Below are positions 1-64,000 of a stretch of 64,000 nucleotides of DNA, in pieces (position 1 is the stretch's first letter; the number at the start of each line of letters is the position of its first letter). This DNA is from an uncultured Eubacteriales bacterium (GTDB taxonomy: Bacteria; Bacillota; Clostridia; Oscillospirales; Oscillospiraceae), in the NCBI GenBank assembly GCA_900546255.1, contig URCB01000003.1, positions 1-64,000 on the forward strand, given 5' to 3'. The position numbers and the translations under genes are program-made. The notes under the pieces are model-generated. The model did not search any database. It was not told the DNA's origin and saw only the letters and a list, made by a program, of their open reading frames with translations.

Positions 1-3000
1 AATCCTGGGCCCAGTGGCCGGCAATGTCGGAGAAGAGGTCCCCTCCATCATAGGTAGCCTCGAAGAAGCGCACGGCGATGGTGGCAAACTCCGCTCTCGT
101 GATGTTGCCGTCGGGCTTAAAGGTGCCATCCTCGTAGCCGTCGATGATGCCGGCGTTGCTGAGGGTGGAAACGGCGTTGTTGTACCAAGCATCTTCGGAC
201 ACATCCGAGTAGTTGTTGGTCTGGCTCCAGAACTCGTTCCTGCTCTCGTCGGTGAGGAGGCGGAAGAAGATGGTGGCCACCTCGGCCCGGGTGATGTTCC
301 CCTCGGGTTTCACGTTGCCGTCGGGATAGCCCACGATGTAGGCGTAGTGGTCCTCGGTGTTCAGCTCAGGCTTGTCGGGGTCCACAGGGGGACGGATGGG
401 GGTGACGGGTTTCACGGGGGTTTCTGTGGTGTCCTCCCCGGTGGTGCCGCCGTCGGTGGTGACCGTAGCGGTGTTGGTGAGGGTGTCACCCGCGTCGCTG
501 CGGAGGACGATGTAGGTATAGGTGATGGTGACCATGTCATCGGGGGCAATCTCGTACTTGATGGTGTAGGTACCGCCATCGGCGACGTATGCCAACTCCC
601 CATCCACCTGGATGGCATCCTCATAGTTCCACAGGCTGTCCTCCACGGTTACCCCGGACAGGGTGGTGTTGCCGGTGTTGGTCACCTGAATGGTGTAGGT
701 CAGCTTGTCACCCACGGAGACCTTACCGCCGGTATAGTCGCTGCCGTTGACCTGGGAGAGGGACTTTTCCACCTTCAAACCGGGGGCATCGGGTTCAACC
801 TCTACCGTGACATTGTCACCAGGGTCGTTGTCACCGGGGAGGTCAATCACCGCGGTGTTGCTGACAGATGCTACGTCCTCGGGCACCGTGTAGTCATAGG
901 TGCAGGTCCAAGTGTCGCCCTGGTAAAGGGTACCCTGGAAGAGATAGCTTCCACCGGTTACGTCTGCCGTTGCCGCGCCAATCGTGATTGTCTCAACCTG
1001 ATTTTCCTGCCACAGGTTGTCGCTCACGGTAAAGGATGTTACGGTTTCCTCATTGTTGTTGGTAACGTTGATCGTATAGGTCAAAACATCACCAGGACGG
1101 ACTTTGCTGCCCTCTTGATAGGGCTCGCCATTGACCGACGTCAGCACCTTTTCGATGGACAGGTCGTAGCCGGTGACAGGGATGGTAATGGTATCGCTGT
1201 CACCAGGGCCATCTTCTGTCGTGGAAACGGTAGCTGTGTTTTCGATGGTGGTGTCGCCATCCTGCACGGTGTAGGTGTAAGTGCAGGTCCAGGTTTCATC
1301 AGGATCAAAGGTCGGGTCATCTGTGACACGAGGAACGATGGTCCAAATTCCGTTTTCAGGCAGATTCGTGAGATATTCTGTATCCCCAATCTTTTGCGTA
1401 ATCTGGGTAACCTTTCCGCTCGTCCACATAGTATCCGTCACGGTCACTGTGTCAAAAGAAGTGTTGCCCGTGTTTTCTACCTTTAGGGTGTAAGTGATGG
1501 TGTCGCCAACATCCACCGTGTCGCCTTCCTTCAGTTCCAAGCCCTTCACAGAGGCGGTCTTGGTGATGGAGATGGCGGGGTTGTCGGCTTCGGTGACGGT
1601 GGTGGTAACTTTGTCATCACTCTTATCGTTATCCAGGTCGGATTCGGCACTGTTGATGATAGTGCCTGTAACCGCATCTGCCTCTACAGCGGTATAGGAG
1701 ACGTTGATTGTCACGGGATCGCTATCTGCAGGCAAGTTAGCAATGGTAAACACTCTATTTTCGTACTGCACACCATCCGGCAGAGTATTGGTATTCAGTG
1801 TGCCGTTGCCGGTGAAAGTATCCGTGATCTTCACATCCGTCAAATCCACGTTGCCGGTATTGGTAACGGTGATGGTGTAGTTGATGGTGTCACCCACCTT
1901 GACGGAACCCTTATCGACCTCCTTGATAACGGACAGGGCGGGGTTCTCTACGGTGACCTTCGGAGGGTCATCGGGAGTATCTCTAGGCCCGTCCGTCACT
2001 TCAGCGGTCGCGGAGTTGATAATCTCCTTGCCTGCGTCAGTTGCAAGCACGGTATACTTGGCATACAGAATTTGAGATGTACTGGGGGCCATGCTTTCGA
2101 TGCTTGTTACAGCATCACCGGTGCAATCTTCACTCTCATACAGAGATAGCGTAGACGCAGTTCCGGCAATCGTCAGGGTATCCGACACGTCGATGTTTTT
2201 CAGTGTCGTGTTGCCGGTGTTCTTCACAGTGATGGTGTAGGTCAGCTCATCGTCCACCTTGACCATGCCGCTGTCGTAGTCAGCACCGTTTACCTTATCC
2301 AAGGTCTTGGTAACCTCCAGGCCAGGTACCTGTTTGGTGTAAGTGTTGGTCAGGTTGGCGGTAGCGGCCTTACCCGCAGTAACCGTAGCAGTGGCGTTCC
2401 CCGTTGTCTTAACAGAGTAACCCTCCACTTCATAGTTGCTCTCGGTCACGGTGTAAGTGCCGGGGGCGAGGTTATTGAGGTTCCAGGTGCCTGTTTCGCT
2501 GTAATAGGTAGTGTCACTTTCAACATTGTCAGTACCATATTTCAGCGTGGCGACAGTTTCACCACTGGAATTCGTCACCGCAATGGCGAAGTTCTCAGGC
2601 AGGCCTGCAAGCCCTTCTGGTAACTCCTTCACCGTCTTGGTCACGGTCAGGGTACCGGTTTTGGCCTGGTTTATGAGAACACCCTCATTCAGAGAGTTGC
2701 CATCCTGATCCATGCTGGTGGCCACATTACCTTTCGTTACGGTAACTGTAATATCTTCTGCGGGGTTATATCCTGGAGGTGTGCTTGTCTCTGTCAGGGT
2801 ATAGGTGTGGCCGGAGGGAATGTTGGTGAAGGAGACGGTGCCGTCCTGGTTAGACGTCGCGGGCATAGACCAGCCGACCTTATCCGCCGTGGTTAGGGTA
2901 AAGGTTACGCCTTCCAACTTCTTACCATCCGAGCCTTCTTTGGTGAAGGTCAGATCATCATAGAGACTCTTCACTGTGGGAACCAGAAACTCGCCGGTCA

Positions 3001-4402
3001 ATACGTTCCCCTCTTCATCACCATGCCAGTTCCCTTCTTCATCTTGGAACGCATACGTCAAGGTGGCCTTCTGGTTTACTGGAGCAGGATTCTCATTTGT
3101 AAACTGTTGGTTGACAAGATTGTCAAGCGTAACGGTATATTTAAGAGTATATCCCAGGACAGCGTATTCGTCGTCAGGCGTAGCACTCGAGATACTCTTA
3201 TCAATGGAGGAGTCTCTCACATTCCAAGTAAGCGTATCAGTGCCCGCATTATAGTCGGCATGATTGCCACCCAGATCTTTAAACTCCCCAAATGTCATAT
3301 TGGTTCCCATAGAATCCGTAACTTGGAACGCTTGGGTTGCCAAAGCAATTTGGCTCAACACACTATTGAAGTTATCAAGCAAATCGTCGGCATCTTCTCC
3401 GCCGTTGTAAGCCTCAGAGGAAAAGGCATCTAACCACTGACCGATCGTTGTTTTTTTAGTGGTTCGCGGATTAGCATCCCGCCAATCGTCAAAGGGTCGA
3501 GAATCCCATACAGAACCTCCTCTATTGGTCCGCCCAAAGCAAATGGAATACAACCGAGACTGCGTCGAGAGCTGTAAGATATCTTCCGCAATATCTCCCA
3601 CATCTTTTGCATCGTTCTCTGTGGTAAAGTTTCCTCCGCCTCGATCGCCCCAAATCCGTTCTGTCTCGTTCATATTGTCCTGATCAACATGATAGGTTGG
3701 TTGTCCATCCGTCAGCAGAACAGTATATAGATAATCAACACCATTCCTATCAGGACCCTTGGACAAATTGTTCCGCGCTAACATAAGGCCGGCTTCAATA
3801 TTTGTGCCGCCTGTACCATCATCACTTCTATATGCCCGCAAACTGTCAACGATTCTTTTTGCTTCGTTTCTACCCGTTTCGTTTGCAACATCGGTCCACT
3901 CAAGGCTTCTTACAGCATGACTACCAAAGGTTACGATAGAGAGCAAACACTTTGATTTTCCATCAGACAGGCTCGCAAATTCATCAATAAACTGTTTTGC
4001 TGCCTCTTTCACCAACTGGAGACGGGTCTTTCCCTGCCCCCCAGACTCAGTCATAGATGCAGACAAATCAATCACCAAAACCACCGCTGCATCGGGCGTT
4101 TCCGATGACAGTTCAGTCACTTTTTGATTTGTCTGTATCTGTAGCGTTACTTCGAACTCGTTCTCTTTTTCTGTCGTGTTCACCGTTTTGCTCATCGCAA
4201 CAACGGCATTGTCATCAAGCCCTGTTGCACCTTCAACACGGTGACCGTTTTTATCGTAGTAAACCGTTCCGCCCCCATCCACAATTTGGGTGTCGGAATT
4301 GCCATTGTCCCCGTTGGTTTTACTGACTCCCGTCGCCCCCACGGGCACAAGGGAAAGCGCCAAAGCCATCACCATAATGAGGGCAACCAATCGCTTCTTC
4401 AT
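1..4402 (-). CDS. Large secreted surface protein with VWA, Cna-B, DUF11 repeats and SLH domains (3' end outside window)
   Basis: About 1467 codons are visible and the frame is still open at the left edge. The start at 4402 follows AAGGAGG and encodes a signal peptide (MKKRLVALIMVMALALS...). In order I see a von Willebrand A domain (about residues 100-345, MIDAS DLSAS near 110, then DGTGGTN and LLTDGQP), a Cna-B/SpaA-type domain (about 480-560), a second transthyretin-like repeat (about 578-690), about five DUF11-type repeats with recurring 'TYTITVxNTGN' cores (about 690-1330), and two SLH motifs plus the start of a third (from about 1347). This is the plan of an adhesin held to the wall by SLH domains. 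The VWA half is clearly AT-richer than neighbouring genes. It lies 19 bp downstream of the zinc-ribbon gene and probably shares its transcript. Confidence 0.9.
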   Translation of the reverse strand, partial: MKKRLVALIMVMALALSLVPVGATGVSKTNGDNGNSDTQIVDGGGTVYYDKNGHRVEGATGLDDNAVVAMSKTVNTTEKENEFEVTLQIQTNQKVTELSSETPDAAVVLVIDLSASMTESGGQGKTRLQLVKEAAKQFIDEFASLSDGKSKCLLSIVTFGSHAVRSLEWTDVANETGRNEAKRIVDSLRAYRSDDGTGGTNIEAGLMLARNNLSKGPDRNGVDYLYTVLLTDGQPTYHVDQDNMNETERIWGDRGGGNFTTENDAKDVGDIAEDILQLSTQSRLYSICFGRTNRGGSVWDSRPFDDWRDANPRTTKKTTIGQWLDAFSSEAYNGGEDADDLLDNFNSVLSQIALATQAFQVTDSMGTNMTFGEFKDLGGNHADYNAGTDTLTWNVRDSSIDKSISSATPDDEYAVLGYTLKYTVTLDNLVNQQFTNENPAPVNQKATLTYAFQDEEGNWHGDEEGNVLTGEFLVPTVKSLYDDLTFTKEGSDGKKLEGVTFTLTTADKVGWSMPATSNQDGTVSFTNIPSGHTYTLTETSTPPGYNPAEDITVTVTKGNVATSMDQDGNSLNEGVLINQAKTGTLTVTKTVKELPEGLAGLPENFAIAVTNSSGETVATLKYGTDNVESDTTYYSETGTWNLNNLAPGTYTVTESNYEVEGYSVKTTGNATATVTAGKAATANLTNTYTKQVPGLEVTKTLDKVNGADYDSGMVKVDDELTYTITVKNTGNTTLKNIDVSDTLTIAGTASTLSLYESEDCTGDAVTSIESMAPSTSQILYAKYTVLATDAGKEIINSATAEVTDGPRDTPDDPPKVTVENPALSVIKEVDKGSVKVGDTINYTITVTNTGNVDLTDVKITDTFTGNGTLNTNTLPDGVQYENRVFTIANLPADSDPVTINVSYTAVEADAVTGTIINSAESDLDNDKSDDKVTTTVTEADNPAISITKTASVKGLELKEGDTVDVGDTITYTLKVENTGNTSFDTVTVTDTMWTSGKVTQITQKIGDTEYLTNLPENGIWTIVPRVTDDPTFDPDETWTCTYTYTVQDGDTTIENTATVSTTEDGPGDSDTITIPVTGYDLSIEKVLTSVNGEPYQEGSKVRPGDVLTYTINVTNNNEETVTSFTVSDNLWQENQVETITIGAATADVTGGSYLFQGTLYQGDTWTCTYDYTVPEDVASVSNTAVIDLPGDNDPGDNVTVEVEPDAPGLKVEKSLSQVNGSDYTGGKVSVGDKLTYTIQVTNTGNTTLSGVTVEDSLWNYEDAIQVDGELAYVADGGTYTIKYEIAPDDMVTITYTYIVLRSDAGDTLTNTATVTTDGGTTGEDTTETPVKPVTPIRPPVDPDKPELNTEDHYAYIVGYPDGNVKPEGNITRAEVATIFFRLLTDESRNEFWSQTNNYSDVSEDAWYNNAVSTLSNAGIIDGYEDGTFKPDGNITRAEFATIAVRFFEATYDGGDLFSDIAGHWAQD

Positions 4403-4421
4403 TGCGTGTCTTTCCTCCTTT

Positions 4422-5609
4422 TCAAAGGGTTTTCGTCTTTGCTAAGGTTTCTTCTCTGCTGCCTGCCCCGTCCTGGGACAGTCTCCGCGGGCCCCGCGGT
4501 TCCCCGGTGGGGATGGGGTACCGCACCTGGTTCCGCTGGCTCACCTTCCCGGCGCACACCGGGCAGCCGCAGTGCTTGGGGCCGGTGCGGGAATAGATCA
4601 CCGCCTTCCACACGTGGTTTTCCGGGCACCGCCACCAGGCCTTCTTGTGGCTGCCGGCGGTCACCATCTGGGGCGTCAGGGCTCCGTTGAGGTCCGGGTC
4701 CCACTCCGCTGCCACGGCAGGGTCCCGGGTGGCCAGGTCGTTGAACCCCGGCAGGACCTTGCGGCCGGCGCAGTAGGGGCAGTCGCTCCCCCAAGCCCGG
4801 GCACTGATGGCCGCCCGCCAGCTGTGGCCCAGCGGACACCGCCACCAGGCGGCGCGGTTGCTGTAGGAGGAGACCTGCTGGGGCGTGAGGGCCCCATTCT
4901 TCTCCCGGTCCCACTGCTGGGCCAGGTGGGGGAAGAGGGTGGCCAGGTCGTTCTCCCCAGGCACCACCTGCTTGCCGGCGCACACCGGGCAGCCTGCGCC
5001 TCCGCCAGCCCGGGAGGCAATGGCCGCCTGCCACACATGGCCCTTGGGGCATTGCCACCAGACCTTCCGGCGGCTGCCGGCCACCACGTCCTGGGGCCGC
5101 AGGTCCCCATTCTTGGTGGGGTGCCACTGGGCGGCCAGGTCGGGGTATTGGGCGGCCAAATCGTTGTCCCCGGGGCTGATCTGCCGGCTGGCGCAGTAGG
5201 GGCAGCCCGCCCCTGCCGCCCGGGACTTGACCCGGGCATCCCACACATGGCCGTGGGCACACTGCCACCACACCCGGCGGTTGCTGCCCCAGAGGACTTG
5301 GTCCGGGGTGAGGTCCCCGTTCTTGGTGGGGTGCCACTCCTTGGCCAGGTTAGGGAACCGGGAGGCCAGGTCGTTAAACCCCGGCCAGGGGCGCTTGCCG
5401 GCGCAGTAGGGGCAGCCGCTCTCTCCCCCGGCCCGGGTGTACACCGCCGCCTGCCACACATGGCCCTGTTCACAGCGCCACCAGAGTTTTTGACGGCTGC
5501 CGTAGGAGACGGTGTCCGGGGTCAGGGTGCCGTTCCGGCTCCCATCCCACTGGTCCAGCAGATCCCGCCGTTGGTGACGGGCGCAGTAGGCTGCTAAGCT
5601 TTCTCGCAT
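4422..5609 (-). CDS. Tandem zinc-ribbon (DUF4379-type treble-clef) repeat protein
   Basis: 395 aa with RBS AGGGAGGTGAAC before the start at 5609. The protein is almost entirely five tandem units of about 70 residues. Each carries 'W...NGxLTPxxV', 'WWxCxxGHxW' and 'CPYCAGK' motifs, giving two CxxC-like half sites plus a GH. This is the pattern of the DUF4379 'probable zinc-ribbon' family, often found alone or fused to restriction-type nucleases. No nuclease domain is visible here. The 47-residue tail is not repetitive. It ends 19 bp before the SLH protein gene, whose RBS lies in the gap, so the two are likely co-transcribed. Function unknown; nucleic-acid binding is a guess from the fold. Confidence 0.8.
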   Translation of the reverse strand: MRESLAAYCARHQRRDLLDQWDGSRNGTLTPDTVSYGSRQKLWWRCEQGHVWQAAVYTRAGGESGCPYCAGKRPWPGFNDLASRFPNLAKEWHPTKNGDLTPDQVLWGSNRRVWWQCAHGHVWDARVKSRAAGAGCPYCASRQISPGDNDLAAQYPDLAAQWHPTKNGDLRPQDVVAGSRRKVWWQCPKGHVWQAAIASRAGGGAGCPVCAGKQVVPGENDLATLFPHLAQQWDREKNGALTPQQVSSYSNRAAWWRCPLGHSWRAAISARAWGSDCPYCAGRKVLPGFNDLATRDPAVAAEWDPDLNGALTPQMVTAGSHKKAWWRCPENHVWKAVIYSRTGPKHCGCPVCAGKVSQRNQVRYPIPTGEPRGPRRLSQDGAGSREETLAKTKTL

Positions 5610-5650
5610 TGTTCACCTCCCTTCGCGTCTCGGCCCTTTTCGGGACAACC

Positions 5651-5672
5651 ACAGAATTTCGATTTTGTTGTA
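5651..5672. repeat. Left inverted repeat of putative invertible segment (IR-L)
   Basis: 22-bp sequence beginning ACAGAATTTCG that matches the reverse complement of 5906-5927 at all 22 positions. The match extends outward by AAC after one mismatch. The repeat has internal dyad symmetry (ACAACA-AAT...ATT-TGTTGT), as tyrosine-recombinase core sites do. It lies about 40 bp upstream of the zinc-ribbon gene start. Confidence 0.85.
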
Positions 5673-5733
5673 ATCCAACGGTTCCAGGGCCCCTCTCCCG
5701 ACCGGGATTTCCAAATTTTACCATTCTGTGGGC

Positions 5734-5801
5734 AAAAAAACGCACGAAAACAAGCTGGAGAAAATTTCGACGTTTCTCCGGCTTCCTTTCGTGCGTTTTT
5801 T
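5734..5801. terminator. Long bidirectional terminator-like hairpin inside the inverted-repeat segment
   Basis: AAAAAAACGCACGAAA...TTTCGTGCGTTTTTT with an inner GGAGAAA/TTTCTCC stem. A-run and T-run flank the stem, so it can act in both directions. In the present orientation it would stop leftward transcripts before the zinc-ribbon gene. Confidence 0.8.
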
Positions 5802-5812
5802 CCAGTTTTCTC

Positions 5813-5840
5813 TTGCGTTAGACGGGGCTTTTGTGATAAG
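5813..5840 (+). promoter_or_regulatory. Candidate rightward promoter within the invertible segment
   Basis: TTGCGT (5813-5818), a 16-bp gap, then GATAAG with an upstream TG (extended -10). As drawn it reads toward the 3' end of the recombinase, i.e. antisense to it. The match is moderate and the call depends on the inversion model. Confidence 0.4.
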
Positions 5841-5905
5841 CTATGTACAACCCCAAAGGTCCCCTGGATTTCTTCCAGGGATTCGGTTCTCTTTTCGGAG
5901 AAAAG

Positions 5906-5927
5906 TACAACAAAATCGAAATTCTGT
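5906..5927. repeat. Right inverted repeat of putative invertible segment (IR-R)
   Basis: Perfect reverse complement of 5651-5672. The extended repeat runs into the TAA stop (5930-5932) of the recombinase gene, so the recombinase lies just outside the segment and reads toward it. Confidence 0.85.
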
Positions 5928-5929
5928 TG

Positions 5930-6775
5930 TTATAAAACCAATCCTAGTCGTTCTACTTGGCGCTTATGCTCTGCGCCGCTCTCCATGATATAGATTCGTG
6001 TTGTCTCCACGCTGGCGTGGCCCAAAAGGTCCGCCAGCTTTGCTATGTCTTTCTCCAACGCATAAAAGGCCCGGGCAAAGAGGTGGCGGAAGTTGTGGGG
6101 GAAGACCCGCCTGGCCTCCACCCCCGCTGTCTGGCACAGGGTGTGCAGTGCCTTCCAGATGTTGGACCGGTCCATGGGCCGCCCTGTCCGGGTGACGAAC
6201 ACCGGCCCAGCGGTGATTCCCCGCTGCCGGCAGTACTTGGCCAGCACCCGGCACAGCTTGGGGGTGAGAAGGACCAGCCGGCCTTTCCCCTTCCCCTCCA
6301 CCCAAACCCGCCCTGTGCGGAGGGTTTGGACCGTCACATACTGCAGCTCCGAGATCCGCACCCCGGTGGAAGCCAAGGTCTCCATGAGGTAATAGAGCCG
6401 CCAGTTGCGCGCCTGTCTGGCCGCCGCCAGCAGGCGCAGATAGTCCCCCTTATGCAGCTCCCGGCCCGGGTCTCGGAAGAGTTCCCGCTGGCGGCGGAGG
6501 GCCCTCACCCGGCACTCCCCCCAGCCCAAGAACGAGAAAAAGGTGTTCAACGCCGCCAGTTTGCCGTTGACGGTGCTGGGGGCGTGCGCCTGAACCAGCG
6601 TGCGCTTCCAAGCCAACACGGTCTCCTTGGTCACCGGCCCTCCAGGGGGCAGGGTTTGGATAAAGGCCTGCACCTCTCGAAGGTACTTGGCGATGGTGGC
6701 CGGGCGGCGCTCTGCCGCCATCAAATACCGGCGGAAGGCAGCCATCGTCTCTGTGGTGATGATGTGTTGCGTCAT
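5930..6775 (-). CDS. Tyrosine recombinase (XerC/D-like integrase), probable invertase
   Basis: 281 aa, start at 6775 behind AAGGAGG. It has an N-terminal SAM-like core-binding domain (about 1-100) and a C-terminal catalytic domain with the complete active site: Arg in TGVRISEL (about 139), Lys in EGKGKGR (about 160), HxxR in PHNFRH (about 226-229), His in LLGHAS (about 251) and Tyr in RIYIME (about 260). The family cuts and rejoins DNA through a phosphotyrosine link. The gene stands alone, with no excisionase, phage genes or att-like tRNA. Its stop codon touches one of a pair of inverted repeats, which points to local inversion rather than integration. Confidence 0.9.
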   Translation of the reverse strand: MTQHIITTETMAAFRRYLMAAERRPATIAKYLREVQAFIQTLPPGGPVTKETVLAWKRTLVQAHAPSTVNGKLAALNTFFSFLGWGECRVRALRRQRELFRDPGRELHKGDYLRLLAAARQARNWRLYYLMETLASTGVRISELQYVTVQTLRTGRVWVEGKGKGRLVLLTPKLCRVLAKYCRQRGITAGPVFVTRTGRPMDRSNIWKALHTLCQTAGVEARRVFPHNFRHLFARAFYALEKDIAKLADLLGHASVETTRIYIMESGAEHKRQVERLGLVL

Positions 6776-6863
6776 GGTGGTTTCCTCCTTATGCGATTCT
6801 GCCTCTCAGTTTACCCGCTGACACAAGGCAGATGCACGGGGCTGCATCCTTTTCCCCAAAACA

Positions 6864-6895
6864 GCCAGCCGGCACGAGGTCTCGTGCCGGCTGGC
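6864..6895. terminator. Strong terminator after the leftward oxidoreductase cluster
   Basis: 15-bp perfect stem GCCAGCCGGCACGAG / CTCGTGCCGGCTGGC with a GT loop, flanked by AAA and TTT. It separates the SGNH gene (ends 6960) from the recombinase gene (starts 6775). Confidence 0.85.
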
Positions 6896-6959
6896 CGTTT
6901 GTCCATCTGGTTTCGGAACTGCGAGGAAACCCCTGCGGGCGATTCTCCCCGGGCCGTCC

Positions 6960-7622
6960 TCAGCCTTTTGTGGGCACCGTCCCTGCCATGGCCTGGTACC
7001 AACCGTCGGCAAAGGTGACCATGCCCGCCCGGTTGGGGTGGGTGCCGTTGACGGTCTCGTAGCCCCCGTCGATGGGGGTGAGGTACGCCAGGTGGACGGA
7101 AGGCCCGGCCTCCGCCACGCACTGGCGAAGCACGTCATTGTAGGCCGCCCGGTCCTCCAGGGTGGCGGGGTCCAAGTACCAGGGGCCCTGGGAGGGCTTG
7201 CCCACGGTGATGGTCCCCACCCAGATTTGGGCGGCGGGGTACTGGGCCGCCAGCTTTTGGACCATGTCCCGGCAGTCCCGGCGGAAGGCCCCCAGGTCCA
7301 CCCGGTGGGCCACGTCGTTGAGGCCGGTGCACACCAGGACCAGGTCCGGGGCCGCCGCCTCCGTGGCCAGGCTGCGGATCCGCCCGGGCAGGCAGGCGGC
7401 ATAGTTCCCTGCGCAGCTGATGTGGGAGCCGGCAAAGGAGTTGTTGACCAGCAATTGGCCCCCCAGCCGGTGGATCAGCTGCATCCACCAGGTGCCCTCC
7501 GGGGTGGCAAACCCCGCATAGGAGACATAGCTGGGGGAATAGAAACTGCCGATCTTGGGGGTGACCCCCTCAAAGGTGCTCCGATCATCCCCCAGGATGG
7601 AGATGTACTTGCGTTGTTCCAT
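6960..7622 (-). CDS. SGNH/GDSL-family hydrolase with an altered nucleophile motif
   Basis: 220 aa, cytosolic (no signal peptide), RBS AGAAGGA. Blocks of the SGNH fold are present: a first block ILGDDRSTFEG, a Gly block NNSFAGS, an Asn block TGLND, and the C-terminal DGG...GTHPN that supplies the Asp and His. In the usual GDS motif the third residue is the Ser nucleophile; here it is Asp (GDD), with a Ser two residues later. It may be inactive or use a shifted Ser. It is the last gene of the leftward cluster, 43 bp after the lipoprotein hydrolase gene. Substrate unknown. Confidence 0.8.
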   Translation of the reverse strand: MEQRKYISILGDDRSTFEGVTPKIGSFYSPSYVSYAGFATPEGTWWMQLIHRLGGQLLVNNSFAGSHISCAGNYAACLPGRIRSLATEAAAPDLVLVCTGLNDVAHRVDLGAFRRDCRDMVQKLAAQYPAAQIWVGTITVGKPSQGPWYLDPATLEDRAAYNDVLRQCVAEAGPSVHLAYLTPIDGGYETVNGTHPNRAGMVTFADGWYQAMAGTVPTKG

Positions 7623-7665
7623 GAAACATCCTTCTTTCTTGTTTGGGCCACCGGTTCTTCCCCGC

Positions 7666-8550
7666 TCACTGCTGGAAGAGCCAGCCCATCACCGCCGGGT
7701 CCGAGGCGAAGGCCCCGCCGCCGGCGTGCTGATCCGTGTATCCCTGCTGGGTGAAGTAGGCCTGGTCCCGCACATCCAGCACCAGCAGGGCATCGATTGC
7801 CTCCTGGGACAGCCCCTTCCCCTCATACAGGGCCCGGAGTTGGGCATAGGCGGTGCGGAGGGGTTCCGAACCGTAGTAGCTGTCCGCCTCCCCCATCGCC
7901 AGGTAGACCGGGACCTCTGCCTGGGCCACTGCCGCCAGGTCCCCGTCCCACTGGGTGCTCACCGCCAGGTAGGCGGTGTACAGGTCCGGCCGCAGTCCAA
8001 GCACCAGGGAGCCGGTCTCCCCGCCGCCGGAGTACCCCTCCAGGTACACCCGGTCCGGATCAATGGCATACTGGGCCAGGAGGTGCTCGGTCAGGGCGAT
8101 GGTCTGGCGGGCGGAGGTCTCCCCCCAATCGCTGAGTTGGGGGGCCGCCACGATGAGGTCTGGGAGGTAGTCCTGGGCGGTGAAGGCAAAGTCCTCCCCG
8201 TACAGGTTGGCCCCCACCCCTTGGAAGTAGAGCCCCTCATACCCCGGCAGGGTCACAAAGAGGGCGCAGGGGATGGTCCCATCGTACCCCTCTGGGAGGT
8301 GGAGGTGGTAGTGGATGTCCCCCTCCTGGGGGTGGTGGAGGACGTTGTCCATCTGAAAGCCCCGGTAGGTCTCCGTCCCCTGGGTCACGGCCCCGTCCTG
8401 GGCAGCGGACTGAATGGCCTCCTGTGCCGGGGCTTCCGCCCCCGCCTGGGCGGGTTCCGCCGTCCCGCAGGCGGAGAGCCCCAGCAGCAAGGCAGCTAGA
8501 AGGAGGGCCAGAGAGGGGATCCTGCCCCTGTCGTGCGCTCCCCTTCTCAT
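7666..8550 (-). CDS. Exported lipoprotein, alpha/beta hydrolase (esterase-like)
   Basis: 294 aa from the ATG at 8550, which overlaps the stop of the upstream gene (ATGA) and has AAGGAG upstream. A longer start 14 codons earlier is less likely. The lipoprotein signal ends in the lipobox LSAC, so the protein should be membrane-anchored outside the cell. The nucleophile elbow is GYSGGGE (about residue 180). A 'GEADSYYG' stretch and the C-terminal 'DQHAGGG' could give the acid and His. It resembles predicted peptidase/esterase hydrolases. Substrate unknown. Confidence 0.8.
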   Translation of the reverse strand: MRRGAHDRGRIPSLALLLAALLLGLSACGTAEPAQAGAEAPAQEAIQSAAQDGAVTQGTETYRGFQMDNVLHHPQEGDIHYHLHLPEGYDGTIPCALFVTLPGYEGLYFQGVGANLYGEDFAFTAQDYLPDLIVAAPQLSDWGETSARQTIALTEHLLAQYAIDPDRVYLEGYSGGGETGSLVLGLRPDLYTAYLAVSTQWDGDLAAVAQAEVPVYLAMGEADSYYGSEPLRTAYAQLRALYEGKGLSQEAIDALLVLDVRDQAYFTQQGYTDQHAGGGAFASDPAVMGWLFQQ

Positions 8551-9275
8551 GGCGCCGTCCTCTCCTTCCCCCGGGCGGTGTACCGCAGCCACAACCCGTC
8601 CCCCGCCAGGGGTTTGGCCTCCGCCAGGGAGAGGGCCACCGGGCCGCGGTTTGGCAGGAACCCGCCCCGCTCAAAGCTGGACACGGCGGTGGTGGACCCG
8701 TCCGCCACGGGGGCCACCACCAGGCTCACCTCGTCCACGCATCCAGCTTGGAGGAAGGACCAGTTCACCACCCCGCCGCCGGCCACCATCAGCCGCTGGA
8801 CCCCGAACCGGGCCGCCAGCTTCTCCAGCAGCAGGGGGCAGTCCAGCTGCTCCTTTCCGGCGAAGAGGTAGGACACCCCCACCTGCCGCAGGTAGGCCAG
8901 GTAGGCCGGGTCCACCTGCTCCGTCACCGCCTGGATGACGTGGGCGGCGGGGCGGCCCCTCCGCGCCAGCACCGGCCCGGAAAAGGCCAGAGACCCCTTG
9001 GGGTCCACCGAGACCACAAACTGGCCCATCCGCCGGCCCTGGGGGTTCACATAGTCCTCCTTGGCCAGGGGCGCCCCCTGCCGGGGCAGGCGGGGGGCCG
9101 GGCCGTCGGCAAAGCCACCCAGCATGGTGGTGGTGCCGTAGAGGATGGCCTAGCAGCGGTAGTCCTCCCGAAGGGCCCCGTAGGCCGCCAGGGCAGGGGC
9201 GGCTTCCGGGGCGGCAAAAAAGTCCCCGTCGATCTTCCCATCCAGGGAGACAAACATATGACAGACTGTAAACAT
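8547..9275 (-). pseudogene. RibD_C/dihydrofolate-reductase-like oxidoreductase interrupted by an in-frame TAG
   Basis: The start at 9275 has RBS GGGAGG and opens MFTVCHMFVSLDGKIDG, the N-terminus of RibD C-terminal-domain reductases. After DYRC a TAG (9150-9152) breaks the frame. The same frame then continues AILYGTTTMLGG to the normal end at 8547 (about 243 codons in all). The intact paralog at 27648-28388 aligns along the whole length. A single C-to-T change in a CAG codon would explain the stop. Downstream translation could start at 9125, but that would lack the substrate/cofactor-binding N-terminus. A nonsense-mutated allele is most likely. Confidence 0.8.
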
Positions 9276-9313
9276 GGTTTCCTCCCATCTCCCCGGGCGC
9301 CTGGGCCCGGGGG

Positions 9314-10054
9314 TCACTGTTCTCTGCTGGGACGCACCACCAGGTCGGACACGTCCACGTTCTCCGGCTGGGCCAGGGCGTAGCACACCGCCTCCGCAAT
9401 GACCTCCGGCGCCAGGCCCACCGCCTGGTAGAAGGCCTCCACCGCCGTCTTGGTCTCCGAGGGGGCGATGGTGTGGAGGAGTTCGGTCTGCACCGCGCCG
9501 GGGTAGAGGATGGTGGTGCGAAGGTTGGTCCCCTCCAGCACCGCCTCGGCCCGGAAGGACTCCAGCAGAGCCCGGACGAAGTGCTTGGTGCCGCAGTAGA
9601 CCGCGTTCCCCGGCACCGCCCGGGTTCCCGCCACGGAGGAGGTCACCAGGATGTGGCCCCGCTTCTGGGCGATCATCTCCGGCAGGACCGCTGCCATGGC
9701 GTAGAGAACTCCCTTGATGTTGACCTCCACCATGGCCGTCCAGTCCTCCACCTTCCATTCCGAGAGGTTCCCTGCGGGCATCACCCCTGCGTTGGCAAAG
9801 AGGGCATCGACCTTCCCAAACCGTTCCCGGGCCAGGGAGACCAGAGCCTCCATATCCTCCCGGCGGGTGACGTCTGAGGGCAGGAAGGCGACCTGCTCCG
9901 CCCCCAGCTGGGCGGCCAGGGCCTCCAGCCGCTCCTTCCGCCGGGCGCTGAGGACCACCTTCGCCCCCTGCGCCACCAACCGCCGGGCGGTGGCCTCCCC
10001 GATGCCCGAGGAGGCTCCGGTGATGAGGACGACTTTTCCAGCCAGCTGCTCCAT
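9314..10054 (-). CDS. SDR-family NAD(P)-dependent oxidoreductase
   Basis: 246 aa, RBS AAGGGGG before the start at 10054. Classical short-chain dehydrogenase: cofactor motif TGASSGIGE (about residues 14-22), an Arg in SARRKER that suggests NADP preference, NAG (about 90), the catalytic Ser in TSSVAG and Tyr-Lys in YCGTK (about 155-159). Closest in style to YdfG-type 3-hydroxy acid/serine dehydrogenases. It sits 12 bp downstream of the flavin reductase gene in the same leftward unit. The exact substrate cannot be read from the sequence. Confidence 0.9.
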   Translation of the reverse strand: MEQLAGKVVLITGASSGIGEATARRLVAQGAKVVLSARRKERLEALAAQLGAEQVAFLPSDVTRREDMEALVSLARERFGKVDALFANAGVMPAGNLSEWKVEDWTAMVEVNIKGVLYAMAAVLPEMIAQKRGHILVTSSVAGTRAVPGNAVYCGTKHFVRALLESFRAEAVLEGTNLRTTILYPGAVQTELLHTIAPSETKTAVEAFYQAVGLAPEVIAEAVCYALAQPENVDVSDLVVRPSREQ

Positions 10055-10066
10055 CGTAGCGCCCCC

Positions 10067-10624
10067 TTACTTCAACTGGGCCCCGTCCTGGAAGGCGCTG
10101 CCGACCCGCTCTCCCAGCACATGGTATCCGTTGTGGACGGGCTCATAGGCGATGGGGCGGAACTTGGCAAAGTCAATCTTGCCATCGGCCCCCAGAACGG
10201 CCTCGTCGGCGCTGACATTGACGATCTGGCCGATGAGGTTGCCCTCCTCGGTGATTTTGACCAGTTTACACTCCAGGGCCACCGGGAACTCCTTCAGCAG
10301 GGGGGCATCCACAAAGGGGCTCTTCTCCCCGTGGAGGCCGGCCTTGGCCAGCTTGTCCGGCTGGTCCCGGCCGGAGACCAGGCCCACATAGTCCGCGGGG
10401 ACCACATGGGCCGCGTCGGCAAAGTGCACGGTGAAGGCACCCCGTGCCTTGAGGTTGCCGGTGGTCTTGTGGTTGGGGCTCAGGCAGAGGACCACCTGGT
10501 CCCCCCCATACAGGCCGCCCCAGGCGGCATTCATGGCGTTGGGGGTGCCGTCCTCGTTGTAGGTGCCGATGATGAGCACCGGCAGGGGATAAAACCAAGG
10601 CTTTACGCCGAAATTTTTACGCAT
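10067..10624 (-). CDS. Flavin reductase-like (FMN-binding split-barrel) protein
   Basis: 185 aa, RBS AAGGAGG. The opening WFYPLPVLIIGTYNEDG, then NAMNAAWGG and CLSPNHKT, matches the flavin-reductase domain family, which binds FMN and reduces flavin or small acceptors with NAD(P)H. The protein is cytosolic. It lies between an aldo/keto reductase and an SDR gene, spaced 14 and 12 bp, consistent with one operon of redox enzymes. Confidence 0.85.
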   Translation of the reverse strand: MRKNFGVKPWFYPLPVLIIGTYNEDGTPNAMNAAWGGLYGGDQVVLCLSPNHKTTGNLKARGAFTVHFADAAHVVPADYVGLVSGRDQPDKLAKAGLHGEKSPFVDAPLLKEFPVALECKLVKITEEGNLIGQIVNVSADEAVLGADGKIDFAKFRPIAYEPVHNGYHVLGERVGSAFQDGAQLK

Positions 10625-10638
10625 ACTGCGCCTCCTTG

Positions 10639-11484
10639 TTACTTCTGGCTGTCCACCGGGGGCACCATGGCCACATACTGCCGAAGCAGTTCCGGGGTAC
10701 TGGTGTAGTAGTTCTTCTGCCGGTCTAGGGCGGCAATCTGGGCCATCTCCTGGTCGGTGAGGGCAAAGTCGAAGAGGGTGAAGTTGTCCCGGATGTGGCC
10801 GGGGTTCTTAGAGCCGGGGATCACAATGTTGCCGTCCTGGATGTGCCAGCGGAGGATAACCTGGGCGCTGGTCTTGCCGTACTTCTGGCCCAGCTGGGCA
10901 AAGAGAGGCTCCTCCAGCAGGGTTTTGTCCCCGTGGCCCAGGGGGTACCAGGCTTGGAGGACGATGCCCTCGTTCTCCAGGAACCCTTCGAGGTCCTTCT
11001 TCTGGGAGTAGGGGTGGGCCTCGGTCTGCAGCACGGTGGGTTTCACCTCGCAGAGGGAGAGGATCTCCTGGATCTGGGCCTGGCTAAAGTTAGACAGGCC
11101 GATGGCCCGCACCTTCCCCTCCTTGTAGGCTGCCTCCATCTGGCGGTAACCGGCCACATAGTTGCCGGCGGGCTGGTGGATGAGGAGGAGGTCAATATAG
11201 TCCGTACCCAGCCGGGCCAGGGTCTTGTCCACCGCGTCGGCCTGCTGGTAAAAGCTGGGCCACAGCTTGGTCTCCAGGAAGATGTCCTCCCGCTTCAGGC
11301 CGGACCCCTGCATGGCCCGGCCCACGGCCTTCTCGTTGAGGTAGGCGTTGGCGGTGTCGATGAGGCGGTACCCATCCTCCAGGGCGTGGAGAACGGCGGA
11401 CTCCGCCTCGTCCGGGGAGAGGAGAAAGGTGCCGATGCCCGCCATGGGCATTTTGATGCCGTTGTTTAGGATTGCGTATTCCAT
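10639..11484 (-). CDS. Aldo/keto reductase (2,5-diketogluconate reductase-like)
   Basis: 281 aa. The start at 11484 (MEYAILNNG) is chosen because it has an AGGAAG RBS and matches the paralog at 28467. The open frame extends further upstream without support. The catalytic tetrad is present: Asp and Tyr in DTANAYLNE, Lys in ETKLWPS and His in LLIHQP. The C-terminal IPGSKNPGHIRDN is the NADPH-binding loop. It reduces aldehydes or ketones with NADPH; the natural substrate is not evident. Confidence 0.9.
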   Translation of the reverse strand: MEYAILNNGIKMPMAGIGTFLLSPDEAESAVLHALEDGYRLIDTANAYLNEKAVGRAMQGSGLKREDIFLETKLWPSFYQQADAVDKTLARLGTDYIDLLLIHQPAGNYVAGYRQMEAAYKEGKVRAIGLSNFSQAQIQEILSLCEVKPTVLQTEAHPYSQKKDLEGFLENEGIVLQAWYPLGHGDKTLLEEPLFAQLGQKYGKTSAQVILRWHIQDGNIVIPGSKNPGHIRDNFTLFDFALTDQEMAQIAALDRQKNYYTSTPELLRQYVAMVPPVDSQK

Positions 11485-11521
11485 TGTCTTAACTTCCTTT
11501 CCTGTGTGATGTGATATGGGA

Positions 11522-12598
11522 TCAGTCGTTGTAAATGACCGGCTTGATGAGGCTGCGGTCGTGCTGGAGGAAGAGGTCCATGGCCGCAGGGATCTGGTCC
11601 AGCCCGTGGAAGCGGTGGGTGATGAGCTTTTCCGGCGCCACCCGGCCCCAGGCGATGAGCTGGGCCATCCGGGACATCCACAGCCGGCCGCCTGCGCAGC
11701 CCACCCCTTTGATGGTCTTGTCCCCATAGCCGAAGCCCCACACCTCGGGGGCGATGGGGATGGGCTGGCCGCTGAAGTAGGCGCTGAGGTTGACCAGGGT
11801 GCCCCCCTTTTTCAGGAGGGAGAGGCCCTTGCTCAGCTCCGCCTCGCCGCCGCCGCAGAGGACCACCCCATCCACCGGGCCGCCGTTGGCCGCCAGGATC
11901 TGCTGGAGGTAATCCTCGTGGTGGTAGTCCACCAGGTGGGTGGCGCCATAGGCCTGGGCCACCTCGAAGCAGCCCTTCCGGGAGCCGATGGCAAAGACCT
12001 TCCCTGCCCCGCGGAGGACCGCCGCCCGCACTGCCATAAGGCCCACCGGGCCGATGCCCAGGACTGCCACCGAGGCCCCAAAGGCCGGGTCCAGCTGGCG
12101 CACCCCCTCAAAGGCGGTGCACATCATGTCCGGCACCATCACTGCCTGCTCCAGGGTGACCCCCTCGGGGATGTGGGCCAGGTTCATGTCCGCGTCCCGA
12201 ATATAGTACTCCTCCACGAAGGAGCCGCCCCGCTGGGGATCATCCACCCCGGCGTAGAGGTTGTCCTGGCGCTGCTTGCCCCAGCCGTCCTGGGCCTCCA
12301 GGCTCCGCCAATGGGGCATGACGGCGCAGACAATCACCCGGTCCCCCACGTGGAAGTCCTGGACCTCGGCCCCCACTTTGGTGATCTCGCCGCACATCTC
12401 GTGGCCCATGGCCTTCCCCACCAGATAGGGCAGGGAGGCGCACCCCGTGGCGCACAGGTGGGCATCGATGGTGCAGGGGGACCAGATCAGCGGACGGATC
12501 AGGGCCCCGGTGGGGCAGGGTTCCTCCGGCACGGGGCAGCGGTCAGAAACCGCCATGGTATTCTCCCCCGTGATCACAACGCCTTTGCAATACTTCAT
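11522..12598 (-). CDS. Zinc-dependent NADP-type secondary alcohol dehydrogenase (TbADH/CbADH-like)
   Basis: 358 aa. The start at 12598 (MKYCKGVV) has RBS GAAAGGAG. The catalytic zinc region shows Cys in SPCTIDAH and GHEMCGE, with a later acidic ligand. The four-Cys structural zinc loop is absent, as in the tetrameric secondary alcohol dehydrogenases of Thermoanaerobacter and Clostridium beijerinckii. Shared stretches such as DADMNLAHIPEG and VLGIGPVGLMAV (Rossmann motif) support this subgroup. It likely interconverts ketones and secondary alcohols. It lies 37 bp upstream of the AKR gene. Confidence 0.88.
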   Translation of the reverse strand: MKYCKGVVITGENTMAVSDRCPVPEEPCPTGALIRPLIWSPCTIDAHLCATGCASLPYLVGKAMGHEMCGEITKVGAEVQDFHVGDRVIVCAVMPHWRSLEAQDGWGKQRQDNLYAGVDDPQRGGSFVEEYYIRDADMNLAHIPEGVTLEQAVMVPDMMCTAFEGVRQLDPAFGASVAVLGIGPVGLMAVRAAVLRGAGKVFAIGSRKGCFEVAQAYGATHLVDYHHEDYLQQILAANGGPVDGVVLCGGGEAELSKGLSLLKKGGTLVNLSAYFSGQPIPIAPEVWGFGYGDKTIKGVGCAGGRLWMSRMAQLIAWGRVAPEKLITHRFHGLDQIPAAMDLFLQHDRSLIKPVIYND

Positions 12599-12636
12599 CC
12601 TTGGACAACTCCTTTCTGCAGCCGGGGGCGCCGCCC

Positions 12637-12921
12637 TCACAGGTCATAGCGCCGCACCTGGCTGTCTGTGATATAGGTTGCTTTCAGTTTCCCCCAGCGC
12701 AGGGTGGCCGGGTGGTTCAGGTGGGCCTGGAAGGCCGCTTCATCCTCCCAGGCATCGGTGAGGCAGAGCCCTCCCGGGTCCTGGATGGGGAGGGAAAAGG
12801 CGAAGAACACATTCCCCGGCAGCCCCTGGAGCTGGTCTGCGATCCCCTCCTGCACCAGGTCTGCCACCAAGGCGTCTCGCTGCCCGGGCTTGACCCGGTA
12901 GGTGTTGACGCACAGGATCAT
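12637..12921 (-). CDS. Antibiotic biosynthesis monooxygenase (ABM) domain protein
   Basis: 94 aa. Small dimeric alpha/beta barrel family: 'VNTYRVKPGQRDAL' opening, 'AWEDEAAFQAHLNHP' helix, typical length about 95. Members act as quinol monooxygenases or heme/quinone-handling enzymes without a cofactor. The ATG overlaps the stop of the upstream SDR gene (ATGA), so the two are translationally coupled. Confidence 0.8.
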   Translation of the reverse strand: MILCVNTYRVKPGQRDALVADLVQEGIADQLQGLPGNVFFAFSLPIQDPGGLCLTDAWEDEAAFQAHLNHPATLRWGKLKATYITDSQVRRYDL

Positions 12922-13763
12922 GGTCTCTCCCCCTTCCCTCCATCGGACTGCCGGCTGACCCCCTGCCAGGCCTGGAGTTCCCGGAGCCGGCCCTCCCAGG
13001 CGGCCTGGGCGGCCTCCACCGCGTCGCTGCCCAGGAAGAGACGGAAGGGGGCGTTCTCCCGCAGCAGGGTCTCCACGATGAGTTGGCCGCCCCGGTCCGG
13101 GTCCCCGGGCTGGTTGGCCGGCAGGGGGCCGGGGCCCTTCCGGTACCGGTCTCCGATGGGGTCATAGGCAGCCAGATGGGTGGAGGGCTCCGCCAGGCGG
13201 TGGCCATAGAACCCCGTGCGGAAGGCCCCCGGCTCCACCAGCATCACCCGGATGCCGAAGGCGGCCACCTCCTGGGCCAGGGCCTCGGAGGCCCGCTCCA
13301 GGGCGGCTTTGGCGGCGGAGTAATCTCCGTTGCCCAGGGCGCCCCGCACCCCGCCGATGGAGGTGACGTTGCAGATCCATCCCCCGCCCCTCTCCCGCAT
13401 ACCGGGGAGGGTGGCCCGGATGAGGTCCATGGGCCCGAAGAAGTTGACCGCAAAGAGCTCTGCCACCTGATGGGGCTGGCTCTCTTCGATGGCGGCCCGG
13501 TAGCCATGACCGGCGTTGTTCACCAGCACGTCGATGCCGCCGAAGGCGCGCTGGGTCTCCGCCACCACCCCGGGGATGCTGTCTGCGTGGCTGAGGTCCA
13601 GAGGAAGGGCCAGGGCCCGGCCGGGGTAAGCTACGGTAAAGGCTGCCAGGGCGGCCGGGTCCCGGGCGGTGAGGGCGGCCCGGTCTCCCCGGGCCAGGAC
13701 GGCTTTGGCGATCCCCTTCCCCAGGCCGCTGGAGCAGCCGGTGATGAGCCAAGTTCTCTCCAT
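12918..13763 (-). CDS. SDR-family oxidoreductase
   Basis: 281 aa from the ATG at 13763 (GAGGAGG upstream). Cofactor motif TGCSSGLGKG (about 8-17), NNAGHG (about 85), Ser in VTSIGG and catalytic Tyr-Lys in YSAAK (about 150-154). The C-terminal extension beyond the SDR core resembles 'YusZ-like' oxidoreductases of about 280 aa. It overlaps the ABM gene by 4 nt and is preceded by an FMN reductase gene at 11 bp. Confidence 0.88.
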   Translation of the reverse strand: MERTWLITGCSSGLGKGIAKAVLARGDRAALTARDPAALAAFTVAYPGRALALPLDLSHADSIPGVVAETQRAFGGIDVLVNNAGHGYRAAIEESQPHQVAELFAVNFFGPMDLIRATLPGMRERGGGWICNVTSIGGVRGALGNGDYSAAKAALERASEALAQEVAAFGIRVMLVEPGAFRTGFYGHRLAEPSTHLAAYDPIGDRYRKGPGPLPANQPGDPDRGGQLIVETLLRENAPFRLFLGSDAVEAAQAAWEGRLRELQAWQGVSRQSDGGKGERP

Positions 13764-13774
13764 GGGACCCCTCC

Positions 13775-14407
13775 TCACCGGATATAGTTGGTGTTGATCC
13801 GGGCCTCCTGCTCCGGCAGGGGGAGGCCGGCTTGGCGGCCCGCCTGGATGCAGCCCAGCAGCCAAGCCATGTTCCGGCCCAGCACCCGCATGATCTGCAT
13901 CCCCTCCTCGTCCTGGCGGACCTCCTCCGGGGTTTTGCCGTGGACCATGTTCCAGTACCGGGAGGAGGGGATGGGCATCTGGGCATAGAGGAGGTATTTG
14001 TTCAGCTGGTCCAGGGTGGCGGTGGTCCCCGCCCGGCGGGCAGACACCACCACCGCCCCGGGCTTGAAGGCAAAGCGCCCCAGCCCAGCGCACTGGTCGG
14101 TGTAGAAGGCCCGGTCCAGGAAAGCGCTCATGGAGGCCGCCGCCGAGGCAAAGTGGACCGGCGCGCCAAAGACGAAGCCGTCATAGTCCTTGGCCGCTTC
14201 CAGGAATTCGTTCACCCGGTCCTGGTAGTGGCAGGCCCCGTGGGTGGCGCAGCAGCCGCAGCCCAGGCAGCCGGTGAGAGGGCGGTTGCCGATCCAAAAC
14301 CAGTCGGTGTGCACCCCCTCCCCCTCCAGGGCCCGGCCCACCTCCTCCAGGGCCGCGTGGGTGCAGCCGTTTTTATGGGGGCTGCCGTTGACAAGCAGGA
14401 CCTTCAT
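13775..14407 (-). CDS. NADPH-dependent FMN reductase / flavodoxin-fold iron-sulfur-type protein
   Basis: 210 aa. The N-terminus VLLVNGSPHKNGCT is the phosphate-binding loop of the flavodoxin-like NADPH:FMN reductases. A compact Cys group (GCLGCGCC...GAC, about residues 47-58) is like that of iron-sulfur flavoproteins. FGAPVHFASAAASM is the second flavin loop. It probably transfers electrons from NAD(P)H to small acceptors. The ATG overlaps the AKR stop (ATGA). Confidence 0.87.
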   Translation of the reverse strand: MKVLLVNGSPHKNGCTHAALEEVGRALEGEGVHTDWFWIGNRPLTGCLGCGCCATHGACHYQDRVNEFLEAAKDYDGFVFGAPVHFASAAASMSAFLDRAFYTDQCAGLGRFAFKPGAVVVSARRAGTTATLDQLNKYLLYAQMPIPSSRYWNMVHGKTPEEVRQDEEGMQIMRVLGRNMAWLLGCIQAGRQAGLPLPEQEARINTNYIR

Positions 14408-15423
14408 TGGGCACCCTCCTTTGCGTGGGCAGACAGGTCGGTCCCCCCGAACACCGGGGACATGGACATGGCGTCCAGGGCCTGGTCCAGGGCGGCCACC
14501 TCCTGGGGGGTGAGGGCCACCTGGGCGGCCCCGGCGTTCTCCGCCATCCGGGCCTCCTTCCGGGTGCCGGGGATGGGGACGATCCAGGGCTTCTTCCCCA
14601 GCATCCAGGCCAGGGAGATCTGAGCGGGGGTGGCCCCCTTCTCCTGGGCCAGGGTGGTCAGAAGGATCAGCAGGGCCTGGTTCTGGTCCACCGCCTGGTC
14701 GGTAAACTGGGGCATGCTGGACCGGTAGTCATACCGGGGATCGAAGGCCGCGCCCTTGCCGTACTGGCCGGTGAGGAACCCGTTGGCCATGGGGGAGAAG
14801 GCCACAAAGCCGATCCCCAGCTCCTCCAAGGTTGGAAAGAGGGATTCATACTGCCGGGCCATCATGGAGTAGCGGTTCTGCACCGCCGTCACCGGGCAGA
14901 CCTTGTGGGCCCGGCGGAGGTAGTCCTCGTTGGCCTCGGAGATCCCCCAGTGGGTGATCTTCCCCTCCCGGATGAGGTCGGCCATCCCCTCGGCCACCTC
15001 CTCCGGGGCCACCGCCGGGTCGATGCGGTGCTGGAAGTAGAGGTCGATGTGGTCGGTGCCCAGCCGCCGGAGGGACCCCTCCACCGACCGGCGGATGGTC
15101 TCCGGCCGGGAGTCCGGCACGATGGGCAGCGGGGTCTTCCCGCTGGCAAAGTCAAAGGTCAGGCCGAACTTGGTGGACAGCACCACCTGGTCCCGCACCG
15201 GGGCCAGGGCCTGGCCCACCAGGGTCTCGTTGGCATGGGGGTCCGTCTGGGTGCCGTAGACCTCGGCGGTGTCAAAGAAGGTGTACCCCAGGTCCACCGC
15301 CCGGCGCAGCAGCTTCACCGTCTCCCCCGCCTCTGTGGGCAGGCCGTAGCCGTGGGAAAACCCCATGCACCCCAGGCCCACCGCGGACACGGAAAGGTCT
15401 TTGCCTAACGTTCTGTTCTGCAT
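14404..15423 (-). CDS. Aldo/keto reductase (YhdN/AKR13-like)
   Basis: 339 aa. Two ATGs lie in frame. The one at 15423 (MQNRTLGKD) is preferred because AAGGAG sits 9 nt upstream, whereas it touches the ATG at 15432. The tetrad is complete: DTAEVYG, STKFGL and FQHR. The C-terminus has the IPGTRKEARM cofactor loop. Family members reduce short aldehydes such as methylglyoxal. First gene of the coupled block that runs down to 6960; it lies 88 bp after the frameshifted MATE gene. Confidence 0.9.
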   Translation of the reverse strand: MQNRTLGKDLSVSAVGLGCMGFSHGYGLPTEAGETVKLLRRAVDLGYTFFDTAEVYGTQTDPHANETLVGQALAPVRDQVVLSTKFGLTFDFASGKTPLPIVPDSRPETIRRSVEGSLRRLGTDHIDLYFQHRIDPAVAPEEVAEGMADLIREGKITHWGISEANEDYLRRAHKVCPVTAVQNRYSMMARQYESLFPTLEELGIGFVAFSPMANGFLTGQYGKGAAFDPRYDYRSSMPQFTDQAVDQNQALLILLTTLAQEKGATPAQISLAWMLGKKPWIVPIPGTRKEARMAENAGAAQVALTPQEVAALDQALDAMSMSPVFGGTDLSAHAKEGAQ

Positions 15424-15511
15424 CGTCTTCATCTCCTTATCTTATACGGGTATTCTACCCCCGGGCCGCCGGGCAGAAGTCTCCGTTGGTTCATCAGTGA
15501 AAAGCCAAAGG

Positions 15512-16877
15512 TTATCTCCCCTGGGGGGTCTGGGGCCCCAGGGCCCGGAAGGTGCGGGTGTACATCCCCAGGGAGACGGGAAGCATGATGACCTCCACCA
15601 CCAACTGGGTCCAGATCATGCCGTACAGGCCAAAGATCCAGTTCATGAGAAGCAGCAGGGGGATGTTCAGCAGCCCCTGGCGGCTGAAGGTCAAAAGGGC
15701 CGACTGCGCCCCCTTCCCCATGGCCTGGAGGGTGTAGCTGATGAGGAAGTTCACCGCCGTCAACGGCACCGCCAGGCAGGCGATCCGCAGGAAGGAGGCT
15801 CCCAGGGCGCTGGTCTGGGCCTCGGGGAGAAAGAGGTGGAGGATCTGCGGGGCAAAGAGGGCGAAGCAGGCCACAAAGCAGGCCGACATCCCCAAGGCGG
15901 TCTTCCAGGAGAACACCGACACCTGGCGCATCCGCCGGTAGTTCCCTGCGGCGAAGTTGTACCCCACCAGGGGCATGAACCCCTGGCACAAGCCCATGGA
16001 GAGGTTTAAGGGCACCTGGTCAATCCGTTTGACAATGCCGTAGGCCGCCACGGGGATGTCCCCATAGCCGGCGGCCAGGCGCACCATCACCATGTTGGCG
16101 GCATTGCCCAAGGTGGTGGCCAGAGCCGAAGCCAGCCCCACAGAGAAGATGGGCCCCATAAACCGGAAGGTGAAGTACCGGGGCCGGAGGGAGACGGCAG
16201 TCCCCTCCCCCAACCGGCGGTAGACCACCAGGAAGAACCCCACCGAGGCCACGTTGGACAGGGCCGTGGCCAGGGCCGCCCCCGTCACCGCCAGGTGGCA
16301 GCCGAAGATGAACACCGGGTCCAGCACCACGTTGAGGATGCCCCCGAACATCATCCCCGCGCTGGCCTGGCGGGCATGGCCCTCGCTGCGCAGCAGGTGG
16401 CCCAGGGTGAGGCTCACCATGGTGGGCACGCCCCCCAGCACCACCACCCAGAAGAGGTAGCCCTCGGCATAGCCATCCGTGTCCGGACTGGCCCCTAAGA
16501 AGGTCAGCAGAGGCCCCCGGCCCAAGTAGGTGGCCAGGGAAAAGAGGAGGGTGGCCGCCCCGCCGCCCCACACACTGAAGGCCGCCACATGCTTGACGTC
16601 CCGGTGGTTCTGGGCCCCCAGCATCCGGGAGATGAGGCTGCTGCCCCCCCAGGCCGAAGAGGTTTCCCAGGGCGGTGAGAAGGTTAAACCACGGGGAGAC
16701 CAGGGACACCGCCGCCACCATCACGGGGTTGCCGATCTGACCGATGAAAAAAGTGTCCGCCAGGTTGTACACCATGGTCACCAGCTGGCTGATGACCGTG
16801 GGGATGGCCAGGGTGGCCACCGCCTTGTGCACCGGCATTTCTTCAAACAGATATCGCTCTTCCGAGGGTTCCCCCAT
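15512..16877 (-). pseudogene. MATE-family efflux transporter frameshifted in a G7 tract
   Basis: The start at 16877 (MGEPSEERYLFEEMPVHKAV) gives a normal MATE N-terminus through LFGLGG. At 16643-16649 the coding strand has seven G where six are needed. The frame then leaves the family, while the +1 frame continues SSLISRMLGAQNHRDV and runs as a good MATE protein to a TAA at 15512, with a dozen hydrophobic segments in total. One base removed from the run restores about 454 codons. A real slippage mutation, a phase-variable tract or a sequencing error are all possible. Confidence 0.85.
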
Positions 16878-16910
16878 CGCTACACGCCTTCTTTCTTGGT
16901 CTTTGCGGAA

Positions 16911-16949
16911 AAAATTCGGCCTCCCCCGCAGGGGTCTGCGGGGGAGGCC
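16911..16949 (-). terminator. Terminator after the exported lipoprotein genes
   Basis: 14-bp stem GGCCTCCCCCGCAG / CTGCGGGGGAGGCC (16918-16949), followed on the minus strand by GAATTTTTT. Only about 33 bp separate it from the MATE start, so that gene's promoter is not obvious. Confidence 0.85.
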
Positions 16950-17004
16950 GGGAAAGGAACGGGAGGCCCGGCGGAGGATTTTATAAGACCGGGTCCCGCA
17001 GTTG

Positions 17005-18360
17005 TCAACTTGTCTGGGAAAATACGGTGGTCAGCCACTGGTCGTAGGTGGGGATCCAGTCCCCCTGGGCGCCAAACCCATGGGGCATGCCGTCCAGCTG
17101 CAGCCGCTCCACGGAAACCCCCGCCGCCTCCGCCGCGTCGGCGTTGGCCAGGAACTGCCGGTAGAAGGGGTCCCGGGTGCCGTAGCAGTAGAAGGTGGGG
17201 GGCAGGCTGCCGCTGCGCAGCAGCTCCACGTCGGTGGTGCCCACGCTGAGGCGGCCGTAAAAGGCATAGATCATCCCGCAGGCCGCCCCGTCGGCGGAGA
17301 CCTGGTCCAGGGCATCGGGCACGTAGTCCGGGTCCAGGGCCGTGCCGTTGACCGTGCCGTCAAAGTGGAGGAGCATCTCCCCGCTGAGGATGCCCCCGGC
17401 GGAAAATCCCATCACCGCGATGTCCGCCGGGTCAATGCCGTAATCCTCTGCGTGGGCCCGGACAAACCGCACCGCCCGGGCCAGGTCCAAAGCCCCCTCC
17501 TGCTGGGTGTAGGGGCGCAGGCGGTAGTCCACCACGAAGCTCTGGTAGCCCCGGGCGCTGAGGGCCTGGGCCACCGCCACCCCCTCCGGCTGGTCGCTGC
17601 GGAACTGGAAGGCCCCGCCGGGGCAGATGAGCACCGCCCCTTTCACCGCCGTCCCCTCTGGCACCGGGAAGGTGGTCAAATAGGGCCGGAAGTCCGGGTC
17701 ATCCGAGTAGCTGCCGTTGTTGACGGTGTACTCCGTGACGGCGGGGGCGTTGCCCTCCTCCCAGAGGTAGAGGACCTGCTGGGCGTGGGGCATCACCTGG
17801 GCGGTGGCCACGGTGTTCCCCGTGCCCCCTTCCGGGGCAGGGCCCCCATCGCGCAGGGGCAGGGACTGGGCCCACTGGGTGATGGCCGCCTCCTCCGTCT
17901 CCGGGGTGAAGAGGAGGGCCGGCTCCCCCAGCAGGGCCCCGGGCTGGTGCTGGGAGAGGGCGGCGAGGAGGGATGCCTCGTCATTCCCCGTCCCCAGGAC
18001 GAAGGGGTAGAGGGTCCGGGCCCCAAAGTCATAGGTGTCCAGAAAGGTCTCCACCGCCGCCGGCAGCGCATTGTCCGCTGCGGCAAAGCCCAGGAGGACA
18101 AACTCGTAGTCGCTGGGGGTGAGGTCCCCCTCCTGGCCCATCTCCACCACGTCGCCCCCCAGGGTCTCTGCCAGCAGGGTGGCCGCCTGGGCCACGGGGT
18201 CCCCCTCGGTCTCGGGGGCGTAGGTGATCAGAAGGGCGCTGTTCTGGGCTTCGGGGGATGCCGTCTCTTGGCCCTCCGCCGGGGACTGGGCTTGGCCGCA
18301 GGCGGCCAGGCCCACCCCCGCCGTCAGGGCCAGCAAGAGGGAAAGGATGCGTCGTCCCAT
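17005..18360 (-). CDS. Exported lipoprotein: degenerate flavodoxin domain fused to alpha/beta hydrolase
   Basis: 451 aa. Lipoprotein signal with lipobox LAAC. Residues about 40-165 keep the flavodoxin layout (ALLITYAPETEG, then DYEFVLLGF and VETFLDTYDFGARTLYPF) but lack the canonical phosphate-binding loop and the Tyr/Trp flavin loop. Residues about 225-445 form an alpha/beta hydrolase with LICPGGAF, the elbow GFSAGG and a C-terminal DGMPHGFG His, like acetylxylan-esterase/BD-FAE-type enzymes. The protein should sit outside the membrane. It is 22 bp downstream of a genuine flavodoxin lipoprotein gene that its first half resembles. Confidence 0.8.
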   Translation of the reverse strand: MGRRILSLLLALTAGVGLAACGQAQSPAEGQETASPEAQNSALLITYAPETEGDPVAQAATLLAETLGGDVVEMGQEGDLTPSDYEFVLLGFAAADNALPAAVETFLDTYDFGARTLYPFVLGTGNDEASLLAALSQHQPGALLGEPALLFTPETEEAAITQWAQSLPLRDGGPAPEGGTGNTVATAQVMPHAQQVLYLWEEGNAPAVTEYTVNNGSYSDDPDFRPYLTTFPVPEGTAVKGAVLICPGGAFQFRSDQPEGVAVAQALSARGYQSFVVDYRLRPYTQQEGALDLARAVRFVRAHAEDYGIDPADIAVMGFSAGGILSGEMLLHFDGTVNGTALDPDYVPDALDQVSADGAACGMIYAFYGRLSVGTTDVELLRSGSLPPTFYCYGTRDPFYRQFLANADAAEAAGVSVERLQLDGMPHGFGAQGDWIPTYDQWLTTVFSQTS

Positions 18361-18382
18361 GGGTCAGGGCCTCCTCTCTGGC

Positions 18383-19042
18383 TCAGGCCAGGCCCAGCCC
18401 GGCCAGCCAGGTCTCCACGGCATCCCGATCCACGTGGGAGGAGAACCGCTGGCCTTCCTGCCAGTCCCCGGTGCCGGCCAGGTCCGCCAGGAGTTGGCCG
18501 CTCTCTCCGATGCCGGAGCTGGAGGAGGTGCAGAAGGGGATCACCGTCTTGCCGGTAAAGTCATTGGCTGCTACGAAGGTGTCCACCGGCCAGGCAGCGA
18601 TGCCCCACCAGATGGGGTAGCCAAGGAACACGGTGTCGTACGCCTCCCAGTTGTCCACGGTGTCTGCCACCAGGGCCACGTCTCGGGCCTCGGGGTTGTC
18701 GTGCTCCTGCACCACCCGGCTGCTCTCATCGGTCCAGTTCAGGTCCTCGTCGGTGTAGGGGTCGGCGGGCTCCAGGGGGAACAGGTCCCCGCCGGCGAGG
18801 TCGGCGATGGTCTCTGCCGCCGTCTGGGTGTTTCCGGTGGCGGAGAAGTACACCACCAGGGTGCGGCCGGTGTCCACCGAAGCGGTGCCGGCGTTGGTGT
18901 CTTCCTGGGTCGTGGTGTCCTGGGGTTCCGTGGCGGGGGCGGTGGTGCCCTCCCCGTCGGAAGCGGTGGTCGTGTCGCTGCCGCAGGCGGCCAGGGACAG
19001 GGCCAGCACCAGGGTCAGCAGGATGGCTGTGAACTTTTTCAT
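18383..19042 (-). CDS. Exported flavodoxin lipoprotein
   Basis: 219 aa from the ATG at 19042 (AAAGGAGA upstream); another ATG six codons earlier lacks a good RBS. Signal peptide with lipobox LAAC, then a 30-residue Thr/Glu-rich linker, then a flavodoxin domain: LVVYFSATGNTQ is the FMN phosphate loop, YDTVFLGYPIWWG the second flavin loop, and GKTVIPFCTSSSSGIG follows. Flavodoxins normally act in the cytosol; here a lipid-anchored one is expected on the outer face of the membrane. Probably in one operon with the Fe-ADH gene (22 bp upstream). Confidence 0.88.
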   Translation of the reverse strand: MKKFTAILLTLVLALSLAACGSDTTTASDGEGTTAPATEPQDTTTQEDTNAGTASVDTGRTLVVYFSATGNTQTAAETIADLAGGDLFPLEPADPYTDEDLNWTDESSRVVQEHDNPEARDVALVADTVDNWEAYDTVFLGYPIWWGIAAWPVDTFVAANDFTGKTVIPFCTSSSSGIGESGQLLADLAGTGDWQEGQRFSSHVDRDAVETWLAGLGLA

Positions 19043-19064
19043 GGGAAAATCTCCTTTCATCGGG

Positions 19065-20240
19065 TTACAGGGGGGATTCGTAACATTCCTGGAAGAGCTC
19101 CAGGATCTCTTGGTGGGTCATACGCCGGTAGCTGCCGGGGGAAATGCCGCAGGAATCGGCAATCTCCTTCAGCTGCTCCCGCTCCACCCCCAGCTGGCGG
19201 AGGGTGGTGGGCAGGCCCAGGTCTCGGATGAAGCCGGCCAAAGCCTCGATCCCCGCCAGGGCCAGGGCCTCGTCGCTCCGCCCGTCCCGGGGCAGGCCCC
19301 AGACCTTCTGGGCAAACCGGAGGAACTTGGGCAGGCCGTCCCGATAGATGTGCCGGTAGTACACCGGGTGGAGGACCGCCAGCCCCTGGCCGTGGTTGCA
19401 GTCGGTGTAGGCTCCCAGCTGGTGCTCCATGTTGTGGCACTGGAAGTCCCCCTGCTTGCCCAGCTTCACCACCCGGTTTTCCGCCATGGTGGCGGCCCAC
19501 ATGAGGTTGGAGCGGGCGGTGTAATCCTGGGGGTTGGCCACAGCGGCCCGGAGGTTGCGGATCACGCTGACCATCAGGGCCTCGTTGAGGTCGTCGGAGA
19601 CGTTGTCCTCGTCGGGCCGGCTGAAGTAGATCTCCATCAGGTGGCTCAGGGTGTCAAACCCACCGGAGATCATCTGGGCCTGGGGTACGGAGTAGGTGTA
19701 GGTGGGGTCCATCAGGGCGAAGCGGGGGTTGAGCTGGGGATAGTCCCGGCCGGTTTTGATCTTCTTCCCCGGGTGGGTGATCACCGCGCCGCCGTTGCAC
19801 TCGCTGCCGGTGCCCGCCACGGTGACGATGACCCCCAGGGGGAGGGGTTCGAAGTCGATGACCCCGGGCCGGGCCCAGAAGTCCTCCCACACGTCCCCGG
19901 GGTACCGGGCGGCCAGGGCGATGGCCTTGGCGCAGTCCATCACCGCGCCGCCGCCCACCCCCAGGATCCAGTCCGCCCCCGTCTCCCGGGCCAGTTTGGC
20001 CCCCGCCAGCACCTGGTCGTAGGTGGGGTTGGAGGGGATGCCGGCAAAGTCCACCACGGTCTTGCCCGCCTGGCGGAGGAGACCGGCCACCTGGTCATAG
20101 ATCCCGTTGCGCCGGATGGACCCGCCGCCATAGGCCAGCAGCACGGTGGAGGCATCCTGCACCAGGCAGGTCAGGTACTCCTGAACGCAGCCTTGGCCGA
20201 AATAGACCTTGGTGGCATTCTCAAAAATAAAGTTGTTCAT
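19065..20240 (-). CDS. Iron-containing alcohol dehydrogenase (butanol dehydrogenase/YqhD-like)
   Basis: 391 aa from the ATG at 20240 (MNNFIFENATKV, RBS AAAGGA). Glycine-rich nucleotide motif GGGSIRRNG and GVGGGAVMDCAK. Metal ligands: Asp in MDCAK, His in LSHLME, His in HNMEHQL and His in CNHGQG. Family III enzymes reduce short and medium aldehydes with NAD(P)H. Close paralog of the gene at 29718. First gene of the unit that continues with two exported lipoproteins. Confidence 0.92.
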   Translation of the reverse strand: MNNFIFENATKVYFGQGCVQEYLTCLVQDASTVLLAYGGGSIRRNGIYDQVAGLLRQAGKTVVDFAGIPSNPTYDQVLAGAKLARETGADWILGVGGGAVMDCAKAIALAARYPGDVWEDFWARPGVIDFEPLPLGVIVTVAGTGSECNGGAVITHPGKKIKTGRDYPQLNPRFALMDPTYTYSVPQAQMISGGFDTLSHLMEIYFSRPDEDNVSDDLNEALMVSVIRNLRAAVANPQDYTARSNLMWAATMAENRVVKLGKQGDFQCHNMEHQLGAYTDCNHGQGLAVLHPVYYRHIYRDGLPKFLRFAQKVWGLPRDGRSDEALALAGIEALAGFIRDLGLPTTLRQLGVEREQLKEIADSCGISPGSYRRMTHQEILELFQECYESPL

Positions 20241-20316
20241 CGCACACAGTCCTTTCCCAAGGGTTCCTTCGGCGCCGTTCGTTGCTGGAATGCGGGCCTT
20301 CCCTTGGTCTGCCTTC

Positions 20317-20345
20317 AGTATAAAAACCCCCAGGGGATTTGTGAA
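20317..20345 (-). promoter_or_regulatory. Promoter for the Fe-ADH/flavodoxin-lipoprotein operon
   Basis: TTCACA (20340-20345), 17 bp, TATACT (20317-20322) on the minus strand. The spacer contains CCCCTGGGGG, an inverted repeat that may bind a regulator. Confidence 0.65.
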
Positions 20346-20413
20346 GTTTCCATTCGTTATGGAGCCCTTACCCAAAGGTTTACAGTGGTTTTCCCCAGCC
20401 ATCCAAAGGGAAA

Positions 20414-20440
20414 GGCGGAGACCCCAAAGGGGTCCCCGCC
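20414..20440 (-). terminator. Hairpin terminator after the lipoprotein hydrolase gene
   Basis: GGCGGAGACCCC / GGGGTCCCCGCC with an AAA loop and one mismatch, followed leftward by TTTCCCTTT. The rest of 20241-20502 holds the Fe-ADH promoter and no gene that I can see. Confidence 0.6.
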
Positions 20441-20502
20441 GGGTGGAAACCGGGTTTGCGGATGGAGAGACAGGGCCTTCTGCCTCGAGGCGCAAGCGGC
20501 CG

Positions 20503-21516
20503 TCACGTCTGGGGGGTGCTTGGGCTGGTGTTGGCCTCCCAAAAGGCCACCGCCTGGTCCAGCCACCCCTCCGCCACGGTGCCGGTGCCCAGGCCGAAGC
20601 CGTGACGTAAACCGGGGTAGTGGTGGAACTCCGTGGGGATGCCCAGGGCCGTCAGGGCCTGGAGGCGGCGCTCCATGGTCCGCCAGTTGGCGATGCCGTC
20701 CCGCTCCCCCACGCAGGCGAAGGTGGGGGGATCCTTCTCCGTGTAGTCGCTGTGGCCGGTGTACTGCATGATCACCGCCCCGACCCGGGGCAGGTCGCCC
20801 CCGCCGAAGGCCGCCGGGCCATAGGACCCCAGCCAGGCCGCCATCCTCCCCCCGGCGGAGCCGCCCCAGAGAGAGTACCCCTCCAGGTCCACCTGGAGTT
20901 CCTGGGCGTGGTCAGAGACGAAGGTGATGGCCCGGGCCAGGTCCTCGCAGGCCGTCTGGGCCCCGGGGCGGTAGAGGAGGGCAAAGGCATTGTACCCTCG
21001 GCGGGAGAGCTCCAGGGCGTGGGGGAAGCTGTCCTGCATGGCCCCCACGTAGGCAAAGCCGCCGCCGGCGTTGCAGAAGGCCACCTTGCCCCCGGGGTCC
21101 CCCCGGAAGAAGAAGAGGCCGGTGTCCGTCTTGTCCGGGTCGGCAGCCTTTTCCTCGGGGGTGTAGATGTCGTAGAACACCGTCTCCCCTGCTGCGGCCT
21201 GGGTGTGGAGGTGGTTGACAATGGCCACGGTCTCCTCCGGGTCGATGTTGTGGTACCAGGTCAGGCGGAGGCTCCCCAAGGTGTCCCCGCTCCAGTACCC
21301 CGTGTCCGCGGGGAAGAGGAGGCGGCCATAGTCCCCAAACACGGGGTCGTCCATCACGGTCTGGATGGGGGTGTCGGTGGTGTAAGGGCCTGTGGGCACG
21401 GCGGATCCCTCCTGTGGGGTGGTTTGGGGGGCGGCGGTGCCGCCGTCAGGCGCCGTTCCGCTGCACCCGGCCAGGAGCAGGCAGAGGGCAGCGGCGATGC
21501 ATACCAGGGACTTCAT
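20503..21516 (-). CDS. Exported lipoprotein, alpha/beta hydrolase (BD-FAE/acetylesterase-like)
   Basis: 337 aa from the ATG at 21516 (AGGTGA upstream); a GTG three codons earlier is possible. Lipobox LLAGC. The core shows a conserved FFRGDPGGKVAFCNAGG segment, the nucleophile elbow WGGSAGGR (about residue 225), and PGLRHGFG with the catalytic His near the end. The architecture matches the hydrolase half of the protein at 17005. Flanked by terminators on both sides, so likely transcribed alone. Confidence 0.82.
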   Translation of the reverse strand: MKSLVCIAAALCLLLAGCSGTAPDGGTAAPQTTPQEGSAVPTGPYTTDTPIQTVMDDPVFGDYGRLLFPADTGYWSGDTLGSLRLTWYHNIDPEETVAIVNHLHTQAAAGETVFYDIYTPEEKAADPDKTDTGLFFFRGDPGGKVAFCNAGGGFAYVGAMQDSFPHALELSRRGYNAFALLYRPGAQTACEDLARAITFVSDHAQELQVDLEGYSLWGGSAGGRMAAWLGSYGPAAFGGGDLPRVGAVIMQYTGHSDYTEKDPPTFACVGERDGIANWRTMERRLQALTALGIPTEFHHYPGLRHGFGLGTGTVAEGWLDQAVAFWEANTSPSTPQT

Positions 21517-21556
21517 CCCAATCACCTGTCTTTCGTTGGTTTTACCCCTATCATAG

Positions 21557-21590
21557 AAAAAACGAGACTTCCCGAGAAGTCTCGTTTTTT
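21557..21590. terminator. Bidirectional terminator between LysR and lipoprotein hydrolase genes
   Basis: AAAAAACGAGACTT / AAGTCTCGTTTTTT with loop CCCGAG. It ends the LysR transcript coming from the right. Confidence 0.9.
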
Positions 21591-21612
21591 TATGCCCTAG
21601 TTACCCCTGGGT

Positions 21613-22518
21613 TTACAGCTCCTCCCGAGCCTTCACCGCCTTGGCCACTGCCCGGAGAAACTTGGCCACCGGGGGAGCGGGGTTCGGCGCGTGGAGCAGG
21701 CCGAAGGGGATGGTGTACCCCCAATCCACCGGAAGAATCTTCAGCAAGGGGTGGACGTACCGCCAGTTCTCCACCGCCATGAGGACGCAGTTGTTGTTCT
21801 CACACTGGTTAAAGGCCCCCACGTCGTAAAAGTCAAAGTCCACGATATGGATCTGGGGGTGGTTCTTCCAGATATCGTCCCGGAGCAGGTCCACATAGTG
21901 GCTCCAGCCCCGGCGCATGAGCATGAGGTGCTCCCCGTAGAGGTCCTGGAGGGTGAGGCGGTCCTTCCCCGCCAGGGGGTGGTGGACGGAGACGGCGCAG
22001 CAGATGGGTTCCCGGGTGAGCTCCAACCCGGCGCACTGGCGGAGGTGGAGCATGGTCTCATCGAAGATCCCCGCCACCACGTCGATGTTCTGGCCCAGGT
22101 TGCCCAAAATCTCCCGGGCGTTCTCCGGGGTGTTGTCGAAGGGGATGAGCTGGAACTTGGTGTCCGGGCAGTCCTCCTGGAGTTGGGGCCACAGGTCCAC
22201 CAGCACCTGGGCGGGGGTCATGGGGGAGGTGCCGATGCGGATGACCTGACCGGCCTCCTCCATGGCGTTCCTTGCCCGGGTGACAGAGTCTTTGCAGTAC
22301 TGGATGATGTATTTGGCGTCCTGGTACAGGGACTGGCCCGCCTTGGTCAGCTGCAGCCCCCGGTGGGTGCGCAGGAAGAGGCGCAGGTCCAAGTCCCGCT
22401 CCAGGAGGTTGATCTGCTTGATCACCGCCGGGGGGGAGATGTAGAGCTTTTCCGCAGCCTTGTTGAAGCTGCCGGCCTCAGCCACGGTGAGGAAGGTTTC
22501 CAGCTGGGGGTTGTACAT
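21613..22518 (-). CDS. LysR-family transcriptional regulator
   Basis: 301 aa. N-terminal winged helix (FLTVAEAGSFNKAAEKLYISPPAVIKQINLLE, about residues 9-40, here quoted only to show the family) and a substrate-binding domain from about 92. Paralog of the regulator at 25672: both open MYNPQL and share a PVDW...TIP(F/Y)G segment near the C-terminus. It probably senses a small molecule and controls part of the neighbouring redox genes; the target cannot be fixed from the sequence. Its own promoter carries a perfect palindrome. Confidence 0.93.
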   Translation of the reverse strand: MYNPQLETFLTVAEAGSFNKAAEKLYISPPAVIKQINLLERDLDLRLFLRTHRGLQLTKAGQSLYQDAKYIIQYCKDSVTRARNAMEEAGQVIRIGTSPMTPAQVLVDLWPQLQEDCPDTKFQLIPFDNTPENAREILGNLGQNIDVVAGIFDETMLHLRQCAGLELTREPICCAVSVHHPLAGKDRLTLQDLYGEHLMLMRRGWSHYVDLLRDDIWKNHPQIHIVDFDFYDVGAFNQCENNNCVLMAVENWRYVHPLLKILPVDWGYTIPFGLLHAPNPAPPVAKFLRAVAKAVKAREEL

Positions 22519-22574
22519 GGGGCGTCCCCTTCCCTTCTGCCGCCGGCGGAGCCGGGGGCGTTTTCTTGCCGTCT

Positions 22575-22604
22575 ATTGTAGGGGGCGCGCCCCCGCCCTG
22601 TCAA
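22575..22604 (-). promoter_or_regulatory. LysR gene promoter with palindromic operator in the spacer
   Basis: TTGACA (22599-22604) and TACAAT (22575-22580) spaced by 18 bp. The 14-bp perfect palindrome GGGGGCGCGCCCCC (22581-22594) fills most of the spacer, so a bound protein would block polymerase. Confidence 0.75.
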
Positions 22605-22634
22605 GGGGCGGGGATGGAGAAAACCCGCTGGGCA

Positions 22635-23555
22635 TCAAAACAGCTTGATGGCCGCGGCCCCCGCCAGCATCCCCAGAATGCCCACCACTTTCCGAACTGT
22701 GAGGGATTTCCGGGCGGCCCCTAGGAGGCCAAAGTGGTCAATGACCGCGCCCCCGGCGGTCGCCCCCACCAGGAGGATGATCACCGTCATGCCGGTGCCC
22801 AGGATGCCGGAGAGGTAGATGTTAGCCAGGACATAGACCGCCCCCAGCAGGCCGCCGGTCCAGGTCCACCAGGGGAACTTCCCCTGCCCCAGGGTGGGCG
22901 GCCCCTGCTTGACCCGGAGAACGGCGCACAGCACCACCAGCGCTGCCAGCCCCACCAGGAAGGACACCATGGAGGCCGTCAGGGGGGAGCCCACCACCTG
23001 GCCCAAATGGCCGTTGATGGCCGTCTGGGTGGCGCTGAACATCCCTGCGGCCACCCCCACGATGCGCCACAGCCACAGTTTGCCGGCGGGGCGCTGGCCC
23101 TGGGCGGCGGCAGCCTGCCCTGACCAGGCCACCACCATAACCCCCGCCAGCACCAGCACCGCGCCCCCTGCCCGCAGGGGGGTGAGGGGGATCTGCTGGG
23201 CCCGGAAGAGGCCCAAACTGTCCACCAGCAGCCCCATGAGCAGCTGCCCCAGCACCGGGAGGATCACCGTCTCCGCACTGCCCAGCTTGGTGAGCAGGAT
23301 GACGTTGGCCGTGAGGAAGACCACCCCGCACAGGCCACCCAGCCAAACCCAGAAGGGCTCCCCTGCCAGCTGGTCCATGGGCAGGTGGAAGCCCTGCCCC
23401 GTCACCAGCAGCAGGCAGGCCAGAAAGACGGTGGAAATGATAAAGGACACCAGGGAGGAGTTGTAGGGGGTGCCCACCTTGTCCCGGAGTTTGTTGTTCA
23501 CACTGGTCTGCACCGGCAGGGCCAGGCCCACCAGGATGCCAAGCAGGATGCTCAT
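22635..23555 (-). CDS. DMT-superfamily transporter (YdcZ/DUF606 tandem repeat)
   Basis: 306 aa, RBS AAAGGAGAG. Ten hydrophobic segments in two homologous halves, each opening with a QT(S/A)(V/I)NxxLR/GxxxGxP(Y/L) motif (near residues 17 and 175). This is the DUF606 signature, with the usual two single-domain subunits fused. Function of the family is not settled; small-molecule export is likely. It lies 29 bp after the TetR gene and likely belongs to the MATE-TetR-DMT operon. Confidence 0.85.
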   Translation of the reverse strand: MSILLGILVGLALPVQTSVNNKLRDKVGTPYNSSLVSFIISTVFLACLLLVTGQGFHLPMDQLAGEPFWVWLGGLCGVVFLTANVILLTKLGSAETVILPVLGQLLMGLLVDSLGLFRAQQIPLTPLRAGGAVLVLAGVMVVAWSGQAAAAQGQRPAGKLWLWRIVGVAAGMFSATQTAINGHLGQVVGSPLTASMVSFLVGLAALVVLCAVLRVKQGPPTLGQGKFPWWTWTGGLLGAVYVLANIYLSGILGTGMTVIILLVGATAGGAVIDHFGLLGAARKSLTVRKVVGILGMLAGAAAIKLF

Positions 23556-23584
23556 AGGATGTCTCTCCTTTGTTCTCTGTACTT

Positions 23585-24202
23585 CTAAGGGTCTGCGGGC
23601 GTGCCCCCTGCCCCCAGGCTGGGGAGGATGGGGGCCACGGCCTGGCGCCCCGCCTCGGTCAGCAGGGGGTGGAGCACCGACCAGGCCTGGGTGCGGAAGG
23701 AGGATACCTCCCCCTTGATCTCACAAAAGGGCAGCCAGTAGACGGCAGTGAGGAACACCGTGTCCACCACCCGGACGTACTCCCCGGGAAAGGCTTCCCG
23801 GCGGAACAGGCCTTGGGCGGCCAAGTTGGCCAGACCCTGGCAGAGCAGCTGGCTGTGGCGGCGGTACACCTCCCGCTGCTTGGCCCGGATCTTCTCCGAC
23901 AGCTGACCCAGCTGGGTGTGGCTGCGGAAGTAGAAGGCGTTGTTCTCCCGGGCCTGCTCCATGTCCCGCAGGCAGGCGTCCAGCTGGGCCAGGGTCTGGG
24001 GCGGGTCCTGGGGAAAGGTGGGGTTGGCGCTCTCCAAGAGGGCCTCTACGATCGCTTCCTTCCGCTTAAAATAGTAGGTGAGGTTGCCTTTGCTGATGCC
24101 CAGGGCGGCGGCAATCTCCCCCACGGAGACGGCGTTGTACCCCTTCTCCCGGAAGAGGGTCTGGGCGGTGTTCAAGATGTCTTGACGGGTGTCGCGTTTC
24201 AT
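23585..24202 (-). CDS. TetR-family transcriptional regulator
   Basis: 205 aa from the ATG at 24202 (AAGGAG upstream), which overlaps the MATE stop (ATGA). N-terminal helix-turn-helix: ILNTAQTLFREKGY, then EIAAALGISKGNLTYYF (about residues 9-50). The variable C-terminal domain would bind the inducer. Likely represses the MATE-TetR-DMT operon through the palindrome at 25625-25640. It ends in TAG. Confidence 0.92.
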   Translation of the reverse strand: MKRDTRQDILNTAQTLFREKGYNAVSVGEIAAALGISKGNLTYYFKRKEAIVEALLESANPTFPQDPPQTLAQLDACLRDMEQARENNAFYFRSHTQLGQLSEKIRAKQREVYRRHSQLLCQGLANLAAQGLFRREAFPGEYVRVVDTVFLTAVYWLPFCEIKGEVSSFRTQAWSVLHPLLTEAGRQAVAPILPSLGAGGTPADP

Positions 24203-25596
24203 TGGGGTGTCTCCTTCTCCTGGGCCGTTTGCAGTGCTTTCAGCCGGCGGACCTCCCGGAAGCCCAGCAGGAGCACCACCACCGCCGCGCCCCCATCGGA
24301 GATGGGGCCGGCCCACAGCACCCCGTCCAGCCCCAGCAGAGGGGGCAGGAGCAAAAGCATGGGGATGAGCAAAACCCCCTGGCGGACTAGGGTCATCCAC
24401 AGCCCCATCTGGGCCTTGCCGATGGCGGTGAAGAAGTTGGAGGTAATGGGCTGGAAGGCGTTGAGGAAACTCATCAGCAGGTAAATCCGGACATAATGGG
24501 TGGCAAACTGGTAGAACAGCGGATCCTCAGACCCGAAGAGCCCTGCAATCTGCTGGGGGAAGAGCTGGAGCACCAGGAAGGTGACCACCGCCACCACAGT
24601 GCCATAGAACAGGGCCTTCTGGTAGGCCTCCACCACCCGGCCGTAGTTTTTCCGGCCGTAGTTGAATCCCAGGATGGGCTGGCAGCCCAGGGCGATGCCG
24701 ATGATGCAGCTGAAGAGCACTATGACCACCTTTCCCATGGACCCCGCCCCGGCGATGGTGATCTCGCTGCCATAGACCGACTGGGCCCCATAGGTACGCA
24801 GCATGTTCATCAGGAGGATCTGGGAAGCCGTCATCAGCACATGGTTGCAGAAGATGGGGCCGCCCAGGGCCAGGATACTCTTCACCGCCGAGGCGGCGGG
24901 GCGGAAATCCCCCCGGCTGGGGTGGACCATCTGCAGCCGCCGGGCCAGGTAGCGCACCGCCAGGAGGGCGGACAGGATCTGCCCCAGCACGGTGGCCAGG
25001 GCGATGCCCTCCACCCCCATATCCAACCCGAAGAGGAGGATGGGGTCAAAGATCATATTGAAAATGGCCCCGGAGAGCAGGACCGCACTGGAGTACCGGG
25101 GGCTGCCGTCAGCCCGGATCACATGGGCCATGGCCGTGGCAAAGATGCCGAAGGGCACCCCCAAGAGGAGGACGAAGGTATAGGGCCGGGCGTAGGGCAT
25201 CATGGCCTCGGTGGCCCCGAAGAGGTAGAGCATGGGCTCCAAAAACACCAGGCCAAGGACGGCCATCAGCAGGCCCACCGCCACCGCCAAGACCACGGCG
25301 TTGCCCAGGTTTTTCCGGGCGCCGGCCTCGTCTCGCCGGCCCAGGAAGAGGCTGTACCCCGAGGCGCAGCCGATGCCGATGAGGCAGGCCAGGGCCGTAA
25401 TGAGAGTAAACACGGGAAAGGCCACGTTGGCTGCGGCGATGGCCAGATCGCCGATCCCCCAGCCCATGAAGGTCTGGTCTACAATGTTGTTCATGGAACT
25501 GACCACCTGGCTGCAAATGGCAGGCAGGGAGAAGGTCCAGATGAGTTTGTTCACCGGCGCCGTGTCCAGGGCCGGCGGGCGTGGGTTGGCTCCCAT
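24199..25596 (-). CDS. MATE-family multidrug efflux transporter
   Basis: 465 aa, about 12 membrane segments in two halves. Typical MATE opening with KLIWTFSLPAI and Q(V/T) residues in the first helices, and the repeat of the motif in the second half (LALGGPIFCNHVL). Exports cationic drugs or metabolites using an H+ or Na+ gradient. First gene of a translationally coupled unit with the TetR gene, behind a promoter whose -35 overlaps the stop codon of the LysR gene. Confidence 0.92.
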   Translation of the reverse strand: MGANPRPPALDTAPVNKLIWTFSLPAICSQVVSSMNNIVDQTFMGWGIGDLAIAAANVAFPVFTLITALACLIGIGCASGYSLFLGRRDEAGARKNLGNAVVLAVAVGLLMAVLGLVFLEPMLYLFGATEAMMPYARPYTFVLLLGVPFGIFATAMAHVIRADGSPRYSSAVLLSGAIFNMIFDPILLFGLDMGVEGIALATVLGQILSALLAVRYLARRLQMVHPSRGDFRPAASAVKSILALGGPIFCNHVLMTASQILLMNMLRTYGAQSVYGSEITIAGAGSMGKVVIVLFSCIIGIALGCQPILGFNYGRKNYGRVVEAYQKALFYGTVVAVVTFLVLQLFPQQIAGLFGSEDPLFYQFATHYVRIYLLMSFLNAFQPITSNFFTAIGKAQMGLWMTLVRQGVLLIPMLLLLPPLLGLDGVLWAGPISDGGAAVVVLLLGFREVRRLKALQTAQEKETPQ

Positions 25597-25624
25597 AGGG
25601 CATCCCTCTCTTTTCTCGCAGAAT

Positions 25625-25675
25625 TAGTACGTTCGTACTATTCAAAGTTTAGCACAAACATCCTAATTCTGTCAA
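25625..25675 (-). promoter_or_regulatory. Promoter and palindromic operator of the MATE-TetR-DMT operon
   Basis: Minus strand: TTGACA (25670-25675), 18 bp, TAAACT (25646-25651). Just downstream is TAGTACG-TT-CGTACTA (25625-25640), two perfect 7-bp arms, over the probable start point. A TetR-type site is the natural reading. The -35 overlaps the TGA of the upstream LysR gene. Confidence 0.8.
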
Positions 25676-26574
25676 GCCCCGTTCGCCTGCTCCATCTGTT
25701 CCCTCACCAGGTCCAGAAAGCGGAGGGTGTCCCCGTCCGGGTGGAGGGCATAGAGGATTCCATAGGGGATGGTAAAGTCCCAGTCCACAGGAAGGGTGAC
25801 CAGGGAGGGGTGCACCTCGCTCCAGCACTCCAGGGTCATCAGGGGGTTGCGGGTCTGGACGCAGCGGTTGAACACCTCCATGTCGTAGAACTGGGGGGTG
25901 TCCTCGATGGTGATGGCGGGGTGCTGCTCCACAAAGTTCCGCACCTGGTCCACCGAGGTGGAGTCCCCCCGCTTGACCATCATCAGGGTGTACCCGTAGA
26001 GGTCCTGGACGGTGAGGCGCTCCTTCCGGGCCAGGGGGTGCTCCCGGGGCACCGCCACGCAGTGGCGGTAGGCCCCCAGGGGGAAGAAGTTGCACCGGTC
26101 CAGCCACTGGCGGGAGTCGCAGGCCCCCACCAGGAAGTCGAACTTCTCCCCTAGGGCGGCGATCTCCCCCAGGATGCCCTGGTGGTCGTCCTCGAAGGGG
26201 ACGATGTGGAGCTTGAACCCCGGCAGGTTTTCACTCACCTGGTACCACAGGTCCATGAAGGGCTTGCAGGGGTTGAGGATGGAGGTGCCCACGCAGAAGG
26301 TGGTGGCGGCGGCTTCCGCCGCCAGGCGGGCCTCCTGGATGGCCCGCTGGGAATAGTCCATGATGCCCTTGGCATGCTTATAGAGGACCTTCCCCGCCTC
26401 GGTGAGGGTGATGCCATGGTTGGTGCGAAACACCAACTGCAGGTCCAGATGCTTTTCCAGGGCGTTGATCTGCTTGATCACCGCCGTGGAGGAGAGGTAC
26501 AGCGCCTCCGCCGCCTTGTTGAAGCTGCCGCAGTCAGCCACCTGGACAAAGGCGTCCAGCTGTGGGTTATACAT
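25672..26574 (-). CDS. LysR-family transcriptional regulator
   Basis: 300 aa. The start at 26574 (MYNPQLDAFVQV) has AAGGGGG upstream and aligns with its paralog at 21613. Winged-helix domain about 1-60, ligand-binding domain from about 92. It is divergent from the flavodoxin-cupin-RibD-AKR-CMD-FeADH operon with 128 bp between, the usual position for a LysR activator of that operon. A perfect palindrome sits in the shared region. Confidence 0.93.
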   Translation of the reverse strand: MYNPQLDAFVQVADCGSFNKAAEALYLSSTAVIKQINALEKHLDLQLVFRTNHGITLTEAGKVLYKHAKGIMDYSQRAIQEARLAAEAAATTFCVGTSILNPCKPFMDLWYQVSENLPGFKLHIVPFEDDHQGILGEIAALGEKFDFLVGACDSRQWLDRCNFFPLGAYRHCVAVPREHPLARKERLTVQDLYGYTLMMVKRGDSTSVDQVRNFVEQHPAITIEDTPQFYDMEVFNRCVQTRNPLMTLECWSEVHPSLVTLPVDWDFTIPYGILYALHPDGDTLRFLDLVREQMEQANGA

Positions 26575-26602
26575 GGTGTGCCCCCTTGTCTGTTCTAACT
26601 TT

Positions 26603-26660
26603 TGGTTATAACCATGGTACAAAATCCATTCTTCCCTGTCAAGGGGGGCGGGGGTAAAAT
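26603..26660. promoter_or_regulatory. Divergent LysR/flavodoxin-operon control region
   Basis: The palindrome TGGTTATAACCA (26603-26614) follows the T-N-A rule of LysR boxes. Leftward promoter for the regulator: TTGACA (26637-26642), 17 bp, TACCAT (26614-26619), so the palindrome covers its start region. Rightward promoter: a TAAAAT at 26655-26660 with a poor -35. The palindrome centre is then about 58 bp upstream of that start, close to the classic activation position. Confidence 0.65.
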
Positions 26661-26702
26661 AGGGGCATCCAAGGGATCCCCACCATAAGAAGGAGGCCAT
26701 GT

Positions 26703-27215
26703 ATGGCACAACTCATCGTCTACTACTCCCGCCGGGGGGAAAACTACGTCAGCGGCTCCATCCAGACCCTGGCGGTGGGCAACACCGAAGCGGTGGCCCG
26801 GCGGCTCCAGGCCCTCACAGGGGCCGACCTCTTCCAGTTGGAGCCCATGCAGCCCTACTCCGACGACTACAACGAATGCATCCAGCAAGCCCAGGACGAC
26901 CAGCGGCGGGACGCCCGCCCCGCCCTGAAGGCCTGCCCGGAGACGCTGGACCCCTACGACACCATCTACCTGGGCTACCCCAACTACTGGGGCACCATGC
27001 CCATGTGCGTCTTTACCTTTTTGGAACGGTTCGACTTCACCGGCAAGACCATCCTCCCCTTCTGCACCCACGAGGGCAGCGGCCTGGGCCACAGCGAGGC
27101 GGATATCCGCCGCCTGTGCCCCGGGGCCAAGGTGGGGAAAGGCCTTGCCATCCACGGCACCGCCGTGTTCCGGGAGGAGCGGGCCCTGGAGGCCTGGATC
27201 AAAGGAGGAAACTAA
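26703..27215 (+). CDS. Flavodoxin-like protein (cytosolic)
   Basis: 170 aa, RBS AAGGAGG. IVYYSRRGENY...VGNTE is a flavin phosphate loop with an insertion. YDTIYLGYPNYWGTMPMC is the second flavin loop and GKTILPFCTHEGSG the third. Resembles the Flavodoxin_4 group found beside aldo/keto reductases and LysR genes in Clostridia. First gene of the rightward operon; unlike the paralog at 18383 it has no signal peptide. Confidence 0.88.
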   Translation: MAQLIVYYSRRGENYVSGSIQTLAVGNTEAVARRLQALTGADLFQLEPMQPYSDDYNECIQQAQDDQRRDARPALKACPETLDPYDTIYLGYPNYWGTMPMCVFTFLERFDFTGKTILPFCTHEGSGLGHSEADIRRLCPGAKVGKGLAIHGTAVFREERALEAWIKGGN

Positions 27216-27216
27216 C

Positions 27217-27636
27217 ATGGATCTGAACACTTTGAAAGAAAACAGCCTCTTCCCCGTGGGGGAGGAAAACACCGCCTTTGCGGCGTACTTTGACGGCACC
27301 AGCTACCTGAACATGCTCACCACCCAGCAGGTGCCCATCGGCAACGTCACCTTTGAGCCCGGCTGCCGGAACCACTGGCACATCCACAAGGCCACCCAGG
27401 GGGGCGGGCAGATCCTGCTGGTCACCGCCGGCCGGGGGTATTACCAGGAGTGGGGCAAACCCGCCCAGGAGCTCCACCCGGGAGACGTGGTGAACATTCC
27501 CCCCAACGTGAAGCACTGGCACGGGGCCGCCCCGGACAGCGCCTTCCAGCACCTGGCCGTGGAGGTCCCCGGTGAGGGCACCGGCAGCCAGTGGCTGGAG
27601 GCCGTGGACCCGGCGGAGTACGCCAAACTCAAATAA
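27217..27636 (+). CDS. Cupin-domain protein
   Basis: 139 aa, RBS AAAGGAGGAA directly after the flavodoxin stop. Cupin motif 1 is represented by NHWHIHKATQGGGQILL and motif 2 by PGDVVNIPPNVKHWHG, giving the His/Glu-type metal set. Such small cupins often sit with carboxymuconolactone decarboxylase-like genes, as here four genes later. The exact reaction is unknown. Confidence 0.88.
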   Translation: MDLNTLKENSLFPVGEENTAFAAYFDGTSYLNMLTTQQVPIGNVTFEPGCRNHWHIHKATQGGGQILLVTAGRGYYQEWGKPAQELHPGDVVNIPPNVKHWHGAAPDSAFQHLAVEVPGEGTGSQWLEAVDPAEYAKLK

Positions 27637-27647
27637 GGAGGGCAGCC

Positions 27648-28388
27648 GTGAACCGACCCTACATCTTCTGCCACATGCTCACATCCCTGGACGGGAAGAT
27701 CATGGGCAACTACATGGACCTGCCCGCCTGCGAGCCCGCCGGGGACCTCTTCTACGACATCGCCTTCGGGGAGGACCCCTTCTACCGCCACCAGGGGTGG
27801 CTGTCTGGCCGGGTGACCACCGACGACAACTTCACCCACTACCGCACCCCCGCCCTGACCCCCGGCGCCCCCACGGTGCCGGAGGGGGACTTCGTGGCCC
27901 AGCAGGCCCCCATGTACTACGTCTCCGTGGACCCCAAAGGCAAGCTGGGGTGGGAGAGCGCCACCCTCACCTATGAGACCACCACCGCCCACGTCATCGA
28001 GGTTCTCACCGAGGAGGCCTCCAACGACTACAAGGCCTTCCTGCGGAAGCTGGGCATCTCCTACATCCTGGCGGGGAAGGACCGGCTGGACTACGCCCTG
28101 GCCCTGGAGAAGCTGAAAACCCGCTTCGGCATCCAGGTGCTGATGCTGGGGGGCGGGGGGGTGCTCAACTGGTCCTTCCTCCAGGCGGGGATGTGCGACG
28201 AGGTGAGCCTCGTCGTGGCCCCCGCCGCCGACGGCAACCCCAACACCCAATCCCTTTTCCTGGCCAAGGAGGGGCTGAGCACCGACGCCCCCCTCTCCTT
28301 CACCCTTCTGGGGGCAGAGACCAGCGAGGGCAGCACCCTCTGGCTGCGGTACCGGGTCAACTATGGAGAGGCCACCCAGGCCCCCTGA
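27648..28388 (+). CDS. RibD C-terminal/dihydrofolate-reductase-like oxidoreductase
   Basis: 246 aa with a GTG start (AAGGAGGG upstream); no ATG fits. CHMLTSLDGKIMGNYM is the family N-terminus, and GGGGVLNWSFLQAGMCDEVSLVVAP is the conserved C-terminal substrate/NADPH region of RibD_C proteins. It reduces pyrimidine-like or unrelated substrates with NADPH. Intact paralog of the interrupted gene at 8547-9275. Confidence 0.88.
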   Translation: MNRPYIFCHMLTSLDGKIMGNYMDLPACEPAGDLFYDIAFGEDPFYRHQGWLSGRVTTDDNFTHYRTPALTPGAPTVPEGDFVAQQAPMYYVSVDPKGKLGWESATLTYETTTAHVIEVLTEEASNDYKAFLRKLGISYILAGKDRLDYALALEKLKTRFGIQVLMLGGGGVLNWSFLQAGMCDEVSLVVAPAADGNPNTQSLFLAKEGLSTDAPLSFTLLGAETSEGSTLWLRYRVNYGEATQAP

Positions 28389-28466
28389 CCCCCGCTTCCC
28401 ATTCTAACCTGTAACACACCCGAAGAAGATCACCCATCTTTCCCAAATGCAATAGGAGGAATCAAC

Positions 28467-29309
28467 ATGGAATACATCACCCTTGCCAACGGTGTCAAGA
28501 TGCCCCTGCTGGGCTACGGCGTGTACCAGGTGGACCCCGCCGAGTGTGAACGCTGCGTCACCGACGCCATCGCCGTGGGCTACCGCTCCATCGACACCGC
28601 CCAGGCCTACCACAACGAGGAGGGCGTGGGCAACGCCGTCCGCAAGTCCGGCCTGCCCCGGGAGGACTTCTTCCTCACCACCAAGGTGTGGATCTCCAAC
28701 GGCGGGTACGAGAAGGCCAAGGCCTCCATCGACGAATCCCTGGCCAAGCTGCAGACCGACTACATCGACCTGCTCCTCATCCACCAGCCCTTCAACGACT
28801 ACTACGGCACCTGGCGGGCCATGGAGGAGGCCTACAAGGCCGGCAAGCTCCGGGCCATCGGCGTGTCCAACTTCTACCCCGACCGGCTCATCGACCTGTG
28901 CCAGTTTTCTGAGATCAAGCCCATGGTGAACCAGGTGGAGACCCACGCCCTCTTCCAGCAGGCCGCCGCCCATGAGGTGATGGCCAAGTACGGCGTGGTC
29001 CACGAGTCCTGGGGCCCCTTCGCCGAGGGGCGGAAGGACTTCTTCACCAACCCCACCCTCCAGGCCATCGGCGCCAAGTACGGCAAGTCCGTGGCCCAGA
29101 CCGCCCTGCGTTTTCTGATCCAGAGCGACGTGGTGGTCATCCCCAAGTCCACCCACAAGGAGCGGATGGCAGAGAACCTGGACGTCTTTGACTTCCAGCT
29201 CAGCCAGGAGGACATGGTGGCCATCCGGGCCCTGGACGACGGCCAGAGCGCCTTCTTCTCCCACTACGACCCGGCCACGGTGGAGTTCCTCACCAGCCTG
29301 GGCCGGTAA
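28467..29309 (+). CDS. Aldo/keto reductase (2,5-diketogluconate reductase-like)
   Basis: 280 aa, RBS AGGAGG. Tetrad in DTAQAYHNEEG (Asp, Tyr), TTKVWIS (Lys) and LLIHQPF (His). VIPKSTHKERMAEN is the NADPH loop. Paralog of the gene at 10639, same subfamily and nearly the same length. It lies 78 bp after the RibD-like gene, the widest gap of the operon, with no terminator in between. Confidence 0.92.
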   Translation: MEYITLANGVKMPLLGYGVYQVDPAECERCVTDAIAVGYRSIDTAQAYHNEEGVGNAVRKSGLPREDFFLTTKVWISNGGYEKAKASIDESLAKLQTDYIDLLLIHQPFNDYYGTWRAMEEAYKAGKLRAIGVSNFYPDRLIDLCQFSEIKPMVNQVETHALFQQAAAHEVMAKYGVVHESWGPFAEGRKDFFTNPTLQAIGAKYGKSVAQTALRFLIQSDVVVIPKSTHKERMAENLDVFDFQLSQEDMVAIRALDDGQSAFFSHYDPATVEFLTSLGR

Positions 29310-29380
29310 CCAACCTCAAATCCCCTTCCCCTGCCCCATGTTGGGGCGTCAAGATTCTAAGATAAAGGAGATCCTTTCCC

Positions 29381-29704
29381 ATGGCAGAAAAAGTCACCGC
29401 TGGCAGAGACCAGCTGGGGCAGTTCGCCCCCAAATTCGCCCAGCTCAACGACGACGTCCTCTTCGGTGAGGTGTGGGCCCGGGAGGAAGAGCTCTCCACC
29501 CGGGACCGGTGCATCGTCACCGTGACGGCCCTGATGGCCAGCGGGGTGCTGGACAGCTCTCTGCAGTTCCACATTCTCAACGCCAAGAACCACGGGGTCA
29601 CCGCCCAGGAGATGGCGGAGATCCTCACCCACGCGGCCTTCTATGCCGGCTGGCCCAAGGCCTGGGCCGCCTTCCGGATGGCCAAGGAAGTCTACGAAGG
29701 ATAA
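29381..29704 (+). CDS. Carboxymuconolactone decarboxylase-family protein
   Basis: 107 aa, RBS AAAGGAG. All-helical CMD fold: LSTRDRCIVTVTALMASG, then LQFHILNAKNHGVTAQEMAEIL and a final TH.AFYAGWPKAW. The CxxC pair of AhpD-type peroxidases is absent, so a decarboxylase/isomerase-like or binding role is more likely. Between AKR and Fe-ADH genes in the same operon. Confidence 0.88.
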   Translation: MAEKVTAGRDQLGQFAPKFAQLNDDVLFGEVWAREEELSTRDRCIVTVTALMASGVLDSSLQFHILNAKNHGVTAQEMAEILTHAAFYAGWPKAWAAFRMAKEVYEG

Positions 29705-29717
29705 AGGAGAACACGAT

Positions 29718-30884
29718 ATGTTAGGCAACTTCACCTACTGCAACCCCACCAAACTCCACTTCGGCCCCAACGCCATGGACGCCCTGGCGGGGGAGCTGAC
29801 CCACTACGGGCCCAAGGTCCAGCTGATCTACGGCGGCGGGTCCATCAAAAAGAACGGCATCTATGACCAGGTGGTGGCCATCCTGAAGGCCGCCGGCAAG
29901 GAGGTCTTCGAGGACCCCGGCGTCATGCCCAACCCCACGGTGGAAAAGCTCTACGAGGGCTGCAAGATCGCCCGGGAGAACGACGTGGACCTGCTGCTGT
30001 CTGTGGGCGGCGGCTCCTGCTGCGACTATGCCAAGGCGGTCTCCGTCTCCGCCTGGTGCGATGAGGACCCCTGGGAAAAGTACTACCTGCGGATGGAGGA
30101 CCCGGACAACAAGCTCATCCCCGTGGGGTGCGTGCTCACCATGGTGGGCACGGGCTCGGAGATGAACGGCGGCTCCGTCATCACCAACCACGCCGCCAAG
30201 CTGAAGATCGGCCATGTGTTTGGCGAGGAGGTCTTCCCCAAGTTCTCCATCCTGAACCCGGAGTACACCTATACCCTCCCCCACTATCAGATGGTGGCGG
30301 GGATCTATGACATCATGAACCACATCACCGAGCAGTACTTCTCCGGGGAGGACGACTCCACCTCCGACTACCTCATGGAGGGCCTCATGCGCTCCCTGAT
30401 CCACAGCAGCCGGATCGCCGTGAAGGACCCCAAGAACTACGAGGCCCGCAGCAACATCATGTGGGTCGCCACCTGGGCCCTGAACACCCTCATCGCCCAG
30501 GGCAAGGCCACCGACTGGATGGTCCACATGATCGGCCAGTCCGTGGGGGCCTACACCGACGCCACCCACGGCATGACCCTGTCGGCGGTGTCCCTGCCCT
30601 ACTACCGGCACATCCTCCCCTATGGCCTGCACCAGTTCAAGAAGTTCGCCGTGAACGTCTGGGGGGTGCGCCCCGAGGGCAAGACCGACGAGGCCATCGC
30701 CCAGGAAGGCCTGGAGGCCATGGAGGCCTGGATGAAGGAGATGGGCCTGGTGCTCCACCTGGCCGAACTGGGGGTCACCCAGGACATGGTGGAGGGCATC
30801 GCCAAGGGCTCCTTCGTGATGGAGGGGGGCTACAAGGTGCTCACCCACCAGGAGATTGTGGAGATCCTCCAGCAGAGCATGTAA
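29718..30884 (+). CDS. Iron-containing alcohol dehydrogenase
   Basis: 388 aa, AAAGGAG upstream. Paralog of the gene at 19065. Nucleotide motif GGGSIKKNG, SVGGGSCCDYAKAV (Asp ligand), IMNHITE and GAYTDATHGM for the His ligands. Reduces aldehydes with NAD(P)H. Last gene of the rightward operon, followed by a strong terminator. Confidence 0.92.
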   Translation: MLGNFTYCNPTKLHFGPNAMDALAGELTHYGPKVQLIYGGGSIKKNGIYDQVVAILKAAGKEVFEDPGVMPNPTVEKLYEGCKIARENDVDLLLSVGGGSCCDYAKAVSVSAWCDEDPWEKYYLRMEDPDNKLIPVGCVLTMVGTGSEMNGGSVITNHAAKLKIGHVFGEEVFPKFSILNPEYTYTLPHYQMVAGIYDIMNHITEQYFSGEDDSTSDYLMEGLMRSLIHSSRIAVKDPKNYEARSNIMWVATWALNTLIAQGKATDWMVHMIGQSVGAYTDATHGMTLSAVSLPYYRHILPYGLHQFKKFAVNVWGVRPEGKTDEAIAQEGLEAMEAWMKEMGLVLHLAELGVTQDMVEGIAKGSFVMEGGYKVLTHQEIVEILQQSM

Positions 30885-30929
30885 GGCCGCCGGCCGGCAC
30901 ATGCCCCGCCCCTTCCCTGTTGCATACAG

Positions 30930-30958
30930 AAAAGGCAGCCCAGTCTGGGCTGCCTTTT
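30930..30958. terminator. Terminator after the rightward redox operon
   Basis: AAAAGGCAGCCCAG / CTGGGCTGCCTTTT, perfect stem. It works in both directions and also ends the short Spo0A_C-type gene coming from the right. Confidence 0.9.
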
Positions 30959-30977
30959 GGCAGGAAGGGGGAAACGG

Positions 30978-31286
30978 CTAGGGCTGCCCCTTCCCCACTG
31001 CCCCCCACAGCAGAAAGATCACGTCCCAGTGGGACAGGAGCCTGCCCTGCTCCCGCCGCCAGGCCTGGCCCATGGCGGTGGTGCGCAGGTACTTGGCCAC
31101 GTTGGCCATCCCCTTGCGGACCTGGAACCCCCGCTTGCCGTGGCGCTGGGCGATGGTCTCAAACAGCTGGGGGGAGGGCGCCACCCCCTGCCGAAAGAGG
31201 TCCGCCGCGTCCAGAAGGTAGGCGTAGCCCACATAGTTGGGGGGCACGCCCCATTGACGCAGCATCTGCTCTGCCCGGTCTCCCAT
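30978..31286 (-). CDS. Stand-alone Spo0A C-terminal-like DNA-binding protein
   Basis: 102 aa. The start at 31286 (MGDRAEQ) is preferred because GGAGG is 7 nt upstream; the ATG at 31292 is too close to it. Residues about 12-75 resemble the helix bundle of the Spo0A effector domain: LRQWGVPPNYVGYAYLLDA, then LFETIAQRHG and VRKGMANVAKYL. No receiver domain is present, so it cannot be phosphorylated in the usual way. It may compete with or modulate Spo0A at its sites. It is divergent from an XRE gene. It ends in TAG just before the terminator. Confidence 0.75.
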   Translation of the reverse strand: MGDRAEQMLRQWGVPPNYVGYAYLLDAADLFRQGVAPSPQLFETIAQRHGKRGFQVRKGMANVAKYLRTTAMGQAWRREQGRLLSHWDVIFLLWGAVGKGQP

Positions 31287-31433
31287 GGACATCCCTCCGT
31301 CTTTTCGTTGGTAATTCGACTATAAATACTATTTTCCGGAATGTCAAGATGTTTTCCGATTTTTCATCGGTTCATGGTTTTCGGGAAAGTGGATAGGATA
31401 ACGGAGAAACCAAAAGGACCAAAGAGGTGCCTT

Positions 31434-31763
31434 ATGACGTTAGACTACTCCCTCATCGGAAAACGCATCGCCCGACGCCGGAAACAGTTGGGCCTGAAGC
31501 AGTCGGAAGTGGAAGAGCGCGCTGGGATCGGAGACAAGTACCTCTCCAACATCGAACGGGCCATCTCCATCCCCTCCACCGAGGTCATCATGCGCCTGGC
31601 CATCGCCCTGGAGACCACCCCGGACGAGTTTCTGGTGGGCGCCGTCCGCCACCCCGAGGAGGGCTGGCAGGACGTGGCCGAACTGCTGCGCCCCATGAAC
31701 GAAAAGCAGCTCGCCCTGGCCCGCAGCCTTCTCACCTGGCTGGGGGAGCAGGACCTGCCCTGA
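31434..31763 (+). CDS. XRE-family helix-turn-helix regulator
   Basis: 109 aa, RBS AAAGAGG. Cro/CI-type helix-turn-helix: IGKRIARRRKQLGLKQSEVEE, GIGDKYLSNIERA and PSTEVIMRLAIAL (residues about 7-65), then a short helical tail. No ligand domain. The target is unknown; it is transcribed alone and followed by a terminator. Confidence 0.92.
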   Translation: MTLDYSLIGKRIARRRKQLGLKQSEVEERAGIGDKYLSNIERAISIPSTEVIMRLAIALETTPDEFLVGAVRHPEEGWQDVAELLRPMNEKQLALARSLLTWLGEQDLP

Positions 31764-31773
31764 CCCTCTCCCA

Positions 31774-31804
31774 TAAAAAAACGCGCCCGTTGGGCGCGTT
31801 TTTT
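31774..31804. terminator. Bidirectional terminator between XRE and DUF4003 genes
   Basis: AAAAAAACGCGCCC / GGGCGCGTTTTTT with a GTT loop; serves the converging genes on both sides. Confidence 0.92.
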
Positions 31805-31816
31805 CGGTGTTTACGG

Positions 31817-32821
31817 TCACTCCTGCCCTGTGCTGCTGGCGGCGATCCCTGCAGCACTGCCGGCGGCCACCACGGTGAAGAGGGCCACCTCCTGGGCCAC
31901 AATGAGGGAGACGGTGGTGCTCACTGCCGCCGCCCCCAGAACCGCCTGGTTCTGGTCCAGGATGTAGCCGGCGGTGAGCATCACCCCATGCATGAGGCGC
32001 TGGGCCTTTCCCACCCCCATGAGGCCATACCCCTTCTGCTGGGAGAGGAAGTGGTCAACCTCCACCACCTCTTCCGCCAGGGCCCCCACCTCTCCGGGGA
32101 CCAGGGTCAGCAGGCCCAGGGTGCCCAGCTCGTGGCCGGTGCTGTACTTCCGGCCGCGGTCCTTCAGGGCATCGTAGAGGGCCAGGGTCCGGTCGCACTT
32201 CTCCTGGGCGCTCCCCTCCCCCAGGGCCAGCACGTGGCTGAGGGTTTGGGTGAACTGCCCCGTGCCAAAGGGGCGGTGCTTGAGCCTATCGTAGCAGGCC
32301 TCCGTCTCGGCAATGAGTTCCTCCACCGGGCGGGGGGAGAGGGCCAGCAGGGCCGCAAACACGCTGTCTTCCACCCCGGTGAGGAAGCAGTGCGCCTCCT
32401 TCATGCCGTTGTAGATGGCCCGGGTGCGGGCGGCAAACGCCCCGTACTGGCGCTCTTCCACCTGGTCGGCCAGAAGCAGGGCGGCCAGGGGGAGGTACTG
32501 GGAGGGGCGGAAGTGGTCCTTCAAGGCATCGTAGAGGCGCAGCCCCTGGTCCAGTTTCTCCTGGGGGGCCGGCTCCAGGGACAGGAGGGTGATCATTGCC
32601 TCCTGGGCGATCCCCCGGAAGTTGGAAAAGAAGCCCGTGCGGGCCCTGAGCAGGTCCCGGCAGTCGTGGAGGCGGTCCACCTCTGCCGTCTGGTTTTTCT
32701 GGGTGAGGATGCCGGCACACACGGCGTGAAGGTAGGGATTCTCCCACGGAAAGGCCTTTCTCAGGGTGTCCCGGTTGGCAAGGAAGCGCTCACAGCGGCT
32801 GCGCAAAGCTTGGTCCATCAT
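31817..32821 (-). CDS. DUF4003-family protein
   Basis: 334 aa, helical repeat protein with RBS AAAGGAG. The layout 'FSNFRGIA', 'LRLYDALKDHFRPSQYLPLAALLL', 'IYNGMKEAHCFLTG' and 'ACYDRLKHRPFGTGQFTQTLSHVLAL' fits DUF4003 as I remember it. The last 45 residues are Ala/Val-rich and hydrophobic and could form a membrane segment. Function is not known. Preceded by the end of the trp operon, with which it has no obvious link. Confidence 0.7.
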   Translation of the reverse strand: MMDQALRSRCERFLANRDTLRKAFPWENPYLHAVCAGILTQKNQTAEVDRLHDCRDLLRARTGFFSNFRGIAQEAMITLLSLEPAPQEKLDQGLRLYDALKDHFRPSQYLPLAALLLADQVEERQYGAFAARTRAIYNGMKEAHCFLTGVEDSVFAALLALSPRPVEELIAETEACYDRLKHRPFGTGQFTQTLSHVLALGEGSAQEKCDRTLALYDALKDRGRKYSTGHELGTLGLLTLVPGEVGALAEEVVEVDHFLSQQKGYGLMGVGKAQRLMHGVMLTAGYILDQNQAVLGAAAVSTTVSLIVAQEVALFTVVAAGSAAGIAASSTGQE

Positions 32822-32897
32822 ACATTCTCCTTTGGGAAAGGCGTGCTGCCGCCTTCCTGGTTTTCTCCGATAGTATACCCGAAAACCCTCGCCCTGT

Positions 32898-33687
32898 CTA
32901 TGCCTTTCCTTGGGGGGCGCCCTGCCCCACCGCCGCTTTCATGGCCTTGACGTAGGCCCCTACATCGGCGGGGGCCCCCCGCCCGTGGGCCGCCATCTTC
33001 TTCACAATGGCCGAGCCTACAATGGCCCCGTCCGCCAGCGCGGCCATCTGCCGGGCCTGGTCGGGGGTGGCGATGCCAAAGCCGATGGCACAGGGCAGGT
33101 CCGTATTCTCTCGGATCACCTGGAGGATGGCGGCCAGGTCGGTGGTGATGGCCTGCCGCACCCCGGTGACCCCCAGGCTGGAGACCAGGTAGAGGAACCC
33201 CTCCGCCTCCCGGGCAATCTTGGCAATGCGGCCGGCGGAGGTGGGGGCGATCATGGAGATCAGGGCCACGCCGTGCTTCCGGCAGGCGGCCTGGAACTCC
33301 CCCTTCTCCTCATAGGGCAGGTCGGGGAGGATGATCCCATCCACCCCCACCGATTGGCAGCGGGCAAAGAAGGCCTCCGCCCCGTAGGTAAAGACCACGT
33401 TGGCGTAGGTCATGAACACCAGGGGGACCGTCACGTCCCGGCGGAGGTCCTGCACCAGGGCAAACACCTGGTCGGTGGTCACCCCGCCCCGAAGGGCCCG
33501 GAGGTTGGCCTCCTGGATCACCGGCCCCTCGGCGGTGGGGTCAGAGAAGGGAATGCCCAGCTCGATAAGGTCCGCCCCGTTGGCCGCCATAGCCCGGACG
33601 GTGGCAGCGGTGGTCTCCAGGTCAGGGTCCCCACAGGTGAGGAAGGGGATGAAGGCCTTCCCCTGGGCAAAGGCAGCTTGGATTCGA

Positions 33688-33695
<8 letters not shown>
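32898..33695 (-). CDS. trpA: Tryptophan synthase alpha chain
   Basis: 265 aa from the ATG at 33695, overlapping trpB by 8 nt. Splits indole-3-glycerol phosphate to indole and glyceraldehyde 3-phosphate. Catalytic Glu in [11 protein letters not shown] (about 48) and Asp in the DLPYEE region. TIM-barrel phosphate loops GVTGVR and GFGI. Last gene of trpEGDCFBA. A longer upstream frame exists but would run into trpB. Confidence 0.97.
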
Positions 33696-34877
<1,182 letters not shown>

Positions 34878-34881
<4 letters not shown>

Positions 34882-35489
34882 ATCATCTCCTCCTCTCGCA
34901 CCGCCCGGACGAAGGCTTCCATCTTCGCTGGGTCTTTTTTTCTATCGGTCTCAATGCCGGAGCTCACATCCACCCCGAAGGGGCGGAGGCGGCGAACTGC
35001 CTGGCCTACGTTCCCCGGGTGCAGCCCCCCCGCCAGGAAGTAGGGCCGGTGGATGCCCGCCAGCAGGGACCAGTCGAAGGTCTCCCCTGTGCCGCCCTCT
35101 CCTGCGTCCAGCAGGACCAGGTCGGCTCCGCTGGCTTCGGCGGCGGCCACGTCGGCCGCCGTGTCCACCCGAAAGGCCTGGAGGATGGGCTTGGGGGTGA
35201 GCGCCCGGAGGGTTTGCAGGTAGGCCTCCCCCTCCCCTCCATGGAGCTGGATGAGGTCGATGACCCCCTCGTTGGCCAGAGCGGCCGCCTCCTCCGGCGG
35301 GGCATTCACAAAAACCCCCACCGCTCGGATGGCAGGGTCCAGCCCCCGTTTCAAGTCCGCCGCCTGGGCTGGGGTGACATACCGTTTGCTCTTAGGCGCA
35401 AAGACAAACCCCACACAGGCGGGCTGCAGCGCGTTGGCGGCCTGGATGTCCTCGGGACGGGAGAGGCCGCAGAGTTTGATTTTGGTCAT
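34878..35489 (-). CDS. trpF: Phosphoribosylanthranilate isomerase
   Basis: 203 aa. [11 protein letters not shown] contains the catalytic Cys. [16 protein letters not shown] and FLAGGL are the conserved TIM-barrel strands. It overlaps trpC by 4 nt (ATGA) and trpB by 4 nt. Confidence 0.96.
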
Positions 35490-36271
35490 ACGCTCCTCCT
35501 AAACTGGTTTAGCATAGCGCTCTTGTCCTTGGCCCGCATAAGGGCCTCCCCGATGAGGACCCCATCGGCCCCCATGGCCCGCACCGCCGCCACGTCCGCC
35601 GGGCGGTGTACCCCGCTTTCGGCCACATACAGCACCCCTGGGGGGACGCGGTCCCGCAGCCGGGCGGCGTTGTCCAGGTTCACGGAGAAGTCCCCCAGGT
35701 TCCGGTTGTTGCCCCCGATGATCCGGGCCCCGGCGGCCACGGCGGAGGCAACCTCCTTTTCATCGTGGGCCTCCACCAGGGCGGCCAGGCCCAGGTCATC
35801 GCAGAGGGCCAGGTAGTCCGCCAGGGTCCGGGTGTCCAGCAGGGCGCAGAGCAGCAGCACGCAGTCCGCCCCCATCAGGCGGGCTTGGTAGAGCTGGTAG
35901 GGGTCCACCGTAAAGTCCTTGCGGAGCATGGGGGCGGCCACTGCCTGGCGGATCTCCCGAAAGATCTGGTCCGACCCCAGAAACCACTTGGGCTCGGTGA
36001 GGCAGGAGATGGCCTCCGCCCCGGCGGCCTCGTAGGCCCGGGCGATGTCCAGGTAGGGGAAGTCCTTGGCGATGACCCCCTTAGAGGGAGAGGCCTTCTT
36101 CACCTCGCAGAGGAAGGAGAGGCCCTCTTTGGCCAGGGCAGCTTGGAACCCCTCCCCGCCTCCCTTTCCCAGGGCACGGCACTGGGCCTGGAGCACATCC
36201 AGGCTGTTGACCTCCCGGTCCGCCGCCACCCGCTGGCGGGCGTGGGCGGCCAGCTGTTCCAGGATGGTCAT
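35486..36271 (-). CDS. trpC: Indole-3-glycerol phosphate synthase
   Basis: 261 aa from the ATG at 36271, overlapping the trpD stop. Motifs [13 protein letters not shown] (catalytic Lys), LRKDF and GGNNRNL, and the C-terminal phosphate loop [10 protein letters not shown] longer frame into trpD is a shadow. Confidence 0.97.
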
Positions 36272-37299
36272 GCCCCCACCCCCTCCCGGTTGCTCCCGGC
36301 GAGAAACCTCTCCAGGGTCTCCATGGCTTTGCCGGTGTCGATGCAGTGGGCGGCCAGGGCCACCCCTTCCTGCATGGTGTCTGCCTGGCCCCCCAGGTAG
36401 AGCGCTGCCCCAGCGTTGAGAAGGACGGCATTGCGCCGGTGCCCTTGCTCCCCCTGGAGGATGGCCCGGGTGATGGCGGCATTTTCCGCCGGGGTCCCCC
36501 CTCGAAGGTCCTCCCTGGCACACCGGGGGAAGCCGAACGCCTCCGGGGTTATGGTGTAGGACTTCACCCAGCCGTTCTGGATCTCACAGACCTGGGTGGG
36601 GGCGCTCAGAGAGATCTCGTCCAGCTTGTCCTGGCCGTAGACCACCATCCCCCGCTTCACCCCCAGGCTGATGAGCACCTGGGACAGGGGCTCCACCAGG
36701 TAGCCGTCGTACACTCCCAGCAGCTGTACCGTGGGCGTGCCGGGGTTGGTGAGGGGTCCTAAGATGTTGAACACCGTGCGGAAGCCCAGCTCCTTCCGGA
36801 TGGGCCCCACGTACTTCATGGAGGTGTGGTACTTCTGGGCAAAGAAGAAGCACAGGCCCACCTCCTCCAACAGCTGCCGGCACAGGGCGGGGCTCTGGTG
36901 GATGTTCACCCCCAGGGCCTCCAGGCAGTCCGCCGTGCCGCACTGGGAGGAGGCCGCCCGGTTGCCGTGCTTGGCCACCTTTCCCCCACCTGCCGCCGTC
37001 ACCAGGGCGGCGGTGGTGGAGATGTTGAAGCTGTGGGCGTTGTCCCCTCCCGTCCCCACGATCTCGATGAGGTCCATCCCCGTGTCCACCCGGGTGGCGT
37101 GGGCCCGCATGGCGGCGGCGCAGCCGGCGATCTCGTCGATGGTCTCTGCCCGGGCGCTCTTGGTGGACAGGGCCGCCAGGAAGGCGGCGTTCTGGGTGGG
37201 GGTGGTCTGGCCCCCCATGATCTCGTTCATCACGGCGTAGGCCTCGTCATAGGTGAGGTCCTCTTTGTTCACGATTTTGACAATGGCTTGCTGAATCAT
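36268..37299 (-). CDS. trpD: Anthranilate phosphoribosyltransferase
   Basis: 343 aa. The PRPP loop [14 protein letters not shown] (about residues 82-95) and KHGNRA(A)SS are diagnostic. Starts 3 bp after the trpG stop. Not fused to trpG, unlike in enterobacteria. Confidence 0.97.
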
Positions 37300-37302
37300 C
37301 GG

Positions 37303-37872
37303 TCACATCTCCTTGAGAAAGTTTTGCAGCATGGTCTTGCCGTTGGGGGTCAGAATGGATTCCGGGTGAAATTGCAGGCCGTAAATGGGGTAGACCTTGT
37401 GGCGCACCGCCATCACCTCCCCCTCGTCGGTGGCTGCCGTCACCTGGAGACAGGCCGGCAGGCTGGCCGGGTCCACCGCCAGGGAGTGGTACCGGGCCAC
37501 CCGGGCCCGGCTGGGGCAGCCGGCGAAGAGGGGGCAGGTCTGGTCCAAGGTCACCTGGGACTGCTTGCCGTGCATCAGCTGGCGGGCGTAGGTGACGGTG
37601 CCCCCCAGGGCCGCGCAGATGGCCTGGTGCCCCAGGCACACCCCCAGGATGGGGATCTCGCCCCCCAATGCCTGCACCACGTCCATCAGGACCCCCGCCC
37701 CCTCCGGCCGGCCTGGGCCCGGAGAGAGGAGGATGTGGCTGGGGGCCATGGCCCGGATCTCTTCCACCGTCTTCTCGTCGTTGCGGATGACCTGGATGTC
37801 CGGGTTCAGCGCCCCCACCAGCTGGTAGAGGTTGTAGGAAAAACTGTCGTAACTGTCGATGAGCAAGATCAT
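37303..37872 (-). CDS. trpG: Anthranilate synthase glutamine amidotransferase subunit
   Basis: 189 aa from the ATG at 37872 (MILLIDSYDSFSYN), overlapping the trpE stop (ATGA). Class I amidotransferase triad: Cys in GVCLGHQAI (about 80), and His-Glu in FHPES near the C-terminus. Supplies ammonia to TrpE and may also serve 4-amino-4-deoxychorismate synthesis if no separate pabA exists. Confidence 0.96.
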   Translation of the reverse strand: MILLIDSYDSFSYNLYQLVGALNPDIQVIRNDEKTVEEIRAMAPSHILLSPGPGRPEGAGVLMDVVQALGGEIPILGVCLGHQAICAALGGTVTYARQLMHGKQSQVTLDQTCPLFAGCPSRARVARYHSLAVDPASLPACLQVTAATDEGEVMAVRHKVYPIYGLQFHPESILTPNGKTMLQNFLKEM

Positions 37873-39335
37873 GGTTCCACCTCCTGGGCCAGCTCCAGGG
37901 CCCGCATCACAGCTTTGGCCTTGTTCAGGCACTCCTCATACTCGGTTTCGGGGACGGAATCGGCCACGATGCCCGCCCCGCTGCGGACAAAGACCCGCCC
38001 ATTCTTCTGGTAGGCGATGCGGATGGCGATGCAGGTATCCAGGTTGCCGGTAAAGTCCAGGTACCCGATGGCCCCGCCATAGATCCCCCGCTTGTTCCCC
38101 TCCAGCTGGCCAATCCGCTGGCAGGCCCGGATCTTGGGGGCCCCGGAGAGGGTCCCCGCCGGGAGAACCGCCGCCACGGCGTCCAGAGCGTCCCTGTCCT
38201 GCCGAAGTTCTCCCCGGATGGTGGAGCCGATGTGCATCACGTGGGAGAAGCGCTGGATGGTATGGAACTGCTCCACCGCCACGGTCCCAAACCGGCTCAC
38301 CTTCCCCAGGTCGTTGCGGCCCAAGTCCACCAGCATGTCGTGCTCGGCCAGCTCCTTGTCATCGTCCAGGAGTTCTGCCTCCAGGGCCTGGTCCTGGGCC
38401 GCGGTCTCTCCCCGGGGCCGGGTGCCCGCCAGGGGGAAGGTGTGCAGGACCCCATCCTCCAGCTTCACCAGGGTCTCCGGGGAGGCTCCAGCCACCTCTA
38501 CATCCGTGCCGGAGAAGTAGAACATATAGGGGGAGGGGTTGATGGTGCGCAGCATCCGGTAGGTGTTCAGCAGGCTCCCGGTAAACGGGGCGGAGAGCCG
38601 GTTGGACAGGACGATCTGGAAGAGGTCCCCCTCCCGGATGTAGCCCTTGGCCTCCTCCACCATCCGGCAGAAGGCCGCCCGGTCAAAGAGGGGGGTCACC
38701 GGGCCGGTGAGGCGGCCGGCAGGCTCTGCCTTCTTCTCCCCGGTGCGCAGGAGGCGGACCATCTGCTCCAGTTCCAGCACCGCCTTGTTGTAGTGGACCT
38801 CCACGTCCTCCAGGGGCATGTTCACCATGAGGACGATCTTCTGCCGCAAATGGTCAAAGGCGATGACCTTGTCAAAGAGCATCAGGTCCACATCCTGGAA
38901 GGCCTCGCTGTCCGGGACGTCACACTTCGCCGTGGGTTCCTGGTAGGCCAGGTAATCGTAGGAGAAGTACCCCACCAACCCCCCGGTGAAGGGGGGCAGG
39001 CCCGCCAGCCGGGGGCTGCGGTGGGCCGCCAGCACCTGGCGGAGATAGGCGGCGGGATCCCGGGTAGAAAACCGCAGGTCCCCTGCCTTCATCTCCCCGT
39101 CCCGGCAGGTGATCTCCAGCTTGGGGTCGTAGCCCAAAAAGGTGTACCGCCCCCACTTCTCGTCGGCCAGGGCGGATTCCAGCAGGTAGCAGTGGGTGGA
39201 CACGTTCTTCAGGATCCGCAGGGCCTCTATGGGGGTGAGGAAGTCCGAGAGGATCTCGCAGTGCACCGGCAGGGCCCGGTACTGGCCCTGGGCGGCAATG
39301 GCCTTCACTTGGGGAAGGCTGGGGGAAATTTGCAT
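37869..39335 (-). CDS. trpE: Anthranilate synthase component I
   Basis: 488 aa. The start at 39335 (MQISPSL) follows GTAGGAGGTAATGAC; the open frame reaches back to 39398 but that part has no RBS. N-terminal region with the LLES feedback site, then GGLVGY, SPYMFYF, PLAGTRPRG, LVDLGRNDLG and GGAIGYLDF chorismate-binding motifs. First gene of the operon. The native T-box leader lies beyond an IS110 element upstream. Confidence 0.97.
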   Translation of the reverse strand: MQISPSLPQVKAIAAQGQYRALPVHCEILSDFLTPIEALRILKNVSTHCYLLESALADEKWGRYTFLGYDPKLEITCRDGEMKAGDLRFSTRDPAAYLRQVLAAHRSPRLAGLPPFTGGLVGYFSYDYLAYQEPTAKCDVPDSEAFQDVDLMLFDKVIAFDHLRQKIVLMVNMPLEDVEVHYNKAVLELEQMVRLLRTGEKKAEPAGRLTGPVTPLFDRAAFCRMVEEAKGYIREGDLFQIVLSNRLSAPFTGSLLNTYRMLRTINPSPYMFYFSGTDVEVAGASPETLVKLEDGVLHTFPLAGTRPRGETAAQDQALEAELLDDDKELAEHDMLVDLGRNDLGKVSRFGTVAVEQFHTIQRFSHVMHIGSTIRGELRQDRDALDAVAAVLPAGTLSGAPKIRACQRIGQLEGNKRGIYGGAIGYLDFTGNLDTCIAIRIAYQKNGRVFVRSGAGIVADSVPETEYEECLNKAKAVMRALELAQEVEP

Positions 39336-39368
39336 GTCATTACCTCCTACAATATAGTTACGGTTGAA

Positions 39369-39394
39369 GGCGCGGCAGCCAGCCGCGTCTTTTT
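39369..39394 (+). terminator. Rightward terminator-like hairpin beside the IS110 left side
   Basis: GGCGCGGC / GCCGCGTC with loop AGCCA, then TTTTT on the plus strand. It would stop transcripts heading into the element. No plus-strand gene lies to its left, so it may be part of the element or of the old trp leader. Confidence 0.5.
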
Positions 39395-39433
39395 CCATCT
39401 CAAAGCCGAAGCTGTTAGAATGGGAGAGTAAAT

Positions 39434-39600
39434 GGCCTGACAGTAATTACCATGGGCTAACATGCCCGTACTGGAGTCCGTCAGCCGCCTCTCTCGTTCG
39501 CAGCATTCGATTTGCGCAGGTAGAGCCACCTTGTGCGCTCGTGTCACCCAGGAGATTGAATAGGTAATGAGGAAAAGGCGGAAAGCCATATCCAATCAGA
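39434..39600 (+). ncRNA. Candidate IS110-family bridge RNA region
   Basis: Non-coding stretch between the trp side and the transposase ATG. 39434-39486 folds as nested stems (GGC-TGAC / GTCAGCC, then AGTA/TACT, then GGGC/GCCC) with internal loops. In the IS110 group the 5' non-coding end encodes a bridge RNA with target- and donor-binding loops. Position and shape fit. I cannot prove guide pairing because the exact insertion junction is not known. Confidence 0.4.
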
Positions 39601-39612
39601 AGGAGGAACAAA

Positions 39613-40839
39613 ATGAACGCAGTAGGGATCGATGTTTCCAAAGGGAAAAGCATGGTGGCTGCCCTGCGGCCAATGGGTGAAGTGGCATTGCTGCCACGGG
39701 AGTTTCTCCATACCGAAGTCGGTCTGGAGCAGATGGCTTACGCCATCACTACGCTGGGGGAAGATACCCGCGTTATCATAGAAGCCACCGGCCGCTACCA
39801 TGAACCGGTTGCGGCGGCACTACACAAATACGGTATCTACGTATGCGTCCTGAACCCGCTGTACATCAAGCAGAGCGGCGGCGGTTCCATCCGCAAAGTC
39901 AAGACAGACAAGGCGGACGCCATGAAGATTGCTAAGTACGGCCTTGACAACTGGGTGGATCTGCGGGAATATACTCCCATGGACACTGTAAGACAACAAC
40001 TGAAGCTGTGCTCACGCTAGTACAATCTCTACATGAAAACGGTGGTATCACTGCAAAACAATCTCATTTCTCTGACCGACAAGACCTTTCCCGGCGTGAA
40101 CGAACTGTTCTCCAGCCCGGAGCGTGCGGACGGCCACCAGAAATGGGTAGACTTTGTCATGACCTTCTGGCACTGTGACTGCATCTGCCGCGTCAGCGAG
40201 AAAGCATTCACCGAGCGTTATCAGAAATGGTGCAAGCGCAAGGGCTACCATTTCAGCACAGAGAAAGCATTGGATCTCTACGCTGGAAGCTGCGGTCATT
40301 TCACCACGCTGCCGAAGAATGACAACACCAAGCTGCTCATTACCACTGCGGCGCAGCAGCTTCTGGCGGGCAAGATGACGCTGGCCGCACTGCGGGCCGA
40401 GATGACAAGGCTTGCCATGCAACTCCCAGAGTACAATACTGTGCGCGCCATGTACGGTGTTGGCGAAACCACTGCCGCGCAGCTTATGGCTGAGATCGGC
40501 GATGTGCGCCGTTTTCCACGCCGCAGTTCCATTGTAGGCTTCGCGGGTGTCGATCCGGGTGTGGACGATTCTGGCAAGCATAGTGCCAAGAGTGTTCCTA
40601 CGACCAAACGTGGCTCACCGCATCTGCGGAAAACGCTGTACCAGATCGTCTGCACCTACCTGAGAAAAGCCCCAGCAAATGAGCTGGTGTACCAGTTTCT
40701 CGAGAAGAAACGCGCCGAGGGTAAGCCATATTTTGTCTATATGACCGCTGCCCAGAACAAGTTCCTGCGTATCTACTATGCCCGCGTGAAGGAATGCCTT
40801 GCGGCATTTGACGCGCAGCAGGATACCACGCAAAGCTGA
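39613..40839 (+). pseudogene. IS110-family DEDD/Ser transposase interrupted by an in-frame TAG
   Basis: RBS AGAAGGAGG, start at 39613. 409 codons including the stop. N-terminal DEDD RuvC-like domain: VGIDVSK, IIEATGRYHE and KTDKADAMKIAKYG. C-terminal transposase_20 domain with GVGETTAAQLMAEIGD, GFAGVDPG and KRGSPHLRK, which holds the catalytic Ser. After QLKLCSR a TAG (40018-40020) breaks the frame, which then continues YNLYMKT. A CAG to TAG change would account for it. Without readthrough the element cannot move itself. Confidence 0.9.
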
Positions 40840-40908
40840 ATCAACAAATTACTCAATCCAGGTCGGCGAGGGAATCCTTCTCCGGTCAGCTTTGCTGTAC
40901 CCATTTTT

Positions 40909-40935
40909 GCTCTGCGAAAATTGCGGAGCTTTTTT
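40909..40935 (+). terminator. Rightward terminator after the IS110 transposase
   Basis: GCTCTGC / GCGGAGC (one G-T pair) with loop GAAAATT, then TTTTTT. Ends the transposase transcript before the trp leader region. Confidence 0.75.
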
Positions 40936-40975
40936 CATTTCAGGGCTTGACTTTTGTTTGCAGGACTCCAAAATC

Positions 40976-41010
40976 AAAAAACTCCTTTGCCCTTGTCCCT
41001 GCCAAAGGAG
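40976..41010 (-). terminator. Second leftward terminator downstream of the Trp T-box
   Basis: Minus strand CTCCTTTG / CAAAGGAG with a 13-nt loop, then TTTTTT. It lies 4 bp past the T-run of the T-box terminator. It could be a second checkpoint of the trp leader or an independent stop; no competing antiterminator is evident. Confidence 0.75.
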
Positions 41011-41013
41011 AAG

Positions 41014-41322
41014 AAAAAACGCCCTTGACAGAAACACTTGCTTCTGTCAAGGACGAATAAAAGCATTATCCGCGGTGCCACCTTGCATTCACGGGAACGA
41101 CCCCGTGCCCTTAGCAGGATACCAACATATCCCCGGCAACTGACGTATGCCCACACGTCGCAGCATACTAGGAAGGGGGGATCCCGCTTCCGTTGGCTGC
41201 GCCCTCAGCGGTCCATTTGACAACTTGTTTCTTACCTGACTCTCAGCACCACAGGCTCTCTGTAAAGGCATCATTGCCGTTATCTCCGCGTCAACGGTTT
41301 GTGACAGTATGAAATTTGAGGG
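41014..41322 (-). promoter_or_regulatory. T-box riboswitch, tRNA-Trp specific (trp operon leader)
   Basis: The T-box core AAGGTGGCACCGCG lies at 41084-41071 and is followed by GATAA. The terminator CCTTGACAGAA / TTCTGTCAAGG plus T6 spans 41014-41052. Stem I contains AGAGAGCC and a specifier position reading AAATGGACCGCTGAG, so the codon is TGG (41213-41215), i.e. Trp. Uncharged tRNA-Trp would pair with the specifier and the T-box bulge and stop termination. It points at trpE, but an IS110 element now lies between them. Confidence 0.9.
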
Positions 41323-41323
41323 T

Positions 41324-41352
41324 ATCTTATCACAGCCGCTCTCCCCTGTCAA
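41324..41352 (-). promoter_or_regulatory. Promoter of the trp T-box leader
   Basis: TTGACA (41347-41352), 17 bp, TAAGAT (41324-41329) on the minus strand, which puts the transcript start at about 41317. A near-consensus sigma-A promoter just downstream of the beta-lactamase gene. Confidence 0.85.
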
Positions 41353-41390
41353 GGAGAAATGGCCCCTCAGATGAAATTTGGGCATTCCGC

Positions 41391-42251
41391 TCATGCAAGT
41401 GAGGCCGTTTCTTTTAGCAGGGCAAAGGCCACCTCCCGGGCCTGGCTGCCGGAGACGGTGCGGTTCTCGTCGGCCAGGTAGACCGCGAAGTAGGTTCTGT
41501 CCCCGGCCTTCTCCTGGAAGCCCACGAACCAGCCGGTCTCTCCAAAGCCGGAGCCCGTCTTGCCGTAGACCTGCCGGGTCCCGTCATCCTGGACCAGCAT
41601 GATGGTCCGGAGGGTGTCCACCTCCTCCTGGGTGTACTGGCTGCGGCCCTCAAAAACTTTGGTGAGGACCTGGACCTGCTCCAGGGGGGAGATTTTCAGG
41701 GAGGAATCAATCCAGAAGCCGTTGAGCTCCGGGCTCTGGTTCTGTCCGCCCCCCTCCCACTGGGAGATGTCCTGGTTGCCGTAGTCCAGGGCGGCCAGCT
41801 GCTGGGCCACGGACGCCTGCCCCACCTGGTCGATCACCTGGCGGAAGTACCACACGCAGGAGGACTGGAAGGCCTCCGCCAGGGTGAGGTTCCCGTTCCA
41901 GGCCGCCACGGGGTACTGGATGCCGGAGTAGGTCATGGTGCTCTCCGGCCCGGTGAGGACCCCGGTGTGAAGGCCCATGAGGGTGGAGAGAATCTTAAAG
42001 GTGGAGCAGGGGGAGACCTGGGTGCGGCACAGGTCCTCCTGGTACAGGGTGTAGTGGTCCGTCCCCAGGTCATAGAGGACGGCGCAGCCCTGGATGCCCT
42101 GGAAGGCCTCCGAGGGCGTCCGGCTCTCCCAAGTGGGGCCGGTTTGGGTCTGGGCGGTTTCTTGCTCCTGGGGCGCCCCGCCCCCCTGGCCGCAGCCGGC
42201 CAGGAGGAGGGCGCATAGGAGGAGCAGGGGGAGGGGGCGAATGAGTTTCAT
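41391..42251 (-). CDS. Class D (OXA-type) beta-lactamase lipoprotein
   Basis: 286 aa, RBS AAAGGAG. Lipobox LLAGC, so anchored on the outer face. The class D motifs are all present: S-T-F-K in PCSTFKIL (about 83-86), S-x-V in SSCVW (about 130), YGN in LDYGNQD (about 155), and K-T-G in YGKTGSG (about 230). Length and motif spacing fit serine class D enzymes of Gram-positives; BlaR1 sensors share the motifs but have a large membrane part, absent here. Expected to hydrolyse penicillin-type drugs; spectrum unknown. Confidence 0.88.
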   Translation of the reverse strand: MKLIRPLPLLLLCALLLAGCGQGGGAPQEQETAQTQTGPTWESRTPSEAFQGIQGCAVLYDLGTDHYTLYQEDLCRTQVSPCSTFKILSTLMGLHTGVLTGPESTMTYSGIQYPVAAWNGNLTLAEAFQSSCVWYFRQVIDQVGQASVAQQLAALDYGNQDISQWEGGGQNQSPELNGFWIDSSLKISPLEQVQVLTKVFEGRSQYTQEEVDTLRTIMLVQDDGTRQVYGKTGSGFGETGWFVGFQEKAGDRTYFAVYLADENRTVSGSQAREVAFALLKETASLA

Positions 42252-42295
42252 CGAAAGGCTCCTTTCTGATCTGACTGGGAATCATATCCCATACG

Positions 42296-43351
42296 TTAGA
42301 TTTTTGCCAAAAGTTCTGCCTTTTTCCCTTCGAACTCTTCCTGGGTGATGACCCCCATCTCTTTCAGTTTCTGCAATTTTTCCAATTTCGTGAATACATC
42401 CTCTTCCGAGGCAGTTCCGGGGCTCTCTTGTTCTGTCACTTTCCCCTGTTTTGCCTTAGACACCAGTCCAGCGACCCCAGCACCGACGCCCCGGAGACCC
42501 TTTGCCACGTCTCCTACGCCCTTTTTCAAAGCGGAAGCCGTGGCCGGCTCTTTGCCGGTATCCCCTTCGTCGCCATCGGCCATGCGTTGGATCTCCTCGT
42601 AATCGGCGACAATTTCCGCCTCGGTATACTGGAAGCTGGCCTGGTCCCGCGTCTCCAACAGCCGCTTCGCCATAGGCATCATAGAGGCAAAGTTCAGCGT
42701 CCCGGAGATCACCCCTCCAATCACCGGCACGGCTTTGGTGACCCCCTTGGCCACGGTATTCTTGGTCACCTTGATGCCCACGGCCTTACCCACTTGTTTT
42801 ACAATGGGATACCAGAAGGTCTTGGTCAGGGCCTGCTGGGCCACTTTTTGACCAAGGGTACCTGCCACTCGCGTGGAGAGCAAGCGGACCCCTGCCGCCG
42901 CGCCGGACACTCCGAACATTACGCCGCAGTACAGAACCAGCTGTCCCCGCACCGCATCGTTGTCCACCTCGCCGTCCTGCCACAGATCTTTGGCGCCAAA
43001 GAGGTAGGACAGTTCCTGGGCTAGGCGCAGAGACATGCCGAAAAATTGCGCCAGATCCGCGGGGATGGTCACCCCCATGGCAACGCCGCCGGGAAGCCCC
43101 ATGGCGAAGGAAGCCGCGGAAGACTTGCTGGTCTCCGCCAGAATCCGCTTGTTGGCCATGCGCAGGAGCATCTCCCGGGAGCACCCCGCCTCTACAGGGC
43201 CTACTGTCAGGAGTTTCTCCAAATCCACCTCCTCATTGGCAAACGCCGTAGAGAGGAATTGGTTGCGGTCCACTTTCACCCCGGGGATTTGGATCGCATT
43301 GGTGACAATGGTCTCCAGGGCAAGCTCGCTGGTTGGGTTGGTTGTTTTCAT
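42296..43351 (-). CDS. EcsC-like protein with C-terminal SHOCT domain
   Basis: 351 aa from the ATG at 43351 (GGAGG upstream). The central part is rich in small residues and hydrophobic stretches (FAMGLPGGVAMGVTIPADLAQFF, KAVPVIGGVISGTLNFASM) and has the style of EcsC-family proteins. The last 30 residues, LEKLQKLKEMGVITQEEF and on, form a SHOCT domain, a short module found on membrane-linked proteins. Role unknown. Flanked by an unrelated beta-lactamase gene and a GNAT gene. Confidence 0.6.
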   Translation of the reverse strand: MKTTNPTSELALETIVTNAIQIPGVKVDRNQFLSTAFANEEVDLEKLLTVGPVEAGCSREMLLRMANKRILAETSKSSAASFAMGLPGGVAMGVTIPADLAQFFGMSLRLAQELSYLFGAKDLWQDGEVDNDAVRGQLVLYCGVMFGVSGAAAGVRLLSTRVAGTLGQKVAQQALTKTFWYPIVKQVGKAVGIKVTKNTVAKGVTKAVPVIGGVISGTLNFASMMPMAKRLLETRDQASFQYTEAEIVADYEEIQRMADGDEGDTGKEPATASALKKGVGDVAKGLRGVGAGVAGLVSKAKQGKVTEQESPGTASEEDVFTKLEKLQKLKEMGVITQEEFEGKKAELLAKI

Positions 43352-43440
43352 GGTAAGGTCCTCCATTATGATATTTTGGGGGCACGCCGCAACGCACACC
43401 ATAAGATCCCTTGCAAATTTCGCGCACCGCTACCCTATAG

Positions 43441-44211
43441 CTACTCCGCAGTGATCTCATAGGCCACATACCTATGACTGAACCCATACCCCAGCTTCTC
43501 CGCCAGGGCCAGGGAGGTGGGGGTGTGGGCATCCCAGCTGGGGTAGAGGCCCCGGTCCAGGCAGCGCAGCAGGAGGGCGGCCGACGCGGCGGTGGCCAGA
43601 CCCTGGCGGCGGCAGTCCGGGCGGGTGTCCACCTCAATCTCAATCCCCGTCCGGTATCGGGCATAGGAGGAGGCCCCCGCCACCAGTTCCCCCTGCCGGA
43701 CCACCGCCACCCCCAGCCCCAGGCGGGCATAGTCCCCCTCCGTGGGGAACTGGGCCACCAGATCCCGGCTCCAAGGATCAGCCAGACAGCGGTGGTAGAG
43801 CTGGCCTTGGATGGGGCGCAGTGCGTCCCCCGGCAGCAGCCGGCCGGCCAGGCGGGTCAGGTGGGCCCGGTGGAAGGCGGCGGGGTCCTTTTTCGTGGCG
43901 TAGCGGGTGATGCGCCGGGCCCGAGGTCCGTAGACCTTTTGGATGCACCGGGCCCACCCCTCGCTCTGGGGGAGCAGGAGGCGGTAGTCCCGGCGGCATT
44001 CCGGCGGGGCAAAGGCCGCCAGATCCGCCCGAGGTTCTCCGGCCAGGAAGGTAAAGTCCCCCAAGACGGCCAGGGCGGCCCGGAGGGGCTCCCCCGCCGG
44101 GGCATAGACCTTCCCCATCACCCCTTGCAGGCAGGACCAGAGCAGGGTCTCCTCCCACCCGGCAAAGAGGAGGGCGGCCTGCTCCGGCGGGTGTACCACT
44201 TGCATCATCAT
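43441..44211 (-). CDS. GNAT-family acetyltransferase
   Basis: 256 aa. Starts with three ATGs in a row; GGGGG lies 8-12 nt upstream of the first (44211). The C-terminal GNAT core contains VAGASSYARYRTGIEIEV, RRQGLATAASAALL (acetyl-CoA loop RRQGLA) and WDAHTPTSLALAEKLGY. The N-terminal half is of the larger 'GNAT_acetyltran' type, to which the zwittermicin self-resistance enzyme belongs. The substrate is not evident. Confidence 0.82.
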   Translation of the reverse strand: MMMQVVHPPEQAALLFAGWEETLLWSCLQGVMGKVYAPAGEPLRAALAVLGDFTFLAGEPRADLAAFAPPECRRDYRLLLPQSEGWARCIQKVYGPRARRITRYATKKDPAAFHRAHLTRLAGRLLPGDALRPIQGQLYHRCLADPWSRDLVAQFPTEGDYARLGLGVAVVRQGELVAGASSYARYRTGIEIEVDTRPDCRRQGLATAASAALLLRCLDRGLYPSWDAHTPTSLALAEKLGYGFSHRYVAYEITAE

Positions 44212-44238
44212 AACAGCTTTCCCCCTCGAAACAGCATC

Positions 44239-44271
44239 GGGGCCGGGACGGTGTGTGACCGTCCCGGCCCC
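44239..44271. terminator. Perfect GC-rich hairpin between the GltA-like and GNAT genes
   Basis: GGGGCCGGGACGGT / ACCGTCCCGGCCCC with loop GTGTG, 14-bp perfect stem. The T-run is weak (TGTTTC), so it may be a poor terminator or a processing/stability element. Confidence 0.55.
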
Positions 44272-44293
44272 GTAACGTACGCTGGTTTCTAGT

Positions 44294-45661
44294 TTACCGT
44301 TCCGAGAGATACTTGTCAATGCTGACAGCGGCCCGTTTCCCCGCGCCCATGGCCTGGACCACGGTTTTGGGGCCGGTGACGGCATCCCCCCCGGCGAAGA
44401 CGCCGGGGCGGCTGGTCTGGCCGTCCTCCCCGGCGGCAATGCCGCCCCACCGGTCCTTCTGGATGCCGGTGGTGGTGTCCACCACTTCCTCGCTGTAGGA
44501 GGTGCCGGTGGCGATCACCAGGTTATCGCAGGGCACGTCGAAGAACTCGCCCGTGCCCACGGGACGGCGGCGGCCGGAGGCGTCAGGCTCGCCCAGGGCC
44601 ATCTTCTCGCACTTGACCCCGGTGAGCACCCCGTTTTCCCCATAGCAGGCCACGGGGTTGGTGAGCTCCCGGATGGGGATGTTCTCCTCGTAGGTGTGGG
44701 CGATCTCATCCCGGCGAGCGGGGGCCTCGGCGATGGTGCGGCGGTAGACCATGATGGTCTCCGCCCCCAGGCGGCGGGCACAGCGGACGGCGTCCACCGC
44801 CACGTTGCCGCCGCCCACCACCAGGACCCGCTTGGCAGCGCGGATGCTCTCCGGCAGTTCCCCGCTGTGGAGGTTCACCTGGGTGAGGTAGTCGTTGGCC
44901 GTCCACACCCCGGCCAGGGTGGTGTCCAGTCCTGGGGGGACCTGGGGCACATCCGCCCCGTTGCCCACGAAGACGGCCTGGTACCCGGCGGCAAAGAGGT
45001 CGTCCACCGTCCGGGCGCCATCCACTGGGGCGCCGGTGACGATCTCCACCCCCTGGGCCCAGAGGGTTTTCAGGGCCCGGTCCACCACGGACCGGGGCAG
45101 GACAAAGGTGGGAATGCCGTAGGTGAGAATGCCCCCGGCATAGGCCAGCTTTTCAAAGACGGTGACCTCATACCCCAGGGCGGCCAGGTCCCCGGCGCAG
45201 GCGATGCCTGCCGGGCCGGAGCCAATCACCGCCACCTTCTTCCCCTTCTTCTCCACCTCTGGAACGGAGATGGGGGTGTGGGCATCGTGCCAGTCGGCCA
45301 CAAACCGCTCCAGGCGGCCGATGGCCACGGCCTCCCCCTTCCTGACGTGGGCGCAGTTTTTCTCACACTGCTGCTCCTGGGGGCAGACCCGGCCGCAGAC
45401 CGCAGGCAGGCTGCTGCGCTGGGTGATCACATCATAGGCCCCGTCAAAGTCCCCCTCGGCCACCCGGGCCAGGAACTCTGGGATCTGTTGGTGGATGGGG
45501 CAGCCGGCCACGCAGGGCTTTTCCCGGCAGTTCAGGCAGCGCATGGCCTCCCCCACGGCCTCCAGGGGGGTGTAGCCCAGGGCCACCTCGTCAAAGTTCT
45601 TGCACCGGAGGTCTTTGGACTGCTCCGGCATCGGGGTCCGTTCGTGTACCAGGTTGATCAT
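44294..45661 (-). CDS. NADPH-dependent glutamate synthase small-subunit-like oxidoreductase (GltA type)
   Basis: 455 aa. The N-terminal domain has Cys groups for two [4Fe-4S] clusters (CLNCREKPCVAGC and CGRVCPQEQQCEKNC). It is followed by an FAD motif VAVIGSGPAGIACA (about 142) and an NADPH motif VLVVGGGNVAVDAVR. It moves electrons between NAD(P)H and iron-sulfur partners. Stand-alone homologs act as glutamate synthase or as NfnB-like/sulfide dehydrogenase subunits. Here it follows PFOR with a 4-nt overlap, so a ferredoxin:NADP link from pyruvate oxidation is an attractive reading. No NfnA or large GltB gene is nearby. Confidence 0.85.
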   Translation of the reverse strand: MINLVHERTPMPEQSKDLRCKNFDEVALGYTPLEAVGEAMRCLNCREKPCVAGCPIHQQIPEFLARVAEGDFDGAYDVITQRSSLPAVCGRVCPQEQQCEKNCAHVRKGEAVAIGRLERFVADWHDAHTPISVPEVEKKGKKVAVIGSGPAGIACAGDLAALGYEVTVFEKLAYAGGILTYGIPTFVLPRSVVDRALKTLWAQGVEIVTGAPVDGARTVDDLFAAGYQAVFVGNGADVPQVPPGLDTTLAGVWTANDYLTQVNLHSGELPESIRAAKRVLVVGGGNVAVDAVRCARRLGAETIMVYRRTIAEAPARRDEIAHTYEENIPIRELTNPVACYGENGVLTGVKCEKMALGEPDASGRRRPVGTGEFFDVPCDNLVIATGTSYSEEVVDTTTGIQKDRWGGIAAGEDGQTSRPGVFAGGDAVTGPKTVVQAMGAGKRAAVSIDKYLSER

Positions 45662-48600
45662 TTTGCGGCTCCCTCCTTTGGCTCCAGGCTGGCCTGGCGC
45701 TGGAGCAGGCTCTCATAACGATGGACGGCATTGTGCTCCGAGGCCTCGTACAACGCCTTGGCATGGTCCGGATTCTTCATGGTCAGAGAGGCATAGCGCA
45801 CCTCTCCCTGCAGGAAGGCCTGGTAGTCCTCGTTGGGCTTGGCGCTGTCGATCTGCAGGGGGTTCTTCCCGGCCTCCGCCAGGCGGGGGTCGTACCGCAG
45901 CAGGTTCCAGTACCCGGCCCGGACGGCCTTCTTCATCTCCACCATGGACCGGTTCATCCCCGCCTTCAGCCCGTGGTTGATGCAGGGGGCGTAGGCGATG
46001 ATGAGGGAGGGGCCGTCGTAGCTCTCGGCCTCCCGCAGGGCTTTGAGGGTCTGGGCGGGGTTGGCGCCGATGGCCACCTGGGCCACGTAGACGTGGCCGT
46101 TGGTCATGGCGATCTGGGCCAGATCCTTTTTGTCGGTGGGTTTGCCCCCGGCGGCGAACTGGGCCACCGCGCCGGTGGGGGTGGCTTTGGAGGACTGGCC
46201 GCCGGTGTTGGAATACACCTCGGTGTCAAAGACCAGGACGTTGAAGTTCTCCCGAGAGGCCAGGATATGGTCCAGGCCGCCGTAGCCGATGTCGTAGGCC
46301 CAACCGTCCCCGCCGAAGATCCACAGGGAGGGAGAGGGCAGCAGGTCGGCGTGCTCCAGGACGTACTTGGCGTCAGCATCCTCGGGATAGACCTTGCACA
46401 GGGCCGCCAGGGACTGGCCCAGGTGCCCGGCCTCCGGGGTGTCCATTTGGGCCAGCCAGGCTTTGGCGATGCCGGCAAAGGCCGGGTTTTTCGCCATGCG
46501 CTCCACCACGATTTTCAGCGCTGCCCGGCGGGTGCGCAGGCTGATGGCCATGCCGTAGCCGAACTCGGCGTTGTCCTCAAACAGGGAGTTGGCCCAAGCG
46601 GGGCCTTTCCCGGTCTCGTCCACCACGTAGGGCATGCTGGGCACCGAGGCCCCCCAGATGGAGGAGCAGCCGGTGGCATTGGCAATCACCGCCCGGTCCC
46701 CAAACAGCTGGGTGACCAGTTTGGCATAGGGGGTCTCCCCGCAACCGGGGCAGGCCCCGGAGTACTCCAGATAGGGCCGGAGGAACTGGGACTCCCGCAC
46801 CGACCCGTCCGAACCCTTCTGCACGCCCCGGGCCTTGGCATAGTGGAAGACCATCTGGTCCTGGTGCATCCGGTCCTCGGCCTTCTCCATGGTCAGGGCC
46901 TTCACCCGGGCGGGGCACATCTCCGCGCAGGAGCCGCAGTCCACGCAGTCCTCGGCGGAGACGGCGATGAGGAACCGCCGGCTGGGGTCGGTCTTGGAGG
47001 GGACGGTATCCAGGCCCTTGGCGTCCTCCGGCTTCAGGAGGAAGGGCCGGATCACCGCGTGGGGGCACACCGTGGCGCACCAGTTACACTGGATGCAGTT
47101 TTCCGGGTGCCAGACGGGGATCTCCACGGCGATGCCCCGCTTCTCAAAGGCAGAGGTGCCCGAGGGCACCTTCCCGGTGGCATAGGGCAGGAAGGTGGAG
47201 ACCGGCAGGGAATCCCCCTCCATCCGGTTGGTGGGCAGGAGGATGTTCTGGACATAGTCGGCCTGGTCGGCGTTGGCCCCGGTGAGGCCCACGGCGGCCC
47301 GGGGCTCCTCCTCCAGGTGGGCCCAGTGCTCCGGCACGGCCACTTCCCGGGCGGCGGTCTGGCCGGCCAGGACGGCGGCCACGTTCATGTCCACGATCTT
47401 CTGCCCCTTGGCGGCGTAGTCGTTGACAATCCCCTGCTTCATATACTCGATGGCCTCTTCCGCCGGGAGGATGCCCGCCAGCTTGAAGTAGGCCGACTGA
47501 ATGATGGTGTTGATCCGCCCCTTCAGGCCAATCTCCCGGGCGATGGTCACCGCGTCGCAGAGATAGAGGTGGATGCCCTTTTGGGCCAGGGTGCGCTTCA
47601 TGTCGGCAGGCAGGCGTCTCTCCAAATCCTCCTCACTCCAGCTGCAGTTGAGGAGGAAGACGCCGCCGGGTTTCACATCCCCCACCATGTCGTACTTGTC
47701 CACATAGGATGGGTTGCCGCAGACCACGCAGTCGGCATCCCCCACGTAGTAGGCCGAACGGATGGGGTGGTCGCCAAAGCGGAGGTGGCTGATGGTCAGG
47801 CCGCCGGACTTCTTGGAGTCGTATTGGAAATAGGCCTGGACGTACTTGTCCGTGTGGTCCCCGATGATCTTGGCGGTGTTCTTGGAGGCGCCCACCAACC
47901 CGTCGGACCCGATGCCCCAGAACTTCACGGAGATCTGGCTGGGGTCCCCGGGCATGGGGAAGAGGGCGGGCTCAATGGACAGGTGGGTGACGTCGTCGGT
48001 GATGCCCACGGTGAAGTGGTTGTGCCCCTCCCGGGCCAGGTGCTGGAAGACGGCGTACATGTCCGCAGGGGTGGTGTCCTTGGAGGACAGGCCGTACCGG
48101 CCGCCGATGACCCGGATCTCATGGAAGTCCACCTCGTTCAGGGCGGCCGTCACATCCAGGTAGAGGGGTTCGCCGAAGGCGCCGGGCTCCTTGGTGCGGT
48201 CCAGCACCGCCAGGCGCTGGAGGGTGTCCGGCAGCTCCGCCAGCAGGTGGCGGGAGGAGAAGGGCCGGTAGAGGTGAACCTCCAGAACCCCCACCTTTCT
48301 CCCCTGGGCCAGGAGGACGTCCACCACCTCTTCCAGGGTGCCGCAGACGGAGCCCATGGCCACCACCACGTCGGTGGCGTCGGGGGCGCCGTAGTAGTTG
48401 AAGGGTTTATAGTGGGTGCCGATGCGCTGGTTGACCTTTTCCATGTTCTCCACCACCGTCTCCACCAGGCGGTTGTAGGCGGTGTTGGAGGCCTCCCGGT
48501 GCTGGAAGAAGGTCTCCGGAGACTCGTTGGACCCCCGGTGATAGGGGTGGCTGGGGAGGTTGGCCTGGTCGTGGAACCGGCGGATGGCATCCCAGTCCAC

Positions 48601-49188
48601 CATGTCTTTCAGGTCCTCCTCGGTCCAGGTGCGCAGCTTCTGGATCTCGTGGGAGGTCCGGAACCCGTCGAAGAAGTGGATGACGCCCATGCTGGCCTGG
48701 ATGGCGGACAGATGGGCCACCGGGGCCAGGTCCATGACCTCTTGGGGGCTGCCGGAGGCCAGCATGGCCATGCCGGTGCCCCGGCAGGCCATCACGTCCT
48801 GGTGGTCCCCGAAGATGGACAGGGCATGGGTGGTGAGGGTACGGGCCGCCACATGGAACACCCCGGGCAGCCCCTCCCCAGCGATCTTATAGAGGTTGGG
48901 GATCATCAGCAGCAAGCCCTGGGAGGCGGTGAAGGTGGTGGTCAGCGCGCCGGCGGCCAAAGAGCCGTGCACCGCGCCGGCGGCGCCGCCCTCCGACTCC
49001 ATCTCCACCACCCGCACCGGCTGGCCGAAGATGTTCTTCCGGTCCTGGTTGGCCCACTCGTCCACATGTTCCGCCATGGGGGAGGAGGGGGTGATGGGAT
49101 AGATCGCCGCCACCTCGGTGTAGGCATAGGCCACGTGGCCTGCTGCCGCGTTGGCGTCCATACTCTTAAAAGGCCGGTTGTCGCTCAT
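45658..49188 (-). CDS. nifJ: Pyruvate:ferredoxin (flavodoxin) oxidoreductase, single-chain
   Basis: 1176 aa, the full length of homodimeric PFOR. The start at 49188 (MSDNRPFKS) overlaps the upstream stop (ATGA) and has AAAGGAGG upstream. Order: pyruvate domain (YPITPSSPMAEH), transketolase-C-like domain, gamma domain (FWGIGSDGLVGA), EKR linker, two [4Fe-4S] motifs (CIQCNWCATVC and CVDCGSCAEMC, about 690-790), then the TPP domain with GCSSIWG and FGGDGWAYDIGYGG. Converts pyruvate and CoA to acetyl-CoA, CO2 and reduced ferredoxin in the cytosol. Confidence 0.97.
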   Translation of the reverse strand: MSDNRPFKSMDANAAAGHVAYAYTEVAAIYPITPSSPMAEHVDEWANQDRKNIFGQPVRVVEMESEGGAAGAVHGSLAAGALTTTFTASQGLLLMIPNLYKIAGEGLPGVFHVAARTLTTHALSIFGDHQDVMACRGTGMAMLASGSPQEVMDLAPVAHLSAIQASMGVIHFFDGFRTSHEIQKLRTWTEEDLKDMVDWDAIRRFHDQANLPSHPYHRGSNESPETFFQHREASNTAYNRLVETVVENMEKVNQRIGTHYKPFNYYGAPDATDVVVAMGSVCGTLEEVVDVLLAQGRKVGVLEVHLYRPFSSRHLLAELPDTLQRLAVLDRTKEPGAFGEPLYLDVTAALNEVDFHEIRVIGGRYGLSSKDTTPADMYAVFQHLAREGHNHFTVGITDDVTHLSIEPALFPMPGDPSQISVKFWGIGSDGLVGASKNTAKIIGDHTDKYVQAYFQYDSKKSGGLTISHLRFGDHPIRSAYYVGDADCVVCGNPSYVDKYDMVGDVKPGGVFLLNCSWSEEDLERRLPADMKRTLAQKGIHLYLCDAVTIAREIGLKGRINTIIQSAYFKLAGILPAEEAIEYMKQGIVNDYAAKGQKIVDMNVAAVLAGQTAAREVAVPEHWAHLEEEPRAAVGLTGANADQADYVQNILLPTNRMEGDSLPVSTFLPYATGKVPSGTSAFEKRGIAVEIPVWHPENCIQCNWCATVCPHAVIRPFLLKPEDAKGLDTVPSKTDPSRRFLIAVSAEDCVDCGSCAEMCPARVKALTMEKAEDRMHQDQMVFHYAKARGVQKGSDGSVRESQFLRPYLEYSGACPGCGETPYAKLVTQLFGDRAVIANATGCSSIWGASVPSMPYVVDETGKGPAWANSLFEDNAEFGYGMAISLRTRRAALKIVVERMAKNPAFAGIAKAWLAQMDTPEAGHLGQSLAALCKVYPEDADAKYVLEHADLLPSPSLWIFGGDGWAYDIGYGGLDHILASRENFNVLVFDTEVYSNTGGQSSKATPTGAVAQFAAGGKPTDKKDLAQIAMTNGHVYVAQVAIGANPAQTLKALREAESYDGPSLIIAYAPCINHGLKAGMNRSMVEMKKAVRAGYWNLLRYDPRLAEAGKNPLQIDSAKPNEDYQAFLQGEVRYASLTMKNPDHAKALYEASEHNAVHRYESLLQRQASLEPKEGAAK

Positions 49189-50459
49189 TTTGCCGCGCCT
49201 CCTTTCTGGGCCGCCAGGGCTTTGGTCTGGAGATAGACATACTCCGGCATGGCCCGGGCAGCAATCACCCCGTTGGGGCAAACATAGGAACAGATGTTAC
49301 AGTCCTCACAGGGGGCCGGGTCGATGACCGCCCGGCCGTGCTCCAGGTGGATCAGGCCGTCGGGGCAGTTGTCGGCGCAGTCCCCGCAGCCGATGCAGCA
49401 CACCCAGCACAGGGTTTTCCGGGTTTCCGGATCGTCCTGGGAGGCACAGGGGACCATCTTGGCCCCTTTATAGGGCACAATGACCGGCAGTTCCTGGGGG
49501 CAGACGTGGACGCAGGCGGTGCAGCCCACGCACTTGTCCGGGTCCACCTTGGCGGTGCCTTGGACGATTTCCAGGGCATCAAACCGGCAGGCCTGGACGC
49601 AGTCCCCAAACCCGGCGCAGCCGTAGTTGCAGTGGTAGGGCAGGTCCAGCTTGACCGCTTCCCGGCAGGTGGTGGCCCCGGCCTTGGCATAGACCTCATG
49701 GTTATACCACCCGCCCCGGCAGCGGACGAAGGAGACGGTGGGTTTCACCTTGGTCAGGTCGTGGTAGGTGTCCACGATGATCTTCTTCCGGCAGGAGACG
49801 GTGCAGGCCACGCAGCCCACGCACTTTTCGTAGTCGATGACGGCGCGGTTATCCACCACGGAGACGGCCCCCTCGGGGCAGGCCTCCACGCAGTCCCCGC
49901 AGCCGATGCAGCTGTAGCCGCACAGGCGGATGGCCCGGTCCTCCTCGTCCTGGTTGGCGCAGGGGACGAAGTTGGTGGCCTTGGCGGGCACCATGCGGAA
50001 CAGGTGCTGGACGCAGGCGCTGACGCAGGCCCCGCAGCCGTTGCACTTGTCCCGGTCCACGGTGACGTTCCCGTCCTCCACGGACAGGGCCCCAAAGGTG
50101 CAGGCTTCCACGCAGGAGCCGGCGCCTACGCAGCCGTAGGCGCACTCCTCCGGCCGCAGGCCGCTCTCCACGGCCGCCTGGCAGGAGGGCGCCCCCTTCA
50201 GCCGGGCCTTCCCTGCGGCCTGGCCGGCGCACTGGAGAAAGGCCTTCTCGTCCTTGGCCAGGACGGGTTCCCCGCCGGTGAGGGCCAGGATGGCATCTAC
50301 CTCCTCCTGGGAGCAGGCGGGACATCGGTTGGCCGGGGCCCCGTCGGCGATGGCAGCGGCGCACTGCGCGCAGGTGGGAAAGCCGCAGCCCCCGCGGCCG
50401 GCACAGTCCTGGCCGGGCAGAATGGTTCGGATGTCTGCTGCAAGTTGGTTGGACGACAT
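49185..50459 (-). CDS. Polyferredoxin with RnfB-like N-terminal cluster domain
   Basis: 424 aa, RBS AAGGAAGTGA. The N-terminus (GRGGCGFPTCAQCA...CPAC) is the [4Fe-4S] domain seen in RnfB. Then come four tandem modules, each with a CxxxCxxxGxCxxAC-type and a CxxCxxCxxxC-type group (about residues 103, 160, 255 and 345 onward), enough for eight more [4Fe-4S] clusters. No membrane anchor is present, so it is cytosolic. It is translationally coupled to PFOR and likely serves as its electron acceptor or wire. The modules look internally duplicated. Confidence 0.88.
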   Translation of the reverse strand: MSSNQLAADIRTILPGQDCAGRGGCGFPTCAQCAAAIADGAPANRCPACSQEEVDAILALTGGEPVLAKDEKAFLQCAGQAAGKARLKGAPSCQAAVESGLRPEECAYGCVGAGSCVEACTFGALSVEDGNVTVDRDKCNGCGACVSACVQHLFRMVPAKATNFVPCANQDEEDRAIRLCGYSCIGCGDCVEACPEGAVSVVDNRAVIDYEKCVGCVACTVSCRKKIIVDTYHDLTKVKPTVSFVRCRGGWYNHEVYAKAGATTCREAVKLDLPYHCNYGCAGFGDCVQACRFDALEIVQGTAKVDPDKCVGCTACVHVCPQELPVIVPYKGAKMVPCASQDDPETRKTLCWVCCIGCGDCADNCPDGLIHLEHGRAVIDPAPCEDCNICSYVCPNGVIAARAMPEYVYLQTKALAAQKGGAAK

Positions 50460-50533
50460 TCAGATTCACTTCCTTTTGTTGTCTCTTACTCTCATGGAGT
50501 TCCTCGTTGCGATGGGTAATAGAATCCACGGTC

Positions 50534-50562
50534 ATTATGTGCCTCTCCAAGCAGAATGTCAA
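50534..50562 (-). promoter_or_regulatory. Promoter of the polyferredoxin-PFOR-GltA operon
   Basis: TTGACA (50557-50562), 17 bp, CATAAT (50534-50539) on the minus strand, leaving a leader of about 70 nt. The rest of the 286-bp gap is AT-rich and holds the divergent promoter below; no gene seen. Confidence 0.8.
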
Positions 50563-50678
50563 CCCAAAGCCACAAATTTTTTGGTTTTTTATTCTGAAAC
50601 TCCCAAAATTTGCCTCTCCCCTTTTGTGTGTTTTTAATAACTCCCGGACACCCCCTTCCCACCGCCCTGCCCGGGATA

Positions 50679-50707
50679 TTGACAGGGGACGCCGGCTGTG
50701 GTAGAGT
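50679..50707 (+). promoter_or_regulatory. Promoter of the DUF3870-dcd unit
   Basis: TTGACA (50679-50684), 17 bp, TAGAGT (50702-50707), about 40 bp ahead of the GTG start. Confidence 0.8.
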
Positions 50708-50745
50708 AATTTTTATCCATAGAACACGATTGCGGAGGGATCGCT

Positions 50746-51258
50746 GTGCGCAAGGTTTTTCTGTCCGGCTATGCCAAGCTCCCCGACCACACCACCGCCC
50801 AAAAGCTCTACACCCACCTGGTGTTGGTGGCCACCGTCGAGCTGCCCCAGGGCACCATTCTGGACGCCGACTGTACCATGGCCACCCAGTTGGGGCGGGA
50901 GTTTATCCGGGAACTGCTCACCGGCTACGACCTGCACCGGGGGCCCGGCCCTGCCATTGAGGCCTTGAACCACACCTATTATGGCCATCTGCGCCGCGCC
51001 CTGCAAACCTGCATCAAGGGAATCTGCACCCAGTTTGGCGAGATCTCCCGGAGCGAAGCAGCCGCCCCCCCGCAGTCCCCCCCAATCCATGACGTCAGGA
51101 GGGAACCCCCATGCTGCTGTCCGGCGAGGAAATCAAGAAAAACCTGGGAACGAACATCATCATCGAACCCTACTCCCCTTCCCAGCTCAACCCCAACAGC
51201 TACAACCTGCGCCTGTCCAATGAACTGCTGGTGTATGACACCGACGTGCTGGACATGA
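50746..51258 (+). CDS. DUF3870-domain protein with a runaway C-terminus
   Basis: GTG start behind GGAGGG. Residues 1-100 (MRKVFLSGYAKLPDHTTAQ ... ALNHTYYGHLRRALQ) match the small DUF3870 family, whose function is unknown. The frame then fails to stop and runs 148 nt into dcd in another frame, ending at 51258 (170 aa) with a Pro/Ser/Cys tail that is only a shadow of dcd. Two C7 runs lie at 51064-51080. One extra C there would put the TGA at 51090 in frame, before the dcd RBS. So the true protein is probably about 115 aa and the tract is suspect. Confidence 0.75.
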   Translation: MRKVFLSGYAKLPDHTTAQKLYTHLVLVATVELPQGTILDADCTMATQLGREFIRELLTGYDLHRGPGPAIEALNHTYYGHLRRALQTCIKGICTQFGEISRSEAAAPPQSPPIHDVRREPPCCCPARKSRKTWERTSSSNPTPLPSSTPTATTCACPMNCWCMTPTCWT

Positions 51259-51644
51259 AGGCCAACAACCCCGTCAAACGCCTGACCATCCCTGAAACCG
51301 GGCTGCTGCTGGAGACCAACAAACTCTACCTGGGCCGCACCCTGGAGTACACCAAGACCGACCAGTTCGTCCCCATGCTGGAGGGCCGCTCCTCCGTGGG
51401 CCGGTTGGGGCTGTTCATCCACGTCACCGCCGGCTTTGGCGACGTGGGGTTTGCCGGATATTGGACGCTGGAGATGTTCTGCATCCACCCCATCGTCATC
51501 TACCCCAATGTGGAGATCTGCCAGATCTACTATCACACCATCCAGGGGGAATATACCAAGTACGACAGCGGCAAGTACCAAAACAACACCGGCGTGCAGC
51601 CCAGCATGCTCTACAAAGACTTCCTGAAGAAGGAGCTCCCCTGA
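51111..51644 (+). CDS. dcd: dCTP deaminase
   Basis: 177 aa, RBS AGGAGGG. Trimeric dUTPase-fold enzyme. LEGRSSVGRLGLFIHVTAG contains the catalytic Glu/Arg/Ser signature and GFAGYWTLE follows. Deaminates dCTP to dUTP, the route to dTTP; a bifunctional form (dCTP to dUMP) cannot be excluded from sequence alone. Follows the DUF3870 gene under the same promoter. Confidence 0.95.
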   Translation: MLLSGEEIKKNLGTNIIIEPYSPSQLNPNSYNLRLSNELLVYDTDVLDMKANNPVKRLTIPETGLLLETNKLYLGRTLEYTKTDQFVPMLEGRSSVGRLGLFIHVTAGFGDVGFAGYWTLEMFCIHPIVIYPNVEICQIYYHTIQGEYTKYDSGKYQNNTGVQPSMLYKDFLKKELP

Positions 51645-51664
51645 CCTTCCCCACGCCCGCTCCG

Positions 51665-51688
51665 CCCCGCCGGCCCCTGCCGGCGGGG
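51665..51688 (+). terminator. Hairpin after dcd
   Basis: CCCCGCCGGC / GCCGGCGGGG with loop CCCT, followed by GTTCTTT. Confidence 0.7.
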
Positions 51689-51708
51689 CGTTCTTTGGCC
51701 CATAATAC

Positions 51709-51747
51709 ACGCCGGCTCCCTGGGATGCCTTCCCAGGGAGCCGGCGT
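51709..51747. terminator. Second, longer hairpin between dcd and the permease gene
   Basis: 17-bp perfect stem ACGCCGGCTCCCTGGGA / TCCCAGGGAGCCGGCGT with a TGCCT loop. It separates two converging genes; T-runs are weak on both sides. Confidence 0.7.
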
Positions 51748-51821
51748 GCGTTTCACATTGGCAGATTTGGCATAGGATACAGAGGAGACTTGTCGTTTTA
51801 AAAAATGGGGGATGAGGTGGA

Positions 51822-53315
51822 TTACGCCTTCTTGGCGGCCTTGGCCGCGTCCTTGGCGTCCATTTCTTCCAGCTCAGCGCGGCAGTTGGTCACATAAATT
51901 TCGATGCCCTCTTCCACGTTGGCACGGCGTTCCTTCTTGGACATGCCGATGTATTCCATGATGATGGCCAGGGCAACGCCGATGAACAGCCCGTAAGCCG
52001 GGTTGGAGCAGGTGGCGATGGCGCCGGCGGTGATGCCAGCCACGCCCCGCTCGGTGTTGGTGCGGCACATGTTGATGCCCACGTAGAAGGAGCCGAAGGC
52101 CTGGATCATCAGGGTCATGGCCATGGCGATGGGCAGGATGGGCTCCACCAACGTGACCAGGGGCACAATCAGCTGGCAGATCCACTTGGTGGTGTTGAAG
52201 GTGCAGGCGCCGCCGAAGATGGAGTACATGTTGTCCTTACCGGTCTTGTACCGCTCGGCCACAGACACGGTCATGGCAGACCACAGGGGGCCGGACATGG
52301 TGCAGGTGGGGCTGAAGAAGGCCTCAATCAGGTTCCGGATGCCGCAGCAGATGTTGGTGCGGTCGGGGTTGACGTCGATTTCCTCGTCCCGGCGGAAGCG
52401 CTTGGTGTCCTCCAGGAAGGCCGTGCCGCCGACGATATCGCCGAAGGCAATGACGTAGCAGATGATGGCCATGGGCAGGGCCCGGAGCAGAATATCTGCC
52501 GGGGGCAGGCCAATGCCCATAATGGAGAAGTTCTGCCACACCCACTGCAGGCCGGGCAGGGGGTTAAACCAGAAGCTGGTGATGCCGGCCATGTCCGGGA
52601 TGTCCAGCTCGCCGATCACCATGCCGATGACGCCGGCCACGATGACGGCGGGCACGAACCCGGCCTTGTTGATCACTCCAATCACCTTGTTCTTGCTGTG
52701 GAACTTCACCTTACCAAACCCGTTGGCAAACAGCAGGAACAGGCCCAGAGCCACACCGATGGACCAGGAGATGGGGTAGGCAAAGAAGCCGCGGCCGCCG
52801 TCTGCCACAGACGTAAACCCGTAGGTTCCGCAACAGGCGGCAAAGCCAGATCCTATTAGGATGCCGCCTTTCAAGCTCTGGGGACAGATGTCGATGATCT
52901 TGGTGGCGATGCCGGTGATGCCCAAGATCACATACATCAGGCTCAGAATCAGTTCCATGCCCACCAGGGCATACATTCTGTCGGTTCCCTCGAAGTTGAG
53001 AAGGAAGGTGGTAATCAAAGGAACGGCTGGGGTGATCCAGCCGCCGATCAGGGGGTCGCCCATGGTGTTGTTGACCATGTACAGCAGCTCATGGACAAAC
53101 ACGATGGACAGGGCCATTTCAAAGGTAAACCCAAACAAATCCTGTAAGTATTGGGTGGCGGCGGTACCGGTAAGGAACACCACGCAGGCCTGGATCATCT
53201 CTGGAATTTCCCACTCGTAGTGGACGAAGGGGATGCGGATGTCAAACTTCCAGACTTTGATACAGGGCTGCTTCCCGCCTTCTTGCCGTCGGGCACTTGG
53301 AAGCATAAGGTTCAT
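51822..53315 (-). CDS. Polytopic membrane permease (NCS2/xanthine-uracil permease-like)
   Basis: 497 aa. The start at 53315 (MNLMLPSARRQ) has GGAGGAAT upstream; the frame extends to 53375 without an RBS. About 12 hydrophobic segments. Features such as ITPAVPLITTFLL, SLKGGILIGSGFAACCG and MGIGLPPADILLRALPMAII suggest a secondary transporter of the nucleobase/ascorbate or sulfate-permease type fold. I am not certain of the family. The cytosolic tail is Lys/Glu/Ala-rich (about 45 residues). Substrate unknown. It has its own promoter and a leader of about 140 nt. Confidence 0.6.
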   Translation of the reverse strand: MNLMLPSARRQEGGKQPCIKVWKFDIRIPFVHYEWEIPEMIQACVVFLTGTAATQYLQDLFGFTFEMALSIVFVHELLYMVNNTMGDPLIGGWITPAVPLITTFLLNFEGTDRMYALVGMELILSLMYVILGITGIATKIIDICPQSLKGGILIGSGFAACCGTYGFTSVADGGRGFFAYPISWSIGVALGLFLLFANGFGKVKFHSKNKVIGVINKAGFVPAVIVAGVIGMVIGELDIPDMAGITSFWFNPLPGLQWVWQNFSIMGIGLPPADILLRALPMAIICYVIAFGDIVGGTAFLEDTKRFRRDEEIDVNPDRTNICCGIRNLIEAFFSPTCTMSGPLWSAMTVSVAERYKTGKDNMYSIFGGACTFNTTKWICQLIVPLVTLVEPILPIAMAMTLMIQAFGSFYVGINMCRTNTERGVAGITAGAIATCSNPAYGLFIGVALAIIMEYIGMSKKERRANVEEGIEIYVTNCRAELEEMDAKDAAKAAKKA

Positions 53316-53460
53316 AAACTGGATTCCTCCTAACAAACATACACTTTCGTTTGACTTGCAATTTTTCCTTGGCAAAGTCTGTTAGGGCTTTGTCTTTCTT
53401 CTCTCCTAGAAACCTCCTTTCCTATGTCACTTTCACACATCCAATGCAAGTTCAATTTCA

Positions 53461-53488
53461 ATTATACCTACAGGATGCCGAAAAACAA
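53461..53488 (-). promoter_or_regulatory. Promoter of the permease gene
   Basis: TTGTTT (53483-53488), 16 bp, TATAAT (53461-53466) on the minus strand. The gap 53316-53722 is strikingly AT-rich. Apart from this promoter, its leader and the LCP terminator I see nothing coding in it. Confidence 0.65.
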
Positions 53489-53652
53489 TACACATTTTCG
53501 CATCGTTTCAGTACAACTCTGCATAATTCCTACAAGAAATTATTTTTTCCTAGCATTTTCAAGGGTTTTTCCCCAAAAACTACTATTTTCCTCGGTTTTT
53601 CAAAAAACAAAATTTGCAAGGTGAACAGTGATTTCTTTTGTTTTTTGCCATA

Positions 53653-53689
53653 AAAACGCTGAGGGACCCTGGTACAGGACCCCTCAGCG
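53653..53689 (-). terminator. Terminator of the LCP gene
   Basis: Minus strand CGCTGAGGG / CCCTCAGCG with an inner GTCCTG/CAGGGT stem, then TTTTTA. Confidence 0.85.
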
Positions 53690-53722
53690 CGGGCAGAACT
53701 GGAAATTTATTGGTGTTTTTCC

Positions 53723-54832
53723 TCAATCATTCCCCGCCACTTGGACGGCAGAACTGTCTGTTGTGGAAGTTGCCTCCGTGTCTTCCTCCACGACGAAGTC
53801 ACTGGCGGTGGCCTGATAGCCCCGGCCGTTGGCATCGTTGACCTGGAAGATGTTTACATCCTCCGGCTTCAGGTCGGTGGTAAAGGGGTTCACCAGCTGG
53901 TTGATCATGGCCAGGCTGCCGGCGGGGTCCAGCTCATAGCAATAGCTGGTGCCGTTGTAGGTGGTGTTGCCATCCCCCGGCAGGGCGTTGCCCTGCACGC
54001 CGGTGTCCAGGTTGATGCCGATGGCCTTGGTGACAAACCAGGTCAAATCGGTGCCGGAGAGGCTGGTCTCCACGTTTCGCTGGAGAATGTCCACAAACTG
54101 GTCCAGCTTGCCGATGTTGGACACCAGCTTTTTGGCCACGGTGACCATCAGGTTGCGCACCGTCTCGCTGCGCTGGATGTCCCCCAAAGGATACCCGGTG
54201 CCGTCGTTGTTCTTCCGGAAGCGGCAGACCTCCATGGCCGCCTGCCCGTCCAGGTGCTGCATACCTGCCTCGAAGGAGATATAGAGGTCCTGGGTGAAGT
54301 CCTCGTACTCCATGTCGATGGGGACGTTAAAGTCCACCCCGCCTACGGCATCCACCAGTTCCACAAAGCCGTCCAGGTCGATGTTGATATAGAAGTCAAT
54401 GGGATACCCCACCAAATCGGACACCACCGACTGGAGGTTCTCAATGCCCCCGTGGAGGGAGGAGTTGATCTTCGGGGTGCTCTGGTCCACCAACGTGTCC
54501 CGGGGGATGGAGAGCATGCCCACCTTCTGGTTGGGCACGTCATAGGTCACCAGCATGATGGCGTCGGCATTGCCGCTGACCTGGTCCGGGCAGGTGAGGA
54601 GGAAGGTATAGGACTGTTCCCGCCGGGTGTGGTCGCCGGTTTCCATGCCGGGGACCTGTTCCTGGGTCTGGTCGGTGGTGGAAGCCACCGGCGCCTGGGC
54701 CGGTGCGGGTACGGCTACTTTATACACGCCGTATCCAATGACAATCACTGCGGCAATGGCCACAATGGCAGCATAAATGCCCCGGAGGACACGGTACTTC
54801 TTCTTTAGCTTACGTTTCTTTTTCTGGGCCAC
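53723..54832 (-). CDS. LCP-family (LytR-CpsA-Psr) cell-wall glycopolymer ligase
   Basis: 369 aa from a GTG at 54832, chosen because AAAGGAGG stands ahead of it; the frame runs upstream to 55084 but crosses the promoter. A short cytosolic Lys-rich stretch, one membrane helix (about 20-42), then an extracellular LCP domain: ADAIMLVTYD, SIPRDTLV (phosphate-binding Arg/Asp), INSSLHGGIE, DAVGGVDF and CRFRKNN...GDIQRSE. Transfers lipid-linked polymers such as teichoic acids or capsule to peptidoglycan. Monocistronic. Confidence 0.93.
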   Translation of the reverse strand: MAQKKKRKLKKKYRVLRGIYAAIVAIAAVIVIGYGVYKVAVPAPAQAPVASTTDQTQEQVPGMETGDHTRREQSYTFLLTCPDQVSGNADAIMLVTYDVPNQKVGMLSIPRDTLVDQSTPKINSSLHGGIENLQSVVSDLVGYPIDFYINIDLDGFVELVDAVGGVDFNVPIDMEYEDFTQDLYISFEAGMQHLDGQAAMEVCRFRKNNDGTGYPLGDIQRSETVRNLMVTVAKKLVSNIGKLDQFVDILQRNVETSLSGTDLTWFVTKAIGINLDTGVQGNALPGDGNTTYNGTSYCYELDPAGSLAMINQLVNPFTTDLKPEDVNIFQVNDANGRGYQATASDFVVEEDTEATSTTDSSAVQVAGND

Positions 54833-54888
54833 AGCGATGGCCTCCTTTGCCTGTGGTTTCAAGGTGCCCAACGGGCATGAGTGGATAT

Positions 54889-54917
54889 AGTATACATACT
54901 TTTTGCATTTCCGGCAA
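54889..54917 (-). promoter_or_regulatory. Promoter of the LCP gene
   Basis: TTGCCG (54912-54917), 17 bp, TATACT (54889-54894) on the minus strand. Confidence 0.7.
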
Positions 54918-55078
54918 GTCTTTGCCCTAAATTTCCCGATTCTCCCTAAAATTTTTATCCATTTTTCTTCGTTTTCCAGTGCTTCCGAAAGAAATTTTCC
55001 CCGCCGCTGGCCTGCCCTGCCCGGTGGTTCCGCGCAAAAAGAAGGGGGGATTTTCCCCAAGAAATGTCCAAAATCCCC

Positions 55079-55107
55079 TTGCAAGGTCCCACGCTATATG
55101 CTATAAT
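55079..55107 (+). promoter_or_regulatory. Promoter of the rimP-nusA-infB operon
   Basis: TTGCAA (55079-55084), 17 bp, TATAAT (55102-55107). Starts the long rightward housekeeping operon. Confidence 0.88.
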
Positions 55108-55135
55108 GCCTTTGTTTTAAGATGTACGTTTTGGT

Positions 55136-55164
55136 AGAGTGGGGCTTGCCCCGCTCTTTCTTTT
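55136..55164 (+). promoter_or_regulatory. Attenuator-like hairpin in the rimP leader
   Basis: AGAGTGGGGC / GCCCCGCTCT with a TT loop, then TTTCTTTT, about 20 nt into the transcript. It has terminator form, yet must be passed to express nusA. Feedback by NusA on its own operon through such a hairpin is plausible but unproven here. Confidence 0.55.
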
Positions 55165-55263
55165 ATGACAAGGGAGCCCGGCCGCCGCTGCTCTGCGGTG
55201 CTGCCGGGCCCGTGTCTGGTCATTCCATGGGACGTACAGCGCATCGGCGCAGGGAGGTTTCCA

Positions 55264-55719
55264 ATGTCTAAAATCACAGATTTCACAGCCCAGCTGGCCC
55301 GCCCTGTGGTAGAGGCCAACGGCTGCACCCTCTGGGACGTGGAGTACGTCAAAGAGGCCGGCAGCTGGTACCTGCGGGTCTACATCGACAAGGACACCGG
55401 CGTGTCCATCGACGATTGCGAGGCCGTCAGCCGGGTCCTCTCGGACCTGCTGGACGAGGCCGACCCCATCCAGGACCCCTACACCTTCGAGGTCTCCTCC
55501 GCCGGTGCGGACCGGGCCCTGAAAAAGCCGGAGCACTTCCAGGCCTTCCTGGGGGCCCAGGTGGATGTTAAGTTTTATCAGGCGAAAAACGGGCAGAAAA
55601 CCTGCACCGGCACCCTCGCCGGCTACCAGGACGGGGCCATCACCTTGGACCTGGGCGGGGAAACCGCCACCTTTTCCAAGGAGGAAGTGGCCTCGGTCCG
55701 CCTGCACCTTGGTTTTTAA
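55264..55719 (+). CDS. rimP: Ribosome maturation factor RimP
   Basis: 151 aa, RBS GGGAGG. Two domains: an alpha/beta N-terminal half (LWDVEYVKEAGSWYLRVYID) and an Sm-like C-terminal half from about 85 (GAQVDVKFYQ...GAITLDL). VSSAGADRALKKPEHF contains the conserved 'SPGxxRPL'-like turn in a variant form. Needed for 30S subunit maturation. First gene of the operon, 26 bp before nusA. Confidence 0.93.
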   Translation: MSKITDFTAQLARPVVEANGCTLWDVEYVKEAGSWYLRVYIDKDTGVSIDDCEAVSRVLSDLLDEADPIQDPYTFEVSSAGADRALKKPEHFQAFLGAQVDVKFYQAKNGQKTCTGTLAGYQDGAITLDLGGETATFSKEEVASVRLHLGF

Positions 55720-55745
55720 GATTCTGATGGAGGATACGATCAGTT

Positions 55746-57041
55746 ATGGCTAAGAAAGCATCAAAACCTGCCAAGAGCAATGAACTGGACGGGAAGGAGT
55801 TCTTCACCGCCATCGAGCTCATTGAAAAGGAGAAGGGCATCCCCAAAAACTACATGCTGGAGAAGATCACCCAGGCCCTGATCTCCGCCTACAAGCGGGA
55901 CCACGAGGGGATCTCCGACAACGTCTTTGTGGAGGCCAACGAGATTACCCAGACCGTCCGCATGTTCGTCAAGAAGGAGATCGTGGAAGAGGTCACCAAC
56001 CCCTCCACCGAGATCGCCCTGGACGAGGCCCGGAAGAGCCTCCCCGCCGCCCAGACCGGGGACGTGGTCCGCATCGAGATCAAGCCCCGGAACTTTGGCC
56101 GGATCGCCGCCCAGACCGCCCGCCAGGTGATCATCCAGGGGATGCGGGAGGCCGAGCACAACATGATCTACGACCTGTTCAGCTCCAAGGAGCACGAGAT
56201 GCTGGTGGGCACCGTTACCCGCATCGACCCCCGCAACGGGGCGGTCTCCCTGCGCATCACCAGCAACGGGGAGTCCACCGACGCCTACCTGGCCCCCTCG
56301 GAGCAGGTGCGCAGCGAGGTCATCCGGGAGGGCGACCGGCTGAAGGTCTATGTGGTGGAGGTGCGCCGGTCCAGCCGGGGGCCCCAGGTGCTCATCTCCC
56401 GCACCCACCCCGGCCTGGTCAAGCGCCTGTTTGAGCTGGAAGTCCCCGAAATCTACGACGGCACCGTGGAGATCCGCTCCATCGCCCGGGAGGCGGGCAG
56501 CCGCACCAAGCTGGCGGTCTGGTCCGCCGACGAGAACGTGGACCCCATCGGCGCCTGCGTAGGCCCCAAGGGCGCCCGGGTGAACAATGTGGTGGCCGAA
56601 CTGGGCAGCGAAAAGATCGACATCATCAAATACAGCGATGACCCCGCCGCCTTCGTAGCCGCGGCCCTCTCCCCTGCCGACGTGCTCTCCGTCCAGCCCC
56701 TGGAAGGCTCCAAGAGCTGCCGGGTGGCCGTGCCGGATGACCAGCTCTCCCTGGCCATCGGCAAGGAGGGGCAGAACGCCCGCCTGGCCGCCAAGCTCAC
56801 CGGCTATAAAATCGACATCAAGGCCGAGTCCGCCGTCCACGAGTGGGAGGAGGAAGACGCCGCCGCCCTGGCCCAGCAGGCTGCCCTGGCCCAGGAAGCC
56901 CCCGATGAGGCGGCCCCCCTGGACGACGAAGAGGAACCCCTGGACGACGTCCCCGCAGCAGATCCCCAGCCCGAAGCGGCAGCCCCTGCAGAGGCAGAGG
57001 ACCCCGCCGACCCACAACCCCTGGAGGGCGGCGAGGGCTGA
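55746..57041 (+). CDS. nusA: Transcription termination/antitermination factor NusA
   Basis: 431 aa. N-terminal RNA-polymerase-binding domain (about 15-130), S1 domain (VGTVTRIDPRNGAVSLRI, about 153 on), two KH domains (GACVGPKGARVNNVVAEL and LAIGKEGQNARLAAKL, about 275-355), then an acidic Ala/Glu/Pro tail of about 65 residues with no clear AR repeats. Controls pausing and termination in the cytosol. Confidence 0.97.
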   Translation: MAKKASKPAKSNELDGKEFFTAIELIEKEKGIPKNYMLEKITQALISAYKRDHEGISDNVFVEANEITQTVRMFVKKEIVEEVTNPSTEIALDEARKSLPAAQTGDVVRIEIKPRNFGRIAAQTARQVIIQGMREAEHNMIYDLFSSKEHEMLVGTVTRIDPRNGAVSLRITSNGESTDAYLAPSEQVRSEVIREGDRLKVYVVEVRRSSRGPQVLISRTHPGLVKRLFELEVPEIYDGTVEIRSIAREAGSRTKLAVWSADENVDPIGACVGPKGARVNNVVAELGSEKIDIIKYSDDPAAFVAAALSPADVLSVQPLEGSKSCRVAVPDDQLSLAIGKEGQNARLAAKLTGYKIDIKAESAVHEWEEEDAAALAQQAALAQEAPDEAAPLDDEEEPLDDVPAADPQPEAAAPAEAEDPADPQPLEGGEG

Positions 57042-57090
57042 GTCCCCCCTATCCCACCCAGCAAACCCAAACCGGTAAGGAGGTGGCCCC

Positions 57091-57366
57091 GTGCCAAAAA
57101 AGATCCCTATGCGCCAATGTCTCGGCTGCCGGGAGATGAAACCCAAGCGGGAGCTGATCCGGGTGGTCCGCTCCCCCCAGGGAGAGATTTCCCTGGACTT
57201 TCACGGCAAAAAGCCTGGGCGAGGCGCCTACCTCTGCCCCAACCAGGACTGCCTGAAGCGGGCACGGAAGTCCAAGGCCCTGGAGCGGGCCTTCAGCCTG
57301 CCCATTCCGGACGATGTCTACGCCTCCCTGGAGGCCCAAATGGAGGGTGGTGGTCTGGATGGATAG
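57091..57366 (+). CDS. rnpM: RNase P modulator RnpM (YlxR)
   Basis: 91 aa, GTG start behind AAGGAGGTGG. MRQCLGCREMKPKRELIRVV and KPGRGAYLC are YlxR-family marks. In Bacillus the protein was shown to bind RNase P RNA and dampen its activity. Ends in TAG and overlaps ylxQ by 8 nt. Confidence 0.93.
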   Translation: MPKKIPMRQCLGCREMKPKRELIRVVRSPQGEISLDFHGKKPGRGAYLCPNQDCLKRARKSKALERAFSLPIPDDVYASLEAQMEGGGLDG

Positions 57367-57778
57367 CATTCCCTCCCTTCTGGGCCTGGCGCTCAGAGCG
57401 GGACGGCTGGCCGTTGGGGAAGAGCCCGTCGGGGCAGCCTGCCGGGGGCACAAAGCCTACCTGCTGCTGCTGGCCAGCGACGCGGCGGACAACACCATCC
57501 GCCGGGCCTCTCACTTCAGCCAGTCCGCAAAGAACACCATCTGCCTCCAGCTCCCCCTGACCAAGGCGGAGCTGGGCAGCGGGCTGGGGCGGACCGCCTG
57601 CGCCATGGCGGCCCTCACCGACGTGGGGTTTGCCGCGGCGGTGGCCCAGCGCCTGGCCCAAAGCGACCCGGCGGCCTACGGCCCCGCCTGGCAGGCGCTG
57701 TCCCAAAAGGCGTCCCAGGCGAAGAAACGCCGGGACCAGAAGCATTCCCCCCACAAGGACAAGGGGAAGCGGAAATAA
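57359..57778 (+). CDS. ylxQ: L7Ae/L30e-family ribosomal-like protein YlxQ
   Basis: 139 aa. SLLGLALRAGRLAVGEE, then HKAYLLLLASDAADNT and the kink-turn-binding fold to about residue 100; Lys/Arg-rich tail (KKRRDQKHSPHKDKGKRK). RNA-binding; exact role unknown. The ATG lies inside the last codons of rnpM. Confidence 0.9.
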   Translation: MDSIPSLLGLALRAGRLAVGEEPVGAACRGHKAYLLLLASDAADNTIRRASHFSQSAKNTICLQLPLTKAELGSGLGRTACAMAALTDVGFAAAVAQRLAQSDPAAYGPAWQALSQKASQAKKRRDQKHSPHKDKGKRK

Positions 57779-57883
57779 TTCCTATCGTTCCCAGCCGTAT
57801 CGGCTTACCGGTGCGGAGAGAAAAGAGCAAACAAGCGGCCTTGCCGGCCTTTCCCGGCCGGGCCGTGACGGAGGTGGCTTTAT

Positions 57884-60301
57884 TTGAGTTTTGAAAAATA
57901 TCGTGTTCATGAGGTAGCCAAGGATTTCGGGAAGCAGACCAAGGAGATCACCCAGATCCTCACCAAGTACGCTACCACCCCCAAAAACCACATGCAGGTG
58001 TTGGAGGATGGGGAACTGTCCATCGTGTTTGAATACCTGACCCAGCACAACCAGGTGGCCGATCTCCAGGCCGCCCTGGACACCCCTGCCCCTGCCAAAA
58101 ACGAGGGCAAGGGCAACCGCGGACGGGAGGGCAATAGGAAGCCCGCCCCCCAGAACCAGCCCCAGAAGCGCCCCAACGAGGGCAGCCGCAACGCCGGCGG
58201 CAAAGGCGGCGACCGTCCCCCCAAGGGGGACCACAACCGCGGCGAGGCCCCCAAGGAGAGCAAGCCCGCCCAGCAGCCCAAGCAGCAGAGCCAGCCGGCA
58301 GCCCCCCGCCCCACCACCCGGGTCCCCGAAAAGAAGCTGGTGGACACCCGGAAGGCCGGCAACGTGAACCTGGCCCGGTATGACGAGCACCTGGAAAACC
58401 TGGCGCCGGAACGGGCCAACAAGATGCAGAGCGGCAAGCAGAAGATCCAGAGCCGGGGCAACCACCGCAAGGGCGGCAACTTCGGCAACAAGCGCCGCCA
58501 GGAGGAGCAGGAGAAGATGCGCCGGCTCCAGCTGGAGATCGCCAAAAAGACCCCCCTCACCGTGAAGATCCCCGACGAGATCGGCGTGGGTGAGCTGGCC
58601 TCCCGGATGAAGAAAACCGGGGCCGAGGTGGTCAAGTGCCTCATCAAAAACGGCATCATGGCCTCCCTCAGCGACATCATCGACTATGACACCGCCGCCC
58701 TGGTGGCCATGGAACTGGGCTGCAAGGTGGAGAAGGAAGTCATCGTCACCATCGAGGAAAAGCTCATCGACACCGCCGAGGACAAGGAGGAGGACTTGGT
58801 CCCCCGGGCGCCCGTGGTGGTGGTCATGGGCCACGTGGACCACGGCAAGACCTCCCTGCTGGACTATATCCGCAACTCCCAGGTGGCCGAGGGGGAGGCC
58901 GGCGGCATCACCCAGCACATCGGCGCCTACCAGGTGGAGGTCAACGGCTCCCCCATCACCTTCCTGGACACCCCCGGCCACGAGGCCTTTACCGCCATGC
59001 GGGCCCGGGGCGCCATGATCACCGACATCGCCATCCTGGTGGTGGCCGCCGACGACGGCATCATGCCCCAGACCATTGAGTCCATCAACCACGCCAAGGC
59101 CGCAGAGATCCCCGTGATCGTGGCCATCAACAAGATGGATAAGCCCGAAGCCAACCCCGAGCGGGTCAAGCAGCAGCTCACCGAGTACGGCCTGGTCCCC
59201 GAGGAATGGGGGGGCGAGACCATCTGCTGCCCCATCTCCGCCAAGACCGGCCTGGGCATTGACAACCTGCTGGAGATGGTGGTCCTCACCGCCGAGATGC
59301 GGGAGCTGAAGGCCAACCCCAACCGCTCCGCCCACGGCGCCGTCATCGAGGCCCGGCTGGACAAGGGCCGCGGCCCCATCGCCACCCTGCTGGTGCAGAA
59401 CGGCACCCTGCACCAGGGCGACGTGATCATCGCCGGCACCGCCGTGGGCCGGGTCCGTGCCATGACCAACGCCAAGGGGCAGAAGATCCAGACCGCCGGC
59501 CCCTCCGTCCCGGTGGAGATCACCGGTATGGGCGAAGTCCCCGGCGCCGGCGACGACTTCCACGCCGTGGACGACGAGCGCATGGCCCGGGAGCTGGTGG
59601 AGCAGCGCAAGCACGAGCACAAGATGGCCGCCTCCGCCGCCACCCAGAAGGTCACCCTGGACGATCTGTTCTCCCAGATCCAGCAGGGCGAGCTGAAGGA
59701 CCTGAACATCATCGTCAAGGCCGACGTCCAGGGCTCCGCCGAGGCGGTGAAGGCCTCCCTGGAGAAGCTCACCAACGAGGAGGTCCGGGTGCGGGTCATC
59801 CACTGCGCCGTGGGCGCCATCAACGAGTCCGACGTCATGTTGGCCACCACGTCCAACGCCATCATCGTGGGCTTTAACGTCCGCCCCGACGCCAACGCCA
59901 AGGACACCGCCGCCCGGAACAAGGTGGACATGAGAATGTACCGGGTGATCTACGACTGCATCAACGAGATGGAAGCGGCCATGAAGGGCATGCTGGCCCC
60001 CAAGTTCAAGGAAGTAGCCCTGGGCACCGCCGAGGTCCGGGAGGTCTACAAGATCACCGGCGTGGGCATCGTGGCCGGCTGCTACATCACCGACGGCAAG
60101 GTCCAGCGCAACGCCCAGGTCCGCCTGGTGCGGGACGGCATCGTGATCCACGAGGGCGTGCTGTCCTCCCTGCAGCGGTTTAAGGATGCGGTGAAGGAAG
60201 TGGCCCAGGGCTACGAGTGCGGCATCGGCATCGAGAAGTACAGCGACATCAAGGTGGGCGACGTCATCGAAGCCTTCGTGATGGAGCAGATCGAAGTGTA
60301 A
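57884..60301 (+). CDS. infB: Translation initiation factor IF-2
   Basis: 805 aa with a TTG start (GGAGGTGGC upstream). IF2_N domain ([15 protein letters not shown]), then a long linker (about 70-200) rich in Lys, Asn, Gln and Pro, a second IF2_N-like region, and the GTPase domain: GHVDHGKT (about 315), [14 protein letters not shown] and SAKTGLG. Domains II-IV bind the ribosome and fMet-tRNA. The 105-bp gap before it holds a GGCC-rich hairpin. The rare start codon may tune expression. Confidence 0.97.
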
Positions 60302-60346
60302 GAATTTTGGAACCCGCTTCGCTGGGCTTCAAAAATGAGAAGATCG

Positions 60347-60404
60347 CAGCCCCCGGCGCGCAAGCCATGGCCGCAAAGCGGCCATGGCTCACCCTTGGGG
60401 GCTG
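60347..60404 (+). other. Nested hairpin in the infB-rbfA spacer
   Basis: Outer stem CAGCCCCC / GGGGGCTG (60347-60354 with 60397-60404) encloses the 12-bp perfect stem AGCCATGGCCGC / GCGGCCATGGCT. No T-run follows. The 199-bp spacer (60302-60500) has no coding sign; other small hairpins flank this one. Confidence 0.6.
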
Positions 60405-60500
60405 AGCAGTATGTTTCCCGTCTGCGGACGGGCAAGGGCTGCGAGGCCTTTGGCTTCGCCTGCCATATTTCCCTGGATAGGGACGGAAAGGAGGGCCTTT

Positions 60501-60854
60501 ATGGCTTCCAATCGCATTGGACGAATCAACGAGGAGATCCAGCGGGAACTGGCTTCCCTGCTGCGCACGGTGAAGGACCCCCGGGTACACGGCCTGGTGT
60601 CCATCACCCATGTGGAGACCACCCCGGACCTGCGGTACGCCAAGGTCTATGTAAGCGTCCTGGACCAGAGCGACGTCAAGGAGGTCATCCGGGGGCTGAA
60701 GTCCGCCGGGGGGTACCTTCGCCGGGAGCTGGGCCGGGCCCTCTCCCTGCGGTACACCCCGGAGCTGGTCTTCCAGGCCGACGACTCCATTGAGAAGGGC
60801 TCCCACATTCTGAAACTCCTCCACGACGTGGAGGGACAGGGGGGACAGCCATGA
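60501..60854 (+). CDS. rbfA: Ribosome-binding factor A
   Basis: 117 aa, RBS AAAGGAGG. RIGRINEEIQRELASLL, VSITHVETTPDLRYAKVYVSV and the KH-like fold with LRRELGRALSLRYTPEL are typical. Needed for 16S rRNA 5' end maturation. Its stop overlaps the nrnA start. Confidence 0.96.
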   Translation: MASNRIGRINEEIQRELASLLRTVKDPRVHGLVSITHVETTPDLRYAKVYVSVLDQSDVKEVIRGLKSAGGYLRRELGRALSLRYTPELVFQADDSIEKGSHILKLLHDVEGQGGQP

Positions 60855-61804
60855 CCCCCCAGGAGACCGCCCAGCGCCTGCTGGCCCTGGACCACATCCT
60901 CATCCTCACCCACCGCCGGCCCGATGGGGACACCATCGGCTGCGCCAGCGCCCTGTGCCTGGCCCTGCGGCAGAAGGGAAAGACCGCCTGGCTCCTGCCC
61001 AACGAGGATGCCCACCACCTCTTCGACCCCTATCTGGAGGGGGTGCTGGCCCCGGCGGACTTTATCCCCCAGGCGGTGGTGGCGGTGGATGTGGCCGCCC
61101 TGGGGATGCTCCCAGACAGCGCCCGGCCCTACCGGGACAGGATCGACCTGGCCATCGACCACCACGGCTCCCAGGAGGGCTACGCCCGGGCCACCTGCGT
61201 GGACCCGGACAGCGCCGCCTGTGGGGAGGTCCTCTTCCAGGTGTTCCAGGCCATGGAGGTATCCCTCTCTCCACAGATTGCCCTGCTCCTCTATATGGCC
61301 ATCGCCACCGACACCGGGTGCTTTGTCTACTCCAACACCACCCCGGCCACCCACCGCATCGCCGCCGCCCTGATGGACACCGGCTTTGATGCCCAGTGGG
61401 TGAACAAGCGGCACTTCCGGGTCAAGTCCCTCAAGCGGATGCAGATTGAGAGCCGCCTGGTGCGGGAGATGGATTTGGAACAGAACGGCACCCTGGTCTT
61501 TGCCTACGTCACCCTGGACCTGATCCGGGACCTCCAGGCCACCGAGGAGGACCTGGAGGACATCGCCTCCTTCATCGGCCAGCTGGAGGGGGTGGACAAT
61601 GCCGTCACCATCCGCCAGCTGAAGCCCACGGAGTGTAAGATCTCCCTGCGCACCGACGGCAAGACCCTCAACGCCTCGGACGTGTGCGCCATCCACGGCG
61701 GGGGCGGCCACCCGGCGGCGGCGGGGTGCACCATCCACGGCACCCCCGCCCAGGCCAAGGCGGCCATGCTGGCGGCCATCCAGCAGGTGCAGGCCCATGG
61801 CTAA
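60851..61804 (+). CDS. nrnA: DHH-family phosphoesterase, oligoribonuclease/pAp phosphatase
   Basis: 317 aa. DHH motifs: THRRPDGDTIGCASAL (I), AVDVAAL (II), AIDHHGSQ (III, the DHH), and the DHHA1 C-terminal domain with IHGGGGHPAAAG. Degrades short RNA pieces and 3'-phosphoadenosine 5'-phosphate. Coupled to rbfA (ATGA) and to truB (8-nt overlap). Confidence 0.93.
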   Translation: MTPQETAQRLLALDHILILTHRRPDGDTIGCASALCLALRQKGKTAWLLPNEDAHHLFDPYLEGVLAPADFIPQAVVAVDVAALGMLPDSARPYRDRIDLAIDHHGSQEGYARATCVDPDSAACGEVLFQVFQAMEVSLSPQIALLLYMAIATDTGCFVYSNTTPATHRIAAALMDTGFDAQWVNKRHFRVKSLKRMQIESRLVREMDLEQNGTLVFAYVTLDLIRDLQATEEDLEDIASFIGQLEGVDNAVTIRQLKPTECKISLRTDGKTLNASDVCAIHGGGGHPAAAGCTIHGTPAQAKAAMLAAIQQVQAHG

Positions 61805-62666
61805 CGGCATCCTCATCATCGACAAACCCGCCGGCTGGACCAGCCACGACGTGGTGGCCAAGCTCCGGGGCATCCTCCACGAAAAGCGCATCGGCCACGC
61901 CGGCACCCTGGACCCCATGGCCACCGGGGTCCTCCCCGTGTTTGTGGGCCGGGCCACCCGGGCGGTGGAGTTTGCCGCCGAACGGGAGAAGGAATACCTG
62001 GCCGGCCTGCGCCTGGGCCTGACCACCGACACCCAGGACACCACCGGCACCGTGACGGCCACCCACCCCGTCACGGCAGGCCGGGCCGACCTGGAGGCCG
62101 TCCTGCCCCAGTTCACCGGGGACATCCTTCAGATCCCCCCCATGTACTCGGCCATCAAGCGCCAGGGGCAGAAGCTCTATGAACTGGCCCGCCGGGGCCA
62201 GGAGGTGGAGCGGGACCCCCGTCCCGTCACCATCCACGCCCTGGAGATCCTGGACCAGCCCTCCCCCACGGAGTACACCCTCCGGGTGGCCTGCTCCAAG
62301 GGGACCTATGTCCGTACCCTCTGCCACGACATTGGCCAGGCCCTGGGCTGCGGGGGCACCATGTATGCCCTGCGCCGGACCCAGGCCGCGGGCTTCACCC
62401 TGGACCAGGCAGTCACCCTGGAGGCCGTCCAGGCTTCGGCAGACCCCGCCGGGCTGCTGCTGCCGGTGGAGGCCTACTTTGCCCACCACCCCGCCCTGAC
62501 CCTTCCCAGCGCCCGGGCCGAGAGAAAGGTCCGCAACGGCAACCCCCTCTCCCTGCCTGGGGAGGATGGAGTCTACCGGGTCTACAGTCCGGAGGGTGCC
62601 TTCCTGGCCCTGAGCCACCTGGACCAGGGCAGGCTCACCACTATCAAAAGCTTTTTCGAGGTGTAA
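61797..62666 (+). CDS. truB: tRNA pseudouridine-55 synthase
   Basis: 289 aa. KPAGWTSHDVV, then GHAGTLDPMATGVLPV with the catalytic Asp (about 40), IPPMYSAIKRQGQKLYELAR and a CSKGTYVRTL motif. The C-terminal RNA-binding domain is present. Modifies U55 in the T-loop of tRNA. Confidence 0.97.
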   Translation: MANGILIIDKPAGWTSHDVVAKLRGILHEKRIGHAGTLDPMATGVLPVFVGRATRAVEFAAEREKEYLAGLRLGLTTDTQDTTGTVTATHPVTAGRADLEAVLPQFTGDILQIPPMYSAIKRQGQKLYELARRGQEVERDPRPVTIHALEILDQPSPTEYTLRVACSKGTYVRTLCHDIGQALGCGGTMYALRRTQAAGFTLDQAVTLEAVQASADPAGLLLPVEAYFAHHPALTLPSARAERKVRNGNPLSLPGEDGVYRVYSPEGAFLALSHLDQGRLTTIKSFFEV

Positions 62667-62670
62667 GAAG

Positions 62671-63576
62671 TTGGAACAGAAAAAACGAGTGATCGCTCTG
62701 GGCTTCTTTGATGGGGTCCACAATGGCCACGGCGCCCTGATGCGCCGCACCGCCCAGGTGGCCCAGGAACTGGGGGCCGTCCCCTCCGCCTTTACCTTTG
62801 ACCCCCACCCCCAGACGGTGATTTTGGGCCGGCCCATGCCGCTGCTCACCTCCCCCGAGGACCGGGCGGATTTGATGCGCAAGTACTACGGTATCCAGGA
62901 CGTCATTGTGGAGCCCTTTACCGTCCCCCGGATGAAGCAGCCCTGGCAGGACTTTGTGGCCAGCACCCTGGTGAAGGACCTCCACGCCGTGCACCTGGTG
63001 GCCGGCCACGACTATCACTTTGGCTACAAGGGGGAGGGCAACCCCCAGCGCCTCCAGCAGATCTGCCAGGAGCTGGGCATCGGCTGTGACATTATCCCCA
63101 AGGTAGAGATGGAGGGGATCACGGTTTCCTCCACCTACATCCGTACCTTGGTGGCCCAAGGGGAGATGGAGCGGGCCAACGAGTTCCTGGGCCATCCCTA
63201 CACCCTCAGCGACCGGGTGGCCCACGGGAAGAAGCTGGGCTCCACCCTGGGCTTCCCCACGGTGAACCTGCGGCTGAAGGAGAACGTCCTCTCCCCGGCC
63301 AAAGGGGTGTATGCCACCAAGGTCATCCTGGAAAACGGGGAGACCCACCTGGCCGTCACCAACGTGGGCACCCGCCCCACCGTCAACGACGGCAACCAGC
63401 TGACCATCGAAGGGTATATCCTGGATTTCACCGGGGACCTCTATGGCCAGAAGATCCAGATGGAGTTTTATAAATACCTCCGGGAGGAGCGGAAGTTCCC
63501 CTCCTTTGAGGCACTCACTGCCGAGGTCATGCACAACGCCGACCAGACCCGGGAGTACTTCGCTCAGCACCCCTAA
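62671..63576 (+). CDS. ribF: Bifunctional riboflavin kinase/FAD synthetase
   Basis: 301 aa with a TTG start (GAGGTG upstream, 4 bp after truB). N-terminal nucleotidyltransferase: GFFDGVHNGH and TFDPHPQTV; STYIRTLV ends it. The C-terminal kinase domain from about 185 has GRxxG-like 'LGFPTVNL', TNVGTRPTVN and LDFTGDLYGQ. Makes FMN and FAD; last gene of the operon. Relevant to the many flavoproteins in this window. Confidence 0.96.
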   Translation: MEQKKRVIALGFFDGVHNGHGALMRRTAQVAQELGAVPSAFTFDPHPQTVILGRPMPLLTSPEDRADLMRKYYGIQDVIVEPFTVPRMKQPWQDFVASTLVKDLHAVHLVAGHDYHFGYKGEGNPQRLQQICQELGIGCDIIPKVEMEGITVSSTYIRTLVAQGEMERANEFLGHPYTLSDRVAHGKKLGSTLGFPTVNLRLKENVLSPAKGVYATKVILENGETHLAVTNVGTRPTVNDGNQLTIEGYILDFTGDLYGQKIQMEFYKYLREERKFPSFEALTAEVMHNADQTREYFAQHP

Positions 63577-63592
63577 CTGACAACCCAAACAA

Positions 63593-63640
63593 ACGACGCC
63601 CGCTGCCCCAGGGAACCCCTGAGACAGCGGGCGGCGTTTT
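63593..63640. terminator. Terminator after ribF
   Basis: CGACGCCCGCTGCCCCAGGG pairs with the complementary run ending GCGGGCGGCG, then TTTT. It also serves the converging DMT gene. Confidence 0.85.
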
Positions 63641-63643
63641 CTG

Positions 63644-64000
63644 TCACCGGCTGATGAGCAGCAGGCCCGCCACGCACAGGCCCATCCCCGCCACCTGGCG
63701 AAGGGTGAGGACCTCCTTGTACAGCAGGACCCCCACCACCACCAGGAGGCAGGCCAGGGCGATGTTGGCCACCAGGGAGGCCACGCTCACCTTCCACCCC
63801 GCCCGGTAGATAAAGATGTACCCCAGTTCCAGCCCCACCACGGTGAGGCCCATGACCACAGGGGCCCAGTTGGTCTTGGCCATCTCCTGCACCAGGGACT
63901 TCCCGCCCCCGCTGGTGAGGTAAAACAGGGCCAGGGAGAGCCCTGCCGCCACCAGGTAGTTGATGGTCAGGGCGGCAAAAGAATTGAGTTTGTCCGGCAC
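63644..64000 (-). CDS. EamA/DMT-family small transporter (5' end outside window)
   Basis: 118 residues visible and open at the right edge; the GTG at 64000 is probably an internal codon. Four hydrophobic helices remain: SFAALTINYLVAAGLSLALFY, a GLELGYIFIYRAGWKV segment, SLVANIALACLLVVVG and QVAGMGLCVAGLLLIS (the last two within one EamA-type half). Looks like a single-EamA-domain protein of about 140 aa that lacks only its first helix here. Substrate unknown. Confidence 0.8.
   Translation of the reverse strand: MPDKLNSFAALTINYLVAAGLSLALFYLTSGGGKSLVQEMAKTNWAPVVMGLTVVGLELGYIFIYRAGWKVSVASLVANIALACLLVVVGVLLYKEVLTLRQVAGMGLCVAGLLLISR

Follow-up and report, generated by a model that had tools for sequence, protein, structure and literature searches.

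A probable phase-variation module built from a tyrosine recombinase and an adjacent promoter segment in an uncultured Eubacteriales bacterium

A 64,000-nucleotide stretch of DNA from the genome assembly of an uncultured Eubacteriales bacterium (hereafter the window) very probably carries a self-contained phase-variation module, in which a tyrosine recombinase inverts an adjacent promoter segment controlling an operon for a DUF4379 protein and a large surface protein, the window most likely holding the OFF orientation. Promoter inversion of this kind had been put forward in an earlier note on the window, and it is strongly supported by comparative evidence, including an assembly, G373, in which both orientations are found. 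For the window itself, we infer that the recombinase acts on these sites, that the segment inverts in this species and that the segment regulates the operon. The features discussed are as follows.

1..4402, minus strand: large surface protein (VWA, SpaA, DUF11 repeats, SLH), 19 nt past the DUF4379 gene and extending beyond the window
4422..5609, minus strand: DUF4379 (treble-clef zinc finger repeat) protein, 395 aa, proposed first operon gene (PF14311, 5 repeats, 1.8e-103)
5647..5672, no strand: operon-proximal arm, with the 18-nt core 5651-5668, ACAGAAT-TTCG-ATTTTGT
5673..5905, no strand: proposed invertible segment, 233 bp, bounded by both arms, with a comparable layout in 98 relatives
5715..5743, minus strand: rival weak promoter candidate facing DUF4379, TGGTAAAAT; if real, the window is ON
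5735..5801, no strand: terminator-like bidirectional hairpin (-38.5 / -38.7 kcal/mol for the two strands) that may insulate the operon from the recombinase
5813..5842, plus strand: candidate promoter facing the recombinase, TTGCGT-18-TAAGCT with extended TG; a weak, putative match
5842..5847, plus strand: TATGTA motif where the candidate -10 ends, recurring across the module family
5906..5931, no strand: recombinase-proximal arm, with the 18-nt core 5910-5927
5930..6775, minus strand: tyrosine recombinase of 281 aa, the putative switch invertase (Pfam Phage_integrase)
6859..6900, no strand: hairpin 5' of the recombinase gene, where the preceding GDSL gene probably terminates

The switch locus in the window

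Read along the minus strand, the order of the locus is recombinase (6775-5930), arm, 233 bp, arm, DUF4379 gene (5609-4422), 19 nt and then the surface protein gene from 4402. The perfect 22-bp inverted repeats first noticed here turned out to be the inner part of a 26-nt pair (5647-5672 / 5906-5931) that is complementary at 25 of 26 positions, and the dyad symmetry reported inside them was borne out, with the 18-nt core of each arm forming an internal dyad of six out of seven pairs. None of 100 shuffled sequences held such an arm repeat, and a search of the rest of the 64 kb at up to three mismatches gave no further copy of the arm; a search of the window against Rfam likewise gave no match. 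Elsewhere in the window, at 51708-51748, lies a possible terminator, a perfect inverted repeat of 18 bp around a 5-nt loop.

The gene beside the second arm is, as had been claimed, a complete tyrosine recombinase gene (Phage_integrase, 4.2e-25) whose stop codon (5930-5932) touches the repeat, sharing with it the outer two bases of the arm. In an alignment of 21 sequences K162, K164, H227, R230, H253 and Y262 are invariant and R140 nearly so, all of which we take to be catalytic residues. The protein scored 21.6 and 19.0 bits with the fim-type invertase models PRK09870 and PRK09871 (NCBIfam), far below the curated cut-offs of 221 and 222, and 106 to 118 bits with the XerC, XerD and XerA equivalog models, again below their cut-offs of 220 to 335. 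Among the related recombinases, six (P0008, P0010, P0015, P0024, P0032 and P0033) have common N-terminal halves joined to differing C-terminal halves, or the reverse, which reflects either real mosaicism or short chimeric contigs.

On the far side of the other arm, the zinc-ribbon gene and very large VWA/SLH protein of the earlier description were confirmed as a DUF4379 protein and a VWA/DUF11/SLH protein, the latter with matches to VWA_2 (6.6e-13), DUF11 (1.1e-44), SpaA (6.9e-17) and SLH (3e-23), and with two SLH stretches at its visible end, before the edge of the window.

Between the arms, the hairpin at 5735-5801 folds with almost equal stability on the two strands (-38.5 and -38.7 kcal/mol; folding z of -6.2 and -6.5) and has A and T runs at both flanks, and its bidirectional character, proposed from the start, is upheld. 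The further suggestion that this hairpin is what keeps the genes OFF was dropped, as bidirectional folding implies a block in both orientations. Instead, since it would stop read-through from the recombinase in either orientation, we regard it as a probable insulator. A second, small terminator-like hairpin followed by a T-rich stretch lies at 5864-5886 on the plus strand, on the way from the candidate promoter to the recombinase-side arm; in the ON orientation it would fall within the 5' leader of the operon.

The promoter itself is less distinct. A consensus promoter scan of 4300-7000 found none, and a matrix trained on the family gave 1.8 bits for the direction facing the recombinase and 1.9 bits for that facing DUF4379, scores that 47% of 300 shuffles reach. 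The promoter-like element claimed for the segment thus survives as two weak candidates that score no better than shuffled sequence, and an attempt to read the orientation of the window from promoter hexamers alone was rejected on the same numbers.

In the mechanism that we propose, the recombinase would pair the two inverted sites and exchange strands at their asymmetric four-nucleotide centre (N4, TTCG in the window), so that the 233-bp segment is inverted. In the ON orientation, the outward-facing promoter of the segment would drive DUF4379 and the large surface protein; in the OFF orientation, it would face the 3' end of the recombinase gene, and the bidirectional hairpin would bar recombinase transcripts from the operon in both states.

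A conserved module among recombinase relatives

Relatives were gathered by a scan of genome contigs with the 21-sequence recombinase alignment, which returned a sample of at least 80 loci with recombinases 43-60% identical, and by whole-genome searches, giving 122 distinct recombinase loci once duplicates had been removed by gene sequence; those with the conserved module are 43-70% identical to the window recombinase. Thirteen of the 122 were untestable, as the contig ends less than 250 bp past the stop codon. A repeat pair of at least 15 paired bases is found just past the recombinase in 98 of the 109 testable loci; its first arm starts no more than 30 nt ahead of the stop codon's end and no more than 77 nt beyond it, and the pair spans 215-550 bp (median 272). 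It went undetected in 11, among them L066, which has a perfect 14-nt pair. In a control on the first loci, leaving out five duplicates (L081-L085), the pair was found in 73 of 84 loci, as against 1 of 691 windows taken from other parts of these loci. The earlier note had named absence of the repeats from relatives that keep the recombinase, together with a lack of inverted reads, as grounds for giving up the switch; their presence in 98/109 speaks for it.

Outside the switch locus, a comparison of window positions 20000-30000 with 400 genomes gave three matches below 1e-300, namely G402 (80-82%), G243 (77-79%) and G199 (74%), and the six best matches to 6780-16900 among 16 genomes were at 69-74%; none of the genomes of the genus around G003 was closer to the window. 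Relatives are also located on plasmids and virus-like contigs. Virus-like contigs gave no relative when searched with the window recombinase alone and no match to the 22-nt arm, but a search with the recombinase alignment found 80 loci, of which 14 (L190-L203) were checked for repeats: nine of the ten with the closest recombinases (40-56%) have the pair, two of these sharing an identical cassette, the tenth contig stops at the recombinase stop codon, and the next four (25-34%) lack a pair. Translations read by eye point to an SPFH protein, a DNA methyltransferase and a GGDEF-bearing response regulator among their cargo. In L195, a methyltransferase-like gene (by eye) stands behind an ON-looking cassette, possibly a phase-variable methylation gene on a mobile element. 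A plasmid of Pusillibacter faecalis encodes a recombinase of 51% identity, followed by a 704-nt gap and an SLH protein.

The arms share a common architecture. A palindromic 7-4-7 core with at least five of seven pairs, roughly ACAnAAT-N4-ATTnTGT, lies at the arm centre in 90 of 98 loci, ACATAAT being the commonest half-site. In 89 of the 90 loci with a core, the two arms carry an identical N4 (shuffled mean 2.0, largest 7), agreement that is partly built in, as the pair search demanded eight consecutive matching bases. The variety of N4 between loci is unaffected by this; 60 forms occur among the 90, and none is palindromic (chance 0.003 at 1 in 16). Crossover sites of tyrosine recombinases have conserved half-sites and an asymmetric centre that needs to match between partners. 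Conserved half-sites around an arm-matched asymmetric N4 are thus the look expected of such sites, and the asymmetry of N4 would fix the outcome as inversion. With an N4 mostly private to its locus, several modules that share a genome may have a means of escaping cross-recombination.

Within the cassettes, promoters are far clearer in relatives than in the window. Among 96 of the 98 cassettes (L004 and L029, with runs of N, were left out), 56 have a best promoter score of at least 10 vs 4 of 96 after shuffling. Clear promoters face the recombinase, the orientation that we call OFF, in 44 cassettes and the cargo (ON) in 7; 45 are uncalled. Alternative thresholds gave OFF/ON counts of 60/16, 57/12, 38/5 and 20/1 (n=96), the first-pass calls were 46 OFF and 10 ON of 73 with the window included, and a looser matrix trained on 51 cassettes called 73 OFF, 21 ON and 2 neither, its training rows included. 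The distance from the end of the -10 to the outer edge of the faced arm has a median of 57 nt (32-70) in OFF cassettes and 66 nt (53-78) in ON cassettes. The strongest hairpin sits off-centre: with L119 also left out for its over-long arms and the window counted among 45 uncalled cassettes, the promoter side is the longer one in 38 of 44 OFF-called cassettes, 6 lacking this usual asymmetry, and in all 7 ON cassettes. In 33 of 69 cassettes the sequence TATGTA occurs in the stretch from the -10 to the arm (shuffled mean 1.7, largest 6). It lies on the recombinase side in 28/44 OFF and 1/7 ON cassettes and on the cargo side in 1/44 OFF and 3/7 ON. Placed shortly past the -10, it could serve as an operator or as a 5' RNA element. 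TATGTA is present even where the half-site differs from ACATAAT. In many cases an assembly is enough to tell whether a module is ON or OFF.

The genes beyond the outer arm are diverse. According to first-pass calls, 59 of 72 loci have a first ORF there that points away from the switch. In a domain scan (cut-off 1e-5) of 62 downstream proteins from 70 loci, with L086, L087 and L089 left out and the first same-strand ORF used where the nearest lay on the other strand, the families listed, the best 25 of 31 and the best 25 of 43, include SLH and List_Bact_rpt in at least 9 proteins each, LRR_5 in at least 6 and dockerin in at least 2, as well as single cases of SpaA, Cna_B, EAL, GGDEF, MCP, sugar transferase and helicase. 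Besides the window, G402, G373 and Intestinimonas (L026) have a DUF4379 gene behind the switch, and in G243 one stands where a contig ends. Located between switch and surface protein, this gene is a partner that recurs. In G373, three further DUF4379 genes (L173:4916, L174:328 and L175:4460) lie right behind the ends of apparent SLH surface-protein genes, and no switch-like repeat was found upstream of them, where L174 offers only 327 bp; DUF4379 may therefore be a general partner of SLH proteins.

Evidence for inversion and the state of the window

Cassettes of different loci can be matched to one another in either orientation. Of 17 rows of matches of at least 45 nt, 10 are same-strand and 7 opposite-strand. 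The latter include two modules of one genome (L119/L127; 75% over 109 nt, 1.3e-15) and a pair called ON and OFF (L021/L035; 72% over 109 nt, 9.7e-11). Among the loci of virus-like contigs, L192/L199 (73% over 126 nt) also match on opposite strands. The pairs L005/L015, L015/L058, L013/L033 and L071/L125 were rejected as proof of inversion, as they match mainly in the hairpin, which can be aligned on either strand.

A stronger case comes from G373, a member of the genus-level group of G243. Its contig C62 (L152) runs through the recombinase, an arm, the promoter end of the cassette, the other end, the second arm and then an inverted copy of the end of the recombinase gene, so that both cassette ends are joined to the recombinase and the contig closes on a 90-nt palindrome of arm and recombinase 3' end. 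On contig C71, a DUF4379 gene and an arm are followed by the promoter end of C62, matched over 93 nt at 98.9%, as against 77-81% for other G373 cassettes. As one and the same promoter end adjoins the recombinase on C62 and DUF4379 on C71, both orientations have occurred there. Should G373 be a composite assembly, the orientations could stem from different strains, which would still mean inversion. A comparison of orientation among related genomes, recommended in the earlier note, has thereby found both within one assembly. A 40-nt tail test found a palindromic contig end in L152 alone among the 122 loci; such ends may serve as markers of inversion in assemblies.

Contig ends are informative more widely. 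In G243, a contig with the recombinase (70%) breaks off at the centre of a site, as does another contig, with DUF4379 (72%), and to judge from these ends the two probably represent the two sides of one locus; the DUF4379 contig has one stop reported inside the gene and also encodes a VWA/SLH-type protein. Across the 122 loci, 13 contigs end within 250 bp past the recombinase stop vs 2 within 250 bp before its start (binomial 0.007), and at 250-1000 bp the trend is opposite, with 6 past the stop vs 14 before the start. Five of the 13 early ends (L020, L079, L090, L095 and L126) fall in or at an arm. As assemblers break where reads disagree, contig ends at the arm fit inversion in living populations, with the caveat that repeats alone can break contigs too.

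These observations bear on two other accounts of the locus. The repeats might be the binding or transposition sites of a mobile element that encodes the recombinase, with no promoter switch involved, in keeping with the relatives on plasmids and virus-like contigs; we consider this most improbable, given that the recombinase lies outside the repeats, that the cassettes contain a promoter and hairpin, that the first gene beyond reads away in 59/72 loci and that both orientations occur. A locked relic, no longer inverting in the window's species, would account for the weak promoter match, but it too is very unlikely with a full-length recombinase that keeps its conserved residues, perfect 22-nt arms with matching N4, and contig breaks at the site in G243, one of the two nearest genomes.

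If the switch is real, the window could still be in the ON state, the minus-strand candidate at 5743-5715 driving the operon. This candidate has an extended -10 (TGGTAAAAT) and 1.9 bits vs 1.8, and the end of its -10 is about 68 nt from the outer arm edge, close to the median of 66 (53-78) of ON cassettes, while the OFF candidate, at about 89 nt, is beyond the 32-70 spanned by OFF cassettes (window distances worked out by hand). Its -35, however, falls in the tail of the hairpin. The hairpin asymmetry of the window cassette, +42, has the sign found in 38/44 OFF cassettes, being negative in 7/7 ON, and the motif (TACATA, that is TATGTA on the other strand) lies on the recombinase side only, as in 28/44 OFF and 1/7 ON cassettes. 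The TTGTGATAAGCT of the window's recombinase-facing candidate also differs by one letter from the TTGTGATAAACT of the promoter of L128, a module of G243. These three features favour OFF; we judge that the window is probably OFF and that the ON reading is unlikely. Of the original claim of an OFF orientation, the direction stands as probable from asymmetry and TATGTA side, and the promoter score, at 1.8 vs 1.9 bits, is indecisive.

Recombinase feedback and known switches

The -10 of an OFF promoter lies some 30-90 nt inside the near arm edge and faces the 3' end of the recombinase gene. We tentatively suggest, as an idea somewhat doubtful at present, that the OFF promoter transcribes antisense into its own recombinase gene, lowering recombinase supply and making OFF sticky, and that ON, being unopposed, returns readily. 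Such feedback would account for the surplus of OFF cassettes, 44 to 7 (binomial 1.2e-7, for loci that are not independent) or 73 to 21 by the looser matrix, a surplus that selection could also produce. In the window, the small hairpin at 5864-5886 might end the OFF antisense transcript. Invertases near invertons are described as generally unlikely to be under the control of the inverton promoter (PMC11892184), and, among the papers listed by a literature search, none was evidently on antisense control of a recombinase from an invertible promoter, to judge by titles and the openings of abstracts. With this antisense geometry, the bias of phase-variable switches becomes open to direct test. On the feedback reading, one portable device with crossover codes private to each locus would serve many kinds of cargo. 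The module can be searched for by sequence, as recombinase, ACAnAAT-N4-ATTnTGT pair, hairpin and outward promoter, in Clostridia, plasmids and virus-like contigs.

The module resembles the E. coli fim switch, as commonly described, in which tyrosine recombinases (FimB/FimE) turn a 314-bp promoter segment, fimS, between ON and OFF. There, fimE adjoins fimS and the supply of FimE depends on orientation. The window has one recombinase beside its switch, and this lies far below the fim-type models (21.6 of 221 bits for PRK09870), so that, judged by sequence, the module works like fim from outside the fim-type invertase subfamily.

Another likeness is to RecV of Clostridioides difficile, a clostridial tyrosine recombinase described as inverting short regulatory segments, one of them upstream of a cell-wall protein gene (PMC7241687, PMC5903667). 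By these descriptions RecV inverts several switches, whereas each recombinase of the present family is accompanied by a neighbouring pair that has an N4 of its own, and for cwpV and flagella a post-transcriptional mechanism has been suggested, in contrast to the promoter inversion proposed for the window (PMC7241687, PMC5903667).

A survey of a defined gut community describes inverton group 139, with 33 invertons, 32 of them in Clostridia, linked with the tyrosine recombinases of invertase group 35 (PMC11892184). As in the window module, a tyrosine-type recombinase/integrase adjoins the inverton and is classed as 'non-regulatable', that is, not inverton-driven, and the coordinates of the Clostridium sp. 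D5 inverton give 25-nt arms about 206 bp apart (PMC11892184). The covarying N4, TATGTA and antisense transcription set out here do not figure in the survey passages compared (PMC11892184). For the group 139 invertons of Intestinimonas butyriciproducens and Clostridium sp. D5, the survey reports that both orientations are supported by reads and shift with passage or growth surface (PMC11892184), and it is to this published Clostridia group, with its invertase group 35, that the window module, compared by description, probably belongs.
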